Shown piece after piece: positions 1 to 64,000 of a stretch of DNA of 64,000 nucleotides. The translations under genes and the position numbers were made by a program. The notes beneath the pieces are model-generated. The model made no database searches and was not told the origin of the DNA. It was given only the letters and a program-made list of their open reading frames with translations. How positions within the stretch are numbered: the first letter of the stretch is position 1; each line of letters begins with the position of its first letter. The stretch comes from Acidobacteriaceae bacterium (GTDB lineage Bacteria; Acidobacteriota; Terriglobia; Terriglobales; Acidobacteriaceae), in the NCBI GenBank assembly GCA_027449545.1, contig DAIDLI010000047.1, forward strand, positions 1 to 64,000, written 5' to 3'.

Positions 1-1164
1 GTTCATGATGCTGCTCACCGTGCCGCTGAATTCCCCGCCGACATCCATGGGAACCGCCCACGAGGGAGCCGCAGCCATATCCAGGAAGAAGAACGACAGC
101 GCCAGGCACAGCACGGCAGTCCAGGGACTTCGGCACAATCCTGTGGGGATCAGGAAGGCCCCGGCGATGAGCATGGCGGGAGCGGCCACGATGCGACGCG
201 AAAACTTGAGCCGGCCTGTCCTGCGATAGACCCAGTCGCTCAGCGAGCCCCCCAGGACGTCCCCTGCCATTGCCACCAGCAGTGGAATGGAGGCGACAAA
301 GCCGAGGGACTTGAGAGAGAAGTGTCGATACTCCTCCAGATAGGTCGGAAACCAGCTAAGAAAGAAGTAGGTTCCGTAAAAGAAGCAGCCGTAGGCGAGC
401 ATGATGTACCACATGTTCGGGGAGCGCAGGATGAGTCTCCACGGCGTTTTCGGCCGATCGCCGGCATTACCTGACTGCTGCTCCGCGGGCGCTCTATCAC
501 CCCGGATGTGGACCAGTTCGGCGCGATTGACGCGCCCGTGATCTTCGGGGCGATTGCGATAGATTCTGGAAAAGAGAATTGCCCAGAGCACTCCCGCGGA
601 GCCAAAGATAAAGAAGATCGGCCGCCACCCGAAGGCGGTCATAATGGCCACCGCTACGAACGGCGTGACCGCCACGGCAAAGCGGCTGGAGCCGTTGGTA
701 ATCCCCTGGATCCTGCCGCGTTCTGATTTGGGGAACCATAGCTGCATGGCGCGCGTGCCAACCGGAAACACGCCAGCTTCGCCCAGGCCGAGAACCAGGC
801 GAGCGCACAGAAGCGAGACAAAGCCCATCGCGAGCCCCGTGCTGCCCGACGCCAGCGCCCACCAGACCATTGCCACGGTGAGCACGGCCTTGGGCCCGAA
901 GCGGTCTCCGAACCAACCGCTCGGTATCTGGCCGATGGCGTAGGTCCAGACAAAGGAACTGAACACCAGGCCCATCTGCGTAGGGCTGAGGCCGAACTGA
1001 TGCGCGATCTGGGGGGCGGCCACCGAGATATTGCCGCGGTCCATGTAGCTGATGAGGTACATCAGGCTCATCAGCGAGAGGATCATCCACCGGGTCCGGG
1101 TGGGGCGAGCGGCCGCTTCATCCACGGCATTGGCTTCTGCCACCGGGCTGGGCTTGACTTCCAA
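1..1164 (-). CDS. MFS transporter (ACS/hexuronate-type), C-terminus cut by window edge
   Basis: My own minus-strand translation (not listed as one ORF because it runs off the edge): ...RTRWMILSLMSLMYLISYMDRGNISVAAPQIAHQFGLSPTQMGLVFSSFVWTYAIGQIPSGWFGDRFGPKAVLTVAMVWWALASG... MFS motif GDRFGPK; likely TTG start after GGAGG near 1164. Confidence 0.85.
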   Translation of the reverse strand, partial: MEVKPSPVAEANAVDEAAARPTRTRWMILSLMSLMYLISYMDRGNISVAAPQIAHQFGLSPTQMGLVFSSFVWTYAIGQIPSGWFGDRFGPKAVLTVAMVWWALASGSTGLAMGFVSLLCARLVLGLGEAGVFPVGTRAMQLWFPKSERGRIQGITNGSSRFAVAVTPFVAVAIMTAFGWRPIFFIFGSAGVLWAILFSRIYRNRPEDHGRVNRAELVHIRGDRAPAEQQSGNAGDRPKTPWRLILRSPNMWYIMLAYGCFFYGTYFFLSWFPTYLEEYRHFSLKSLGFVASIPLLVAMAGDVLGGSLSDWVYRRTGRLKFSRRIVAAPAMLIAGAFLIPTGLCRSPWTAVLCLALSFFFLDMAAAPSWAVPMDVGGEFSGTVSSIMN

Positions 1165-1421
1165 GGATTCCTCCGCGAGCGGTAGTTGAGGGCGCAGGCA
1201 GCCGGGCGAACGCGAGACGGGGAAGTGAACCGGCCCTGCGTAGATTTCCTTGCGCTGCTTCCGCAACCCAAAGTCCCGCAAAAGGCAGCACGATCCCGGG
1301 CGGCAAAAAAACGCGCGGAGCTGCAAGCGCTTGCGATCCCGAGGCACTATAACGCCTGCAATTCGGTGTGGTCAAGACGGCCCGCTTGCGGCCAGGGCCG
1401 GAATCTCTCGCAAAAAAGTTC

Positions 1422-1487
1422 TTGACTTTGAAATTTTCGAAGTGCTATGGTGCGTCTCCATCGGAATCGTTTGCAAGAATTGCAAAC
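1422..1487 (+). promoter_or_regulatory. Promoter (TTGACT-18-TATGGT) with downstream LacI-type operator GTTTGCAA-gaa-TTGCAAAC
   Basis: -35 at 1422-1427, -10 at 1446-1451, perfect 8-bp arm palindrome at 1469-1487, upstream of the TonB receptor. Confidence 0.6.
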
Positions 1488-1557
1488 CGGGCAGCGCAAA
1501 TAGATACCTCATTCCCCGGCAATACGCTATTCAAAAATTTTCTTGGAGGTCGTTTGT

Positions 1558-4500
1558 ATGCCTATACGAAATAGTGCGGTACGCAGTCTATGTGTCCTTC
1601 TGGGCCTGCTCGTGGCCATCCGGCTCTGTCTTCCGGTTCGCGGCCACGCGCAAAGTTCGGAAGCAACACTCACCGGTACGGTTACAGATCCCACAGGCGC
1701 CGTAGTGCCCCACGCGCGGCTGTCGATCAAGAATGTGGCGACCGGCGTCGTGCACCGGGCCACCACCAACGGACAAGGCCGGTATACAACGCCGAACCTG
1801 CTGCCCGGCACCTACAACATTACGGCCACCGCCAGCGGATTCGAAACCACTCTGCGAACCGGCGTCAACCTGACCGTGGGCGCCCAGGTCCTGTTGAACT
1901 TCGCGCTGAAGGTGGGTTCAGCCAGTCAAAGCGTTGTGGTCAACTCTTCCGCGGTAAACATCCAACTGGCATCCTCCGATGTGAAGGGGGTGGTGTCGCA
2001 GCGCCAGGTGCAGGGGCTGCCCCTGAACGGCCGCGACTGGACGACCCTTGCCACTCTGCAGCCGGGCGTGGACTCGATGGCCTCCGAACAGTCGCTGAGC
2101 AGCAGCACCGACCGCACCCGCCGCGGCTATGGCGTGCAGATGGCGATTTCAGGCGCGCGCCCCACCATGGACAGTTACCGCATTGACGGCATCAACGTGA
2201 ACGGGTACGCCAACGACGGCCCGGGCAGCGTCGAGGGGGCCACTCTGGGCGTCTCTGCCGTGCAGGAATTTTCGGTCATGACCAGCAATTACTCCGCGGC
2301 CTATGGTCGAACCGCCGGAGGCATTGTGAATGCGCAGACCAAGTCCGGCACCAATCGGCTTCACGGTTCTCTGTACGAGTTCGTCAGAAACAGCGCGATG
2401 GATGCGGCAAATTTCTTCGACAATTTCAACGGACTTCCCAAGCCGAACTTCAGCCGCAATCAGTTCGGTGCTGCGCTGGGCGGCCCCATACGGAAAGACA
2501 AGTCCTTCATCTTCGGAGACTATGAAGGACTGCGCTCAACGCAGGGGGTTACCACTTCAGCCTTTGTTCCATCGGCTGCGGTGCGCGGCATTGGCACCGC
2601 AGGAGGAAACGGGGCTGGGCCGTCGGTGGTGTGCAGCATTCCGCAGCCTGGCCCGGGGGGATGTTCGACGCAAACCCTGAGTCAGTTCGTTGCCGCAGAG
2701 GGCCAAACCGTCCCCAATCCCGATCCGGTCACAGGAATCAACCAGGCGGTGTTGCCCTTCCTCGCGCTGTGGCAGCTCCCCAATGCCGGATTGGTGGGGA
2801 ACGGCGATCAGGGCATCTACGCTTTCAATGCGATTACGAACACGTCGGAGGATTTTTACGACGTCCGCTTCGATGAGAGCTTTTCTCCCAAGGACAGCAT
2901 GTTTGCTACCTACCAGCTCGATCGCGCAGGCCAGACCCTGCCCGATCCCAACAACGATGTGAGCATGTTCGATAATACCGACCGGCAATTGTTGGTGGTG
3001 GAAGAAACGCACATCTTCAACCCGAGCTTCGTGAACAGCGCGCGATTCGGCTTGAACCATCCCACGACCACCAATGGCGCGCTGGGCGCAATCAATCCGG
3101 CCGCAGGGCAGCTTTCTCTGGGAATGACCTCAGGCGAGGACAATCCGCAGATCGATATTCCATCTTTCACCTCGGCTCAACCAGGCGTCAATCAGCTCCA
3201 GATCCTTAACGTTCACGAGAGTTCTTATCAGGGATATGACGATCTGTTCTGGACCAAGGGCAAGCACAGCCTGAAGTTCGGAGGCGCCTATGAAAACCTG
3301 CGCACAGACAATTACAACCCTGCTCCGAATGGCGACTTCCCCTTCGGCTCGCTGTACGATCCGCTGAACAATGGATTCCTTACTAACGACCCGCTGCTGC
3401 TGGCGGCGCCGGTACCTTCGGTGCCTTTTGTTCATTACTTGTTCATCACCCAGATCATGGGAGTCTATGCGGCTGATGATATTACCGTGACTCCCCGGCT
3501 GACAGTGAACCTGGGGCTCCGCTACGAAATGGCGACGGTGCCCTATGAACCGCACGGCCGTCTGTCGGCGTTTTCCTCTCCCTTCAACCAGAGCACCGCA
3601 ACCGATCATGTGGGCAAGACCATCTTCAGCAATCCGACGCTAAAGAACTTTGAGCCGCGGGTTGGCTTCGCCTGGGATCCCTTCGGCAACGGCAAGACCT
3701 CAGTTCGGGCCGGCTTCGGCATCTTCGACGTGCTGCCTTTGAACTACCAACTGGGACAGTTCGCCACCAATGCGGCGCCGTTTGTCGAAAACACCTCTGT
3801 TTCCACGTCGACCACTGAGAATGTATGCGGCCCCTCGTCCAACCAATCCTGCGCGCTGGTCCCCGGCGATTTCCCCTTGCTTGCCTTCGACAAGGCGGCG
3901 GCACTGGGCGCGCAAGGCCTCGCTCAGCGCATCCCTTATGTGGAGCCGCACCCCAAGCGTAATTACGTGATGCAGTGGAACTTTGCAATTCAGCGTGAGA
4001 TTTTGCCGAATACCATGCTGATGGTGGCTTACGTGGGATCACACGGCGTGCACAACGAATTCCGCGCCGACGATATCAATACCACTCTGCCGGTCAGCAC
4101 CTCGTCGGGTTATTTTTTCCCGGGATACAACGCCAATGGCGGCTTGAACGGCACTACCTTAAGCCCGCTAAGCGGACAGATGGATACCCTGCAGTGGATC
4201 GACAGCTCCATCTACAACGCGCTGGAAGTGCAGCTTGAGAAGAGAATGAGCCGTGGCTTCGAGGTCGGCACCAGCTTCACCTGGGGCCGCTCGATCGACG
4301 GGGGCGACGGCGCCCTGGCCAGCGACTCTTTCCTGAACTCCATTCCAGCGTTGTTTTACTTCCTGCCGCGCTACCGGCGTGGCCCGTCCGACTTCAATAT
4401 CGAAGACAACCTGACGGCGAACTATCTGTGGAATCTTCCTACGGCCATGAAGAGCAGCGCCCTGGGGAGGAGCCTGACGGGAGGCTGGCAAGTGGGCGGC

Positions 4501-5022
4501 GTGTTTACGGCAACCACCGGCCTGCCCTTCACTCCGCAAATCGCCAATGATCCGCTTGGCCTCGGCGATGCCGCACCCTTTGCTTATCCGAGCCGGCTGC
4601 GCGGCAGTGGCTGCAATCCGCCCACGCATCCCAATAACGTCACCAACTACATCAACTTGGGATGCTTCACACTCCCGCAGGAACCCGGTACGCTTCCCAA
4701 CGGCGTCACCTGCATTCCCTTCTCCGCGGTGCCCGGCACCTGCCAGAACCTGCTGGGCAATGGAGGCCGGAACGAGATCTATGGGCCGGGGCTGTTGAAT
4801 CTGGACTTCTCCGCGGTCAAGGACACCAAGCTGAGGGAGAACATGACTCTTGAGCTTCGAGGAGATTTCTTCAACTTCTTGAACCATACAGACTTTAAAC
4901 CTCCAGTCGACAACGCCGTGCTGTTCAATTCCGATGGCACCCAGGCAGCCAATGCCGGTCAGCTGGATGCAACCTCACAGGATTCGCGAGAAGTTCAGCT
5001 CGCAGTGCAGTTGAACTTCTAA
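1558..5022 (+). CDS. TonB-dependent receptor with N-terminal carboxypeptidase-regulatory-like domain
   Basis: Signal peptide, ATLTGTVTDPTGAVVPHARLSIKNVATG..., plug-like region, C-terminal LAVQLNF; start moved to 1558 after GGAGG. Confidence 0.9.
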   Translation: MPIRNSAVRSLCVLLGLLVAIRLCLPVRGHAQSSEATLTGTVTDPTGAVVPHARLSIKNVATGVVHRATTNGQGRYTTPNLLPGTYNITATASGFETTLRTGVNLTVGAQVLLNFALKVGSASQSVVVNSSAVNIQLASSDVKGVVSQRQVQGLPLNGRDWTTLATLQPGVDSMASEQSLSSSTDRTRRGYGVQMAISGARPTMDSYRIDGINVNGYANDGPGSVEGATLGVSAVQEFSVMTSNYSAAYGRTAGGIVNAQTKSGTNRLHGSLYEFVRNSAMDAANFFDNFNGLPKPNFSRNQFGAALGGPIRKDKSFIFGDYEGLRSTQGVTTSAFVPSAAVRGIGTAGGNGAGPSVVCSIPQPGPGGCSTQTLSQFVAAEGQTVPNPDPVTGINQAVLPFLALWQLPNAGLVGNGDQGIYAFNAITNTSEDFYDVRFDESFSPKDSMFATYQLDRAGQTLPDPNNDVSMFDNTDRQLLVVEETHIFNPSFVNSARFGLNHPTTTNGALGAINPAAGQLSLGMTSGEDNPQIDIPSFTSAQPGVNQLQILNVHESSYQGYDDLFWTKGKHSLKFGGAYENLRTDNYNPAPNGDFPFGSLYDPLNNGFLTNDPLLLAAPVPSVPFVHYLFITQIMGVYAADDITVTPRLTVNLGLRYEMATVPYEPHGRLSAFSSPFNQSTATDHVGKTIFSNPTLKNFEPRVGFAWDPFGNGKTSVRAGFGIFDVLPLNYQLGQFATNAAPFVENTSVSTSTTENVCGPSSNQSCALVPGDFPLLAFDKAAALGAQGLAQRIPYVEPHPKRNYVMQWNFAIQREILPNTMLMVAYVGSHGVHNEFRADDINTTLPVSTSSGYFFPGYNANGGLNGTTLSPLSGQMDTLQWIDSSIYNALEVQLEKRMSRGFEVGTSFTWGRSIDGGDGALASDSFLNSIPALFYFLPRYRRGPSDFNIEDNLTANYLWNLPTAMKSSALGRSLTGGWQVGGVFTATTGLPFTPQIANDPLGLGDAAPFAYPSRLRGSGCNPPTHPNNVTNYINLGCFTLPQEPGTLPNGVTCIPFSAVPGTCQNLLGNGGRNEIYGPGLLNLDFSAVKDTKLRENMTLELRGDFFNFLNHTDFKPPVDNAVLFNSDGTQAANAGQLDATSQDSREVQLAVQLNF

Positions 5023-5174
5023 GCGGCAGCTTCGACCAACGAAAGACCATAACTGTGAGTCATGTCGCGGACGGCAGGCGGTTGCGCCCTCTGTCGTCCG
5101 CGCGGCTCCTGCATCCGCTGCCTCCCAGAACCTCGGGCGATGGGCATCGCGGAGTGAATTACCCAAGGGGGATT

Positions 5175-6392
5175 GTGATCAGAACCACGGCAGTGACTGC
5201 TTTATTTTCCGCGCTGGCAGTGGGTTCTCTCTGCATCGCTTCGGGAGTCCACGCTCAGGGGGGCAGCGGATCTGCAACCAGTCCGTGCCTCCCGGCCCAG
5301 GGTTGCATCCCGACAATTTCTACAGCCAACATCGCGCGCATTGGCGACTTCTATGTAGGCGGCCAATGGCAGAAGCAAGCGGGCCAGGAGATCATGGCCA
5401 GCTCCATGTTTGTCGAGGCATGGGTTCCTAAGAAGATTCAGCACCCATACCCGGTCGTCTTCGTGCAGGGAGGCGGCGGGCAGACGCTGATGGCATCGAT
5501 CCAAACACCGGATGGCCGGCCGGGATGGGCCTACGACTTTGTGAACGCAGGGTATACCGTCTACCTGGTCGATCCTCCCGGCGGAGGGCGTTCAGCGTAC
5601 TACCCCGGCTTGTACGAACCGTTGGCCGCTCCGCGCGCTGCGGAGCAGATGGGACGGGAGTGGTCCGGCGGTATGGCGCCCTCTGCGGAGATTCAGAAGG
5701 TGTGGCCGCAATGGAGCAAGAACACCGAGTGGCCGAGCGATGCGCCGAATAAGGGCCGGCCTGGCGACCCGGTCTTCGATTACTACGCCAAGACGGAGAT
5801 GCAGCACATCAATGGATATCAGGAGAAGACCTTCTCCGATGCGCTGGTCCAGCTTCTCGATCTGATTGGCAAGCCCGTGATCATGATGGTGAATTCAGGC
5901 TATGCTCCTTCAGGCTGGGTAGCGGCCGACGCACGCCCCAAGCTGATCAAGGCCGTTCTCGCCGTCGAACCCTGGGCCCCGCCCATCGAGAACATGGAAC
6001 TGGGGCAAACTGGCCCGGGACGTCCCTGGGGCCTGAGCAGTTTGCCGCTTCACTACTCTCCTCCGGTAACCAATCCTGCTGAGCTACATCCTGTGCATCG
6101 CACCACCGCGCCGGGGCCAGGCCTCTTGCCCTGCTGGGTGCAGAAGGAGCCCGCGCACAAGCTCATCAACCTGGCCGGTGTGCCGGTGCTGGACATCTCC
6201 GGAGAGGCGAGCTATCACCGCCCGTTCGCCTACTGCGAGGCCGTGTGGCTCAACCAGGCCGGCGTCAAGACCGACTACGTGAACCTCGAGGATGTGGGAC
6301 TGCGCGGTAACGGACATCAGATGATGTCGGAAAAGAACAGCGCGGGGATTGCCCGATTCATGCTGGAGTGGCTTGATAAGCACGTGCAGTGA
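5175..6392 (+). CDS. Secreted alpha/beta-fold hydrolase
   Basis: GTG start after AAGGGGG, signal peptide (MIRTTAVTALFSALAVGSLCIASGVHA); paralog of 11123..12352; VDPPGGGRS, MVNSGYAPSGW, RGNGHQMM motifs. Confidence 0.8.
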   Translation: MIRTTAVTALFSALAVGSLCIASGVHAQGGSGSATSPCLPAQGCIPTISTANIARIGDFYVGGQWQKQAGQEIMASSMFVEAWVPKKIQHPYPVVFVQGGGGQTLMASIQTPDGRPGWAYDFVNAGYTVYLVDPPGGGRSAYYPGLYEPLAAPRAAEQMGREWSGGMAPSAEIQKVWPQWSKNTEWPSDAPNKGRPGDPVFDYYAKTEMQHINGYQEKTFSDALVQLLDLIGKPVIMMVNSGYAPSGWVAADARPKLIKAVLAVEPWAPPIENMELGQTGPGRPWGLSSLPLHYSPPVTNPAELHPVHRTTAPGPGLLPCWVQKEPAHKLINLAGVPVLDISGEASYHRPFAYCEAVWLNQAGVKTDYVNLEDVGLRGNGHQMMSEKNSAGIARFMLEWLDKHVQ

Positions 6393-6471
6393 CATCGCAG
6401 GAAGACGGCAGGCGTCCGGCCAAGCTGCGCGATGGGAGCGCCTTGGGAACCCAAGAAATGAAGTCTTGGAC

Positions 6472-6516
6472 TTGACATGAGAAAGTTTCGCTGCAGATAA
6501 TCGAAAACGTTTGCAA
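6472..6516 (+). promoter_or_regulatory. lacI promoter (TTGACA-18-GATAAT) with overlapping operator-like TCGAAAACGTTTGCAA
   Basis: -35 at 6472-6477, -10 at 6496-6501, CGTTTGCAA shared with the 1469-1487 operator. Confidence 0.6.
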
Positions 6517-6523
6517 TAGGCCA

Positions 6524-7579
6524 ATGCCCGCAACTCTCAAAGACGTCGCCCGTGAAGCAGGCGTGAACATCTCCACCGCTTCGCGCGCCTTGAACAATGC
6601 CTTCGGGATCAATGTAGATACCCGCAAGCACGTCATCAAGGTGGCTGCGCGTTTAAACTACCGGCCTAACCAGGTCGCGCGCGGTCTCGTCACCGGGCGT
6701 TCCAACAGCCTGGGCCTCGTCATCAGCGATATTCGCAACCCTTTTTTCGCGGAGCTTGCGCGCGGCGCGGAAGATGCCGCATTCAATGCCGGTTGCGATC
6801 TCGTGCTCTGTAATAGCGACCAAAATGCCGAGAAGCAGATGCGTTATGTCGAGTTTCTGCTGGCCAAGCGCGTGGGCGGAATCGTGATGAATTCCGTGAC
6901 GCCGCTGGATGAAGACCAGCAAGACCGATTGCGGGCTGCCGGAGTTCCCATCGTGCTGTTGAACGTGAGTTCGGCCGATCGCCATTCTCCGGCATGGCGC
7001 TTCTCCTCGGTGGTTGCGGATAACCTTTACGGCGGTGAGATCGCTGCGAAATACCTGATCGGTCTGGGCCACAAGAATATTGTTCATGTTGCCGGGCCCC
7101 GGACCCATGGCGCGTTCAGCGACCGTGCCAGCGCTTTCCTGAAAGTCTTTCGCGAGAACGGCCTGGCCAAGCCGAAGGTCGTTTTCGGCGAGCACACCTT
7201 CGGAGCAGCTTACCAGTCGACCAAACAACTGTTGGGGACGGATCGAAACATCACCGCTATCTTTGCGGGAAATGACGTCATCGCATTCGGGTGCATGCGA
7301 GCCTTGATGGAAAATGGCATTCGCATTCCCGAAGACGTTTCCATCCTCGGTTTCGATAACGTTGAGATGACCCAGATCACCAGCCCGCCTTTAACAACGA
7401 TTGACCAACCGAAGTATGAAACCGGCAAAGCTGCTGTCGAAATTTTATTAAACATGATCTCTAAAGACGGTGTCCGCGAACCGGAACACCGCATTATTGG
7501 TGTCCACTTGATCGAACGCCAGTCCTGTCGCAAGATCTCCGGCGCTGCTGTCCAGGACCGCAGGATCGCGAAGCGCTGA
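6524..7579 (+). CDS. LacI family transcriptional regulator
   Basis: ATLKDVAREAGVNISTASRALNN HTH; periplasmic-binding-like domain; IFAGNDVIAFG, VSILGFDNVEMTQITSPPLTTIDQP. Confidence 0.95.
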   Translation: MPATLKDVAREAGVNISTASRALNNAFGINVDTRKHVIKVAARLNYRPNQVARGLVTGRSNSLGLVISDIRNPFFAELARGAEDAAFNAGCDLVLCNSDQNAEKQMRYVEFLLAKRVGGIVMNSVTPLDEDQQDRLRAAGVPIVLLNVSSADRHSPAWRFSSVVADNLYGGEIAAKYLIGLGHKNIVHVAGPRTHGAFSDRASAFLKVFRENGLAKPKVVFGEHTFGAAYQSTKQLLGTDRNITAIFAGNDVIAFGCMRALMENGIRIPEDVSILGFDNVEMTQITSPPLTTIDQPKYETGKAAVEILLNMISKDGVREPEHRIIGVHLIERQSCRKISGAAVQDRRIAKR

Positions 7580-7762
7580 GTTGCAAGTTGGCTCCTTCCA
7601 CTACGGCTCCAGCCAAACGCTGAAGTGCCGCGGAAGAGCCCTGAAAGCTTTCCAGGGGCACAGCAAGAGCACGAGCAGTCTTTATCTTTCACTTCTCAAA
7701 TGCGGACGGCAGGGGTGCGCCTCATGTCACTGGCGCAAAAGCTTTCCGGAAGGAGCATACAA

Positions 7763-9256
7763 ATGTCTACGGCCGCGGATCTCAAGCAAGTTCCTTTCCT
7801 GATCGGAGGGGAATGGATCACTAATAGTTCTTCCTGCATTACCCACATCAATCCGGCTACGGGCGAGGTGAATTATCAGGTCAGCGCCGGCACCGAGGCC
7901 GATATCGATGCTGCCGTGCAGTCGGCGCACAAGGCGGCTTCGAATCCGGCCTGGCGCAACATGCTGCCGCACGTCCGCGCGCAATTGCTGAATCGTATTG
8001 CGGATCTGATGATGGAGCGCTCCGACCTGCTGGCGCGCTGCCAGATGCTGGAAAACGGCAAAGTCTGGAAGGAGTGCAAGAACCAGGTCGCCAATGGGGC
8101 CGCTACGTTCCGCTATTTTGCTTCGGCGATTGAGACGCTTGGTTCGGAGATCACGCCGCCACGCGGCAACTACCTCAGCATGACGGTGTATGAGCCGTGG
8201 GGTGTGGTGGCCGCGATCACTCCCTGGAACTCGCCCATCACTCTCACCAGTAACAAAATTGCCGCCGCGCTCGCAGCCGGCAATGGGATTGTCCTGAAGC
8301 CGGCATCATTCACTCCGACCTGCGGCATCGAGTTGGGCAGGATCTGCCTTGACGCAGGCGTTCCGCCGGGCGTGCTGAATGTAGTGCCGGGCGCCGGCGG
8401 CAAGATCGGCGATGCGCTCGTGAACCATCCGCTGGTGCGCATGGTCTCCTTCACCGGCGGGACCGAGGTCGGAAGGAGAATCTCAGAGTTCGCGGGCCGC
8501 AAAATCATACCGGCCGTGCTGGAGCTTGGCGGCAAGTCGCCGCACATCATCTTTGCCGATGCCAATCTAAAGGCGGCTGCCGACGCGGCAACGGTGGCCA
8601 TCTTCGAGGGCACGGGCCAGTCCTGCACCGCGGGATCGCGCCTGTTTGTGGAACGCAAGGTATATGACGAGGTCCTCTCCATGGTCATGGAAAGGGCGCG
8701 CGCGCTGCATATAGATCTGCCCGACGCGCCTGGGGCGCAGCTTGGCCCGAGCGCGAGTTTCGGCCAGCGGGAGTTTATCGAAAGCATGGTGGAAGGCGCG
8801 CGCAAAGAGGGCGCCGAAATTCTCATCGGCGGCAACCGGCCCGCAGATCCGCGCCTGGCGAAGGGCGCTTTTTACCTGCCGACCATCGTCGCTGGAATCT
8901 CGCACAAGGCGCAGATCGCCCAGCAGGAAATCTTCGGCCCGGTGCTGTGCGCGATGCCGTTCGATAACGAGGAGGATCTCATTGCGCAGGCCAACGATGT
9001 GAACTACGGGTTGGCCTCCGGAATATGGACTGCCGATTACAAGAGGGCATGGCGCGTAGCCCGAGCGCTGGAAGCGGGCATGGTGTGGATCAACACCTAC
9101 AAGCAATTCTCCACGGCATCCCCATTCGGCGGATTCAAGGAGAGTGGCCTGGGCCGCGAGAAAGGCCTGCAAGGCATTCGCACTTATCAACAGGTGAAAT
9201 CGATGTTCTGGAGCATGTCCGATACGTTCGATGGCGGTTTCAGCCTAGCGAAGTGA
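7763..9256 (+). CDS. NAD(P)-dependent aldehyde dehydrogenase
   Basis: VLELGGKSPHIIFADANL, EGTGQSCTAGSRL, PFGGFKESGLGREKG; start at MSTAADLK after GGAAGGAGC. Confidence 0.95.
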   Translation: MSTAADLKQVPFLIGGEWITNSSSCITHINPATGEVNYQVSAGTEADIDAAVQSAHKAASNPAWRNMLPHVRAQLLNRIADLMMERSDLLARCQMLENGKVWKECKNQVANGAATFRYFASAIETLGSEITPPRGNYLSMTVYEPWGVVAAITPWNSPITLTSNKIAAALAAGNGIVLKPASFTPTCGIELGRICLDAGVPPGVLNVVPGAGGKIGDALVNHPLVRMVSFTGGTEVGRRISEFAGRKIIPAVLELGGKSPHIIFADANLKAAADAATVAIFEGTGQSCTAGSRLFVERKVYDEVLSMVMERARALHIDLPDAPGAQLGPSASFGQREFIESMVEGARKEGAEILIGGNRPADPRLAKGAFYLPTIVAGISHKAQIAQQEIFGPVLCAMPFDNEEDLIAQANDVNYGLASGIWTADYKRAWRVARALEAGMVWINTYKQFSTASPFGGFKESGLGREKGLQGIRTYQQVKSMFWSMSDTFDGGFSLAK

Positions 9257-9272
9257 TGCGGAGGAGATTGTC

Positions 9273-11075
9273 ATGAGTGGCAGCAGTGTAGAGACAGTTC
9301 GCGTGAAACCTACGTCGAAGGGCGCCGCGTACATTGCGGACTTCCTTGTGCAGCAGAAGGTTCCCTATATCTTTGGCGTGTGCGGCCACGGCATTCTTGG
9401 ATTGCTTGATGGCCTTTTCGATCGGCGCGATGAGATTCAAACCATCTCTGTGCATCACGAGTCCGCCGCAGCCTTCATGGCAGAAGCTTATTTTCGGATC
9501 ACCCAGAAGCCTGCGGCCACTTATACTTCGTGCGGACCCGGATCGGCGAATCTGATTGTGGCCATCGCGGCGGCCTTCGCCGATTCCTCGCCCATGCTCA
9601 ACATCACCGGCAATGTGGCGACCGGGCAGTGGAATCGCGGTCCTTTCCAGGAGACCGGCCGATATTTTCAGGGCGACTTTGTGAATGCGGTGCGTCCGTA
9701 CGTGAAGCGCAGCTTTCAGCCCACGCGGGCCGACATGCTGCCGCTGGCCTTGCGGCAGGCGTTTGCCCTCATGACCAACGGACGTCCGGGGCCCGTTCAC
9801 ATTGATGTGCCGCTGAACGTGTTTGTGGAGCCGGTGGACGAGCAGGCTGCACTGCGCGACAGCGATTGGCCGCTGGCGGAGTATTCGCGGCCGGCGCCTG
9901 ATCCGGCTGCTCTCGACGAAGCGCTGCGGCTGCTGCAAGGCGCCGAACGTCCCGTCATCGTGGCCGGCCATGGCGTGGAGTTGAGTGGTGCGGAACTGGA
10001 ACTGCTGGCGGTGGCCGAGAAGCTCCGTATCCCGGTCGCTACTTCGCCATTCGGGAAGGGCGTCTTTGATCCGCGTCATCCGCTGAGCCTGGGCTCGACC
10101 GGGCGCAACGGTTCGTATCCCGCCAATGCAGCCTGTCGCAATGCCGATGTGATTCTGGCTCTAGGAACGCGCTTTGACGACCGCGCGACCAGCGCCTGGC
10201 TGCCGGGATTTACCTACAATTTCCCGCCCACCAAACTTATCCATGTCGACATCGATCCGACGGAGATCGGTCGCAACTTCCAGACTACGCTCGGGATCAT
10301 CAGCGACGCGCGCGTCCTGTTGCAGCAGCTTCTCGCCGCATCTTCTTCCGCGGGGAATCACGGGCCGTGGCTGGAACGAATTGCCGGCTGGCGCAAGCGT
10401 TGGGACGAGGCGACGCTTCCGCCGCGCAGCTCCGACGCCATTCCGATCCGGCCGGAGCGGGCGGTGGCCGATGTGCGCAAGGTGATGCCGGCGGACAGCA
10501 TTGTGCTCTGTGATGTGGGCATTCACCACAACTGGATGGTTGCCGAATTCGATGCATGGCAACCGCGCACTTTTCTTCAAACCTGGGGATTCGCCTCCAT
10601 GGGATTCGCGGTCGCAGGCTCGATCGGCGCCAAGCTTGCCGCGCCCCACAAGCCCGTCGTGGCGGTCTGCGGCGATGGCTCGTTCATGATGAACTCCAGC
10701 GCTGTGCTCACCGCGGTCGAGTACCAGATCCCAGTGGTCTGGCTGGTATGGAACAACTTTGGCTACTGCTCGATTCGCGATCAGCAGCGCGGCTATTTTG
10801 GAGCCGGACGGGAGATCGCGGTCAGCTTCACTGATCCCGCGGGCAAGCTCTTTTCCGCGGACTACGCCATGCTGGCGCGCTCGATGGGCGCCGAAGGCTA
10901 CACCGTCGAAAGGCCCGCCGATCTCGCTCCGCAACTGGAGGCTGCGATTCGCTCGGGCCGGCCCACCGTTCTGGATGTGAGGATCGATCGTGAAGTTCGG
11001 CCTCTGGCCACAGGTAGCTGGGATCTTCCGCCGATTGCACACCCGCTTCCTAATTTTGGATGGGGCGAGGACTAG
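9273..11075 (+). CDS. Thiamine-pyrophosphate-dependent enzyme, acetolactate synthase large-subunit-like
   Basis: GVCGHGILGLLDGL, HHESAAAFMAEAYFRIT, TPP motif GDGSFMM...NNFGY; RBS GGAGGAG. Confidence 0.93.
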   Translation: MSGSSVETVRVKPTSKGAAYIADFLVQQKVPYIFGVCGHGILGLLDGLFDRRDEIQTISVHHESAAAFMAEAYFRITQKPAATYTSCGPGSANLIVAIAAAFADSSPMLNITGNVATGQWNRGPFQETGRYFQGDFVNAVRPYVKRSFQPTRADMLPLALRQAFALMTNGRPGPVHIDVPLNVFVEPVDEQAALRDSDWPLAEYSRPAPDPAALDEALRLLQGAERPVIVAGHGVELSGAELELLAVAEKLRIPVATSPFGKGVFDPRHPLSLGSTGRNGSYPANAACRNADVILALGTRFDDRATSAWLPGFTYNFPPTKLIHVDIDPTEIGRNFQTTLGIISDARVLLQQLLAASSSAGNHGPWLERIAGWRKRWDEATLPPRSSDAIPIRPERAVADVRKVMPADSIVLCDVGIHHNWMVAEFDAWQPRTFLQTWGFASMGFAVAGSIGAKLAAPHKPVVAVCGDGSFMMNSSAVLTAVEYQIPVVWLVWNNFGYCSIRDQQRGYFGAGREIAVSFTDPAGKLFSADYAMLARSMGAEGYTVERPADLAPQLEAAIRSGRPTVLDVRIDREVRPLATGSWDLPPIAHPLPNFGWGED

Positions 11076-11122
11076 AGCCCGCGGCATGATCGAAGACTCG
11101 TGAGCGATTTGAAGGGATAGAG

Positions 11123-12352
11123 ATGAAGACAAAGATATTGATTGGCATATTTTTCGCACTGGCGATCGCACTTTTCGGCACCCCATTGCCGACAACGGCG
11201 CAGGGAGTCGGTGCCTCTTCGCCGGCTGCGGCTACGCCGAATCCGTGCCTGCCCAACCGGGGATGCATCCCGATGTTTTCAACCCAGAACCTCGGCCGCA
11301 TGGGCGATTTCTATGTGGGCGGCAAGTGGACGCAGGACGCCGGCAATCAGGTCATGTTTGGCGCCACCTTTGTTGAGGTGCTGGTGCCGAAAGAGATTCT
11401 GCACCCCTATCCGATCGTCTTCGTGCAGGGCGGAGGAGGGCAGACGCTGGTCGAGTCGCTGTTGACGCCGGATGGCCGTCCCGGCTGGGCGATCAACTTT
11501 CTGGATGCGGGTTACACCGTTTACCTGGTCGATGCGCCAGGGACGGGCCGATCTGCCTACTACCCTGGTCTCTATCCGGCGCTGATTCCGCCACACGGAG
11601 CGGAGCAACTGGAGCGGGAGTGGACCGGCGGCATCGCGCCGCCGCCGCAGATCCAGAAGGTGTGGCCGCAGTGGAGCAAGAACACGCAGTGGCCTAGTAA
11701 TTCGCCGAACAAAGGCCGAGTAGGCGATCCGGTCTTCGACTATTACGCCAAGACCGAGGTCCAGTACATTGCCGGGTATCAGGAGAAGATCTTCTCCGAG
11801 GATCTCATCAAGCTGCTGGACTTAATCGGCAAGCCGGTGATTATGCTTGTGAACTCGGGATTTGCGCCTTCGGGCTGGGTCGCCGCGGACGCCCGGCCTA
11901 AGCTCATCAAGGCCATCATTGGAGCGGAACCGTGGGCTCCGCCGGTGGTGAATGACGAACTCGGGGCCTCCGGGCCAGGGCGCGTCTGGGGTCTGAGCAA
12001 TCTGCCTCTGCATTACGATCCGCCGGTCACCAATCCCGCCGATCTACATCCTGTGCTGCAGACCAAGGCGCCCGGGCCGGGGCTGCTGCCCTGCATGCTG
12101 CAAAAGGAGCCGGCGCACAAGCTGGTTAACCTGGAACAGATCCCGGTGCTCGACGTCTCCGGTGAAGCGAGTTATCACCGGCCCTACGCGCGCTGCGTTG
12201 CCGACTGGCTGAATCAGGCCGGCGTGAAGACGCAGTATGTACGCCTGGAAGATGTGGGATTGCCCGGGGACGGCCACCAGATGATGTCTGAGAAGAACAG
12301 TGAGGGGATCGCAAAGTTCTTCATGCAGTGGCTCGATAAGAACGTACACTGA
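11123..12352 (+). CDS. Secreted alpha/beta-fold hydrolase (paralog of 5175..6392)
   Basis: Signal peptide; VEVLVPKEILHPYPIVFVQGGGGQTLVESLLTPDGRPGWA; LVNSGFAPSGW. Confidence 0.82.
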   Translation: MKTKILIGIFFALAIALFGTPLPTTAQGVGASSPAAATPNPCLPNRGCIPMFSTQNLGRMGDFYVGGKWTQDAGNQVMFGATFVEVLVPKEILHPYPIVFVQGGGGQTLVESLLTPDGRPGWAINFLDAGYTVYLVDAPGTGRSAYYPGLYPALIPPHGAEQLEREWTGGIAPPPQIQKVWPQWSKNTQWPSNSPNKGRVGDPVFDYYAKTEVQYIAGYQEKIFSEDLIKLLDLIGKPVIMLVNSGFAPSGWVAADARPKLIKAIIGAEPWAPPVVNDELGASGPGRVWGLSNLPLHYDPPVTNPADLHPVLQTKAPGPGLLPCMLQKEPAHKLVNLEQIPVLDVSGEASYHRPYARCVADWLNQAGVKTQYVRLEDVGLPGDGHQMMSEKNSEGIAKFFMQWLDKNVH

Positions 12353-12440
12353 GGGGCAGAACTGAGGCTTCGCCGGGTGGTCGGCGATGCCTGGCATCAT
12401 CCCTTTCTACCATAATGTGGTACCTGCACGGTGGGCAGGG

Positions 12441-12474
12441 GTATCTCTCCGACTTCGGCGGAGCGGAGAGATAC
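12441..12474. repeat. Perfect 11-bp inverted repeat (hairpin) downstream of the hydrolase gene
   Basis: GTATCTCTCCG-acttcggcggag-CGGAGAGATAC. Confidence 0.7.
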
Positions 12475-12647
12475 TCGCCGCGACCTGCTTCTATCTGCCC
12501 TCATGGTGCGCCTTTCGGGGAGAATTCCTCGCAAGGAAGGGAGAAATTTTTCTCCCCGTGCCAGGCGTCCGCGGGTGGGTTTTGCCTACCACGTCCGCTT
12601 GGAGCGGAAGGGACTTAGCGGGGGGGGAGCAAGCGGTGGGGAACAGG

Positions 12648-12887
12648 CTACTCTCGCGGCGCCGAACGGTCATAGCCTTTTGCGGGCGGCGTGCGCGGCG
12701 GGTAAGTTACGGAGGGCCAATGCTGCTCCGGAACCCATTTCCCATGCACTTGCACAGCTTCGACAGACGCGCCGCAGACCTGGCAGGTGTGAACCGCCCA
12801 TTGCTCTCGATTCCGGTTTCGGGTAAGAACTTCCTGCAAGTCATCGCTGAGCTGTCCGTCGCACGGCTTTACGGGTGTTGGCATCAT
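12648..12887 (-). CDS. Small CxxC-containing conserved-hypothetical-like protein (79 aa)
   Basis: RBS AAGGAAA before ATG; ...WAVHTCQVCGASVEAVQVHGKWVPEQHWPSVTYPPR... looks like a single-CxxC zinc-ribbon-like peptide. Confidence 0.5.
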   Translation of the reverse strand: MMPTPVKPCDGQLSDDLQEVLTRNRNREQWAVHTCQVCGASVEAVQVHGKWVPEQHWPSVTYPPRTPPAKGYDRSAPRE

Positions 12888-13199
12888 TTTCCTTTCATCT
12901 GGATTAGATGCGGCAAAGCCGCGTTCTTACCCAACTCAGGCCGGGAAGTGCAGAGAATTTCCGATACCGGGTCGCCTCCCATTGCTGGATCTTTCGCGGC
13001 CAGCATTTTCGCCAGATGACAGCTTCGGTCTCTTCCCCATCTGCTCGTGAAAGGCAAGTCAGGCGATCCCCCGCAAGGGTCCGGGTTCTCCGCAATAGGG
13101 GATCGAGTCGTTGACCCACGTGGGCCCAAATGGAGCAACCCGCCCAACTAAACCGGAGCATCCTAGCCCGCTGAGGTAATTACCTTCTGGGGGCTCTCC

Positions 13200-14912
13200 A
13201 TGTTCTGCGGTATCTCCGGAGCGCGACGGTCTCTGTGGCCTTTTGCTCTCTTTCCTCTCCTGTTGTCCGGTTGTGGCAGTGGCAGCCATCAGCCGTTGCC
13301 GGGCAATCCAAACGGTCCGTCGAATCCTCCGGGTTCGACCGGTTCCACCTCGGCTTCTTTTTCCGTCAGCAGCATCACGCCTGCTGCAGGCGCTGGCGGT
13401 GTTGCGCTGAACACTGCGATCAAGGTGGTGTTCTCCTCCGCGGCGGATGCTTCGACTGTGAACACCACGAACATCCAGGTTACGGACCCCAAGGCGGTCT
13501 CCGGCGCGGTTGCGTACGATGCCAGCACGAGCACGGCAACCTTTACGCCCTCTTCTCCATTCGTCGCCAACACGACTTACACGGTGCGAGTCAGCGGAGT
13601 GACCAGTTCCACGGGAACCGGAATGGCGAGCCCGTTCACCTCGAGTTTCTCGACGGCGGCTTCTTCCTCCGGCGGTTCGACAGCCGGCACCGGCACTGCA
13701 CAATTCACCGTTCTGCATACCTTTGAAAACACCGACGGCGCCAATCCCAACGCGGCTTTGATCGAGGATGCTTCCGGAAACCTGTACTCCACGACGCAAT
13801 ACGGCGGCAAATATCAAAACGGGACTGCCTTCAAGCTGACGTCCTCCGGAACTCTGACGGCGCTGCACAACTTCGGCTATCCATCGACCGACGGCGCGCG
13901 GCCGATGGCGCCGCTGGTTGCCGATGCGAATGGGAATCTGTATGGCACCACCTATGTCGGCGGCATCCTCTGCGAAGGCGTTAACAGTGGCTCGGCTGGT
14001 TGCGGTGTGGTCTTCAAGATCGACGCAGCCGGCAACGAGAGCATCCTCTACAGCTTCGGCACCAATTCGCAGGACGGTGCCAATCCTCCCTCGGGCCTGA
14101 TCCTGGACTCGGCAGGTAATCTATACGGAACCGACTTGTCCTGGAATCTGCACTCGACCGCCTATGAGATTTCACCTTCGGGCGCCGAGACGATTCTGCA
14201 CTCCTTCCCCGGCGGAAGCGACGGTATCCTCCCGTATGGTTCGCTGGTGATGGATGCTTCCGGCACACTTTGGGGCACGGCAGCCGCCGGCGGAGGGACT
14301 TCCGCATGCGCCAGAGGCTGCGGTACGGTGTTCAAGCTGCAGCACACCAGCTCTGGCTGGACGGAGACGGTGACCTACCGGTTTACGGGAGGAAAAGACG
14401 GCGGGCTACCATACGCCGGCCTCACCTACGATCCGGTTCACCAGGTGTTCTACGGAACCACGCGTGTCGGAGGCACCGGCACCGCCAGCGACTGCACCTA
14501 TGACAACCAGACGCTCGGGTGCGGCGTGGTATTCAAACTTGACGCTACAGGCACCAAGGAAACCGTCCTGCACGATTTCAGCGGACAGGCCGACGGAGGC
14601 TGGCCGCGCGCCAACCTGCTGCTCGACTCCTCCGGAAATCTCCTGGGCACCACGACGATCGGCGGAGATTTGAGCTGTCCACACGCCAATGGCTGCGGCA
14701 CGATCTTTGAAATCACTCCGAACGGCCAGTTCTCCACACTGCACACCTTCGCCGGCGGATCCGATGGTGGGGTGCCGCGAGGCGCGCTGCTCCAGGACAA
14801 AAACAACCCGTCGGTCTACTATGGCACTACCGCAGCCGGCGGAGATCCCAAGTGCCAGACGCAATACGGCGACGGTCCGGGTTGTGGTGTCGTTTTCAAA
14901 CTAACGCAATAG
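13200..14912 (+). CDS. Secreted GloVer-type (TIGR03803-like) tandem-repeat protein with N-terminal Ig-like (Big_5-like) domain
   Basis: Lipoprotein-like N-terminus (LLSGCGSG); repeats of GGxPxAxLxxDxxGNLYGTTxxGG..GCGVVFKLxxxGxxTVLHxF. Confidence 0.88.
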   Translation: MFCGISGARRSLWPFALFPLLLSGCGSGSHQPLPGNPNGPSNPPGSTGSTSASFSVSSITPAAGAGGVALNTAIKVVFSSAADASTVNTTNIQVTDPKAVSGAVAYDASTSTATFTPSSPFVANTTYTVRVSGVTSSTGTGMASPFTSSFSTAASSSGGSTAGTGTAQFTVLHTFENTDGANPNAALIEDASGNLYSTTQYGGKYQNGTAFKLTSSGTLTALHNFGYPSTDGARPMAPLVADANGNLYGTTYVGGILCEGVNSGSAGCGVVFKIDAAGNESILYSFGTNSQDGANPPSGLILDSAGNLYGTDLSWNLHSTAYEISPSGAETILHSFPGGSDGILPYGSLVMDASGTLWGTAAAGGGTSACARGCGTVFKLQHTSSGWTETVTYRFTGGKDGGLPYAGLTYDPVHQVFYGTTRVGGTGTASDCTYDNQTLGCGVVFKLDATGTKETVLHDFSGQADGGWPRANLLLDSSGNLLGTTTIGGDLSCPHANGCGTIFEITPNGQFSTLHTFAGGSDGGVPRGALLQDKNNPSVYYGTTAAGGDPKCQTQYGDGPGCGVVFKLTQ

Positions 14913-14950
14913 GTGGACCGCACACCTCCTCCGTGTGCAATGAAGGCAGC

Positions 14951-14980
14951 GCCCGGGACGCAACAGACAGCGTCCCGGGC
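14951..14980. terminator. Hairpin downstream of the GloVer protein gene
   Basis: GCCCGGGACGC-aacagaca-GCGTCCCGGGC perfect 11-bp stem, no strong T-tract. Confidence 0.5.
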
Positions 14981-15073
14981 GTCGCCGGTCTTGGCGGCAT
15001 TCCTATGTCGTGACTCGGGCTTTCGGAGCGGGTGCAGTGCTGTCCCAAGCCGCGCCACGTACACTGTTTCCAC

Positions 15074-16378
15074 ATGCTCGCCGCCCTGCTTGCCGCGCCC
15101 ATTCCCGCACCTTCGAACCCTCTGGCACATTGGCAACTCGCGGCCGGGTATCTGGTGTTCGGCATCAGCTATCTGGTCTTCGCGGTTGGCAAGTTTCCGG
15201 GGCTCAAGATCGATCGGCCGGGCATGGCGATCATCGGCGGGGTGCTGATGGTGGCCTTCGGGGTAGTCAGCGCCGGGGATGCGCTGCACTTCATCGACTT
15301 TGCCACGCTGGTGCTGCTCTTCGCCATGATGCTGGTGGTCGGCTGCCTGCGTATCGCCGGCTTCTTCGACTGGATCACCGATCACCTGGTGGCGCGGCTG
15401 ACGCCCGGCAATCTGCTGCCGGCTACGATCTTGATCACCGGCGTCCTGGCCGCGTTCTTCGTGAACGACATCATCTGCCTGGTGATGGTGCCGTTTGCCC
15501 TGACCGCCTCACGCCGGTTGGGACTGAAGCCGCTCCCGTACCTGCTGGCGGTTGCCACCGCCTCCAACATCGGCAGCGTAGCAACGATCACGGGGAATCC
15601 GCAGAACATGCTGATCGGGTCGTACTCCGGCCTGAGCTACCGCACGTTTCTGGGGCATCTGGGGCCGGTGGCCTTGTTCGGGCTCGTGCTGGACTGGCTG
15701 GTGATCCGCTGGCTGTGCGGTTCGGCGCAGGCTGGTCGCAAAGACAATGACGCGGCGAGCCTGGTGCGCCCAGAAAGAGAGGAGGCAAGCCAGGCGCGCC
15801 CAGCCATCCAACTGCGCGCGCTGCGTAAGCCGGCGGTTGTGATCGTGCTGGTGCTGGCGGGGTTTCTGGGGGGCGTGCCTCCCGCCATGGTGGCTGCCAT
15901 CGGCGCGGCTCTGATGCTGATTACCCGCACGCGTGAGCCTCGCCAGGTCTACGACGAGGTCGACTGGGGGCTGCTGGTCTTCTTTGTGGGGCTGTTCATG
16001 ATCGTGGGCGGCGCCGAGCGCGCGGGGCTGAACTACGATCTGTCGGAGATCGCCGCGCGGCTGAACCTCCAGAACGCCGGCATCCTCACCGGCATCACCG
16101 CGCTGTTCTCCAACATCGTCAGCAACGTACCCGCGGTGATGCTGCTCAAGTCGCTGATTCCGGCCTTTCACCATCCGCGCACCGGATGGCTGGTGCTGGC
16201 CATGGCCAGCACCCTGGCTGGCAACCTGACCATCACCGGCTCAGTCGCGAATCTGATCGTGGTGGAACGTGCCCGCGAGGAAGTCCACATTGGCTTCTGG
16301 GATTACTCGCGGGTGGGTATTCCGGTCACGCTGCTCACGCTGGCCGTGGGCTGGGCGTGGCTGGTGTGGGTGCGCTAG
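15074..16378 (+). CDS. SLC13/ArsB-NhaD-type anion transporter
   Basis: Many TM segments; ATASNIGSVATITGNPQNMLIGSYSGLSYRTFL and TLAGNLTITGSVANLIVVE signature repeats. Confidence 0.88.
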   Translation: MLAALLAAPIPAPSNPLAHWQLAAGYLVFGISYLVFAVGKFPGLKIDRPGMAIIGGVLMVAFGVVSAGDALHFIDFATLVLLFAMMLVVGCLRIAGFFDWITDHLVARLTPGNLLPATILITGVLAAFFVNDIICLVMVPFALTASRRLGLKPLPYLLAVATASNIGSVATITGNPQNMLIGSYSGLSYRTFLGHLGPVALFGLVLDWLVIRWLCGSAQAGRKDNDAASLVRPEREEASQARPAIQLRALRKPAVVIVLVLAGFLGGVPPAMVAAIGAALMLITRTREPRQVYDEVDWGLLVFFVGLFMIVGGAERAGLNYDLSEIAARLNLQNAGILTGITALFSNIVSNVPAVMLLKSLIPAFHHPRTGWLVLAMASTLAGNLTITGSVANLIVVERAREEVHIGFWDYSRVGIPVTLLTLAVGWAWLVWVR

Positions 16379-16394
16379 GGTTCCGGCAGTCCAA

Positions 16395-17780
16395 TCAGAC
16401 TTCGGGCTCCACTTCCTCGCGAGCGCCTTCGTGCAGGCGCTGGTCGGCGGAGGCCGATGCGTCGCCAGAGACTGCGTAGGCCACGGCCGCTCCAATCAAT
16501 GCGGGAATCAGGTAGGCGTGCCCGCCGGTCGCTTCGGCCATGAAGACCACCGCCGCCAGCGGCGTCTTGTAGCCGGCGGAGATGAAGGCCGCCATGCCCA
16601 CCGCGGCGTATAGATCGGGCTGGGCGCTGTGCACGATCGTCTGCGCGAATGCCGTTCCAATGGCCGAGCCGGTCAGAAACAGCGGCACGAACATGGCGCT
16701 GACGCCGCCGACGCCGAGCGTGAACAGCGTGGCCGCGAGTTTGAGTCCGCCGAAGACCAGCAACTGCCCCGAGCTGTGATGCTCGTTGAGCACCATGCGT
16801 ACTGCGTCGTAGTCGGCCCCCAGCGGCGTGAGCACGCCGGGATAGATGTAGACGAAGATGAGGCCGCAGAGGCCGGTGAGCGCGCCCCCCAAGGTCATCT
16901 TGAACCAGTGCGGGGCGCCCCAGCCCATGCAGAACTTGCGCGCGCGGCGGAAGGTGATGACGAAGATCATGGCCACAATGCCGATGATCAGCCCCAGCAG
17001 CGCGCTCCAGTAGAGATCGTGGCGGGTATAGATGTTGGCGCCGACAAACTGGAAGAGCGGCTGCGCGCCGAGAAAGGCACTGAGCGTGACGTAGGAGATC
17101 ACCGAAGCGATCAGCGAGGGCACCAGCGCTTCGTGAGCCAGATCGTCGCGGTAGGGCATCTCCAGCGCGAAGACGATGCCGGTGAGCGGGGCGCGAAAGA
17201 CCGCCGACATGCCGGCCGCTGCGCCGCAGATCAGCATGATGCGCCGGTCACGGGCCGTCAGGCGCAGCCGCCGCAGCTTGGACCACAGGTAAGAGCCGAT
17301 GGCACCGCCGCCGTAGATGCTGGGCCCCTCCAGAGCCGCGCTGCCGCCAAAGCCCACCGTCGCTACCGCGGCAATGATCTTGGGCAGAAAGCTGCGCAGC
17401 TCCATCTTGCCTTCGTGCTCGTGATAGGAGCGGATCACCTCTTCGGTGGAGTGAACGTCGGGGTCGGGCGTCATGTACTGCATGATCAGCCCGGCGATCA
17501 GAAACCCCAGCGCCACGCCCGGGATCATGGCCCAGTGATTGCGAATGAAAAAGCCCAGGATCGCTGGCCCGACCTCGTTGAGGATCACGATGACGATGCC
17601 GGTAATGAGAAGACCGGTGACCACGCCCACGATGGGCGCCACAATCAGCCATTTGCGCAGATCGCGGGCAAAGGTGTGCTTCAGATCCTCGCGCACCGGC
17701 TGCAGCAGGCGGCGAATGAGATTGTCGTGGCTGAGCGTGCGCCCCACCGTTGAACGTGCGATTGCCTCGCGCGCTGTCAT
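16395..17780 (-). CDS. clcA: Voltage-gated chloride channel (ClC) family protein
   Basis: GFGGSAALEGPSIYGGGAIGSYL, GAAAGMSAVFRAPLTGIVFALE, GVGGVSAMFVPLFLTGSAIG. Confidence 0.92.
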   Translation of the reverse strand: MTAREAIARSTVGRTLSHDNLIRRLLQPVREDLKHTFARDLRKWLIVAPIVGVVTGLLITGIVIVILNEVGPAILGFFIRNHWAMIPGVALGFLIAGLIMQYMTPDPDVHSTEEVIRSYHEHEGKMELRSFLPKIIAAVATVGFGGSAALEGPSIYGGGAIGSYLWSKLRRLRLTARDRRIMLICGAAAGMSAVFRAPLTGIVFALEMPYRDDLAHEALVPSLIASVISYVTLSAFLGAQPLFQFVGANIYTRHDLYWSALLGLIIGIVAMIFVITFRRARKFCMGWGAPHWFKMTLGGALTGLCGLIFVYIYPGVLTPLGADYDAVRMVLNEHHSSGQLLVFGGLKLAATLFTLGVGGVSAMFVPLFLTGSAIGTAFAQTIVHSAQPDLYAAVGMAAFISAGYKTPLAAVVFMAEATGGHAYLIPALIGAAVAYAVSGDASASADQRLHEGAREEVEPEV

Positions 17781-18289
17781 GCCGACCTCCTGGCGGTCCG
17801 AGCCACTGTGCCGGCCCCGCTCGACTTACCTTGCATTTCTTGCTCTCCTTTTGAGGGGCGATCCAATCCCTGCCGTGCAAGAAACCCCGTTTGTACGCGC
17901 TGCACCTCTTCGTAGTGCAGACGGCTCAAATGCAGCAGGATGCTGCGGCCCTTCGCGGTGAGGGAGACAATCACCTGGCGGCGATCGGCGGCGGCGTTCT
18001 CACGCCGCACCAGGCCGCTCTGTGCGGCCCGCTCTACCAACCCCACCACCGAGTTGTTGCGCTCCTGGAGGAACTCGGCCAGTTCGGAGATGGTGGCGTG
18101 GCCGCTCTCACCGAATCCGGCCACACCCAGCATCAACTGGTGCTGCTGTGGAGTGATGCCTTCGGCGCGTGCGGCTTCCTCGCTGAAGCGCAGGAACTTG
18201 CGCAGGTTATAGCGGAAGCGGGCCAGGTCGCGGAGCAGCTCTGCGTTCTCCGATTCGGTCTCCGACTTTTCGGGAAAAGATCGCATCAC
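17777..18289 (-). CDS. MarR family transcriptional regulator
   Basis: wHTH: TISELAEFLQERNNSVVGLVERAAQSGLVRRENAAADRRQVIVSLTAKG; overlaps clcA start. Confidence 0.9.
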   Translation of the reverse strand: MMRSFPEKSETESENAELLRDLARFRYNLRKFLRFSEEAARAEGITPQQHQLMLGVAGFGESGHATISELAEFLQERNNSVVGLVERAAQSGLVRRENAAADRRQVIVSLTAKGRSILLHLSRLHYEEVQRVQTGFLARQGLDRPSKGEQEMQGKSSGAGTVARTARRSA

Positions 18290-18316
18290 GATCTATTTTA
18301 GATCGCAATGCGATCT
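18278..18316 (-). promoter_or_regulatory. Tandem 17-bp palindromes, putative MarR operators
   Basis: Minus strand: AGATCGCATTGCGATCT then AGATCGTGATGCGATCT, 22 bp apart, the second overlapping the marR start codon. Confidence 0.6.
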
Positions 18317-18427
18317 TTCTCAAGGGCCTCCTGCACGGCGCGCATATCGCGCTCTGAGGTGGGGCACATGCTCCGCAGTGAAAAATTGGAGCTTACCGCC
18401 CGGGCAAAGCAGCGGCCCTTCCAAAGC

Positions 18428-21019
18428 TCACTTCCGTGGTCGTTTCCCCGGCTTCTTGCCACGCGCAGCGGGCGGGCGGAAAGAGGGGCCAGACGCGCCC
18501 TTTTCGCCGCGCTTTTTCTTCGATTTTTTCGATGGCTTGGGCGGGCGCTTGCCCGTGAGAGGGATACCTTCTTCTACCAGCGAGAACTGGAGTCTGCGCT
18601 CCTGGTGGAGGATGCGGTCGAGGATGACCTGGACGCGGTCGCCGGCGCGGAAGATGCGGCCGGTGTGCTCGCCGACGATTTCGTGGGTGTTCTCGCGCCA
18701 GGTATAGCGGTCGCCCCGCATGGAGTCGATGGGGACGAGACCCTCGACGAACAGATCCGTAAGCTCCACGAAGAGCCCGTACTTGGTGGGGTTGAGCACC
18801 AGCGCGCCGAACTCTTCGCCCACACGGTCCTGCATGAAGCGGACCTTCTTCCACTCCACGAGTTCGCGTTCCGCCTCGGCGGCGCGGCGCTCGGTCTGGC
18901 TGGTCTCTTCGGCAATCTGGGCGAGCTCTGCCTCGGGAATGGGGGGATCGAGAACTCGATCTCTCCCAGGTCGCTTGCGGGGCGCCCGGGGCAGGTGGGG
19001 CACCCGCGCATCGTCAAGCGCTTCATTCGGGTGCGACCACGGGGAGCTAAGCCGGTCTTCGGCAAGCTCGCCTTTGCCTTCCACGCCGGCGCGCAGCAGC
19101 GCCTTCGCGATGCGATGCACAATGAGATCCGGGTAGCGGCGGATGGGCGAGGTGAAGTGCGTGTAGGTGGGCGCGGCCAGCGCGAAGTGGCCTTCGTTGA
19201 TCTCGCTGTAGCGGGCCTGCATCAGCGAGCGCAGCATGAGATAGCTCAAGATGCGCTCTTCGGGCTTGCCTTCGATCTTCGCCGCCAGCTTCTGGTACAT
19301 GCGCGGTGTCACCGCGATATCCTCAGGAACTTCGTGCGTGCGCGGATTGCGGCCGCGGCCGTGCATCTCGCGGCGTTCGCCGCCGAACTGCATGCGTTTC
19401 ACCGGAAGCGGTCCCAGGCCAAGAGAAAAACCGAAGCTGGCGGCCAGCTCTTCGAACTGCACCACGCGCCGTGGTTCCGGCTTCTCGTGGATGCGATAGA
19501 GCGAGGGAACGCCCAGATCTTCCAGCCAGGTGGCCACGCACTCGTTGGCGGCCAGCATGAACTCCTCGATGAGTCGGTTGGCCCAGGTGCGTTCGGCACG
19601 CGTAACGCCGCTCATCTGGCCGTGCTCGTCGAATTGGATCACCGGCTCGGGCAAATCAAAATCGATGGATCCGCGTTCCTCGCGGCGCTTGTTCATGAGC
19701 ATCGCCAGGCGGCGCATGCGCTCGAACGCGGGAACCAGATTCTCGTAGCGGTCGCGCGTCTCTTCATCGCCTTCGAGGATGGCGTGCACCTCGGTGTAGG
19801 TCATGCGCGCGGCGGAGCAGATGACGCCCTCAAGAATTTCATAGCTCTCGATGCGACCCGCCGAGTCGAGCTGAAGGATGCAGCTCAGCACCAGGCGATC
19901 TTCCCGCGGGCGCAGGCTGCAGATGCCGCTGGAGAGCTCGTGCGGCAGCATGGGAATGGCCCGATCGGGAAAGTAAACGCTGGTGCCGCGCAGGCGCGCC
20001 TCGCGGTCGAGGGCGCTGCCGGTGGTGACATACTCGGCCACATCGGCGATGTGCACCTGAAGCTCGTAGCCCATGTCGCCCTGGCTGTCGATCCGCTCGG
20101 TCACCAATACAGCGTCGTCGAAGTCGCGCGCGGTCTCGCCGTCGATGGTGACGATGGGCAGGGAACGGAAGTCCGCCCTGCGCGCGACGATCTTCGGCTC
20201 CAGATGCGCGACGGCACGGGCTTCGGCCAGAACATCTTCTGGGAAGACACGCGGGAGCTGATGCTTGCGGATCATCATCTCCACATCGACGCCAAAATCA
20301 TCGGGCGAGCCCAGGACTTCCACCACGCGGCCGAGCGGCGGGCGCGTGGGCGTGGGCCAGCGCGTGATCTCGACGTCCACGATCAGGCCTTCCAATGAAG
20401 CATGGCGGGCGACATCGCTTCCCAGCACGCGGTGCGGCGACGGCGCTTCGCGCGGCTCCGGCAGGGGTTCGTCGGGCGGGATGAAGATGGGCTGCGTCAT
20501 GCGCTCGTCGAAGGGCGTCACCGTGTGCCAGCCGGGCGGATGCTCGGTCTCGCCGGACCACTGCGCGGGGCGGGCATAGTGAAACGTCCCGACCACTGTC
20601 GGATTATGGCGCGTGAGAATACGGACGATGCGGCCCTGGCGGCGGCCGTCGGCCTTGGGCGGCTCCACCTCGACGAGCACCTGGTCGCCTTGCATCGCGT
20701 TGCCGATCTCGTTGGGAGGGATAAAGATGTCGCCCGTGATCTCCTGCCGCGCGTTCGGCCGCACGAAGCCGTAGCCGTCGCGGTGCATGTCGAGGCGGCC
20801 GGCGGCGAGATTGTCGCGGGCCGCGGCGGTCTGGGACAGGCTCCATTGCTCGCGGTCGATCTTGACCAGACGGCCGCGCGCGGTGAGGCGGGCAAGCTGT
20901 TCCAGCAGCAGCCGGCGCTCGCGTCCGCCGCCCAGGCCCAACTCCCGCACCAACTGCTTATAGCCGGCTCGGCCGCCGGCGGAGCGTGCGATGCGGGCGA
21001 TCAGCTCGCGGTCCGTCAT
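18428..21019 (-). CDS. rnr: Ribonuclease R
   Basis: RNB domain TIDGETARDFDDAVLV; HIADVAEYV; SPIRRYPDLIVHR; S1-like C-terminus; basic K/R tail. Confidence 0.95.
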   Translation of the reverse strand: MTDRELIARIARSAGGRAGYKQLVRELGLGGGRERRLLLEQLARLTARGRLVKIDREQWSLSQTAAARDNLAAGRLDMHRDGYGFVRPNARQEITGDIFIPPNEIGNAMQGDQVLVEVEPPKADGRRQGRIVRILTRHNPTVVGTFHYARPAQWSGETEHPPGWHTVTPFDERMTQPIFIPPDEPLPEPREAPSPHRVLGSDVARHASLEGLIVDVEITRWPTPTRPPLGRVVEVLGSPDDFGVDVEMMIRKHQLPRVFPEDVLAEARAVAHLEPKIVARRADFRSLPIVTIDGETARDFDDAVLVTERIDSQGDMGYELQVHIADVAEYVTTGSALDREARLRGTSVYFPDRAIPMLPHELSSGICSLRPREDRLVLSCILQLDSAGRIESYEILEGVICSAARMTYTEVHAILEGDEETRDRYENLVPAFERMRRLAMLMNKRREERGSIDFDLPEPVIQFDEHGQMSGVTRAERTWANRLIEEFMLAANECVATWLEDLGVPSLYRIHEKPEPRRVVQFEELAASFGFSLGLGPLPVKRMQFGGERREMHGRGRNPRTHEVPEDIAVTPRMYQKLAAKIEGKPEERILSYLMLRSLMQARYSEINEGHFALAAPTYTHFTSPIRRYPDLIVHRIAKALLRAGVEGKGELAEDRLSSPWSHPNEALDDARVPHLPRAPRKRPGRDRVLDPPIPEAELAQIAEETSQTERRAAEAERELVEWKKVRFMQDRVGEEFGALVLNPTKYGLFVELTDLFVEGLVPIDSMRGDRYTWRENTHEIVGEHTGRIFRAGDRVQVILDRILHQERRLQFSLVEEGIPLTGKRPPKPSKKSKKKRGEKGASGPSFRPPAARGKKPGKRPRK

Positions 21020-21325
21020 GCTTCCAGAGTAGGCGATCGGGTCGCGCAGCGGAATCGGCAGACGTAAAAGCTTTGCCAGGCCGAGCTGGGGCTATCCCCG
21101 CGCCGCGGTTGTAAACTTGCGGATAAACACTCGAACGATCGGATAAGTTCCGTTTAGAATACGGGTAAGCCGATTAGGCGGGCTGGCCAGCAGCATCCAA
21201 ATCATAGCCGCGGCGAGGGTTGAAGAGCCGCGGCGCAGTCAGTCCGCGGATTTGATTTTTTTGGGTTCGAGCCATGGTCTTGCCTTGGCCAATCCCCCGT
21301 CCCACGGGACAGAAAAGGAACTACC

Positions 21326-21838
21326 TTGAGCGCAATGTGGAAACCCAGCCAGACCGGATCGATGAACCCTACTCCTACGCCTGAACCGCCGCGGCCCTCC
21401 GCGCCGCCGGCACCGGCCGTGGAACCGCCGGTGCGCGCACAGAGCGGCGGCGGCGCCAATGCCGAGCAGGCGACCATCGGCAAGGGCCTGTTCATCAAAG
21501 GTGAAATCTCCGGCTCCGAGTCGCTGTTCGTCGATGGCAAGATCGAGGGCAGTATCAACCTCCCCGGCAATCGCGTCACGGTGGGCCGTAACGGCCAGGT
21601 GGCGGCCAACATCACCGCCCGCGAGGTGGTGATCCTAGGCAAGATCCGCGGCAACGTATCGGCTACGGACCGGGTGGACATCCGCGCCGAAGGCGCGCTG
21701 AACGGCGATGTGGCAGCGGCCCGCATCAGCATCGAGGACGGCGCCTTCTTCAAGGGCGGGATCGACATCCGCAAGCCCGAGGGCGGCGGCAAGGCTGCGG
21801 GCGCTTCGGCCCCGGCTGAGGCTCCCAAGGTCGGCTAA
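21326..21838 (+). CDS. Bactofilin / polymer-forming cytoskeletal protein
   Basis: ATIGKGLFIKGEISGSESLFVDGKIEGSINLPGNRVTVGRNGQVAANITAREVVILGKIRGNV. Confidence 0.92.
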   Translation: MSAMWKPSQTGSMNPTPTPEPPRPSAPPAPAVEPPVRAQSGGGANAEQATIGKGLFIKGEISGSESLFVDGKIEGSINLPGNRVTVGRNGQVAANITAREVVILGKIRGNVSATDRVDIRAEGALNGDVAAARISIEDGAFFKGGIDIRKPEGGGKAAGASAPAEAPKVG

Positions 21839-21878
21839 GCCAGAGCGACGGCTCTGCAGCCAGAGCGATGGCTCTGCA
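21839..21878. repeat. Two tandem 20-bp self-complementary repeats
   Basis: gcCAGAGCGACGGCTCTGca / gcCAGAGCGATGGCTCTGca. Confidence 0.75.
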
Positions 21879-21884
21879 AACGGA

Positions 21885-21914
21885 AGCGCCTCTTGCGCGG
21901 CAGGGGCGCTTTTT
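21885..21914 (+). terminator. Rho-independent terminator after bactofilin
   Basis: AGCGCC...GGCGCT followed by TTTT. Confidence 0.6.
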
Positions 21915-22142
21915 GCGTGTGCGCTGCGCCACGAAAATCGCAATCCGCCAGATTCCCGGCTTGCCAGAGGGGACGGCGCGGGTCTACGCTGTTGATATGC
22001 ATCGATGTCGCTAACACCGTCCTGGTGCAAGCTCCGATGCCGATGTGCGCCTTGTTGCGCGCGCTCTTCCCACTGACAGCTGCACCGATCCCCTAATCCC
22101 AATTTGATCCGGTAGGGCCGAGGGCCCGCGAAGGAGGTTTTT

Positions 22143-23123
22143 ATGGCGCGCATTGCCGCGAACGTAACCGAGTTGATTGGTCGCACTCCGCTGGTGCGGC
22201 TGAATCGTGTATCTGCGGGGCTGCCAGGCACCGTGTTGGTCAAGCTGGAGAGCCAGAATCCCGCCTCTAGCGTGAAGGACCGCATCGGCCTGGCAATGAT
22301 CGAAGCCGCCGAAAAGGCCGGCAAGATCAAGCCCGGCGTCACCACCCTGATCGAGCCCACCAGCGGCAACACCGGCATCGCGCTGGCCTTTGTGGCGGCG
22401 GTCAAGGGCTACAAAATCATCCTGACCATGCCCGAGACCATGAGCCTGGAGCGCCGCGTCACCCTGCTGGCCTATGGCGCGGAGATCGTGCTCACGCCCG
22501 GACCCAACGGGATGAAGGGAGCCATCGCCAAGGCGCAGGAGCTGCGCGACAAAACCCCGAATGGCTATATCCTGCAGCAGTTCGATAACCCCGCCAACCC
22601 CGCGATTCACCTCGCGACCACGGGGCCCGAGATCTGGGAAGACACCGACGGCAAGGCCGATATCCTCATCTCCGGCGTGGGCACGGGCGGCACCCTGACC
22701 GGCGTCTCCAAATACATCAAGGAGCGCAAGCCAGGATTCAAGGCAATCGCCGTGGAACCGACAGACAGCGCGGTGCTGAGCGGCGGCAAGCCCGGCCCCC
22801 ACAAGATTCAGGGCCTCGGCGCCGGCTTTGTGCCCAGCATTCTGGATACCCAGCTCATCGACGAAGTGGTGCAGGTGACCAACGACGAGTCGGTGGAGAT
22901 GGCCCGCCGTCTGGCGCGCGAAGAGGGCCTGTTTGTGGGTATCAGCTCGGGGGCGGCTGTCGCGGCAGCGCTGAAGGTGGCGACCCGGCCGGAGAGCGCA
23001 GGCAAGCTGATCGTGGCGGTGCTGCCTGACTTCGGCGAGCGTTATCTGTCGAGCGTGCTCTTTGAGCCGCTGCGGCAGCAGGCGCTGGCACTGCAGGCAG
23101 ATCCGATTGCGGTGACGGCGTAA
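22143..23123 (+). CDS. cysK: Cysteine synthase A
   Basis: [68 protein letters not shown]. Confidence 0.95.
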
Positions 23124-23144
23124 GAGCCGGTCAGCCGGTCAGAA

Positions 23145-23203
23145 GGCCGGCGAGTCAGCAGTTTTGCGGGTTTGCCCGTAGCGGACTCGCTGACTTGCCG
23201 GCC
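23145..23203. repeat. Long imperfect inverted repeat between cysK and cysE
   Basis: GGCCGGCGAGTCAGC (23145-23159) and GCTGACTTGCCGGCC (23189-23203), 14/15 complementary. Confidence 0.7.
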
Positions 23204-23236
23204 CGCTGGCCCGCATCGCGCATCGAGATGAGGCCT

Positions 23237-23971
23237 ATGAGTTTCTTCGCCCACATGAACGACGACATCCGCTCCGTGATGGAGCGCGACCCGGCTGCGC
23301 GCACCCGCCTGGAAGTCGTGCTGTGCTATCCGGGATTGTGGGCGGTGTGGATCCATCGCGTTTCCAACCGGCTGTGGCGGAGCCGGCTGCGGCTCCCTGC
23401 GCGCATCCTGTCGCAGGCCGGGCGGTTTCTCACCGGGGTGGATATTCATCCCGGCGCCACGCTGGGCCGCAGGCTGTTTATCGATCACGCCACCGGCGTG
23501 GTGATCGGCGAGACTGCCATTGTTGGTGACGATGTCACCATGTACCAGGGCGTGACCCTGGGGGGCACGGGCAAGGAACACGGCAAGCGCCACCCCACCA
23601 TCTGCGACCGCGTCTTCATCGGCAACAACGCCAACGTCCTCGGCAACATCACCGTGGGTGAGAACTCGCGGGTGGGGGCCGGGTCGGTGGTGCTCGCCGA
23701 CGTGCCGCCAAACTCCACCGTGGTGGGCGTGCCCGCGCACATCGTCTACAGCAACGGACAGCGTGTACTCATTACCGATCCGCACGACATCAAAGATCCC
23801 CTTTCCGACGCGCTCATCGCTCTTTCGGCGCGTGTCGAAGAGCTGGAGGAGCGGCTCGGGGCGCAGGAGCGGCGGGCACAACCCTTCGCCGAGGAAGAGG
23901 CCGAGCGCAGCGCCTATCGCGCGGAGCTGGATCACGCCCGCGTGTACGTCTCGATGGGCGAGGGAATTTAG
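23237..23971 (+). CDS. cysE: Serine O-acetyltransferase
   Basis: DIHPGATLGRRLFIDHATGVVIGETAIVGDDVTMYQGVTLGGTGKEHGKRHPTI hexapeptide repeats. Confidence 0.94.
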   Translation: MSFFAHMNDDIRSVMERDPAARTRLEVVLCYPGLWAVWIHRVSNRLWRSRLRLPARILSQAGRFLTGVDIHPGATLGRRLFIDHATGVVIGETAIVGDDVTMYQGVTLGGTGKEHGKRHPTICDRVFIGNNANVLGNITVGENSRVGAGSVVLADVPPNSTVVGVPAHIVYSNGQRVLITDPHDIKDPLSDALIALSARVEELEERLGAQERRAQPFAEEEAERSAYRAELDHARVYVSMGEGI

Positions 23972-23994
23972 ACCGGGAGTCTCTTGCGGCAGGC

Positions 23995-24025
23995 AAAAAA
24001 ATGCGGCGCGCTCAAGGCGCGCCGC
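23995..24025 (-). terminator. Rho-independent terminator for the minus-strand hypothetical gene
   Basis: Minus strand GCGGCGCGC-CTTGA-GCGCGCCGC followed by ATTTTTTT. Confidence 0.7.
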
Positions 24026-24114
24026 GATGCGCTCGTCTAACCACTCGCCTTATGCAGGCAAGTCCGTTCATGCTTCTAAAGAATAGATATCATCGGGTTC
24101 TTTGGGCCCGCGCC

Positions 24115-24588
24115 TCATGCTGCGCGCAAGCTGGCCACTTCCATATCAGACGTTCTGCCCACGGGCAGTTCCACGACCGCGGCGGCACGCGCCGGACTGG
24201 ACGCCGCGGTCGGAAGATGCAGCGTCGAGATCAGGCTAAGCAGCGAAGGCTTCCACGGACGCGCGCCGGCGGCCCCGGGACCTTTGCCGTGCGTTGGCCG
24301 CGGCCAGCCCAGCCACGCAAACAGCGCCAGCAGTGTGAGACGAAATGCCGACGGGAGATGACGAAGCGGCTCTTCCGTATTCCCCTTCGCCTCTGCATAG
24401 GCTGCGGCGCTGTCGATGCGCGTAGGCATGGTGATGACCGCGGTGCCGCGCTCGGCGCGCGCCCCTCGCGAGGGCATTTGCACCACGGCCGCGGAGCGCA
24501 CGCTGCGCTCCCGTGAGGGCATGGAAATAACTTCAGAGTGCGCGTTGTCCCTCATCGTCAGGATGTTGTCGTTGTCATGCCGGTTCAT
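24115..24588 (-). CDS. Hypothetical protein with repeated V-I/V-x-M-P-S/T-R motifs and one hydrophobic segment
   Basis: RBS GGAGAG before GTG/ATG; EVISMPSR...AVVQMPSR...AVITMPTR; own terminator downstream. Confidence 0.6.
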   Translation of the reverse strand: MNRHDNDNILTMRDNAHSEVISMPSRERSVRSAAVVQMPSRGARAERGTAVITMPTRIDSAAAYAEAKGNTEEPLRHLPSAFRLTLLALFAWLGWPRPTHGKGPGAAGARPWKPSLLSLISTLHLPTAASSPARAAAVVELPVGRTSDMEVASLRAA

Positions 24589-24990
24589 CACAGTGCTCTC
24601 CTCTTGGTTCCGCTCGCGGCTGCTTGCATTCTCGCGTTACAAAAGCTTCGATGGCGCAAGGGCACAGTCTCGTTGTCTGTCAAGTGCATGCGATTGCAGT
24701 AAATCGCCAATAAAATCAAGGCGATCCGGGCTTTCCCTGACACGATTGTAGGGGGCCTCCGCAGCCCTGATCCGGCGAGCCATGACAGTCCCCTCCGGAG
24801 TTCCAAGACGTCTTGCCTAAAAACGGTTAACAGCGGAAGCGTTGCCCAGCTCTTCGGAGCATCAGGTTGTCATGGCAACAATGCAAATCGCGTCCATCCT
24901 TGCGGAGGTGCAACCGCTGCGGCCATTCCTGAGTCGCTGTAACTGCGATAGAGTGAATGCGGTTCCAATTCCTCGCCGAGGATTGTTCTG

Positions 24991-27144
24991 TTGCCCAGTT
25001 TTCGCGCGTTGGTCTGCCTGCTGGTTCTGCTTTCGCCTGCTGCTCGCGCTGCGACGCGGATCCATGCGGCTCCGGTTCCTGCCGTGATGCGCGATAGCTT
25101 CTTCGCCGTCGCGGTGAATCGGCGCGTCGTGGATGTGGCCCATGCTGCGTCGAAGTACGATTACGTCAGCTTCGATACCAGCGGACCAGTGGAGATCTCC
25201 ATCACCGCAGCCGAGCCCGATTTCTGGGCGCATGGAGTGGACATCGAGCCCTGGCGCTTAGGCATACGGCCCAGGCGGAATGGCGCCACGATTCGCTTTC
25301 GCCTGAACGAGCCGGCAAAGCTCGCCATCTCAAGACCGGGCGATTTCCTGAGCGGCGCGCGGATGCTGTTTCTGTTTGCGGGAGCGCCGCCGGCCAGGCC
25401 GCCATCCGGTTCGAACGTGACGGTGATTGCCGCCGGCATCCATCGCGAGAATTTGAATCCCAAGAGTGGCGACACCCTTTATATGGAGCCGGGCTCGTAT
25501 GTCTTTGGCAGCCTGAATCTGTGGAACGTTCACGATGTGAAGGTGCTGGGGCGCGGAACTATTGTTTACGATGGCCCGCAGAATCCTCATACCGATGAAG
25601 GCTGGATGCAGAAATCGGACTGGCACTGCATCGGCGCCAACCAGGCGCGCAACGTGGAGATCGACGGGCTCACCTGTATCGTGCGCTCGCGCACGTGGTC
25701 CATCCAGATGAAGGACTCCACCGGATTCACCTACAACGATCTGCGCGTGATCGCCGGCAGTGAAGCCAACGCCAACCAGGATGGGATGGATTGGCTGGGC
25801 GGCGGCGATACGGTGGTGCGCGACGCCTTCATTCGCTCGTCTGATGATGACTTTGCCATGCAGGGCAACTGGGATGGCTACTCGCAGGCGGCGATGCTTC
25901 GCCCCGGCGCGGACGTCAACAATATCGTGGTCGAGAACAGCGAACTATCGACCAGCATCTCGAATATCGTGCGCATCAATTGGCCGCAGAAGGTATTCAA
26001 CTCGCGCGGCTTCACCTTGCGCAACTCCGACATACTTCATGCCGGGATCGGCGCCTGCGGCCAGACCTTCGCCCTGCTGGGGATGTGGGGCGCAGATGGC
26101 GCGCGCGGCCACCACTCCGATATCTCGCTCGAGAATCTGACCCTCGATCACTGGTACTCGCTGGCGCAGATCCACCAGCAGGAGCCGGCGGTGCGGAACG
26201 TCGCTTTCCGCAATCTCTGGGCTCTGGATCAGCCGCCGCTGGCGGAGTCTTTGATCCAGGGCGACGTGAGGGAGACGCGCATCGATAACGTTAAGTACGG
26301 TCAGGCGCAGGTGACGAGTCTCGCGCAGATCCCTATGGTGGTGCACGGGGGAGCAGCCCCGCCGCAGATAGGCGCCGGCCCTCGCCTCCACGCGCAGTTC
26401 ACGGTGATGCCCAAGGCCGTTGTGCAGGGCAAGCGGGTGACGTTTACGGCCGCGGCGGTGCCCGGTGCGCCTTACACCTGGTTCTTTGGCGACGGCACGC
26501 GCGGGCATGGCCGGCAAGTACAGCATCGCTACCGCGATTCCCTGGGTACGGAACTCGACGGGCATGATGGCGCGGGCCGCTTCCGCGTCCTGCTGCACGT
26601 CACCGGCAAAGACGGCCGGGAAGACTGGGCGGGGCAGGGAATCGTGGTGGTGAGTGGCTGGCGCCACGCAATGCCGCCCCCAGCCCATCTCGACCCCGGG
26701 CTCGACTGGAGGATCTACGGCGGCGGCTGGAGCGAGCTTCCCAGTTTCACTTCGATCGCGCCGGCGCTGACTGGCACTTCCACCGGCCTGGAGGCGAGCG
26801 CACAGGGATTGAAGCGCTGGGCGACCGACTGGGTCGGGGTGCTGCGTGTGCCGGCGGACGGTGGCTATGCCTTTTCTCTCATGGACCGCGATGGGGCGAG
26901 CATCGCTATCGATGGTGTCGAAGTGGCGCGCACCGGGCGCGCCTTCGCTCAGGTTTGCGGCTCGCCCGGCAATGCGATGCGGTTCGCACGCGGCGCGATC
27001 GGCCTGCGCGCCGGATTGCATCGCATCCGGGTGACGGCGCTGAACACGATGAGTGGTGGCGCGCCGCGCCTGCTCTGGGAGGGACCCGGCATTCCTCTGG
27101 AGCAGGTCCCAGCCGCAGCTTTCGCGCGCGAGGGAGGGCAGTAA
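24991..27144 (+). CDS. Secreted right-handed beta-helix glycosidase-like protein (GH28/GH49-like) with PKD-like and PA14-like C-terminal domains
   Basis: DGMDWLGGGDTVVRDAFIRSSDDDFAMQGNW; PYTWFFGDGTRGHGRQVQHRY (PKD-like); WVGVLRVPADGGYAFSLMDRDGASIAIDGVEV (PA14-like). Confidence 0.75.
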   Translation: MPSFRALVCLLVLLSPAARAATRIHAAPVPAVMRDSFFAVAVNRRVVDVAHAASKYDYVSFDTSGPVEISITAAEPDFWAHGVDIEPWRLGIRPRRNGATIRFRLNEPAKLAISRPGDFLSGARMLFLFAGAPPARPPSGSNVTVIAAGIHRENLNPKSGDTLYMEPGSYVFGSLNLWNVHDVKVLGRGTIVYDGPQNPHTDEGWMQKSDWHCIGANQARNVEIDGLTCIVRSRTWSIQMKDSTGFTYNDLRVIAGSEANANQDGMDWLGGGDTVVRDAFIRSSDDDFAMQGNWDGYSQAAMLRPGADVNNIVVENSELSTSISNIVRINWPQKVFNSRGFTLRNSDILHAGIGACGQTFALLGMWGADGARGHHSDISLENLTLDHWYSLAQIHQQEPAVRNVAFRNLWALDQPPLAESLIQGDVRETRIDNVKYGQAQVTSLAQIPMVVHGGAAPPQIGAGPRLHAQFTVMPKAVVQGKRVTFTAAAVPGAPYTWFFGDGTRGHGRQVQHRYRDSLGTELDGHDGAGRFRVLLHVTGKDGREDWAGQGIVVVSGWRHAMPPPAHLDPGLDWRIYGGGWSELPSFTSIAPALTGTSTGLEASAQGLKRWATDWVGVLRVPADGGYAFSLMDRDGASIAIDGVEVARTGRAFAQVCGSPGNAMRFARGAIGLRAGLHRIRVTALNTMSGGAPRLLWEGPGIPLEQVPAAAFAREGGQ

Positions 27145-27198
27145 AAGCAACGGGGCCGGATCGCTCCGGCCCCCGTTGCACTCCCATGCGTGCGCCCG

Positions 27199-28770
27199 CT
27201 AGTGAGGCATTTGTGTGATGTCCCAACCTCCGCCCAGGGAGCGCACCAGGCCGACGCTGGCGGCGAACTGGCGCGTCTCCAGGCTGATAGCTGTGCTCTG
27301 ATCCTGTAGAAGTGTCTGCTCGGCGGTGAGCACCTCCAGATAGGTGGTCACGCCGCCACGGAAGCGCTGGTTCGACAGGTTGTAGGAGTTCTGCGCCGAA
27401 GCCACTGCCTGCTGCTGCACGGTCGCTTCCTGTTCCAGGATGCGCAGTGTGGAGAGCTGGTTCTCGACATCGTCGAAGGCCTGGAAGACGGTGTTGCGGT
27501 ATCCGTTGACCAGCGAATCATAGTTGAGGCGGGCGATATTGGTGATGGCCCGGCGCTGGCCCGCATCGAAGAGCAGTTCTGCGGCCTGGGCGCCCAGGCT
27601 CCACAGAGAACTCGGACCCTGAATCCACGTGCCCGGATGGGTGCTCTCGAACCCGCCGGTCGCCACAATCGGAATCGTCGGATAGAAGGCGGCGATGGTG
27701 ATACCGATCTGCGCGTTGGCTGCGGCGACGGCACGCTCGGCTGCGGCGATGTCGGGCCGGCGCTCCAGAAGCTGCGAAGGCACTCCCAGCGGAACATGGG
27801 GCAATGGCAGATCGAGCGGCGAGAACGGCATGCTGAAGGTAGAGAGATTCAGATTGTCCAGCGTGCCGATCGCGTGCTCGAACTGAGCGCGTGCCACGCC
27901 TACCTCAACCAGTTGTGCCTGCGTGTTCTCAAGCTGAGTCTGCGCCTGCGCCACGTCCACCGCCGTGTCGACGCCGCCGGTCAGAAGCCGTTGCGTCAGC
28001 TCGAGCTGGCGCTGCTCGTCGGCCACCGTATCGCGGAGCAGCTTGGCTTCGGAATCCAGGCCACGCAGTTGGAAATAGTCGGTGGCCAACTCGGCATGCA
28101 GCGTCAGATCCAGGTTGGCCATCAGCGCTCCATTGACCTGCGCATTGGCTTGATTCTCCTCCACGAGTCGACGGATGCGGCCAAAGAAATCCGGTTCCCA
28201 GCTAGCCTGGCCTTCCAGCAGGTAGACGTTGTTTTGGAGGTTCTTGGCAGGCAGGGCGCCGGGCTGATTGTAGGATCCGCGCGAGCGGCTGATCGAAGCG
28301 TTGGCGGAGACAGTCGGATAAAAGTAGGCGCGGGCGGCCAGAACCTGCTCGCGGGCGGCAAGGTAGTTGTCGAGCGCCTGCTTCAGTTGCACGTTATTCG
28401 CGCTGACAGCCTCTTCAAGTTGGTTGAGCCGCGGGTCGTTGTAGATCTCCCACCACTTGCCGCGGATCATCCCGTCGGAGGGATTGGCCGGTTTCCAGGC
28501 GCCGCCCTGCGGATTGGGTGGCGGCACCACCGAGGATGCGCCCGTTTCCTTGTAGGCGGCAGGCGCATGAAAGTCGGGACGATGATAGTTGGGTCCCACT
28601 GGCTTGCAGCCGGTCAAGACGAAGAGTCCCAGGGGCAGGGCGAGCAGAAGCCATCTGCGGCCAGCGGCCGGAGCCCGGCGCCGGCGGATTTCGGTTGCAT
28701 GGGCCGGCACAGAATCCCGGAGTTGTAAAGAGTGCCCCACTGTCCGTTCCAGGCGGTCGAGAACGCGCAT
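27199..28770 (-). CDS. RND efflux outer-membrane factor (NodT/OprM family lipoprotein)
   Basis: LTGCKPVGPNYHRP; WWEIYNDPRLNQLEEAV; LPHVPLGVPSQLLERRPDIAAAERAVAAANAQIGI. Confidence 0.93.
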   Translation of the reverse strand: MRVLDRLERTVGHSLQLRDSVPAHATEIRRRRAPAAGRRWLLLALPLGLFVLTGCKPVGPNYHRPDFHAPAAYKETGASSVVPPPNPQGGAWKPANPSDGMIRGKWWEIYNDPRLNQLEEAVSANNVQLKQALDNYLAAREQVLAARAYFYPTVSANASISRSRGSYNQPGALPAKNLQNNVYLLEGQASWEPDFFGRIRRLVEENQANAQVNGALMANLDLTLHAELATDYFQLRGLDSEAKLLRDTVADEQRQLELTQRLLTGGVDTAVDVAQAQTQLENTQAQLVEVGVARAQFEHAIGTLDNLNLSTFSMPFSPLDLPLPHVPLGVPSQLLERRPDIAAAERAVAAANAQIGITIAAFYPTIPIVATGGFESTHPGTWIQGPSSLWSLGAQAAELLFDAGQRRAITNIARLNYDSLVNGYRNTVFQAFDDVENQLSTLRILEQEATVQQQAVASAQNSYNLSNQRFRGGVTTYLEVLTAEQTLLQDQSTAISLETRQFAASVGLVRSLGGGWDITQMPH

Positions 28771-28772
28771 TC

Positions 28773-30020
28773 CTACTGGCCCCCTTCATTCTTGGTCGAT
28801 CCGGCTGCGCTCTCGGCCACGCGAGTTCCGGGGGCGCTGGAAGGGTGCACCACGGTGACCCGCTCGCCGTCGATGAGCGAGTCGGGCGGATCCTGGATCA
28901 CGGCATCGGTCGGCTTGAGGCCGGTAATGATTTGAATGTTGGCTCCGTCGTCTTCACCGATGGTCACCGGAACCAGGTGCGCGGTATGGCCGACCACCGT
29001 GCCCACGCGCAGGCCTTCGTGGCGAAACATCACCGCGGCGGCAGGCACAATGTAGCTCTGGGTGCTGACCGGCGCCGTGATGTGCACCTCGGCCAGCGAG
29101 CCGGGGAGCAGTTCACCCTTCCGATTATCCACATCAATCTCCACCAGCAGCGTGCGGCTGACGGGATCGATGGCGGAGGCGGTGCGCACCAGGTCCCCCG
29201 TGTAGGTTTCGCCGGGATGCTCGAGGAAGGTGAGAGGAATCTTCATGCCCGGCTTCACGTCCGGAGCGTAGGCCTGCGGAACATTGGTGTAGACGCGCAA
29301 GGTCTGAATGGCCTGCATGTGGAACAGCTCCGAATTGGTGCCGTTGTTGATCAATTGGCCGGTATCGACGTCGCGCGCGGTCACGATGCCATCGAACGGG
29401 GCATACACCTTTTCAAAGGACTGCAGCTCTTTGAGGCGCTGGACGTTGGCCTCTGCGGAGCGTACCGCCGCGGCGGTGGAGGCTGCCTGGTTTACGTAGG
29501 TGTCGGTATCCTGCTCGGAAACCGCGTGGTCCTTGACCAGATCGCTGTAGCGCTTGGCCTGGATGCGGGCATTGTTCGCATTGGCTTGCGCGCTCACCAG
29601 ATCGTGCTCCGCCTGCTGGAGTTGCTGATCCAGCTCCGGGGTGGCGATGACGGCCAGCAGCGCGCCCTTCTTCACGTGGGCTCCGATGTCGTAGTACCAG
29701 TGCACCAGGTAGCCATCGGTGCGGGCGTAGATCGGAGCATCGCTGTAGGCCGTCACATTGCCTGGCAGGGTGAGGCTGTTGTTGGGCGCGCCGGGTGTGG
29801 GGGGCTCCACATTCACCGTGGGCGGCGCATCGGCATTAGTCTGCTTGGCGAGTGCCGCATCGGAGTGCGACCGCCGCAGGATTCCTGTCACCGCCAGCAC
29901 CAACAGAACCACCAGCACCACCGTCAGCACCGTAAGGGCAAATCGAGGCGAAGGCGGTCTCTGATCGTCCGGGTGCCCGCTGCCTGCTGCCGGGGAATGA
30001 GGATTTTGATCGTGGCTCAT
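28773..30020 (-). CDS. RND efflux periplasmic adaptor (HlyD/MFP family)
   Basis: Single N-terminal TM; YLVHWYYDIGAHVKKGALLAVIATPELDQQLQQAE; APFDGIVTARDVDTGQLI; start reassigned to 30020. Confidence 0.92.
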   Translation of the reverse strand: MSHDQNPHSPAAGSGHPDDQRPPSPRFALTVLTVVLVVLLVLAVTGILRRSHSDAALAKQTNADAPPTVNVEPPTPGAPNNSLTLPGNVTAYSDAPIYARTDGYLVHWYYDIGAHVKKGALLAVIATPELDQQLQQAEHDLVSAQANANNARIQAKRYSDLVKDHAVSEQDTDTYVNQAASTAAAVRSAEANVQRLKELQSFEKVYAPFDGIVTARDVDTGQLINNGTNSELFHMQAIQTLRVYTNVPQAYAPDVKPGMKIPLTFLEHPGETYTGDLVRTASAIDPVSRTLLVEIDVDNRKGELLPGSLAEVHITAPVSTQSYIVPAAAVMFRHEGLRVGTVVGHTAHLVPVTIGEDDGANIQIITGLKPTDAVIQDPPDSLIDGERVTVVHPSSAPGTRVAESAAGSTKNEGGQ

Positions 30021-30024
30021 GCTG

Positions 30025-33000
30025 TTACTCCGGTCTCTCGTCAAGAAATTCATCCAGCCGGGCTGAACCTGCGCCGGCGCTGGCACGGCGCTTCTTTTCA
30101 ATGCGGCCGTGAATAAAGGAGAAGAAGGAAGGCACAAAAAACAGAGTGGCGACTGTCGCCATGAGCAGGCCGCCGATCACCGCTCGGCCCAGCGGCGCGT
30201 TCTGCTCGCCACCGTCACCGAGGCCCAGGGCCATCGGCACCATGCCAATGATCATGGCGCCGGCGGTCATGATCACGGGGCGGATGCGGACGAAGCCGGC
30301 GTTGAGCGCCGCCTGGCGGGCATCGCCCACCAGGACTTCGAGCTGCTCCCGCGCAAAGCTGACCACCAGGATGGAGTTGGCGGTGGCCACGCCCATGCAC
30401 ATGATGGCTCCGGTCAGCGCCGGCACGCTCAGGCGGGTATCGGTGAGGAACAGAAACCAGACGATGCCCGCCAGGGCGGCCGGAAGAGCGGAGATGATCA
30501 GGAACGGATCCAGCCACGACTGGAAGTTGACCACGATCAGCAGGTAGACCAGCAGAATGGAAAATGCCAGGCCGCTGAGCAGGCCGAAATAAGAGGTGTA
30601 CATGGTCTGGCTCTGGCCGCGCAAAATGAAATGCGAGCCGCGCGGCAGATCCTTCTGGTGGCGGGCCACGATCTTCTGGATGGCGCGAGTTACCGAGCCC
30701 AGGTCGGTGCCCTCCACGTTGGCGAAGACATCGATCACCGGCTCGATGTCGTAGTGGCTCACCACGCCCTCCTCGGCGCCCGGCGCAATCGTCGCCAGGT
30801 TGCCCAGTACCTGAACCGGCGTCGGGGCTCCCGGGGCAGTGGTGAAGGCCGCGCTGGAGTTGGCGGGCAGCGCCGCGCCCGGAGCATTAGTCGAAGTCGA
30901 CGCACCCGTCTTTAGCACCGTACCGGGGCCGGTTACGGTGAGACTCTTCAGGTCGGCCATGGTATCCAGCCGATACTGCGGGGCCATTACGTCGAGCAGG
31001 TAGGAGACACCATTGCGCGGATCGAGATAGAACTGCGGCGACGTCTGGAAGCTGCCGCTCAACGCCACCAGCATGCTCTGATCCACGTTTTGCTGGGTGA
31101 GGCCGGTGTCCTCCGCTAGGGTGCGGTTGACATTAATTGTAAGATTGGGCTCGTTGAAAGGCTGCTGAACGCGCGCATCAATCGCTCCGGGGACGTAGCG
31201 GATTTCGTTCAGCAGGCGTTCCGCCAACTCGTGGTTGGCGTACACGTTGTTGCCCACGATTTGCAGATCGATGGGGGCGGCGAGTCCGAAGTTGAGGATT
31301 TGGGTGACGATATCTACCGGGGTGGTGTAGAACATCACACCCGGATAATCGCGCCGCAAAACCTGGCGGATCTTCTGCACATACATCTGGGTGGGGGCAT
31401 GATGCTCGGTCAGCAGCACCTGGATGTCGGCATCGGCCGAACCCACCGGGGCCGAAGTCGAATAGGACAGGTTGAGTGAGGACGCGGGCAGGCCAATATT
31501 GTCCATGATGGTGAGCAGTTGATTGGCCGGAATCTGCTGGCGGATGGTCCTCTCGATGCGATCGCAGAGCGCGGCGGTCTCCTCAATCCGGGTGCCGGTG
31601 TGCGCGCGAACGTGCAGCTTGAACTGGCCGGCATCCACTCTGGGAAAGAAATCCTGCCCCAGCCAAGGCGTAAGGATCGCGATCGATGCGCCGGCGAAGA
31701 TCAGGAATCCAATCAGAAATGCGCCGGCGTGATCCACGCACATGGTGAGCATGCCCAGGTAGCTGCGGCGCATCCGTTCGAAGCCCCGCTCGAAGGCGGA
31801 CTGAAAACGGATCAAGGGATTGCGGCTGGTACGCCGCCGCGCTACGGCAGCATCGTCGTGCTCGTGCAGCATGTACTTGGCCATGGTGGGCACCAGCGTG
31901 CGCGAGAGCAGATAGCTGGCCAGCATGGCGAAGACCACGGCCTCAGCCATGGGCACGAACAGGAAGCGGGCTACGCCGCTGAGCATGAACATCGGCACGA
32001 ACACGATGCAAATAGCCAGCGTGGAGACCAGCGCCGGGGTCGCGATCTGCGCCGATCCTTCCAGGATGGCCTGTTCGAGTTCTTTGCCCTCTTCCAGATA
32101 GCGGTTAATGTTCTCAATGGCTACCGTGGCGTCGTCGACCAGTATGCCCACGGCTAGGGCAAGGCCGCCCAGGGTCATGATGTTGATGGTTTCGTGCAGC
32201 CAGTTGAGCACGATCAGGGAGCAGAGAATCGATAGCGGAATCGATATCGCGATGATCAGCGTAGAGCGCCAGCTGCCCAGAAAGATCAGGATCATGATCG
32301 CCGTCAGCAGGGCGGCGATGATTGCCTCGCGTACTACCCCGCTCACAGCCGCGCGTACAAAGATGGATTGGTCGGAGACGGCGCTGATGCGAAGGTTGCG
32401 GGGAAGCTCGCTCTTGATATAGGCCAACTTGTCACGCACCCCCTTGATGATGTCGAGGGTGGACGCAGAGCCGGTTTTGAGCACGTTCATCAGCACCGCG
32501 CGCTGCCCGTCCACGCGCACAATGTTGGTCTGCGGCGGATTGCCGTCCAGGACGTGCGCCACATCATGCACGTAGATCACAGTTCCGTGCACCGCCTTGA
32601 TGGGGAGGTTGTTGAGCTCCTGAATGGTGAGCGGCGCCGAATTGCTCTCCACCTGGTACTCAAAGTTATTGATCTTGATTGTGCCGGACGGCACGATGAT
32701 GTTCTGGGCCGCAAACGCGGCTGTCACATCTCCCGGCGAGAGCCCCTTTGCCTCCAGCTTGGCGGGGTCAAGATCGACCTGGATCTGGCGCATCTTTCCG
32801 CCATAGGGGTATGGAGTCTGTGCCCCTTCAATGGTGGCGAGTTGGGTACGGATGTTGTTGGTGGCCAGGTCATTCAATTGCTGTTCATTGAGTCCCTGCC
32901 CGGACAGTCCAAGCTGCAGAATGGGAACGCTGGAGGCGTTGTACTCAATGATGAAGGGAGGTGTCTCGCCGGGAGGGAGCTGTTTGAGAACCACCTGGCT

Positions 33001-33339
33001 GATGGCCGACACCTGGGATTCGGCCGCAGCAATGTCTACGTTGGGATGAAAGAAGATCTTGATGATGCCGACGCCAACCCACGACTGCGATTCGATATGG
33101 TCGATGTCATTGACCGTGATGGTCAAGCCGCGTTCACTGTTGAAGACGATGCGCTTGGAGATCTGATCCGGCGACATACCGGTGTATTGCCACACCACCG
33201 TAATCACCGGAATCCCAATGTTGGGAAAGATGTCCACGGGCATCGTCTCGATGCTGAAGACGCCGAGGATCAGAATGAAAAGCGCGAAGACGACGAAGGT
33301 GTAAGGCCGCCTCAGCGCAAGCCGGACAATCCACATCAT
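30025..33339 (-). CDS. RND efflux permease (AcrB/HAE1-like)
   Basis: MMWIVRLALRRPYTFVVFALFILILGVFSIETMPVDIFPNIGIPVITVVWQYTGMSP; GGLALAVGILVDDATVAIENI. Confidence 0.95.
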   Translation of the reverse strand: MMWIVRLALRRPYTFVVFALFILILGVFSIETMPVDIFPNIGIPVITVVWQYTGMSPDQISKRIVFNSERGLTITVNDIDHIESQSWVGVGIIKIFFHPNVDIAAAESQVSAISQVVLKQLPPGETPPFIIEYNASSVPILQLGLSGQGLNEQQLNDLATNNIRTQLATIEGAQTPYPYGGKMRQIQVDLDPAKLEAKGLSPGDVTAAFAAQNIIVPSGTIKINNFEYQVESNSAPLTIQELNNLPIKAVHGTVIYVHDVAHVLDGNPPQTNIVRVDGQRAVLMNVLKTGSASTLDIIKGVRDKLAYIKSELPRNLRISAVSDQSIFVRAAVSGVVREAIIAALLTAIMILIFLGSWRSTLIIAISIPLSILCSLIVLNWLHETINIMTLGGLALAVGILVDDATVAIENINRYLEEGKELEQAILEGSAQIATPALVSTLAICIVFVPMFMLSGVARFLFVPMAEAVVFAMLASYLLSRTLVPTMAKYMLHEHDDAAVARRRTSRNPLIRFQSAFERGFERMRRSYLGMLTMCVDHAGAFLIGFLIFAGASIAILTPWLGQDFFPRVDAGQFKLHVRAHTGTRIEETAALCDRIERTIRQQIPANQLLTIMDNIGLPASSLNLSYSTSAPVGSADADIQVLLTEHHAPTQMYVQKIRQVLRRDYPGVMFYTTPVDIVTQILNFGLAAPIDLQIVGNNVYANHELAERLLNEIRYVPGAIDARVQQPFNEPNLTINVNRTLAEDTGLTQQNVDQSMLVALSGSFQTSPQFYLDPRNGVSYLLDVMAPQYRLDTMADLKSLTVTGPGTVLKTGASTSTNAPGAALPANSSAAFTTAPGAPTPVQVLGNLATIAPGAEEGVVSHYDIEPVIDVFANVEGTDLGSVTRAIQKIVARHQKDLPRGSHFILRGQSQTMYTSYFGLLSGLAFSILLVYLLIVVNFQSWLDPFLIISALPAALAGIVWFLFLTDTRLSVPALTGAIMCMGVATANSILVVSFAREQLEVLVGDARQAALNAGFVRIRPVIMTAGAMIIGMVPMALGLGDGGEQNAPLGRAVIGGLLMATVATLFFVPSFFSFIHGRIEKKRRASAGAGSARLDEFLDERPE

Positions 33340-33653
33340 AGGACTTGAGCATCTCCTCGCCGCATGCCGGCGCTTTGAATCTTGAACCGGCGGTGGCCGG
33401 CACCCTTCGAAATCTGCAGAAGAGCGGTACGAGTGTTGACTCGCACGGCAGACGTCACTGCAACTGCGCCAGCGAGGACCGGCTCCTTCGGCTCCCCAAC
33501 TACCGGCGAAAGTTCTATTTTAATCGAACGTTCAAAATCGGAGACAGAAAGACCCCGAGGCGCAACGATCCCTGTTGTAACTGACGTACCTGAAGGCAAA
33601 AAAGACACATTTTCCGGTCTGGCGTCGTCCCCCCCCCGCGGGGGCTTGTCCGC

Positions 33654-34166
33654 TCAACCTTCCTGGAGCAGGCGCTCGATCGCCGGCCCCAGCCCCGCGG
33701 GCTTGGCTGCCGGGCCATACCGAGCCCTCACCCGGCCCTGCCGGTCCACAAGGAATTTGGTGAAGTTCCACTGGATCCGGCCCCCGGTGAGGAGGCCCAG
33801 AAGGCCTGGTTTGCGCGCTTTCAGAAGACGATAGAGGGGGTGGGCGTCCGGGCCGTTGACCTCGATCTTGGCGAAAACCGGAAACGTGACGGCGTAATTG
33901 AGCTGGCAGAACTGCTTGATCTCTGCTGCTGTGCCCGGCTCCTGGCCCGCGAACTGGTTGCAGGGGAAGGCCAGGACGTGGAAACCCCGCTCCTGGTAGC
34001 CGCGGTAAAGAGCTTCGAGCCCGCCGAGTTGCGGGGTAAAGCCGCACTGGCTGGCTGTGTTGACGATGAGCAGGACCTCGCCCCGGAACTTGCCCAGGCT
34101 GACGTTCGCGCCATCGAGCAGGGGCGCGGAGAAATCGAAAACCGAGATGGGAGCGGACATGGGCAT
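33654..34166 (-). CDS. Glutathione peroxidase family protein
   Basis: GEVLLIVNTASQCGFTPQLGGLEALYRGYQERGFHVLAFPCNQFAGQEPG; IQWNFTKFLVD. Confidence 0.94.
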   Translation of the reverse strand: MPMSAPISVFDFSAPLLDGANVSLGKFRGEVLLIVNTASQCGFTPQLGGLEALYRGYQERGFHVLAFPCNQFAGQEPGTAAEIKQFCQLNYAVTFPVFAKIEVNGPDAHPLYRLLKARKPGLLGLLTGGRIQWNFTKFLVDRQGRVRARYGPAAKPAGLGPAIERLLQEG

Positions 34167-34511
34167 GGCGCAGCGCGGGCTGCGCCCGCCGCAGAGCCTC
34201 CATTGTACGAGCCGCCGCGGAAAACTTGCTGAATGGTGTGGGCGGATTGCGCCGAAACCGGGGTCCGGTCCGTTAGACTGTGGAATGGGTCCCAACCAAC
34301 CCTAGCCGAACCGGGTCATGGGTCCTTTTTATGTCCGCTCGAGGCCATGCGCGCGGCGGCAGGATTTTGGAGGAAAGAGGGAGTTTCGAACCGCGCCGAG
34401 GCCTGCCGGAGCTGGTCTGCCGCAGATCGGCACCCGGGAAGCAGGAACATCCGGGGTGTTAGAATCATTCTTTCCTTACGTGCAGAACCAGAATGATCAG
34501 CAATTGAGGGT

Positions 34512-37500
34512 GTGCATATTTTTCCCGTGAAGCCGAACCTTGGACCGCACCAGAACTTGTGCTCGCCGCAGGGCTGCAGCCCGGTGAAGATCAAGCACAC
34601 TTCCATCGGCAAGCTGCCGCGGAGGACGAGCGCCGCCGGCGTGCTGCTGTTGCTGAGCATGCTGGCCGTCGCGCTCCCGGCGCGCAGCCAGGACGCGCTG
34701 GCCGCACCGGCGGGACAGGGGCAGTCTTCCCAGACGATCCAGGAGATCCGGGTCATCGGCAATCGCCGCATCCCCAAGGAGACCATTCTCGCCCGCCTGT
34801 TCACGCACGTGGGCGATGTCTACGATCCGGTCTCGATCGATCGCGACTTCAACTCGCTGTGGAACACCGGCTACTTCGACGATCTGCGCATTGAGCGCGA
34901 AGACACCGCCCGGGGCATCATCCTCGATATCTTCGTGCGTGAGAAGCCCGATATTCGCGAGATCAATTACAAGGGCATGAGCAGCATCACCCAGTCGGAC
35001 GTGCTGGACCGCTTCAAGAAGGAGCACGTGGGACTGACGGTGGACAGCCAGTACGATCCCACCAAAATCAAGCACGCCGAGACCGTCCTCAAGGAGATGC
35101 TGGCCGAGCACGGCCATCAGTTCGCCACCATCCGGACTGAGGTGAAGACCATTCCCCCGGCCTCGGTGCAGGTGAACTTCAACATCAAGGAAGGACCGGT
35201 CGTGAAGGTCGGCAAGATCACCTTCACCGGCAACACCCATCTGGGCGCCCGCTATCTGCGCCGCTCGATGAAGAACCTGCGCCCCATCGGTATTCCCTAT
35301 TCCATCATCTTCGAAGATCTGTTCCCGCGCACCTACGACTCTTCCAAGCTCGAAGAGGATACCGAGCGCGTCCGCCAAGCCTACCGCGACAAGGGATACG
35401 CCAATGCCGCGGTCGATCAGCCGCATACCGTCATTCACGACCAGGGCGGTTTGAACTGGTTTACCTTCCGGCCCAACAAGGGCAAGCGCATCGACATTCT
35501 GATGCCCATCGAAGAGGGCAGCCGCTACCGCCTCGGCCACATCACCTTCACCGGCAATAAGGCCGTCACCAACGAGAAGGCGCTGCGCGCCACCTTCCCG
35601 ATCAAGGACGGAGACTGGTTCAACGCCACCGAGGTCGGCAAGGGCCTGGATAACCTGAAGAAGGCCTACGGCCAGCTCGGCTACATCAACTTCGGCGCCA
35701 TTCCCCACGTTGAGTACAACGACCAGAAGCACACCGTCTCTCTCAACATCGACATTGACGAGGGCAAGCAGTTCTACGTCTCGCGCATCGAGTTCCAGGG
35801 CAACACAGTAACCCGTGACCGTGTGATCCGCCGCGAACTGCTCCTCGACGAAGGCTCCGTCTACAACTCCCAGTTATGGGAGATGAGCTTGCTGCGACTG
35901 AATCAGCTCCAGTACTTGGAGCCGCTCAAGGTGGACCAGGACTCCGAGGCGCACCAGGACCCGGACAATGGAACCGTAGAACTCCTGTTGAAGGTCAAGG
36001 AGAAGGGCAAGAACTCCATCGGCATGAACGGCGGCGTGAGCGGCCTTTCCGGCGCCTTTGTGGGCCTGAACTACCAGACCAACAACTTCCTTGGATTGGG
36101 CGAGACGCTGAGCGTTCAGGCCAACCTCGGCTCCATCCAGCGGCAGTTCATGTTCGGCTTCACCCAGCCCTACATTCACAACCGCCCCATCAATATCGGT
36201 TTCCAGATCTTCAACGACAAACAGGACTACAACGCGGCCAAGAACTATCAGACCTCGACGGGTACGTCGATCAATCTGACAGACGCCGAGAAGTCGCTGA
36301 CACAGAACTATAACCAGGCGTCGACGGGCTTCAACTTCTCGGTCAGTTATCCGCTGCGCCGCCACGCCTTCCAGCGGGTGGGCTTCACGTACTCGCTGAC
36401 GCGCTCTACGATTGACGCCTTCAGCGTGGCCTCCCAGTCGTTCTTCCAGACCATCGCGTTCCGCTCGGGCATTCAGGGATCCAACCCGCTGGCTGGCATC
36501 GTCAACAGCGGCATTTCGCTCAGCTACAGCTACGACACGGTCAGCGATCCGATCCGCCCCCGGGGCGGGCAGCGGCTCGCGGCGGTTTTCCAGGCGTCGG
36601 GCATCTGGGGCAATCTGCGCTACATCTCGCCCATGGTGTCCTACAGCCGGTACATGCCGATCCACTACCTCCATATCACCCCGACCGGCCGCGATATTCT
36701 GGCGGTGCGGGCGCAGCTCGGCTATATTACCGGCTTCGGCGGCGAAGTGGCGCCCCCCAACCAGCGCTACTACTCCGGCGGCGAAGCCGACCTGCGCGGT
36801 TTCGATATCCGCGGAGCGACGCCCTACGGCTACGTTCCCACCCGCATCCTCTTCCAGTTGACCAACCCCGACGGGAGCTGCGTTCCGCTCAACGTGCAGA
36901 ATCGCGCCCTGGGCAACTGCGTTGAGGTGCCGCTCCCAATCTATGGCATCGCCTCCATTGGCGGCGATACCAACCTGACCACCAACCTGGAATATCGTAT
37001 TCCGGTGGTGGGGCCGTTCACGCTATCGTTCTTCGATGACTTCGGACTCGACGCCGCGCTCAGCCACAGCAACCTGCAGCAGAGTCCCGAGGGCTTTGCC
37101 TCGTTGCTGGCCCCGCTGTACGGCTGCCCCAACTTCAGTACCACCAGCATCACGGGCTGTTCGGGCGGCATTCCCGGCTCGCAGGTCGGATTCCGTGAAA
37201 ATATCCGCCCGGTGGCCGGCACCAACATCGTGCCCCGTATGTCCACCGGCATTGAGTTGGGCGCCATGATGCCCATCATCAATGCCCCCATGCGCATCTA
37301 CTACGCTTACAACCCGATGCGCCTCTACGAGAACCCGTATTGCAACGAGCCGGGCGCAGGACTCCACCAGTTGAGCTGCTCCTCCTCGCTTATCACCCGC
37401 GCCATGTTCCCCCCGGGCGGCGCTGGAGACTACAGCTACCAGCAGGCCATCCAGGCCTACGGTACGCAAAACGTCTTCCGCGAACCACGCAAGACTTTCC

Positions 37501-37526
37501 GCCTAAGCATCTCGACAACCTTCTAA
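34512..37526 (+). CDS. bamA: Outer membrane protein assembly factor BamA
   Basis: POTRA repeats (IQEIRVIGNRRIPKETILARL...), C-terminal barrel, RGFDIRGATPYGYVP, terminal aromatic F. Confidence 0.92.
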   Translation: MHIFPVKPNLGPHQNLCSPQGCSPVKIKHTSIGKLPRRTSAAGVLLLLSMLAVALPARSQDALAAPAGQGQSSQTIQEIRVIGNRRIPKETILARLFTHVGDVYDPVSIDRDFNSLWNTGYFDDLRIEREDTARGIILDIFVREKPDIREINYKGMSSITQSDVLDRFKKEHVGLTVDSQYDPTKIKHAETVLKEMLAEHGHQFATIRTEVKTIPPASVQVNFNIKEGPVVKVGKITFTGNTHLGARYLRRSMKNLRPIGIPYSIIFEDLFPRTYDSSKLEEDTERVRQAYRDKGYANAAVDQPHTVIHDQGGLNWFTFRPNKGKRIDILMPIEEGSRYRLGHITFTGNKAVTNEKALRATFPIKDGDWFNATEVGKGLDNLKKAYGQLGYINFGAIPHVEYNDQKHTVSLNIDIDEGKQFYVSRIEFQGNTVTRDRVIRRELLLDEGSVYNSQLWEMSLLRLNQLQYLEPLKVDQDSEAHQDPDNGTVELLLKVKEKGKNSIGMNGGVSGLSGAFVGLNYQTNNFLGLGETLSVQANLGSIQRQFMFGFTQPYIHNRPINIGFQIFNDKQDYNAAKNYQTSTGTSINLTDAEKSLTQNYNQASTGFNFSVSYPLRRHAFQRVGFTYSLTRSTIDAFSVASQSFFQTIAFRSGIQGSNPLAGIVNSGISLSYSYDTVSDPIRPRGGQRLAAVFQASGIWGNLRYISPMVSYSRYMPIHYLHITPTGRDILAVRAQLGYITGFGGEVAPPNQRYYSGGEADLRGFDIRGATPYGYVPTRILFQLTNPDGSCVPLNVQNRALGNCVEVPLPIYGIASIGGDTNLTTNLEYRIPVVGPFTLSFFDDFGLDAALSHSNLQQSPEGFASLLAPLYGCPNFSTTSITGCSGGIPGSQVGFRENIRPVAGTNIVPRMSTGIELGAMMPIINAPMRIYYAYNPMRLYENPYCNEPGAGLHQLSCSSSLITRAMFPPGGAGDYSYQQAIQAYGTQNVFREPRKTFRLSISTTF

Positions 37527-37540
37527 GGTGGATCCGAATG

Positions 37541-37582
37541 CAACAGAAAAGGCCGCTCCCCGGAGCGGCCTTTTCTGTTGCC
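37541..37582. terminator. Near-perfect 42-bp bidirectional terminator
   Basis: GCAACAGAAAAGGCCGCTCCC / CGGAGCGGCCTTTTCTGTTGC between convergent genes. Confidence 0.85.
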
Positions 37583-37630
37583 CGACGAATTGAAACGGTC
37601 AGGAATAGGTCGAAAAAACCAAACCTATGC

Positions 37631-38035
37631 TCAGCGCAGGCTGGCGCGAACTTCGGTACGGATCAGGTAGAGGAAGAAAACCAGGTTCAGCAGTCCCTGG
37701 ATCAGTGCCGAAGGAGCATGCTGCGTCGTGAACTGGTAGAGGAAGAGCCCCATCAGCAGCGTGACGGCACCCAGCGCCAGCGCCCAGGCCCAACGCAGCA
37801 GCAGCAGCAATCCAAAACCGGCGGCGAGGAACAGGGCGGGGAAGAAAAGGTAGAGCGGCGGAAAATGGTGGCTGGCGACGCCGAGAATCACCGTGCCTGC
37901 GAGCAGCAGCATGTACAGCGAGATGGCGATCAACCCGGGCAGGCGCAGCAGAGGCGAGCCTGGCTGGGTGGTTCCACCGTTGGGCTGATCCGCAGGAGCA
38001 GCTGTGCTGGATTCGACTTCTTTTTCGTCGGTCAT
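37631..38035 (-). CDS. Hypothetical integral membrane protein
   Basis: Four hydrophobic segments (LIAISLYMLLLAGTVILGV, LFFPALFLAAGFGLLLLLRWAWALALGAVTLLMGLFLY...); overlaps the cytochrome c gene end. Confidence 0.75.
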   Translation of the reverse strand: MTDEKEVESSTAAPADQPNGGTTQPGSPLLRLPGLIAISLYMLLLAGTVILGVASHHFPPLYLFFPALFLAAGFGLLLLLRWAWALALGAVTLLMGLFLYQFTTQHAPSALIQGLLNLVFFLYLIRTEVRASLR

Positions 38036-38397
38036 AGTGTATGCAGGTAAGCCAGTAGATCCTTGAGCTGGTCATCGCTCAACGGAATTGCCGGCATCAT
38101 TCCGTAGCCGTGCAGAATGCGATCCGCGAGGCGGTCGTCGGTGGGCGGCGCCCCGCTGGGCATCGAACTCACCTTGGTGAGAGCCTGCAATCCCGGCCCG
38201 TGCAGCGGTTTGGTCGTGGTTGGATAGTGGCAGCGCGCGCACTTTGCTTCGAAGACGGCTGCGCCGCGCGCCTGCTGCGCATTCCACTGCGAAGGCGGCA
38301 TCGAAGGGGGCAGAGGTTTGCAGCCGGTGAGCCCGACCAGAAGCGCTGCCGCAGCGATAGGCAGCGACCCCAGAAGAGAGAGAGCAGGAGTGCGCAT
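38032..38397 (-). CDS. Small class I cytochrome c (lipoprotein-like)
   Basis: LVGLTGCKP lipobox-like; CARCHYP heme motif; MMPAIPLSDDQLKDLLAYL. Confidence 0.88.
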   Translation of the reverse strand: MRTPALSLLGSLPIAAAALLVGLTGCKPLPPSMPPSQWNAQQARGAAVFEAKCARCHYPTTTKPLHGPGLQALTKVSSMPSGAPPTDDRLADRILHGYGMMPAIPLSDDQLKDLLAYLHTL

Positions 38398-38449
38398 TTG
38401 CCTTCCATGATACAGGCCCGCACCGAAGCGTCATGACAGGGTGCTCGCC

Positions 38450-40081
38450 TTACTCGGCCGCAGCAATCGCCTCCACAATGCGGTTGACGGCGTAGACCTC
38501 GGCTTCGCTGCCGGGCCGGCGGCCGTTCACCAGGATGGCGAATGCCACCGTCTGGCCGCTCGCTCCCGTGAGATAGCCGGCCAGTCCAGTGGTCTCATTC
38601 AGCGTCCCCGTCTTGGCCCACATGTGGCCTGCGAGCGGCGTATTTCTGAAGCGATTCTGGAGAGAGCCATCCACGCCGGCCACCGGCAGGGTTGCGCGCC
38701 ACTCGTCACCCCAGGGCTGCCGCGCCGCGTACGCCAGCAGCGTGGTGAAGGCTCGCGGAGCGATGCGGTCTTCGGCACTCATGCCGGAGCCGTCGTAGAG
38801 AAAAAAATCCCCATCGGGCACGCCGGCGTTCACCATGAACTGCCGCACCACGCGCGCGCCCTGCTCGAAGCTGCCGGCGTTGCCCTCCAGCTTGCCCAGC
38901 AGGCGCAGCAGCAGCTCCGCATGCAGGTTCTGGCTGGTCTTGTTGATCACTGTGACGTCCTGCGCGATGGGCGGCGAAATGTGTGCGGCAAGCACCCGCC
39001 GCCACTGGCCTTCCCCGGCGATCGTGGTCAGATTTACCGGATGAAACTTGATCGGCTCTGCCCGTTCGCCTGCGAAATCGCCGTTGCCCAGCGGGTCCTT
39101 GTGCCGCGAAGTGCTGTTGCCATCGATGGTGATGCCGCGCCCCTGGAGCGCCTTCTTGAACGCGGCGGCGGCGAATTCAGCCGGGTCCTGCACCGCGAGG
39201 CTCACCCGCAACCCGTTCGCTGGCGCCGTTCCCCAGGCGCGCACCAGCAGCGACCCAGGATCGCGCCGGATGCCGGGATAAGCCTGCGCCCCTGGCGCGG
39301 CCAAGGACATGCGGTTATCCAGCGTGAAGTAATCGAGCGATGGCGTCCATGAAGCTGTCGTCGCGCCTTCCTGATCCGGATCGGCGGTGAGGGTGAGCTG
39401 GATCGCATTGTCGTTGAAGGTGAGCGCCGAGACTGGCGCGCCGTAGGCCCATTGCAGGTCGTTCCATTCCCATGCGTGCCCGTAGGGCTCATTCAGAAAA
39501 AAGCTATCGTCGCCCACCACGTCGCCGCTGACCGTGCGAACTCCCTCCTGCATCACCGTCTGTGCCATCATGTCGAGCACAGCCATGGAGTCTGTCGCTG
39601 CCGCTTCGTTCGCCGGGCGGCTTTCCTCACTCGCTTCCGGGGCGTGCGCAGCCGACGGCTCGGGGTAGGGGTATTGCCGCGCGCTCAGCGAGGGGTCGCC
39701 CGATCCCAGCAGAATAATGTTCCCGTGCAGCGTTCCCGATGCGTCCACATCGCCGTCGGCCACCACTTCGGTGGTCCACCGCAGCGTGTTGACCGGCAGC
39801 AGGGCGAAGGCTGCCGCGGTGGTGGTCAGCTTGGCCGTCGAGGCCGGCGTGAATAGACGATTCTCATTGAGCGCATAGAGAGATTGTCCGTTCATGGTGG
39901 TCACGCTGATGCCGAATTGCGCATGAGCGAGCGCCGGCTCGGCGAGAACCGCGTCGATGCGGCTGGCCAGGGACGTGCCCTCTACGGAGCGGCGGCGTTG
40001 CCGGTGACTCTGGGCCAGGATCGACGATCCGGCAATGCACAATGCCAGCGCAGACGCGGCGATGCGGCTGAACAATCTCAT
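38450..40081 (-). CDS. dacB: D-alanyl-D-alanine carboxypeptidase/endopeptidase (PBP4-type, S13)
   Basis: FTPASTAKLTTTAAAFALL (SxxK), DGSGMSAEDRIAP, MWAKTGTLNETTGLAGYL (KTG). Confidence 0.92.
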   Translation of the reverse strand: MRLFSRIAASALALCIAGSSILAQSHRQRRRSVEGTSLASRIDAVLAEPALAHAQFGISVTTMNGQSLYALNENRLFTPASTAKLTTTAAAFALLPVNTLRWTTEVVADGDVDASGTLHGNIILLGSGDPSLSARQYPYPEPSAAHAPEASEESRPANEAAATDSMAVLDMMAQTVMQEGVRTVSGDVVGDDSFFLNEPYGHAWEWNDLQWAYGAPVSALTFNDNAIQLTLTADPDQEGATTASWTPSLDYFTLDNRMSLAAPGAQAYPGIRRDPGSLLVRAWGTAPANGLRVSLAVQDPAEFAAAAFKKALQGRGITIDGNSTSRHKDPLGNGDFAGERAEPIKFHPVNLTTIAGEGQWRRVLAAHISPPIAQDVTVINKTSQNLHAELLLRLLGKLEGNAGSFEQGARVVRQFMVNAGVPDGDFFLYDGSGMSAEDRIAPRAFTTLLAYAARQPWGDEWRATLPVAGVDGSLQNRFRNTPLAGHMWAKTGTLNETTGLAGYLTGASGQTVAFAILVNGRRPGSEAEVYAVNRIVEAIAAAE

Positions 40082-40135
40082 GCCCGAGAGTGTAGCAGGC
40101 GATCACCGGCGGTCCGGCGTATATCCTCGTTAGGG

Positions 40136-41023
40136 ATGCAAGGAACTTCTCAGTGGCGCTTGCGCACGCGCAGCCTTCAGCTTGGGCTGCGCACGCTGGT
40201 GATGGGCGTCGTCAACATCACGCCCGATTCGTTCAGCGATGGCGGCTGTTTCGCGGCCCCGGAGGCGGCGGTGGAGCACGGGCTCGGCTTGCTCCGCGAG
40301 GGCGCAGACATTCTCGACCTTGGCGCGGAGAGCACGCGCCCAGGCGCGCAGTCCGCGGTCAGCGCGAATGAAGAGCAGAAACGCCTGCTGCCGGTGATCG
40401 AAGGCATCCTGAACGCCGAACCGCGGGCCATCCTCTCTGTCGATACCTATAAAGCCGAAACCGCCCGGGCGGTGCTGGCTGCCGGCGCGGAGATCGTGAA
40501 CGACGTGAGTGGGTTCACCTGGGACGCGGAATTGGCGAAGGTCTGTGCTCGCAACGGAGCCGGCGTCGTGCTGATGCACACGCGCGGCCGTCCGGAAGAG
40601 TGGCGCACACAGCCGCGCCTTGCGCCGACAGCCTTGATGCGCATGGTCCGCGATGGGCTTGCCGCGAGTCTGGAAACCGCGCGTGCGGCAGGGATTCCGT
40701 TAGATGCCATCGTTCTGGATCCCGGCTACGGCTTTGGCAAGCGATTGGAAGAGAACTACGCGCTGCTGGCGCGCCAGGCGGAGTTGCTCCATCTGGGCCG
40801 GCCCTTGCTCGCGGGCCTGAGCCGCAAGTCTTTTTTGGGACATACCCTCGCGCCGCTCTTTGCCGGCGAGCCGGCGCCGCCCCGGGCCCGGGAAAACGCC
40901 AGCCTTGCGGCGCTTACCGCCGCGATTCTCAACGGAGCCTCCATCGTGCGGGTCCACGAGGTGCGCCCCGCAGCAGAAGCTGCGCGCATCGCCGATGCCC
41001 TCCGCGCCGCGCACGCCGATTGA
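40136..41023 (+). CDS. folP: Dihydropteroate synthase
   Basis: LVMGVVNITPDSFSDGG; LDLGAESTRPGA; ILDPGYGFGKRLEENYALL. Confidence 0.95.
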   Translation: MQGTSQWRLRTRSLQLGLRTLVMGVVNITPDSFSDGGCFAAPEAAVEHGLGLLREGADILDLGAESTRPGAQSAVSANEEQKRLLPVIEGILNAEPRAILSVDTYKAETARAVLAAGAEIVNDVSGFTWDAELAKVCARNGAGVVLMHTRGRPEEWRTQPRLAPTALMRMVRDGLAASLETARAAGIPLDAIVLDPGYGFGKRLEENYALLARQAELLHLGRPLLAGLSRKSFLGHTLAPLFAGEPAPPRARENASLAALTAAILNGASIVRVHEVRPAAEAARIADALRAAHAD

Positions 41024-41050
41024 ATGCGCTTTTACACTGGAAGGAACGCT

Positions 41051-42424
41051 ATGTCATCGTCCCCGGCTGCTCTCGATACCATCGCCGCGATCTCCACGCC
41101 TCCCGGGCGCGGCGGCATCGGCATCGTGCGCCTGACCGGGCCTGAAGCTCTCTCCATCGGTGCCGAACTGGTCGTCCTGCGGGGGCCGCTGGAGCACGCC
41201 CGCGCGCGCCTGGCCGAGGTGCTCGACGGCTCCGGCAGCCAGGCCGCGCGCATCGATGAAGCGGTGGTCACGTTCTTTGCCGCGCCCAACTCCTACACCG
41301 CCGAAGACGTGGTGGAGATCGCCGCGCATGGCTCACCCATCGTCCTGAACCTGCTGCTGCGCCGTGCCCTCGATCTCGGCGCTCGGCTGGCCCATCCGGG
41401 AGAGTTCACGCAGCGCGCCTTCCTCTCCGGCCGGCTCGATCTCACCCAGGCCGAGGCGGTGCGCGACCTCATCGAGGCGCAGACGCTCACCCAGGCGCGC
41501 CAGGCCGCCAGCCAGATGGGCGGAGCCCTCAGCCGCCGCGCCGCACCGGCCAAACAGGATCTGGTGGAACTGATCGCGCTGCTGGAGGCGGGCATCGACT
41601 TTGCCGAGGACGATGTGGAGGTTACCCCCGGGGAAGAGATCGCGCGGCGCATCGAGGAACTCAAACCGGCGCTCGTGGCTCTGGAAGCCTCCTTCGCCCG
41701 CGGCCGCATCATTCACGACGGTCTCACGCTGGCCATCGTGGGCCGCCCCAACGCCGGCAAAAGCTCGCTGTTCAACCGTCTGGTGGAACGTGATCGCGCC
41801 ATCGTGACGGCGACGCCGGGTACCACGCGCGACCTGGTTACCGAGCGCATCTCGCTCGACGGCATTCCCCTCGAACTGGTGGATACCGCCGGCCTGCGCG
41901 AGGGTCTGGAAGAAGCCGAGCAGATCGGCATCGCGCGTAGCCGCGAGGCCCTGGCCGATGCGGCGCTGGTGCTGGTGGTGCTGGATGCGATGCAGCCGCT
42001 CAATGAAGAAGAGCATCGCCTGCTGGCTGCGGTAGAGGGCCGGCCCGCGCTGGTGGTCCTCAACAAGTCCGATCTGGCGCCTGCGCCGGCCGCCCGGCCG
42101 GCCTGCGCCAACCTCATCGCGCTTCCCACCTCGGCGCTTACCGGCGAAGGCATCGAGGCTCTGCGCGAGAAGATTGTGGAACTGGCCACCGGGGGCGCCG
42201 CCGCCGAGCCCGGCCTGCTGACCAACATGCGCCAGCATGACGCGATTGTGACAGCCCTCGCCGCGCTGGCGGACGCCGAGCGCGCCAACGCAGCCAGAAT
42301 CCCCCACGAGATGATCCTTCTGGATCTCTACCGCGGGCTTTGGGCTCTCGATTCCCTGACCGGCCAGACCACCCCCGACGACATTCTCAACCTGATCTTC
42401 TCCACCTTCTGCATCGGCAAGTAG
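41051..42424 (+). CDS. mnmE: tRNA modification GTPase MnmE
   Basis: DTIAAISTPPGRGGIGIVRLTG; GRPNAGKSSLFN; C-terminal FSTFCIGK. Confidence 0.97.
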   Translation: MSSSPAALDTIAAISTPPGRGGIGIVRLTGPEALSIGAELVVLRGPLEHARARLAEVLDGSGSQAARIDEAVVTFFAAPNSYTAEDVVEIAAHGSPIVLNLLLRRALDLGARLAHPGEFTQRAFLSGRLDLTQAEAVRDLIEAQTLTQARQAASQMGGALSRRAAPAKQDLVELIALLEAGIDFAEDDVEVTPGEEIARRIEELKPALVALEASFARGRIIHDGLTLAIVGRPNAGKSSLFNRLVERDRAIVTATPGTTRDLVTERISLDGIPLELVDTAGLREGLEEAEQIGIARSREALADAALVLVVLDAMQPLNEEEHRLLAAVEGRPALVVLNKSDLAPAPAARPACANLIALPTSALTGEGIEALREKIVELATGGAAAEPGLLTNMRQHDAIVTALAALADAERANAARIPHEMILLDLYRGLWALDSLTGQTTPDDILNLIFSTFCIGK

Positions 42425-42552
42425 GTACCAAAAATGTATCAATAATTAACAGAGTTACTCTTCAGCATTTGCCACTCAAAAGTATGGCGCGGAACCACCC
42501 CTGCCGGGAGTCCGCAGCGCGCAGAGGCAGGAGCGATTGCGGGAATCGGGTA

Positions 42553-45471
42553 TTACCGGGAGAAGGTCAGGCCGTTTCTTGTCCCGATCACCGTCCAGCG
42601 GCCATCCCAGCGGCCTCCCGGCGTTTGTTGCCCGGTGGAATAGACAGTTCCGGCTCTGTCCGTAGCGAAGATCTGCAGCCTTCCGTCCCCGGTGTTACCG
42701 GCGGCCAGGGCAGAATCCGTTAGCTTGGGGGCGGCGGTTCCCGAGAGCGCTGTCCAGGCTCGTTGCCAGTGGCCGATTTTCGCCTGTGCGGTCCTGTAGA
42801 TCTTCCCGTCGGAAGCCGTGCAAATCACCTCGAAGCGGCCGTCCGAATTCTGCAGGGCGACGAACCGGGAAGCCGGGGAAGCGGCGCGGAGCACCGGCAG
42901 CGCCGTCCAGCTTCCCCAGGAACGACCGGGCGAATTCTGAGCGAGCGTCCAGAGATCTCCGCCATGGGGGCCGGGGCTGACGCCGAGGGCGAAGACGGAT
43001 AGCTTTCCGGCCAGGGTTCTGCCCACCTGCAGGCCGGGCTGGAGAATCTGGCGGGGGGGCGCGCCGAGGCGGGACCATTGCACCTCCCAGTGATTGTCGA
43101 GGGTTTGCCCGATTTGCCACAGCGCCGGGTGCGCACTCCGATCGAGGGCAAAGACAGCGACTCTGCCGTTGAGATTGGCGGCTACCGCGAAGCCCTGTTG
43201 GACTCCGCCGGCAAGCTTTGCCAGTCTTTTCCACGGCGCCCAGGCCACGCCCGGCGCCGCTTCGGTTGCCATCCACAAATGGCCGGATTCATCGAGGCCG
43301 AAGATGCTGAGGCTGCCATCGGCATTCTGCGCCGCCCGCAGACCGCTCAGGGAGGGCGCCTCACCTCGCAGGAGCACCCACGGGCTCCAAGCGCCTCCTT
43401 GAGGCTGCTGGTGTGCCGTGTAAACGCCCTTGGCGGTGGCGGCGAATGCCTGGAGGGTATTGTCCTGATTGCGGGCGATGGCCCAGCCACCCTTGACGGG
43501 CGGCAGGTCAGCCGAGAATGCGTCGCTCCAGTGACTCCAGGGAGTCGCGGCGGTCTTCGGGCCAGCTTGTTGCCAGGCGTGCCAAAGCCGTCCCTGCCGG
43601 CCGGCTGCGAAGAGCTCAAGCGCACCGTTCTGGTTCATGCCGACCGGCCCGCTGTAGAGGCTGCCGGCGTGGAGGCGGACGATCACGGCCGTCGCAGGTG
43701 CGACGGCCAGCGTGACCGTTCCGGAGGTTTCGGGGCTGTGCGGAGTCCAGACGCCACGCCACTGCTCGCCGCTACTGGCAATGCCGGCGCCGCCGAGCTG
43801 CGCAGCGAGGCGGCCGGCATCCCCTGCAAGTCCAGAGGAAAGCGTCAGGGTCGCGACGCTCGCCTTCGCGAACGGCAGCCCTGCCGGGCGAAGGGTGACC
43901 TGGGCGCGATGGTCGGGCTGGTTGCCCTGCGTCTTGTTGATCACGGTGATGTAGAGGTCCTGCCCCGCGCGCACCGCATATGCCGTCAGGCTCCAGTCCC
44001 GGGGCGCGTGAAGGGCGCGCACGGAGGTTTCCAGCGGGTAGCCGTGGCCGCCCATGTTGAAGGCCTTGATGCCGTACCCTTTGGGGGTCACGTAGTAGTC
44101 CGCGCAGGGGCCGGGCCGGCAGACTCCCGGCGCCTTCCAGGTGTTGTGCCGGGGGGCCAGGGTGTCGGTATAAATCCACTGGTTGTTGTGGAAATTGACT
44201 CCGCCGGCGCCGTGCTCGGCCCACCAATGCATGTAATCGAGGGCCCACAAGGCGGAAGCGAACGAGTTGCTCCCATCGGGAACGCCACCCAGGTAGTCGT
44301 TCGATTCGGTGAGCCGGAAGTCGACTCCCAGCTTGCGAATGGGTTCGTAGTCGTATTTGTAGAGCCAGGCGTAGGGGGTATAGACGAGTTGCTGGTCGTG
44401 GGGAATGCCGGGCGGCTGCACCGGTTCCGGGAGAATACCGTCGCCCTGCAGCCAAGCGGGCGAGAGCATGTCGGCGATGCCTTCGGCGGCGCTGAGACGG
44501 TAGGCGCCGGAAACAAATTGGCCGCCCACATAGTAATGGCCATAGGAGCTGCGGAAGTTGATCTTCGGATCGCTCCGTTCGCAGGCCGCCAGCAGCTCCG
44601 GCCACGCGGCGCTGGTAAAGAATGATCCGCACACGTTGCCGGTGAACTGTGAGGCGCGCGTGTACGAGAAGGCATCCGGACCGGCGACTGGAACGTGGGC
44701 CAATCCGGGAAGCGCGGTGATGGTGGCCATGTAGTTCCGCCATTCCTCCAGGTAGGAGGGAAAGGCGCTTCCTGCATTGGTCATCGCCTGGGAGATGCCG
44801 GCCTCGTACATGAGCGGATCGCGGATCACCAGCGGCGGGATAGCTAGGCCAGCGCGCGACTGGGCGCACTGCGGATCGTCGTCCCGGCAGGAGCAACCTC
44901 GGCCTGCGACACATGCACAGGCGCTGCCGTCGGTACAGAAGCTGTGAGCCGTGTGGTAGTCGTCTTCATTGCCGGTGCTCAGCGCGGCGATGTTGGCTGC
45001 ATAATGGCTCCAAAGGTAGTGGGCGGTTTCCGCGCTCTGTTGTGCCAGGCCGGGAATGTCGCAGGCGGCCGGATTGATCAGCCGGAACTGGTAGATGATC
45101 TTGAGATGGGCCTGGCGGGCGAAGTGGAAGAGCGCATCGAGGTCGGCATGGGTGGGAAAAGGCGTCTTGCAGCCGTCTCCGGTTGCGGCGCCGACGCGCA
45201 AGCTCTTGATGCCCATTTGCTGAAAGAGCGCCAGGGGTTGCGGATTCGCCTGGGGATCGAAGAGGTGGACGCCCGGCGCCAAGCCATTGGCGCCCGGCAT
45301 AAGACTGGTAATTTCAAAACTCAGACCGGCAAAGTCCGGCGCGATGGGCGTGCGCTGCGCCAGGTTTTGGGAATCGGCGTTCACTGCGATTTCTACTTTA
45401 GTCTGGGCGGGCAAACAGACCGGCAGTGACATCAGAGCCCAGGTCAGATAGGTAGTTACTTTTCGCTTCAC
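42553..45471 (-). CDS. Secreted GH79-like glycosidase fused to a seven-bladed PLL/tectonin-like beta-propeller
   Basis: GTG start after GGAGAAAGAC, signal peptide; APDFAGLSFEITSL...KSLRVGAATGD; C-terminal seven repeats of NxDGxLxxFAxxxxGxxxxxxQ...WxxWxxL. Confidence 0.8.
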   Translation of the reverse strand: MKRKVTTYLTWALMSLPVCLPAQTKVEIAVNADSQNLAQRTPIAPDFAGLSFEITSLMPGANGLAPGVHLFDPQANPQPLALFQQMGIKSLRVGAATGDGCKTPFPTHADLDALFHFARQAHLKIIYQFRLINPAACDIPGLAQQSAETAHYLWSHYAANIAALSTGNEDDYHTAHSFCTDGSACACVAGRGCSCRDDDPQCAQSRAGLAIPPLVIRDPLMYEAGISQAMTNAGSAFPSYLEEWRNYMATITALPGLAHVPVAGPDAFSYTRASQFTGNVCGSFFTSAAWPELLAACERSDPKINFRSSYGHYYVGGQFVSGAYRLSAAEGIADMLSPAWLQGDGILPEPVQPPGIPHDQQLVYTPYAWLYKYDYEPIRKLGVDFRLTESNDYLGGVPDGSNSFASALWALDYMHWWAEHGAGGVNFHNNQWIYTDTLAPRHNTWKAPGVCRPGPCADYYVTPKGYGIKAFNMGGHGYPLETSVRALHAPRDWSLTAYAVRAGQDLYITVINKTQGNQPDHRAQVTLRPAGLPFAKASVATLTLSSGLAGDAGRLAAQLGGAGIASSGEQWRGVWTPHSPETSGTVTLAVAPATAVIVRLHAGSLYSGPVGMNQNGALELFAAGRQGRLWHAWQQAGPKTAATPWSHWSDAFSADLPPVKGGWAIARNQDNTLQAFAATAKGVYTAHQQPQGGAWSPWVLLRGEAPSLSGLRAAQNADGSLSIFGLDESGHLWMATEAAPGVAWAPWKRLAKLAGGVQQGFAVAANLNGRVAVFALDRSAHPALWQIGQTLDNHWEVQWSRLGAPPRQILQPGLQVGRTLAGKLSVFALGVSPGPHGGDLWTLAQNSPGRSWGSWTALPVLRAASPASRFVALQNSDGRFEVICTASDGKIYRTAQAKIGHWQRAWTALSGTAAPKLTDSALAAGNTGDGRLQIFATDRAGTVYSTGQQTPGGRWDGRWTVIGTRNGLTFSR

Positions 45472-45675
45472 GTCTTTCTCCGACTGAGAGTGCTTGTGCG
45501 GCCGCGCATTCCGGGGGCAGCGCACCAAAAGCGTGCTCGCCGCCAGATCGGCGCAGCGCACGCAGGAAAGAGAAGTCCGGCTTGCGCGAGGGCGCAGGCC
45601 GATTCGATGGGGAAGGTCGTGCCCCCTTCAAGAGGGGCAGGTCATCGGGTTGTCTTGTCTGTAGGAGACCTATCT

Positions 45676-46152
45676 TTAGGGCTGCCCGGGATAAAAGGCG
45701 AGCCCTGCGCCTCCAAAGCTAGCCCACCCGTTCCAGCCGCCACCCGAGGTGGGTTGCCAGTCCGACCAGACCGCTCCGCTGCTATCCACGGAGAAGAGCT
45801 GGATGCGCTCATCCTGTGTGCTGCTGGCGACCAGATGTGGATCAAGGGCACTCCCACCCATATCGGTCCAGTTGCCGCCAATGCGCAGATTCTTGATACT
45901 CAGGTTCTGAAACAGCGTGGTGAGTTGGGTGTTATCAGGAGTCCAGAAGTTGCCATTGACTCCGCCTTGATCGACATTGGAGGTAACGGTAGCGGTTTCA
46001 AAACCGAGTCCGGAGAAGTCCTGCGGAATCGTATAGTTGCGTGAGGTGGTGTCCACCGTGACCGTGGCCGTTTGCCCGTAGATGCATCCCGTGCTCAGAA
46101 CTATCGACGCGCCCAGCGAAGCGTATTGCATGATTCCGCACGTACCTCGCAT
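45676..46152 (-). CDS. Miniature protein: GH79-like N-terminus joined to one PLL-like propeller blade
   Basis: TVTVDTTSRNYTIPQDFSGLGFETATV...LTTLFQNLSIKNLRIGGNW then DERIQLFSVDSSGAVWSDWQPTSGGGWNGWASFGG; RBS GAGGAG before ATG. Confidence 0.6.
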   Translation of the reverse strand: MRGTCGIMQYASLGASIVLSTGCIYGQTATVTVDTTSRNYTIPQDFSGLGFETATVTSNVDQGGVNGNFWTPDNTQLTTLFQNLSIKNLRIGGNWTDMGGSALDPHLVASSTQDERIQLFSVDSSGAVWSDWQPTSGGGWNGWASFGGAGLAFYPGQP

Positions 46153-46234
46153 ACATCTCCTCACGACTATGAATGGCTCTGGCGTGGCGCTCCCTGTCTC
46201 GGCAATACTGTTCCGAGACAGGGAGAACGAAGGA

Positions 46235-49200
46235 TTAGAAGAAGAACTTCATGGCGAGCTGGCCGATGCGATATCCATTGCGGTCGCTCGTGATCTTACT
46301 GAAGTTAGTTGAGTTGGTGAAGTTCAATTGAGGCCCTGGGTTGTTGAACTGTGGGTGATTGAGCGTATTGAATGTTTCCAAGCGGAATTGCAAGGATGTT
46401 TCACCACCGGTTGTGAAGTTCTTAAACAGCGACGCGTCCAAATTGTAGAAGCCTGGGCCGCGCACCTGTTCCGCTTTTCCGCCCAGGGGTGAGAAGTCTC
46501 GCTGGCCAATGACCGTGGCCGCGGGAGGTTCCGCAAAGGCGCTGGGATTCAGCCACTGATCGATGTTGTGCGGGCCGGCATAGGGATTTTGGCCGGCGAT
46601 CCGGTTGGCATTGCAGCCGTAATCTGCGGTGGTTGCGGTGGGACACCCAATGTTAAATGGCTGTCCGCTCTGGTAGGTATAGATGTAGTTGAAATCCCAT
46701 CCCCCGATCAGGGCGTTCACCAGGCTGCCTGCCCCGCTCAGGAACGCGCGCCTTCTCCCAAACGGCAATCCATATTCTCCTGCAACGTGCACAACGTTTC
46801 GGGTGTCGTTTTTGCATAGTGCGTAGTCCGGCCCGATGCCGAAGCCCGGTAACCACTCGGCACGAAAGCCGCCGAGAAGTTCGCCATTGCTGGTGTCCGT
46901 AGCCATACATTTGGAGAACGTATAGTTCGCTAGCAAAACGAGATTGTCTTTGAACTGATGCTGATAGACGGTCTGCAGAGAGTTGTAATTACTGACCGCC
47001 TGGGTAATGACATCCTGCATGTTCGCGGCAAAGGCTGGGAACGGCCGGTAGCTGGTCGGATTGGTTCCTGGAGGCAGAATCACCTGGGGTGAATTCTGCT
47101 GCCCATAGGCATCTCCATTTCGTCCTAAGGTTCCTACGTATCCAGTCTGAATGGAGTCACGGGTGGTGAATTGATACTGGAGAGTAAGATTCGCCGTTTC
47201 CACCAGCGGCGTTTTGTAGTTGTATTGCTTGCCGAAGAGAGATAGCCCGTTGCCGGTTACCAATGATGGGTCCTGCAGATTGATAGCTGCAAAGGTGGTT
47301 TCGAGTGTCGCTACCTGGCCATTGGGCAGCGTGTCGGGAGTTTGGGAAGTCAGACTGGGATTGCTGATAAGAAACTGAAATGGGTAGTTAGTGCCCATGG
47401 TGCTGCCGTATCCTACGCTGGCAAAGGCGCCGTAGGATATGCCATATCCGGCACGCAGAACCAGGTTGGGGCGCAGACGCCATGCCGCGCCCAGCCGCGG
47501 CCCAAAGTTACTGAGTTGCCCCTTATTGACTCTCAGGCCGGACAGACAATCCACCTGGATGTTGTATGTCGCCAGCAGCGCATTGAAGGCGGTTGAGCGT
47601 GGCACGGAACATCCCTTTTTCGTCATGTAATAAGTGCCTCCGGCTCCGTCACCTCCTGCTTGCTGGAAGTTCGCCTGGTTGCCGTTGCTTTCTCCGTAGG
47701 GTGAGGAATAATCCCAGCGCAGGCCGAGATTAAAGGTCAGGGATGGCGTAATACGCCAGTTGTCTTGCACGTAAGCTGCAAAATAGCCTGCGAAATATCT
47801 GGTCTGCGCCCAGTTGGATCCTTGGTAACTGCTCAAGCCGCCGAGATTGGAGATTCCACCTGACACCAGCGTCGCTCCGGGCGCAAGAAGCAGATCGGAA
47901 ATACCTAGCTCTTTGCTGTTTTTGTTGGGGATGTCGGAGTACATCCCGGTAAAACCGAATTCTCCTTTGCTGTATGCCGGCTGAACAATGTCTCCGCGAA
48001 TATGGTTCAGCTCAAACCCCATGCGGAACTCGTGCTTTCCGTGAATCTTGGTCACATTGTCGAAGAGTTCCAGGGCGGTGTCGGTTTGCAGGGTAGGCAT
48101 ATAGCGGCGCCCCCCGAAACTGGTGAAGCCGCTGTAGTCGATGGTCGGTAAGCCGCCGTTTCCGGCGATCTGCGGGATGCCTTGAATCCCATACTGCGCA
48201 GGGATGCCCGCGGTATTGGCGGTTGGCATCTCCAGGGTATTTCCTACGTGGTCATATCCGCCCGTCACATCGTTTTCGAAGGTTGGCGAAAATACGTGCG
48301 TGTAATTCAGCACCAGTTCGTAATGAGGCGCGAGGTTGACCGGGTTGATTTGCAACGCTCCGCCGGCGATGCCGGGGAACGGCTGATAGGAAGCGGTGTC
48401 CTGATAGCTATGGCTGAATGCGCCCCAAAGTATATCTTTCTGGCTTAAATCCTCATCGATCCTGAGGTCGTATTGGTCAGTGTAGGAAATTGCGGACGGA
48501 ACAGTGTAGTAGTTATTGAGCAGGGCCCCAGTATTCGTCGGCGCCGGCAGAAGTTCGAGCAGAGCAAGTGAATTGTTATCGATCCTTGATTGAGGAATCA
48601 CATTCAGGCTGGAAACGGGAACTTTGCTGAAATCGGTGATGCCGCTCAGCGGTCCCCCGGGCCGATAATTGGCGGCATCACAGCCGTTGGAGCCAGAACA
48701 GTTATAGAAAGGATCGCGAACATATACCGTGCTGCTGCCGGTGTTCGGTAAGCCGCTAATCGGGTCGACAGCTCCTGGCGCCACGGCGCGTGTAGTCGCC
48801 GGATCGAGGACCGTTCCGTGGGGGATGACGCGACCCAAGCCGTCGATACTCGAGCCCTGGTTGCCGGTCACTCCATCCGGGTTGCCGGCAATCAGATCCT
48901 GCAGGTTGGCGTAATTGTTTTGAAAGCTGTTACGCATGGCATTGGTGGGCACCGTAAACGCGGGGAATGCGGCCTGCTGGGTTAGATTTGTACGCTGGTA
49001 ATCGAAAAAGAAGAAAGTCTTATCCCGGCCGTTATAGATTTTGGGGAGGAAGATGGGACCGCCGACCGTCCCACCGAATTGGTTCTGCCGGTACATCTGC
49101 CGAGCCTTACCGTTCTGTTTGTTGAAATAGTCGTTGGCATTCAGGGCTTCGTTGCGGAAGTATTCCCAGAGGTCTCCCTTGATCTGGTTGGTGCCCGACT

Positions 49201-49924
49201 TGACCAGCGCATTGACCACTGCCCCGGCGAACTCGCCGAATTCCGCGCTGTTGTCGCCATCTTCCAGCTTGAACTCCTGAATGGCGTCCGGGACCGGAGC
49301 CACGCTGACCCCTCCAAAGACTTCCGAATTGTCGTCAATGCCGTTCAGGCGATAATCCACTTGAACTTGGCTCACGCCATTGACCCAGAGCTGCGTTGGG
49401 TTTTCCGATGAAGCGGAGACTGGCGTAATCGCACCGGCGGAAATTTGCGCCAGCGATAGCCAGTTGCGTCCGTTCAAAGGCAGGTCGTTTACCGACTCCT
49501 CGGCAACGGTCTGTCCCAGCGAGGCGTCTTGCGCTTGCAACAGGGGTGCGGCGGAGGTGACGGTGACCTCCTGGCTCACATTGCCCAATTGCAGAGAAAT
49601 GTCGGCCGTGACTACGGACTGCACGTGGACCTGAATTCCGGTTAACACATAGCTCTTGAAGCCGCTGGCATCCGCCTTCAGGGCGTAGGTGCCCACAGGC
49701 ACCCCTTCCAGCACATAGGTGCCGCTGGAGGTGGAGCGGGTGCTCTGCACCACCCGGGTAGCTTCATTGGTGAGCGTGATGGTGGCATTGCCGATCACCG
49801 CTCCGGAGGGATCCTTGACCGTGCCGGCCACTCCGCCTGCGGCGGTTTGCGCCGACGCCGAAGTGGCGAGCATGGTGAGGAGTACGACACCGGCAAAGAG
49901 CACTGCATTGCGAATTCTACTCAT
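46235..49924 (-). CDS. TonB-dependent receptor with carboxypeptidase-regulatory-like N-terminus
   Basis: Start moved to MSRIRNAVLFAGVVLLTML; GVAGTVKDPSGAVIGNATITLTNEATRVV; ends GQLAMKFFF. Confidence 0.92.
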   Translation of the reverse strand: MSRIRNAVLFAGVVLLTMLATSASAQTAAGGVAGTVKDPSGAVIGNATITLTNEATRVVQSTRSTSSGTYVLEGVPVGTYALKADASGFKSYVLTGIQVHVQSVVTADISLQLGNVSQEVTVTSAAPLLQAQDASLGQTVAEESVNDLPLNGRNWLSLAQISAGAITPVSASSENPTQLWVNGVSQVQVDYRLNGIDDNSEVFGGVSVAPVPDAIQEFKLEDGDNSAEFGEFAGAVVNALVKSGTNQIKGDLWEYFRNEALNANDYFNKQNGKARQMYRQNQFGGTVGGPIFLPKIYNGRDKTFFFFDYQRTNLTQQAAFPAFTVPTNAMRNSFQNNYANLQDLIAGNPDGVTGNQGSSIDGLGRVIPHGTVLDPATTRAVAPGAVDPISGLPNTGSSTVYVRDPFYNCSGSNGCDAANYRPGGPLSGITDFSKVPVSSLNVIPQSRIDNNSLALLELLPAPTNTGALLNNYYTVPSAISYTDQYDLRIDEDLSQKDILWGAFSHSYQDTASYQPFPGIAGGALQINPVNLAPHYELVLNYTHVFSPTFENDVTGGYDHVGNTLEMPTANTAGIPAQYGIQGIPQIAGNGGLPTIDYSGFTSFGGRRYMPTLQTDTALELFDNVTKIHGKHEFRMGFELNHIRGDIVQPAYSKGEFGFTGMYSDIPNKNSKELGISDLLLAPGATLVSGGISNLGGLSSYQGSNWAQTRYFAGYFAAYVQDNWRITPSLTFNLGLRWDYSSPYGESNGNQANFQQAGGDGAGGTYYMTKKGCSVPRSTAFNALLATYNIQVDCLSGLRVNKGQLSNFGPRLGAAWRLRPNLVLRAGYGISYGAFASVGYGSTMGTNYPFQFLISNPSLTSQTPDTLPNGQVATLETTFAAINLQDPSLVTGNGLSLFGKQYNYKTPLVETANLTLQYQFTTRDSIQTGYVGTLGRNGDAYGQQNSPQVILPPGTNPTSYRPFPAFAANMQDVITQAVSNYNSLQTVYQHQFKDNLVLLANYTFSKCMATDTSNGELLGGFRAEWLPGFGIGPDYALCKNDTRNVVHVAGEYGLPFGRRRAFLSGAGSLVNALIGGWDFNYIYTYQSGQPFNIGCPTATTADYGCNANRIAGQNPYAGPHNIDQWLNPSAFAEPPAATVIGQRDFSPLGGKAEQVRGPGFYNLDASLFKNFTTGGETSLQFRLETFNTLNHPQFNNPGPQLNFTNSTNFSKITSDRNGYRIGQLAMKFFF

Positions 49925-50609
49925 CTGGTTTTCTCCGTCCTGCTTCCGCAGGAACACACTAGGAAGCCCCGGTCTGGCAGGAGGGGCAGGGAAAAGCGCG
50001 CCGGGGTTTCCCCGGATTTGGCTCCAATCCGAGTCCCGATTGAAGCTCCATGAGCAAACTGTCGAGTGGACTTTACCGGCAGGGATAGAGCGAGTCAAGG
50101 AACCGGAAGTTAAAAGCTGCACCCGCGGGAGGGTGAGCCGGGAGGAGTTGTAACTGATTGGAAACAGATCAGATGATTCCTGCTTGGAGCGCGCCGGGAG
50201 GCTCCCTGGGGCTCTCTCAAAAGCTGAAAAATCGAACTCAATTCCTAAAAGCTGGCGCTTTCACGCCGCAGCCCGCCGCGAAGCGCGGTTGGATCCGGGA
50301 TGGCCTGGGGAAATCGCGAGGCGTTATGATGAGGACCGGAAAGCGAATCGCCATCCGATGTCCCCGCTGCTTGGTTCGATTCCGCTGCCGGACACCGGGC
50401 TTGGTCAGCCTTTCTCGTCCCCAAAGCCTGGGAACCGGGAATCGGATTGGTGCGCATTTGTGCTCCGGAGCGGGTGCGGCTTCTGCGGCCGAACCGGAGG
50501 ACAGCAGGAGAGGGAAGGATGCGGCCGATCGCCGGTCGGGCATCCTTTCTTTAGGCAACAGGGTACGGTTCTGGAAGGTCCGCGCCAGGGGGATGGGCGA
50601 GAGAAGCAG

Positions 50610-52811
50610 ATGCAGACACACGAGGAACTGGAGGCTGGAACTTATTACCAGTTCGACACTTACCTGCTCGATCGGGATGCGAGAACGCTGCGCTGCGCGG
50701 GCAGACTTGTCGAGCTGACCCCCAAGGTTTTCACGACCCTGCTGGTGCTTGTCGAAAACCGCGACAGGGTGCTGACGAAGGATGAGCTTCTCACCCTGAT
50801 CTGGCCGGATCAGTTTGTCGATCAGTCCAATTTGAGCCAAAACATTTCGGTGTTGCGCAGAAGCCTGGGAGAAGCCGAAACCGGCAAGAAATATATTGCG
50901 ACTTTCCCGGGACGCGGCTATCGCTTTGTGGGGAGCGTAGAGGTAAGACAGCGCGATGCGGACCGCGGCGCAATCTCCTCGGCAGGTCCCGCGGCGCCGG
51001 CTGGCGAGACGGTTCTCGCTGTCGCTGCCCAAGATCGATTTTCCCCTCCGTCTGTTCGTCCGAAAAGCGTTCGGATTCCCTGGAATCCTCGAAGCGTGGT
51101 CAGGGCCTGTGTGCTGGCGATGGCGGTGATCGCCGCATTCGCCATCGGCATGGAGATGCGGCGCGCCCGGCCGAGCCCGCCTGCGGGCAATGGGCCGGTC
51201 AAGGTGTATGCCCGGATGGATGCGGGACTGACGCAGCCCGCGTGGTCCCGGGATGGGAGCAAGCTGGCCTTTGTGGCTGTGGATTTGAGCGGCGGTCAAT
51301 CCTCTCTGTATGTTCAGTCGCGGGGGGATCTCCAACCGCACAAGCTGCTGTCCGACTCCGGCCAGTTCAGCAGCCCGGCCTGGTCTCCGGACGGCAGGCA
51401 GCTCGCCTTCCTGCATTTTGCGCCAGACGCTGCGGACCTGGTCCTCTACGATACGCAAAGCAGGACCTCCAGAATCCTGACGAAGCTCTTCGCGCACCGC
51501 TATGGCTTGAATTACCGTCATCTCGATTGGTCTCCGGATGGGAAGTTCGTGGTGGTCGACGACAAGAACCAGGATTCCGAGCCGTTCAGCCTCTACCTCA
51601 TTTATCTGGCGAGCGGCCAGAGGGTTCGGCTGACTTATCCGGATTCCGACATGATTGGAGATATTTCGCCGAGCGTGTCGCCGGACGGCGCCAGCGTCGC
51701 CTTTGTTCGAGACATCGACCACTTTGAACAGGATGTCTATGTAACGAGCGTCCGAGGAAGGACTTACCGGCGCATTACCGCGGCTCACACCCTGATCAGC
51801 GATGTTGGCTGGGAGACCGACAAGGCGCTGGCGTTCGCCGCGGATTACGGAAAGGGCTTCAGGTTTTGGCGCGTCGACCTGGCGAAGCAGCCTGCGCAAC
51901 CGGCCTTGGCCTCGCGGGTGGACTCTGAGCGCGCCTTGCAGTTCTCTGTTGCGCAGAGGGGAAGATGGGTGGCCTTTTCGAATTACGCTCCCAATCTTGA
52001 AATCTGGTCTCTCGATCTGCGCAAGCCTTCCAACCGCTGGGTCTCCGTGGTCCAGGCTCCGGGAGAAAGCATTCGGCCCGAGCTTTCGCCCAACGGCAAA
52101 CTTCTTGCCTTTTTGTCCAACGCATCCGGGCAGTTTCAGATCTGGGTAAGCGGGGTGGACGGCACAAGCGCCTGGCCGGTATCCACGGGCGTGCTCGTCC
52201 CCGCGTCGTTCTGCTGGTCCTTCGATGGCAAGGCGCTAATTTTTTCCCCGCAACATGTTCCCGGTCTCTACGAGGTTCCGCTGCACGGCGACTCCGCGGT
52301 CCGGGAAATCAGCTCGGTGTATACCGATCCCCGCGCCGCGAGGGACGGGAAGTCGCTGTTTGCGCGGGCGCATTTCTTTCTCTATCGCGTTCCGCTCCGG
52401 GGCGGCAATGCGCAGGAGATGACCGAGCAAGGCGGGGCGCCGATCGCGCAGTCGGCGGATGGCCGCTATTTGTATTTTCCGCAAGGGCGAATGAGCACCA
52501 CCATTGCCCGACTGGACCTGCAAACGGGCCATCAGGAGGAATTAATTCATGCGCTCCTGCCTGGATACTCTGACACCTGGGCTCTGAGCTCCGGAGGGAT
52601 TTTTTTCCTTGGACAGGAATACGATCAGCCGGGCATCCGGTTTTTCAACTTTGCCACCGGCGGCGAGGAACACGTTGCCGATCTCCCGGGAGAACTGCCC
52701 CCGGTTGAAATGTCTGGCTTTGGGATTTCTCCAGACGGGAAGAGCATTTGGGCGGTTCGCGCCGATCCGATGCCGTCAGACATCGAGATCACGAGCTTGC
52801 CGCCCAATTGA
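50610..52811 (+). CDS. OmpR/CadC-type winged-helix protein with single TM and TolB/PD40 beta-propeller sensor domain
   Basis: YLLDRDARTLRCAGRLVELTPKVFTTLLVLVENRDRVLTKDELLTLIWPDQFVDQSNLSQNISVLRRSLGE; TM VVRACVLAMAVIAAFAIGMEM; repeated PD40-like SPDGxxLAF. Confidence 0.92.
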   Translation: MQTHEELEAGTYYQFDTYLLDRDARTLRCAGRLVELTPKVFTTLLVLVENRDRVLTKDELLTLIWPDQFVDQSNLSQNISVLRRSLGEAETGKKYIATFPGRGYRFVGSVEVRQRDADRGAISSAGPAAPAGETVLAVAAQDRFSPPSVRPKSVRIPWNPRSVVRACVLAMAVIAAFAIGMEMRRARPSPPAGNGPVKVYARMDAGLTQPAWSRDGSKLAFVAVDLSGGQSSLYVQSRGDLQPHKLLSDSGQFSSPAWSPDGRQLAFLHFAPDAADLVLYDTQSRTSRILTKLFAHRYGLNYRHLDWSPDGKFVVVDDKNQDSEPFSLYLIYLASGQRVRLTYPDSDMIGDISPSVSPDGASVAFVRDIDHFEQDVYVTSVRGRTYRRITAAHTLISDVGWETDKALAFAADYGKGFRFWRVDLAKQPAQPALASRVDSERALQFSVAQRGRWVAFSNYAPNLEIWSLDLRKPSNRWVSVVQAPGESIRPELSPNGKLLAFLSNASGQFQIWVSGVDGTSAWPVSTGVLVPASFCWSFDGKALIFSPQHVPGLYEVPLHGDSAVREISSVYTDPRAARDGKSLFARAHFFLYRVPLRGGNAQEMTEQGGAPIAQSADGRYLYFPQGRMSTTIARLDLQTGHQEELIHALLPGYSDTWALSSGGIFFLGQEYDQPGIRFFNFATGGEEHVADLPGELPPVEMSGFGISPDGKSIWAVRADPMPSDIEITSLPPN

Positions 52812-53013
52812 ATTTATGCCGATGCTCGTGCCTGCGCGGATTCGGCATCGGTGTAGAACGGCTTGGCCGGTGCCGAGAGGTGGGGAAAAGGGGCGTCGAT
52901 TTCCGTGGCCCAACCATGCATGACTATCGGCGCAACGCTCGACGGCAGGGACGCAATCCGGCTTACGTGCAAGCGCCTCGCATTGGAAAATAGCCGCCTC
53001 CTGCTGCTGCGGC

Positions 53014-54471
53014 TCAGTGCGAAACGGCTCCCGACTTCAGGCTGATGTCGCTCGGCGAAGGCTGCGGCCGCCAAAGGTAAGTGGCCACCGAGCCGGCAGG
53101 AAGAGACGCAGCAAAACTCCGGCCCTTCCACTCAACCGAAAACTCTGCTGCGGTGCTGGCTTGATTCAGCACCAGCAAAACGATCGAGCGATCGGGATTC
53201 TGGAATGCGACGCTCTCCAGATTGCCGGTTCCTTGCCTGGTCGAGCCAATGCGGACAGCGCCCGGATGCACAAACCGGCTGGCTTGGCCGATGGCGTAGT
53301 AGTCCACCGTGTAGATGAGTTTGTGGGGCGTGTCGCGCCTGTCCACCGTGATAAACGCCCGGCAGTTGTGGCAGCCGCCCGCGTAGGGACCATTCTTTTC
53401 ATCCAGCACCAGTCCCCACAGCACCACCGCCTTTGCCCAGTTGCGGGTTGAGTCGATGACCAGGTGCTCGGTGTCTGCCAGCAGATTGCCCTTCTGCCAG
53501 TCCCCGCCCGAGCACTCTGTCATCCAGATGCCCTTGTGCGGAAAGCGCTCGTGGACCGCGTCCTGTGCGGACGCATCACCGCCGTAGCAATGGAAAGCCG
53601 ATCCGACTGTGTAGCGCTTCGCCGCCGGATCCGAGAGTACCTCCAGCGCGTACTCGGGATGATCCCAGTTGTGATCGTAGGCGAGAAGGATCTGCGGATG
53701 GCCGGCCGCGGCCAGTGCCGGCCCGACGAAATTGCCGATGAGCTTTGTCGCCTGGGCCGCAGGCAGAAGCATGCCAGGATAATCCTTGGTCTCATAGAGC
53801 GGCTCATTCTGCAGTGACAGGTACTTCACAGGAACCCCGGCTTCTTCGTATGCCTGCACGGAGCGAACGAGGTAAGCAGCAAAATCCTTCGCCGCATCCG
53901 CGCGCAGAGAGCCGCCGATCATTGAATCGTTGGTCTTCATCCACCCTGGAGGACTCCATGGCGAAAGCATCACGCGAATGGCGGGATTCAGAGCGAGGGC
54001 CTGGCGCATGGCCGGCAGGACGTACTCGCGATCGTGGGCGATCGAAAAGTGCGCAAGCCCGGCATCGCGCTGACCCGGCGGCATGTCGTCGTAGCTGTAG
54101 TGATTGCGCGCAAGATCGGATGCGCCAAGCGGCACGCGCACAAAGCTGATCCCGATTCCCTCTTTTCCATCAAAGAGACGCCGCATCGCTTTGTCGCGCT
54201 GAGCCGGTGTCAACTGCTTCTCCAGCAGCCACGCCGAAGAGTCGGTCATGGCGGCTCCAAAGCCATCCATGGTCTGGTAGCGCGCACCGTCGTCCACCAC
54301 GATCGCGTTCTTGCTGCCAGGACCGGCCCCAAAAGCGAGCGTCGGCTTTGCCGTCAGTGCGTCGTGGAGATCGGGAGTGGTTTGAATCACCGAAACCGTC
54401 TGGCCGCAAGCTGCCGCGGCTGAAGCGGCGCAGAGCATCAAGAGGACCTGCTTATGGAACCAATTCGACAT
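53014..54471 (-). CDS. Glycoside hydrolase family 30 (glucosylceramidase-like)
   Basis: ARYQTMDGFGAAMTDSSAWLL; IRVMLSPWSPPGWMKTNDSMIGGSL; LSLQNEPLYE; SVAFQNPDRSIVLLVLN. Confidence 0.93.
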   Translation of the reverse strand: MSNWFHKQVLLMLCAASAAAACGQTVSVIQTTPDLHDALTAKPTLAFGAGPGSKNAIVVDDGARYQTMDGFGAAMTDSSAWLLEKQLTPAQRDKAMRRLFDGKEGIGISFVRVPLGASDLARNHYSYDDMPPGQRDAGLAHFSIAHDREYVLPAMRQALALNPAIRVMLSPWSPPGWMKTNDSMIGGSLRADAAKDFAAYLVRSVQAYEEAGVPVKYLSLQNEPLYETKDYPGMLLPAAQATKLIGNFVGPALAAAGHPQILLAYDHNWDHPEYALEVLSDPAAKRYTVGSAFHCYGGDASAQDAVHERFPHKGIWMTECSGGDWQKGNLLADTEHLVIDSTRNWAKAVVLWGLVLDEKNGPYAGGCHNCRAFITVDRRDTPHKLIYTVDYYAIGQASRFVHPGAVRIGSTRQGTGNLESVAFQNPDRSIVLLVLNQASTAAEFSVEWKGRSFAASLPAGSVATYLWRPQPSPSDISLKSGAVSH

Positions 54472-54644
54472 GGGCGTGCTCGTCTTCTTCAGTTGGAGTC
54501 AATCTACACCGTTCCTCGCCTGCGGGCTTGCTTGCGAAGACGCACAGAGGCTCACCGCCGCGTGGTCCGCGGGAGGAAAGGTGGCTGGTGGAAAGGCGCC
54601 GCCCGGAGCAAGATTGGCGATTTTGTTCCGGGCGAATTGTGGCA

Positions 54645-54675
54645 GGAAAGGCGGGCCACAAAGGCCCGCCTTTCC
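54645..54675 (-). terminator. Hairpin downstream of the TonB receptor gene
   Basis: GGAAAGGCGGGCC-acaaa-GGCCCGCCTTTCC perfect 13-bp stem. Confidence 0.7.
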
Positions 54676-54680
54676 CTTGA

Positions 54681-57600
54681 TTAGAAGTCGATCCGGGCGC
54701 CAAGCTGGATGACGCGCGGACCGCCCGGCCCTGCCTGGCTCCACATGCTGGTGGGCTGGTTCCAGCTGGAGTCGAGCGAAACCGACTCCGGCGTGTACGT
54801 GCCGCCGCTGTAGCTCGGTAGCGTCAGGTTCGCGCCCAGATCGTGGCTGGCGAAGTTCGGATGGTTGAAAACGTTGTAGGTCTCGCAGCGGATCTGCAGA
54901 ACGGCGCGTTCCGCTTGCCCCAGCGGGAAGTTCTTGAACAGCGACATATCCCAGGTCTGCATGCCGCCATCGCGCAACTTCTCGGGAGTGCCCTTATACG
55001 GCTGGCCGATCTTGGGCAGAATGGGCTTGCCCGTGGAGTCGATGCCCAGGTACGCGGGGGGAATCTTGCTCCACTGCCGGCCGCCCGTCAGTTGGCTCCC
55101 CTGCACCCAGAATGGCGTCCAGGTCGGCGTGCCCGTCATGAAGTTGGAGACGCCGGAGAGCTGATAACCGTCCGTGATCATTCCCAGCACGCGGGAGCCG
55201 CCCAGGAAACGCGCCACGGCAGGCAGATCGTAGACGTAGTTGATGGCGGCCACATGCGTGCGGTCCCAGCCGGCCACCTGGTAGTTGTACTTGCGCGGGT
55301 TGAAGGGATCCACGTAGCTCTCGTCCGCAGTCGACGTGGTCATGGACTTCGACCACGTGTAGACCGCGCCGGCAGTCAGCCTGTGCCCGAATCGCCGTTG
55401 CAGCGAGGCCTGAAGCCCGTTGTAGTTCGACGTGCCGTCGAACTTGTAATACTCCAGTTGATCGTAGCCCCAGAACGGTGCCAGGTAGTTATCCGGATAC
55501 GCATACTGGCCGCTGAAGCTGTAGCCGGCGGCTGCGTATTCCGGCGGAAGGTTCGGCTCTACGTCCGGCACTACCCCGCCCTGAAAGTTCGCCGGATTCT
55601 GCGCGGCCTTCGTGAACGTGGTCCCGTAGGGGATCGTGTTGATATCCCGCGCCGTCACCAGGTGGCGCGACATGGTCCCTACATAGGCCACATCCAGCGC
55701 AAAGCCGGAGCCGAGATCCCGCTGGATGCCGAGGCTGAAGCTGTACACCGTCGGCACCTGGCCGGCCCTGTCTGCGCCGATGATGCCCGAGAGCACTCCC
55801 GGCGCGTTTTGCGGCGCGCTCTGAATGGCCGAAAGCGGCAGATAAGTCGGCGCGGTGATGGACGGAGTTGTTACGTTCATCGGGTTGGTGAAGGTGGGAT
55901 TGAAGACCAGGTTTCCCTGCTCGCGATCGTGCGACATGCCGAAGCCGCCGCGCAGCACGCCCTTGTGATCGCCGATCGGATCCCAGGCAAAGCCCACGCG
56001 CGGTTCCACCATGATGCCGCGAGAGTTCCAGCCGCCCTGCGGCAGCGTCCCGTTGGAAGCGAATCGCATGCCCGTCAGCGGGTTGCCGCTGTTGGGAATC
56101 GGATTGCCATTGGTGTCGATCTGCACGCCCGCCGAGCGAACGTAGGCGCTTGGATCGAACAGCGCAATCTGGTTCTTGGCATCGAATTGCGGAGGAATCC
56201 AGACGAATCGCATGCCGTAGTCCAGCGTCAGCCGCGGCATCACCTGCCAGGTGTCCTGCGCATAGAACTCAAGCTGGTTGTAGCGGAAGTAGCCCCGCGG
56301 CCGCGCGCTCGACTGATCGAAGCTCGAGAAATAGCCGAGCAGAGCGCTGGCAAACGGAGAGCCGGTGGCCGGATCGCAGGCACGCACGTTGTTCGAGGTC
56401 GCGCAGTTGTTGAAGTTGAACTGGCCGTTGTAGTTGCCCCAGGCCGGCTGGTCCTTGCGGCTGCGTTGGTAAAAGATGCCGAACTTGAAGCTGTGACTCC
56501 TCTTGATCCAGGTCAGGTTGTCGTTCACGTTGATGGTGGTGTTGGCCTGGAACCAGGGATTGGCTCCGTAATACGACCAGGGGTAGTTCTGGCCGTTGCC
56601 GCTGTAGCTGATGTCCGGAATCGATGTGTCGGAGGTTACCGCATACAGCAAGGGAAGATTCACGTTGTTCTTGCCGACGCTCAGGTTGCCGTTGTTGCTG
56701 GTCCAGGTGGTGCGATAAACGCTCGGTCCTACCGTCAGCTCGTTCAGCAGGTTCGCCCGGATCGTGCTGGTCAAGTCAGCCGCCAGATTCCATCCCGGCT
56801 GAGTTTCCACGCAGCCGCCGACGATTTGCAGCGTTCCCATGCACTGCAGGATGCCGGTCTGCATCGGCGTGATCGTGGATTCGCGGTTACCCGTCCAGCG
56901 AACGAAAAAGCGCTCATTGGGGTTGATCTGGTAATCGACGCGCGCAATGAACTCCTTGCGCGGATCGTTGAAAGAGACGTTGTCAATGCGGTTGTAGAGG
57001 AACTGCGTGGTGCCGTAGCTGCTCACGTTCGGCTGCGCGTACAGGTTCATGATCGACTGCATGGACGTGTCGATCGATCCCGACGGAATGGTATTGCCGG
57101 AGTACGGCGTCGTCGTGCCGGGCTGATAGATCGTGATCGGCTGGCCGCTGCTGTCATAGCTCTGCGAGAAGTTGCCCTGCCGCTCGGCCGTCGTCGGCAC
57201 ATAGTAGGAATTCGTGCCGGCCGGAACCAGTTGCTGGTAAAACTCGTTCGACCAGAAGAAGAACAGCTTGTCCCGCTTGATCGGGCCGCCGACATCGTAC
57301 CCTTCGGTGTTGTAGCGGTAAAGCAGCTTGGGGATGTCGTTGTGGTTGTTATACCAGCCGGTTGCGTTCATGCCGTCGTTGCGATGGAAGAAGTGAACGC
57401 TGCCATGGAGGTCGTTGGTGCCGCCCTTCGACGTCACGGCGATCTGCCCGCCCGAAGCCTTGCCGAACTCCGCAGCGTAGTTCGACGTGAGCACTTTGAC
57501 CTCGGCAATCGAATCCACGTTCATGGTCACTTGCGTGCCGCCGTTGTCGCCGGTATCCACGTTGGAGGAGCCGTCAAGCGTGAACTCGTGCGAGTTCTGC

Positions 57601-58232
57601 CGCGTGCCGTTGATGCTGTAACTGCTCAGCCCTCCCGTTCCCGAGGCGGCAAACGCGCCTACACCGGATACGCCCGGAATCAGCCGCAGGTAGTCCAGCA
57701 CGTTGCGCCCGTTCATGGCCACATCTTTGAGCTGCTTGCTGGTGATCACATCGGAGCGGTCTCCGGAATCGGACTGGATCTGCATCTGGCCGGTGTTGGC
57801 CGCCACCTCAACCGTGGCGGTGGCCGAACCTACCTGAAGCGCCAGATCGCCGGCATTGAGGCTGGAGCCGGCCATCAGAATCAGTCCCGATTTCCGAAAG
57901 GTCTGAAACCCCTGCGCCGTTACCTCCAGGGTGTAGTTGCCAGGCGGCAGGTTGGGCAGCGCGAAGGTGCCGGCTTCGGAACTCGTTGTGGTGCGTACCA
58001 CGCCGATGTTCATATCCGTTGCCGTGATGGTCGCGTGGGGAACAAACGCCCCCGTTGCATCCTGGACGGAACCCAAAATCGAGCCCGAGGTGATCTGCGC
58101 CTGCGCGCCCGGCACCAGGCACAGCAGCGCGATCAGTCCAAAAAGAACCCACGCGGCTGGACTGGACCACCGCTTGGGGATTTGAGATTGTTGTAGGGCC
58201 TCTCTTAAGTCATTACGTTTGTGGAAGTGCAT
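54681..58232 (-). CDS. TonB-dependent receptor with carboxypeptidase-regulatory-like N-terminus
   Basis: RBS AAGGAGG; ITSGSILGSVQDATGAFVPHATITATDMNIGVVR; ends VIQLGARIDF. Confidence 0.93.
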   Translation of the reverse strand: MHFHKRNDLREALQQSQIPKRWSSPAAWVLFGLIALLCLVPGAQAQITSGSILGSVQDATGAFVPHATITATDMNIGVVRTTTSSEAGTFALPNLPPGNYTLEVTAQGFQTFRKSGLILMAGSSLNAGDLALQVGSATATVEVAANTGQMQIQSDSGDRSDVITSKQLKDVAMNGRNVLDYLRLIPGVSGVGAFAASGTGGLSSYSINGTRQNSHEFTLDGSSNVDTGDNGGTQVTMNVDSIAEVKVLTSNYAAEFGKASGGQIAVTSKGGTNDLHGSVHFFHRNDGMNATGWYNNHNDIPKLLYRYNTEGYDVGGPIKRDKLFFFWSNEFYQQLVPAGTNSYYVPTTAERQGNFSQSYDSSGQPITIYQPGTTTPYSGNTIPSGSIDTSMQSIMNLYAQPNVSSYGTTQFLYNRIDNVSFNDPRKEFIARVDYQINPNERFFVRWTGNRESTITPMQTGILQCMGTLQIVGGCVETQPGWNLAADLTSTIRANLLNELTVGPSVYRTTWTSNNGNLSVGKNNVNLPLLYAVTSDTSIPDISYSGNGQNYPWSYYGANPWFQANTTINVNDNLTWIKRSHSFKFGIFYQRSRKDQPAWGNYNGQFNFNNCATSNNVRACDPATGSPFASALLGYFSSFDQSSARPRGYFRYNQLEFYAQDTWQVMPRLTLDYGMRFVWIPPQFDAKNQIALFDPSAYVRSAGVQIDTNGNPIPNSGNPLTGMRFASNGTLPQGGWNSRGIMVEPRVGFAWDPIGDHKGVLRGGFGMSHDREQGNLVFNPTFTNPMNVTTPSITAPTYLPLSAIQSAPQNAPGVLSGIIGADRAGQVPTVYSFSLGIQRDLGSGFALDVAYVGTMSRHLVTARDINTIPYGTTFTKAAQNPANFQGGVVPDVEPNLPPEYAAAGYSFSGQYAYPDNYLAPFWGYDQLEYYKFDGTSNYNGLQASLQRRFGHRLTAGAVYTWSKSMTTSTADESYVDPFNPRKYNYQVAGWDRTHVAAINYVYDLPAVARFLGGSRVLGMITDGYQLSGVSNFMTGTPTWTPFWVQGSQLTGGRQWSKIPPAYLGIDSTGKPILPKIGQPYKGTPEKLRDGGMQTWDMSLFKNFPLGQAERAVLQIRCETYNVFNHPNFASHDLGANLTLPSYSGGTYTPESVSLDSSWNQPTSMWSQAGPGGPRVIQLGARIDF

Positions 58233-58509
58233 CTTGCCTCCTTATGCCTCATCGGCGAATCTCTCTCTCAGCCAATTTGTGACTTGGCTATCCTTGCTGC
58301 TGCCGCAGGCGGTGCTCTGCTTTCGGCGCAGCAAATGCGTTCATGGTGAAGCGTTGCCCAAAGTAGGACACCGCTGCTGTGACGGTCCTTACGCTGGATG
58401 AAAGGTTTTGTGATGATTTTATGATGCCGACTAACCTTCGCAAAATGAGCAGGTTACATGGGGATCGGCGTCAGTGCTAAAATGAGCTACGTTCCGCGGT
58501 GATTTTGTT

Positions 58510-60672
58510 TTGAGAACGAATTACTCGATCGGCGAGTGGTTGGTTGAACCTGCGTTGAACATCGCTTCGAGGGGTGACGTAGTCGTTCACCTCGAGCCGA
58601 AGGTCATGCAAGTCCTGGTCCACTTCGCCCAGCATCCCGGAGAGGTGCTCACCAAGGAACAGGTCATTGAGGCCGTCTGGCCGGACACCTTTGTCAGCGA
58701 GCAGGCCCTGACGCGCTGCATCTCGGTTCTGCGCCGCGAGATGCAGGACGACGCCCACACCCCCCGATACATCCAAACAATCTCTAAATCGGGTTACCGC
58801 CTGGTCGCAGAGGTGCGCGTGCACCAAGTCGAAGCTCCGCATCCGCCTGCGGAGCCGCATCTTGCCTCCGAGCCGCCTGCCAACGGAACCATGCCGAAGC
58901 TCGACCCCGCCCCGGTCGCGCCAGCCCCAGTCTCCCGGAGGAGGTATTGGATCTGGGGAGTCGCTTCCGCGTCGGTCGCCGTGGCCGCGGTGGCTGTATT
59001 CCTCCTGTTGCGCATGGGGCAGAGTGCGGACCTGCCACCGTTCCGCGTGATTGCGCTGACCTCCTACGCTGGCCAGCAGGACCAGGGTGCCTTTTCTCCG
59101 GCCGGCAACAGCGTCGCGTTTGTCTGGACTAGCCCCGACGACGGCTACCGCAATATCTTCGTCAAGCACATCGGCGACGAGACCACCCTCCGCCTGACCA
59201 ACGGCCCGGAAGCCGACTACTCGCCCACCTGGTCACCCGACGGAACCCGCGTCGCCTTTCTGGCAGCCTCCGACAAAGGCCTCGGCATCTTCCAGGTCTC
59301 CAGCTTTGGCGGCCCCGTCACCCGGCTCTACACGCCGAAGGGCATCATTCACTGGGAGCAGGGCGGCCTCTCCTGGTCGCCGGACGGCAAATCCATCGCC
59401 TTCCCCGACGGCGTCTCGTCGCGCTCCCCCTCGGCCATCTATTTGCAGTCGCTCGACACTCTCCAGGCGCGCCCTCTTACTGCGCCCCCTGCGGAGTGGG
59501 ACGGCGACTTCGATCCCGCCTTCTCCAACGACGGCAAGCGCATTGCCTTCATCCGCGCCAGCGACTACGCGGTGCGCGACATCTATGTGGTCCCCGCAGG
59601 CGGTGGAGAGGCCAGGCAGATCACGCACGACGGCCGCATCGTCGACAGCCTGTGCTGGAGCCCCGACGACAAGTCCATCATCTTCTCCTCCGATCGTGGC
59701 GGAAAATTCGCCCTCTGGAGAGTCTCCGTGCGAGGGGGTGAGCCGGAGCGGCTGTCTGTCGGCACGGAAGATGCCTTCCAGCCCGCCTTCTCCCCGGTCA
59801 CCCATCGGCTTCTTTACACCCAGAGCTCGGCGACCTGGAGCATCATGGCCATTCCCCTGCGGCCTGCCGCCAAAGCCGGCAAACTCGCTCCGGTCATCTC
59901 CTCCACCGCCCAGGACTCTGCCCCGTCCTTTGCTCCCGGCGGCAGCCGCATCGCCTTTCAAAGCTGGCGCTCGGGCACTCAGGAAATTTGGATCACCTCG
60001 CGCGACGGAAAGAACATCCATCAGCTCACCTCCGACGGGGAGGGGCTCACCGGAAGCCCATCCTTCTCTCCCGACGGCATGTGGGTGGCCTTCGACAGCC
60101 GTGTTGAGGGGCATTCCCATATCTTTCTCGTCCCCGCCGTGGGCGGCGCCCCCCGCCGCATTACCGCGGGCGATTCCAACAACATCCTGCCGCGCTGGTC
60201 GGCTGACGGCAAATCTCTTTACTTTGCCTCCAATCGCAACGGCACCTGGCAAAGCTGGAGGGTACCGGTTGCCGGAGGCAATCCGCAGCAGGTTACGGCA
60301 AACGGCGGCTACGTCGCGATGGAATCGCCCGATGGCAGGTGGGTCTACTTCACCAAGGGCGACCTCTCGGGAATCTGGCGCATACCCATCAGCGGCGGCG
60401 CCGAGCAGCTCGTCCTTTCCCAGCCGCGTGGCGGCTACTGGGGCTACTGGTGTATCGGCCGCAGCGGCGTCTACCTGCTCGATACCGATCCACCCGCGCC
60501 GCGCATCGTGCTTTACGATTTCTCCACGCACAGAACTTCGACGATTGCCACACTCGATCACTCGCCCCCTCCCTACGCGGGCCTGACCGTCGACCGGAAT
60601 GAGAACGAACTGCTAATGACTGATGAGCGCAACGTCGGCAGTCATCTCACCCTGGTCGAAAACATGCGTTAG
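58510..60672 (+). CDS. OmpR/CadC-type winged-helix protein with single TM and TolB/PD40 beta-propeller sensor domain
   Basis: LVEPALNIASRGDVVVHLEPKVMQVLVHFAQHPGEVLTKEQVIEAVWPDTFVSEQALTRCISVLRREM; TM; SPDGTRVAFLA-type repeats. Confidence 0.92.
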   Translation: MRTNYSIGEWLVEPALNIASRGDVVVHLEPKVMQVLVHFAQHPGEVLTKEQVIEAVWPDTFVSEQALTRCISVLRREMQDDAHTPRYIQTISKSGYRLVAEVRVHQVEAPHPPAEPHLASEPPANGTMPKLDPAPVAPAPVSRRRYWIWGVASASVAVAAVAVFLLLRMGQSADLPPFRVIALTSYAGQQDQGAFSPAGNSVAFVWTSPDDGYRNIFVKHIGDETTLRLTNGPEADYSPTWSPDGTRVAFLAASDKGLGIFQVSSFGGPVTRLYTPKGIIHWEQGGLSWSPDGKSIAFPDGVSSRSPSAIYLQSLDTLQARPLTAPPAEWDGDFDPAFSNDGKRIAFIRASDYAVRDIYVVPAGGGEARQITHDGRIVDSLCWSPDDKSIIFSSDRGGKFALWRVSVRGGEPERLSVGTEDAFQPAFSPVTHRLLYTQSSATWSIMAIPLRPAAKAGKLAPVISSTAQDSAPSFAPGGSRIAFQSWRSGTQEIWITSRDGKNIHQLTSDGEGLTGSPSFSPDGMWVAFDSRVEGHSHIFLVPAVGGAPRRITAGDSNNILPRWSADGKSLYFASNRNGTWQSWRVPVAGGNPQQVTANGGYVAMESPDGRWVYFTKGDLSGIWRIPISGGAEQLVLSQPRGGYWGYWCIGRSGVYLLDTDPPAPRIVLYDFSTHRTSTIATLDHSPPPYAGLTVDRNENELLMTDERNVGSHLTLVENMR

Positions 60673-60913
60673 AGCGCCTCCGCGCTCATCCAGACCTCGC
60701 CTTCACGTGACCTGTATCACGCTTCGGAATCTTCCGGCCGCGCCCGCCCCAATTGCAGCTTCCTCTGTCTAAACTGGCGGAAGGGCCACTCGATCAACGG
60801 GGTCTTCGCCTGCTCTCTGGTCTGCCGTCTCGGATTACGCTCAGGGGCATGCAGGCTGCTGCTCATCTGCCGGAAGACCTCCGCTGCTCCACCAGCAAAT
60901 AGAGAGGTGCTTC

Positions 60914-62893
60914 TTGGCATTCCAAACGTTTCTCACACAGGCCTCCGAAGGTCGCGGTTATTCCCTTCGGTTCTTTCTCTCGTACAGCATCTTCTTTCTT
61001 CTTACCGCGTCGCTCGCATTGGCTGCCGAGGCTCCGCGCCGCTTTGCCATCGCGCCGCAGCCTAACGACGTGATTCCCACCGGCAACGAGTGGATCGCTC
61101 TCCCCGAGATTCGCGCCAGCGACGGCGCGCTGGCCAGCTTCAACGCCCTTTCCATGCGCTATCGCGGCCTGCTCCAGGTCCGCGGAGATCAAGGCGCGCC
61201 GGCGCTTCAGCCCTACTTTGAAGCGGACGGCAAGCCGGTCAGTTTTCAGAATCCCTCTTGGGATCTCATCGAATACTGGATTCCTTCCGCGCATCGGACC
61301 GCCGACGGCCTGGAGATGACCCTGACGTGGTGCGCGCCGCCGGGTATGCGCGGTGCATTTCTCCGCATGACAGTCACCAACAGGCGCGCGAAACCCGTTT
61401 CCGTCGCTCTGGGCGTCAAGGCGTCCTGGGGAGAACTCCAGCGCGTCACCTACACTCCGGTGCCGCTGCGCGGCCAGCGTGCGGTGGCCGCCGCGCCCTG
61501 GCTCCATTCCGGCGAGGTCTTCAGCTACATCACCAATGACACGCAGTTTGCATGGTCGCTGATCCATCCCGGATCGACGGCCCAGACCATCGTGCCCCCC
61601 GCCGCGCCGTCTCCCCTGGTCGATGCCCGGCACGTCGCCACGCTCGCGCCGGGAGCTACCGCCGAAGCCGTCTTTGTGCTGGGCGTAGGGTTAGAAGAGT
61701 TCAGCGCGCCGCACAATGCGCACGAACTGGAGATGTTGATCGATCGCGATGGCGCCGACGCTATGCTGGATCGTGCCGCCGCCTGGTGCAGAAGCCGCAC
61801 CCGGACCACCGGCCGCCCCGATCTCGACATGCTCATGAATCGCAACCTCCTGTTCACCGCGCTCTACGCCTGGGGCCGCACCATCGACACCGAGCAGTTT
61901 GTCGGCGTTACCTCGCGCAGTCCGCGCTACTACGTCTCTGCGGCCTACTGGGATCGCGACGCCATGTTGTGGAGCTTTCCCGCGCTTCTCGATATCGACG
62001 CCAAGCTGGCTCGCGATGCGCTCCAATACGCCTACACCACCCAACTCCGCGACACCGGCACGCACAGCCGCTTCATCGACGGCGTGGTGCTTGAAGACGG
62101 ATTTGAGTTGGATGAAGCCGCGGCCCCGCTCATCGCTTTAACGGAGTACGTCCAGCGCACCGGCGACGTCGCCTTCCTGCGCGCCCACCGCGATGCGGTC
62201 GAGATGCTGCTCCGCCGCATCGAATCCCGCCACGACGCTGCCACCGGACTTTATTCCACGCTCCAGGATGCCCAGGACGAATACCAGAAGTTGCCGTTTT
62301 CAACCTATGACAATGTGGTCGTGTGGAAGGCCCTTCTCGACGCCGGCTCCCTGTTCGATAAGCTCCAGGATGCCGCGCAGGCCAGGCAGATGACCGATCG
62401 CGCCGCGGCGCTGCGCAAGGCGATCCTTGCTCATTGCGTTGCAGCGAATGCTCCCGGCGCAGCGGGAACGATCTTCGTCAACGCGACCGATGGAACCAGC
62501 CCTTCTTTTGCCGACGTGCCGCCCGGCTCGCTCATGAAGCTGCCCATGCTCGGCTTCGTTCCCGAGACCGATCCGGTCTTTGAGCGCACCTACCGCTGGT
62601 TGCACTCCGCCGCTTACAGGTATTCGTACGCAGACCAGCCCTACGGCCTGCCGGGAAGCTACCGCCTGCCCTTCACAACCTCATGGAGCGTGGCCGATCA
62701 TCTTTCCTTGAAGCAGGGCCACGCCCAGGCCATGAAGATCCTCCTCACAAGCAAGTGGGACGGAGGAATCATCACCGAAGGCGTAGACTCGGCAACCGCC
62801 GCGGCTGAGCCAGGCGGAAGCGCCTTCGCTACGGCCGCGGGATATGTCGCCGATGCTATCTGCCGCATGGCCTGCGTCCCGCCTGCGCCTTAG
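60914..62893 (+). CDS. Six-hairpin glycosidase-like protein (amylo-alpha-1,6-glucosidase/GDE-like)
   Basis: Signal peptide; SPRYYVSAAYWDRDAMLWSFPALLDIDAKLARDALQYAYTTQLRDTGTHSRFIDG; YDNVVVWKALLDAGSLF. Confidence 0.72.
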   Translation: MAFQTFLTQASEGRGYSLRFFLSYSIFFLLTASLALAAEAPRRFAIAPQPNDVIPTGNEWIALPEIRASDGALASFNALSMRYRGLLQVRGDQGAPALQPYFEADGKPVSFQNPSWDLIEYWIPSAHRTADGLEMTLTWCAPPGMRGAFLRMTVTNRRAKPVSVALGVKASWGELQRVTYTPVPLRGQRAVAAAPWLHSGEVFSYITNDTQFAWSLIHPGSTAQTIVPPAAPSPLVDARHVATLAPGATAEAVFVLGVGLEEFSAPHNAHELEMLIDRDGADAMLDRAAAWCRSRTRTTGRPDLDMLMNRNLLFTALYAWGRTIDTEQFVGVTSRSPRYYVSAAYWDRDAMLWSFPALLDIDAKLARDALQYAYTTQLRDTGTHSRFIDGVVLEDGFELDEAAAPLIALTEYVQRTGDVAFLRAHRDAVEMLLRRIESRHDAATGLYSTLQDAQDEYQKLPFSTYDNVVVWKALLDAGSLFDKLQDAAQARQMTDRAAALRKAILAHCVAANAPGAAGTIFVNATDGTSPSFADVPPGSLMKLPMLGFVPETDPVFERTYRWLHSAAYRYSYADQPYGLPGSYRLPFTTSWSVADHLSLKQGHAQAMKILLTSKWDGGIITEGVDSATAAAEPGGSAFATAAGYVADAICRMACVPPAP

Positions 62894-62923
62894 CCCGCGG
62901 CCGGTCCGCCCGACGGCCTGTCC

Positions 62924-64000
62924 TTACTGACCGGCTGTTGCAGCGCTCTGCGTAGTCGCAGCGCTCGGCGCCGTCGCAATATGCAGCGGCGCCACCGGCA
63001 GATCGATAAAGCTCGCCTCGCCCGGCATGTGCCACACTCGCTGCGTCGCCTTCTGAAAATCCCCCGGCTGCGCGTCGAAGATATTCGCGATGTACTTCTG
63101 CGGATTGCGATCGTAGAGCGGGAACAGCGTGGACTGCACCTGCACCATGACGCGGTGGCCCGGCTGGAAGACGTGGTTCACCATCGGCAGTCCGAACTGG
63201 TAGAGCAGCGGCTTGTTGGGCGTGATCGGCTCGGGGTGCGAGAAGCTGGTCCGATAGCGCCCCCGGAAGATATCCGTCGCAATCGGCAGCTCGTAGCCGC
63301 CCATCGCCGGGTCGTAGGAATCCACGCCGGGATACACATCGATCAGCTTCACCGCCCAGTCGCTGTCCGTTCCGCTGGTTGACGCCACCAGGTGCACGAT
63401 GGGCCGGCCCGCAAGCCGCAAGGGCTCGGTCAGCACATCGGTCTCAAAGGTGAGCACATCGGGCCGGCCGTCCACGAAGCGCTGATCGTGCACCAGCCAC
63501 ACCCGCCAGGCCGTCTCGGTTCCCGCATAATAGGGCCGCGGTGAAAACGGCACCGGCTTGGCCGGGTCGGAGATGTACTCACTGTACTTATCGGAAGGAT
63601 TCCCTGCCTGTGGTGCGGCAAACGAAAGCTTGCCATCTGCTTCGAGATAGAGCGGCTTCGACTGGTATGCACAGCCGTGGTCGCAGCTCAGTGGCCACTT
63701 GTTGAACCGGTCCCAGTGGTTCTCGCCGGTGTTGTAGACCCACACCGGCGGCGTATCGGCTTTCGGTGCTCCGGGCTTCAGATATTGATTGAAGAACGCC
63801 AGCACCACCTTGCGATATTGCATCGTGGTGTCGCCCGTCCATTGCAGCGGTCCCAGCGACCAACCCTTGCGGTTGATCTGGCTGTGGAACCACGGACCCA
63901 TCACCAGGAAATTCCTGTCGTTGTTTTTGTCCAGCGGTTCCAGTGCCTCATAGCAGTGGTTGGCGCCCCACATGTCTTCCTGGTCCCAGAGCCCCTGCTC
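62924..64000 (-). CDS. CocE/NonD family hydrolase (X-Pro dipeptidyl-peptidase-like), N-terminus beyond window
   Basis: NFLVMGPWFHSQINRKGWSLGPLQWTGDTTMQYRKVVLAFFNQYLKPGA; PVWVYNTGENHWDRFNKWP; C-terminal jelly-roll VLTEPLRLAGRPIVHLVASTSGTDSDWAVKLIDVYP; frame open to the edge. Confidence 0.9.
   Translation of the reverse strand, partial: EQGLWDQEDMWGANHCYEALEPLDKNNDRNFLVMGPWFHSQINRKGWSLGPLQWTGDTTMQYRKVVLAFFNQYLKPGAPKADTPPVWVYNTGENHWDRFNKWPLSCDHGCAYQSKPLYLEADGKLSFAAPQAGNPSDKYSEYISDPAKPVPFSPRPYYAGTETAWRVWLVHDQRFVDGRPDVLTFETDVLTEPLRLAGRPIVHLVASTSGTDSDWAVKLIDVYPGVDSYDPAMGGYELPIATDIFRGRYRTSFSHPEPITPNKPLLYQFGLPMVNHVFQPGHRVMVQVQSTLFPLYDRNPQKYIANIFDAQPGDFQKATQRVWHMPGEASFIDLPVAPLHIATAPSAATTQSAATAGQ

Follow-up and report, generated by a model that had tools for sequence, protein, structure and literature searches.

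Divergent genes for a TonB-dependent receptor and a propeller-bearing membrane regulator at PUL-like loci of an Acidobacteriaceae bacterium

Genes of module 2 and of module 1

Within the window, the whole 64,000-nucleotide stretch of DNA from a soil bacterium of the Acidobacteriaceae that was analysed, a TonB-dependent receptor (TBDR) gene at 54681–58232 on the minus strand and a regulator gene at 58510–60672 on the plus strand are transcribed divergently. A Pfam scan upheld the coordinates and domains that the initial annotation had given for this pair, here termed module 2. The 1183 aa receptor comprises a signal sequence, CarboxypepD_reg (E 9e-20), a plug (2e-9) and an OMP_b-brl_4 barrel (2e-164), its assignment coming from Pfam and a receptor tree. 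Pfam did not detect an STN signalling domain in it or in the receptor of module 1. Directly after the receptor gene, on the same strand, is a gene for a GH30 glycoside hydrolase (53014–54471, minus strand; Pfam), and the two probably form one operon. Because of this position and its retention in relatives, the unit is larger than was initially described. On the other flank, a gene for a GH125-like, six-hairpin glycosidase (60914–62893, plus strand; Pfam) follows the regulator, an arrangement shared with just one near-identical MAG, JA4.bin20 (L113). The TAAAAT at 58478–58483 (plus strand), read from the sequence, is offered purely as a suggestion for the −10 element of the regulator promoter.

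The regulator (720 aa, TTG start) has a wHTH domain, a disordered linker, one transmembrane helix and a PD40 propeller. Its N-terminal winged-helix DNA-binding domain is of the OmpR type (Trans_reg_C, 3e-18; residues 26–98, 58585–58803, plus strand; Pfam) and is not accompanied by a receiver domain; its nearest solved relative is CadC (5ju7). The predicted transmembrane helix (residues 145–170, 58942–59019, plus strand), identified from an AlphaFold2 model and the sequence, is preceded by RRR, and the topology would then be N-in, C-out, with the wHTH cytoplasmic and the propeller periplasmic. The PD40/TolB-like propeller sensor region (PD40 2e-46, 5 repeats passing) extends over residues 178–720 (59041–60669, plus strand; Pfam and model). 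In the AlphaFold2 model (mean pLDDT 87.7, pTM 0.71) the propeller appears to have about 12 blades, a count that comes from the strand pattern of the model since a fold search with the propeller gave TM-scores, normalised by query, of only 0.2–0.3 with large rmsd. TolB is its closest solved relative, by sequence and by fold, and it scores below the TolB equivalog cut-off. The best reading of the protein is a CadC/ToxR-like one-component sensor.

The GH30 enzyme matches PDB 5ngk (E 6e-71) and the NCBIfam BT3312 model (E 4e-95), though in the latter case below the model cut-off. On alignment to BT3312 its catalytic acid/base and nucleophile glutamates are conserved. With the catalytic and subsite residues as named in PMC5481569, Asp131, Trp345 and the CxxC pair (Cys393/Cys396) are identical but Asn244, one of the two residues that set BT3312 apart, is missing. 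The substrate is likely a beta-glucan, possibly fungal 1,6-beta-glucan, the glycan being unsure because of the Asn244 absence and the score below the cut-off.

Module 1 has the same architecture (Pfam). Its receptor gene is at 46235–50122 (minus strand), with the start more likely at 49924, and its regulator gene at 50184–52811 (plus strand), with the start more likely the ATG at 50610. Its neighbour (42553–45561, minus strand) encodes a GH79/GH44-like domain and PLL-type propeller lectin repeats. The two modules had initially been called clearly divergent, and so they are: identity is 29% for the regulators and 30% for the receptors. At this level they are not local duplicates, which is further ruled out by the greater similarity (49%) of the module 1 receptor to L012, a different receptor from this genome.

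Conservation of the pairing and of the enzyme partners

The 4.43-Mb genome has 15 Trans_reg_C genes and roughly 55 OMP_b-brl_4 genes. All five of its long wHTH genes with PD40 (706–885 aa) adjoin a TBDR gene, four of them divergently. The exception is the regulator C80, whose TBDR gene is tail-to-tail with it. For a random gene the chance of a TBDR neighbour is about 3%, an estimate from about 55 TBDRs and about 4000 genes.

Fourteen relatives of module 2 in other genomes keep the regulator-receptor pair, with a gap of 32–421 bp, and among the Acidobacteriaceae divergent pairs are present in Terriglobus roseus, Edaphobacter lichenicola and Terracidiphilus gabretensis. Each regulator subclade has its own enzyme, either the GH30 of module 2, a GH66 or a GH13. 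GH30 is after the receptor in 11 of the 12 relatives with enough flank, GH66 is after the regulator in 5/5 of its subclade (two near-identical), and the GH13 enzyme is found in 7/7 of its subclade; these counts are not independent, as orthologues account for much of the conservation. In Granulicella sp. L60 the regulator, receptor and GH30 genes have decayed together. These are PUL-like glycan-acquisition loci.

An 11-bp direct repeat in the divergent gap

Alignment of 15 gaps delimits a putative regulator operator at 58399–58426 in module 2. It consists of TGATG-N6-TGATG, with half-sites at 58411 and 58422 forming a direct repeat (58411–58426) of period 11 bp, and a weaker TGAAA at 58399. TGAKG-N6-TGAKG is exact in 11 of the 15 module 2 gaps (chance about 0) and present with at most one mismatch in 14 of them, the spacing being 6 in all. 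The GH66 and GH13 subclades have different half-sites and the same period. Upstream of 91 regulators from the whole family, enrichment is confined to period 11 (p≤0.02 in 16.5%, vs 0–5.5% for the other periods from 7 to 18), and 91 background divergent gaps show no such enrichment (2.2%). An 11-bp-period direct repeat is what is expected for an OmpR/PhoB-type wHTH, and the regulator may well bind such repeats in the shared promoter region.

The strict form of the repeat has a single site in the 4.4-Mb genome, that in the module 2 gap. Over 60 genomes of the family it has seven matches, three at receptor/regulator gaps and the others apparently due to chance. Of those three, G356 corresponds by its coordinates to L119, and G136 probably belongs to the set already as well, and therefore no out-of-sample claim is made for using the strict motif to mark a regulon. 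In the module 1 gap no convincing 11-bp repeat or operator was found. For the C80 regulator the repeat lies between it and an NHL-repeat protein gene, away from the receptor side.

Known systems, proposed mechanism and alternatives

The regulator resembles the ToxR/CadC-type transmembrane regulators (PMC10269533) in its N-terminal Trans_reg_C wHTH, single transmembrane helix and C-terminal periplasmic sensor, but the sensor here is a PD40/TolB-like propeller and there is linkage to receptor-glycosidase operons; the text of PMC10269533 on that type does not mention propeller, TolB, WD40 or TonB. TolB itself, in contrast, lacks a DNA-binding domain, whereas here some 12 blades are fused to wHTH and membrane helix. 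A membrane regulator with a large periplasmic double propeller, beside an outer-membrane glycan receptor and glycosidases, is reminiscent of the HTCS of Bacteroidetes PULs (PMC3243724). Unlike HTCS, Pfam gives no histidine kinase, receiver or AraC domains here and there is a wHTH instead, and the module 2 propeller has PD40 repeats and no Reg_prop/YYY motifs. The combination of a TBDR, a GH30 endo-1,6-beta-glucanase-like enzyme and a local regulator is shared with SusC/SusD PULs such as the B. thetaiotaomicron 1,6-beta-glucan locus (PMC5481569), though the receptor here belongs to the Oar-like OMP_b-brl_4 type and carries CarboxypepD_reg, and no SusD family member was found among the neighbours scanned. 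As in FecA/FpvA cell-surface signalling, the TBDR gene adjoins a regulator gene, but in place of STN, anti-sigma and ECF sigma the regulator here is a predicted direct DNA binder. No FecR-type anti-sigma or ECF sigma gene is adjacent, the neighbours being wHTH-PD40, GH30 and GH125-like genes, and signalling of the sigma/anti-sigma type was rejected as the receptors lack STN. No description of the regulator-receptor pairing was found in the open-access literature.

The favoured interpretation, considered reasonably probable, is that both modules serve glycan acquisition and that each is governed by a CadC/ToxR-like regulator with a propeller that detects a glycan signal in the periplasm. From its place in the inner membrane, the regulator would bind the direct repeats through its wHTH and act, as an activator rather than a repressor, on the divergent operon of receptor and glycosidase, and probably on its own gene as well. 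The receptor would carry glycan fragments across the outer membrane, the exported GH30 would cleave them, and the propeller would sense the oligosaccharide so formed in the periplasm. The result would be positive feedback with specificity for that glycan. The module 1 gap and the side on which the C80 repeat is found count against this model.

Chance adjacency of two families common in Acidobacteria could be suggested by the abundance of TBDRs in the genome and by the many wHTH-PD40 genes in relatives that have no TBDR neighbour. Given the five of five in the genome, the 14 co-inherited pairs elsewhere, the shared operator-like repeat and the joint decay in Granulicella, it is extremely improbable, and it is refuted for modules like module 2, a verdict that does not extend to the tail-to-tail C80 receptor. 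The initial view that the pair is a functional unit and not a coincidence is thus supported. As the pairing is real in relatives, the enzyme is kept per regulator type and a DNA signal is repeated, a sugar-sensing switch is likelier than chance. Another alternative is a generic envelope regulator, with a propeller sensing envelope state or the amount or folding of the divergently encoded exported protein, and with no role for glycans as the signal. Across phyla, such regulators are divergent to genes for varied exported proteins (divergent, signal-peptide-like, gap <700 bp: 25/37 other acidobacterial and 16/22 non-acidobacterial cases, vs 91/778 in the background). Nevertheless, enzyme constancy within subclades is strict and partners are sugar-related (cytochrome-GSDH) even in Xanthomonadaceae and Cellvibrionaceae, so that a ligand fits better than envelope state, and this explanation is regarded as unlikely.

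That each regulator might be specific for its own receptor, as initially proposed, is only partly supported and in part contradicted. Regulator and receptor distances correlate within the module 2 subclade (Mantel r 0.83), which would also be expected from linked inheritance alone; this and the tight linkage, together with PDB entries in which TolB-type propellers bind other proteins, Pal among them, could be taken to mean that the propeller binds the periplasmic CarboxypepD_reg or plug of the receptor and reads transport. Against such contact, the sister subclade of regulators, at 44% identity, goes with receptors of an unrelated clade and with another enzyme, in the GH13 subclade the regulator topology is rejected by the receptor data (p-AU 1e-4), other family members are divergent to cytochrome/GSDH, aspartyl protease, beta-lactamase-fold or NHL-repeat exported-protein genes, and the receptor has no STN domain. 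Receptor-specific contact is accordingly judged quite improbable. A sigma-free route, in which docking of the propeller on its own TBDR, at the N-terminal domain, would signal transport to the promoter without intermediates, receptor swaps being tolerated because of a shared CarboxypepD_reg docking domain, is considered very improbable. The constant element is a divergent promoter beside an exported-protein gene and not the receptor. The initial rule that incongruent trees would indicate chance adjacency was too simple: the trees disagree in part, although the adjacency is clearly not a matter of chance.

Acidobacteria, which rank among the most common bacteria of soil, encode dozens of TBDRs per genome, and the regulation of these receptors is, to our knowledge, largely unknown. 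Several of them now have a regulator and an operator that can be tested, along with a predicted class of substrate. The findings also point to a branch of membrane one-component regulators that bear a propeller and occur, in several phyla, next to genes for exported proteins; their 11-bp operator period helps target prediction from sequence.

Two modules in the window and the pairing beyond it

The second module of the window consists, as the initial annotation placed it, of a TonB-dependent receptor (TBDR)-like protein with CarboxypepD_reg, Plug and OMP_b-brl_4 domains (54681-58232, minus strand) and, divergent to it across 277 bp, a regulator with wHTH and PD40 domains (58510-60672, plus strand); the domain search agrees. 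The unit is wider than was noted, for a GH30 gene (53014-54471) directly follows the receptor on the same strand. That the arrangement is present twice, in strongly divergent sequence, is borne out by module 1 (46235-50122, minus; 50184-52811, plus), which has the same domain architecture. With 29% identity between regulators and 30% between receptors, the two modules are not recent duplicates, and the module-1 receptor is nearest to another receptor of its own genome (L012, 49%). (Beside module 1, 42553-45561 encodes a fusion of a GH79/GH44-like catalytic region with PLL-type propeller lectin repeats, and 45676-46164 a 162-aa ORF resembling a shortened paralogue of it, enzyme-domain start joined to lectin end.)

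In this acidobacterial genome (G000; 4.43 Mb, 221 contigs, the window being from contig C47), whose nearest named records belong to Acidobacteriaceae, there are 15 Trans_reg_C domains, five of them in long frames (706-885 aa) also with PD40. All five adjoin one of the approximately 55 OMP_b-brl_4 genes, divergently on C47 (two), C160 and C122, and tail-to-tail on C80. Among 40 relatives, none of 10 longer PD40 proteins without wHTH, taken as control, has an adjacent receptor. Not all wHTH-PD40 proteins are paired; on a 44-member tree the paired ones cluster in a small number of clades (5 changes, versus 11.4 in shuffles). Within the subclade of module 2, receptor and regulator remain a divergent pair in Terriglobus, Edaphobacter, Terracidiphilus, Candidatus Angelobacter and MAGs, with gaps of 32-421 bp. 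In Granulicella sp. L60 (L131 6742-10153) only ~160-200 N-terminal residues of the receptor are left, running into the final stretch of GH30, and the regulator is split into two frames. Such joint decay is consistent with one functional unit; the frame break by itself could be a sequencing error.

Same-type propellers also occur on larger wHTH-less proteins (L093-L102; 870-1003 aa) with no adjacent TBDR; from length only, our guess is protein kinases. At L162 (5598-10871), L163, L165 and L167, wHTH proteins of 436-465 aa with no PD40 or other known sensor domain adjoin TBDRs which form their own supported clade, and are a second receptor-paired regulator type.

An 11-bp repeat in the divergent gaps

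Aligning 15 divergent gaps, that of the window and 14 more from the module-2 subclade, revealed one block far more conserved than the remainder (0.80 vs 0.60), in which TGA(G/T)G is repeated at 11-bp intervals, two to three units in all. Eleven of the 15 gaps contain TGAKG-N6-TGAKG exactly, and 14 contain it when one mismatch is allowed (shuffled expectation 0.00); at every other spacing between N3 and N11 the count is at most one. In the window this putative operator is at 58411-58426, and its strict form, TGAKGNTTTTNTGAKG, is found nowhere else in the genome. PhoB/OmpR-type wHTH domains are expected to bind an 11-bp direct repeat. The units differ between subclades: TGAGC-N6-TAAGG-N6-TGAGC in GH66 gaps (C122) and CCAAT/TCAAT, likewise 11 bp apart, in GH13 gaps (C160). 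In 91 upstream regions of wHTH-PD40 genes, period 11 alone stands out among periods 7-18 (p≤0.02 in 16.5%, p≤0.1 in 36%), with clear cases in other clades at L151 (CTGAAGATTTT CTGAAGATTTT CTGAAGTTATG), L048, L075 and L136. It is likewise enriched for wHTH genes lacking PD40 (17.9%), and not in 91 background divergent gaps (2.2%).

Glycosidase partners and the propeller

The enzyme partner is constant within each regulator subclade and different between subclades: GH30 directly after the receptor in that of module 2 (L117-L124, L126, L127, L154), GH66 after the regulator in that of C122 (L050, L056, L125, L148, L152), and a GH13 cyclomaltodextrinase in that of C160 (L049, L054, L055, L057, L059, L060, L061). 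GH30 is absent at L053 although the flank is present; at L114 and L115 the sequence ends at the receptor. The enzyme that comes closest to the module-2 GH30 is BT3312, an endo-1,6-beta-glucanase from a locus described in PMC5481569. The catalytic glutamates, Asp131, Trp345 and the CxxC pair align; Asn244 does not, and the score is below the NCBIfam cut-off, so the substrate is probably a beta-glucan and is assigned no more finely. (On L128 and L130, two contigs assigned to a MAG with the label Formivibrio sp., acidobacterial-type regulators occur together with GH13 and GH31 genes, which suggests mis-binning.)

The AlphaFold2 model of the module-2 regulator (40 sequences; mean pLDDT 87.7, pTM 0.71) places a disordered linker (108-144) and a TM helix (145-170) between the wHTH and a propeller region (178-720) of ~12 four-stranded blades. 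Among solved structures, the wHTH has its nearest relative in CadC and the propeller in TolB. This layout and these relatives, together with enzyme constancy, suggest that the propeller would be the sensor and an oligosaccharide produced by the locus its ligand; sensing, ligand identity and the direction of control are all our inference. A like role has been proposed for HTCS propellers of Bacteroidetes (PMC3243724).

Receptor specificity and other exported partners

The possibility that each regulator is specific for its own receptor fares differently at different depths. Regulator and receptor distances correlate within the module-2 subclade (r 0.83), which linked inheritance alone would also produce. 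Above it congruence is lost: the module-2 and C122 regulators are sisters (44% identical), but their receptors, at 30% identity, fall in different regions of the receptor tree. For the GH13 group, the regulator topology is rejected by the receptor data (p-AU 1e-4), and both topologies are rejected by the GH13 data, each with the moderate weight of six taxa.

On C80 (L048 6570-13000) the gene divergent to the regulator encodes a large NHL-repeat exported protein, and the gap between the two has four 11-bp TTCAG/CTGAA repeats; the TBDR lies on the regulator's other flank, tail-to-tail with it, so this receptor may be a bystander. Family members are also divergent to an aspartyl protease, a beta-lactamase fold and a fasciclin protein, and to a cytochrome-GSDH in Luteimonas, Pseudoxanthomonas and Cellvibrionaceae. 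A divergent upstream neighbour within 700 bp with a signal-peptide-like start, by a crude rule, is found for 25 of 37 other acidobacterial and 16 of 22 non-acidobacterial members, against 91 of 778 in the background.

Cytochrome c-GSDH (sugar dehydrogenase) genes are divergent to related wHTH-PD40 regulators in Xanthomonadaceae, Cellvibrionaceae and one Alteromonadaceae (L134 6243-10202, L137, L139, L141, L143, L144, L146, L147, L149, L150, L155, L176). These gammaproteobacterial loci have a separate conserved block, TGGAGGGAAGC TATGGTTTTGC TATAGATT, also of 11-bp period.

One-component regulators of the membrane are widespread, and Acidobacteriae are enriched in them (PMC10269533); propellers, TolB and TonB go unmentioned in the text of that study, and no description of wHTH-PD40 regulator/receptor pairing was found in the open-access literature. 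All cases are accommodated if the wHTH-PD40 protein is a local regulator of a divergent exported-protein gene, the receptor being one class of target.
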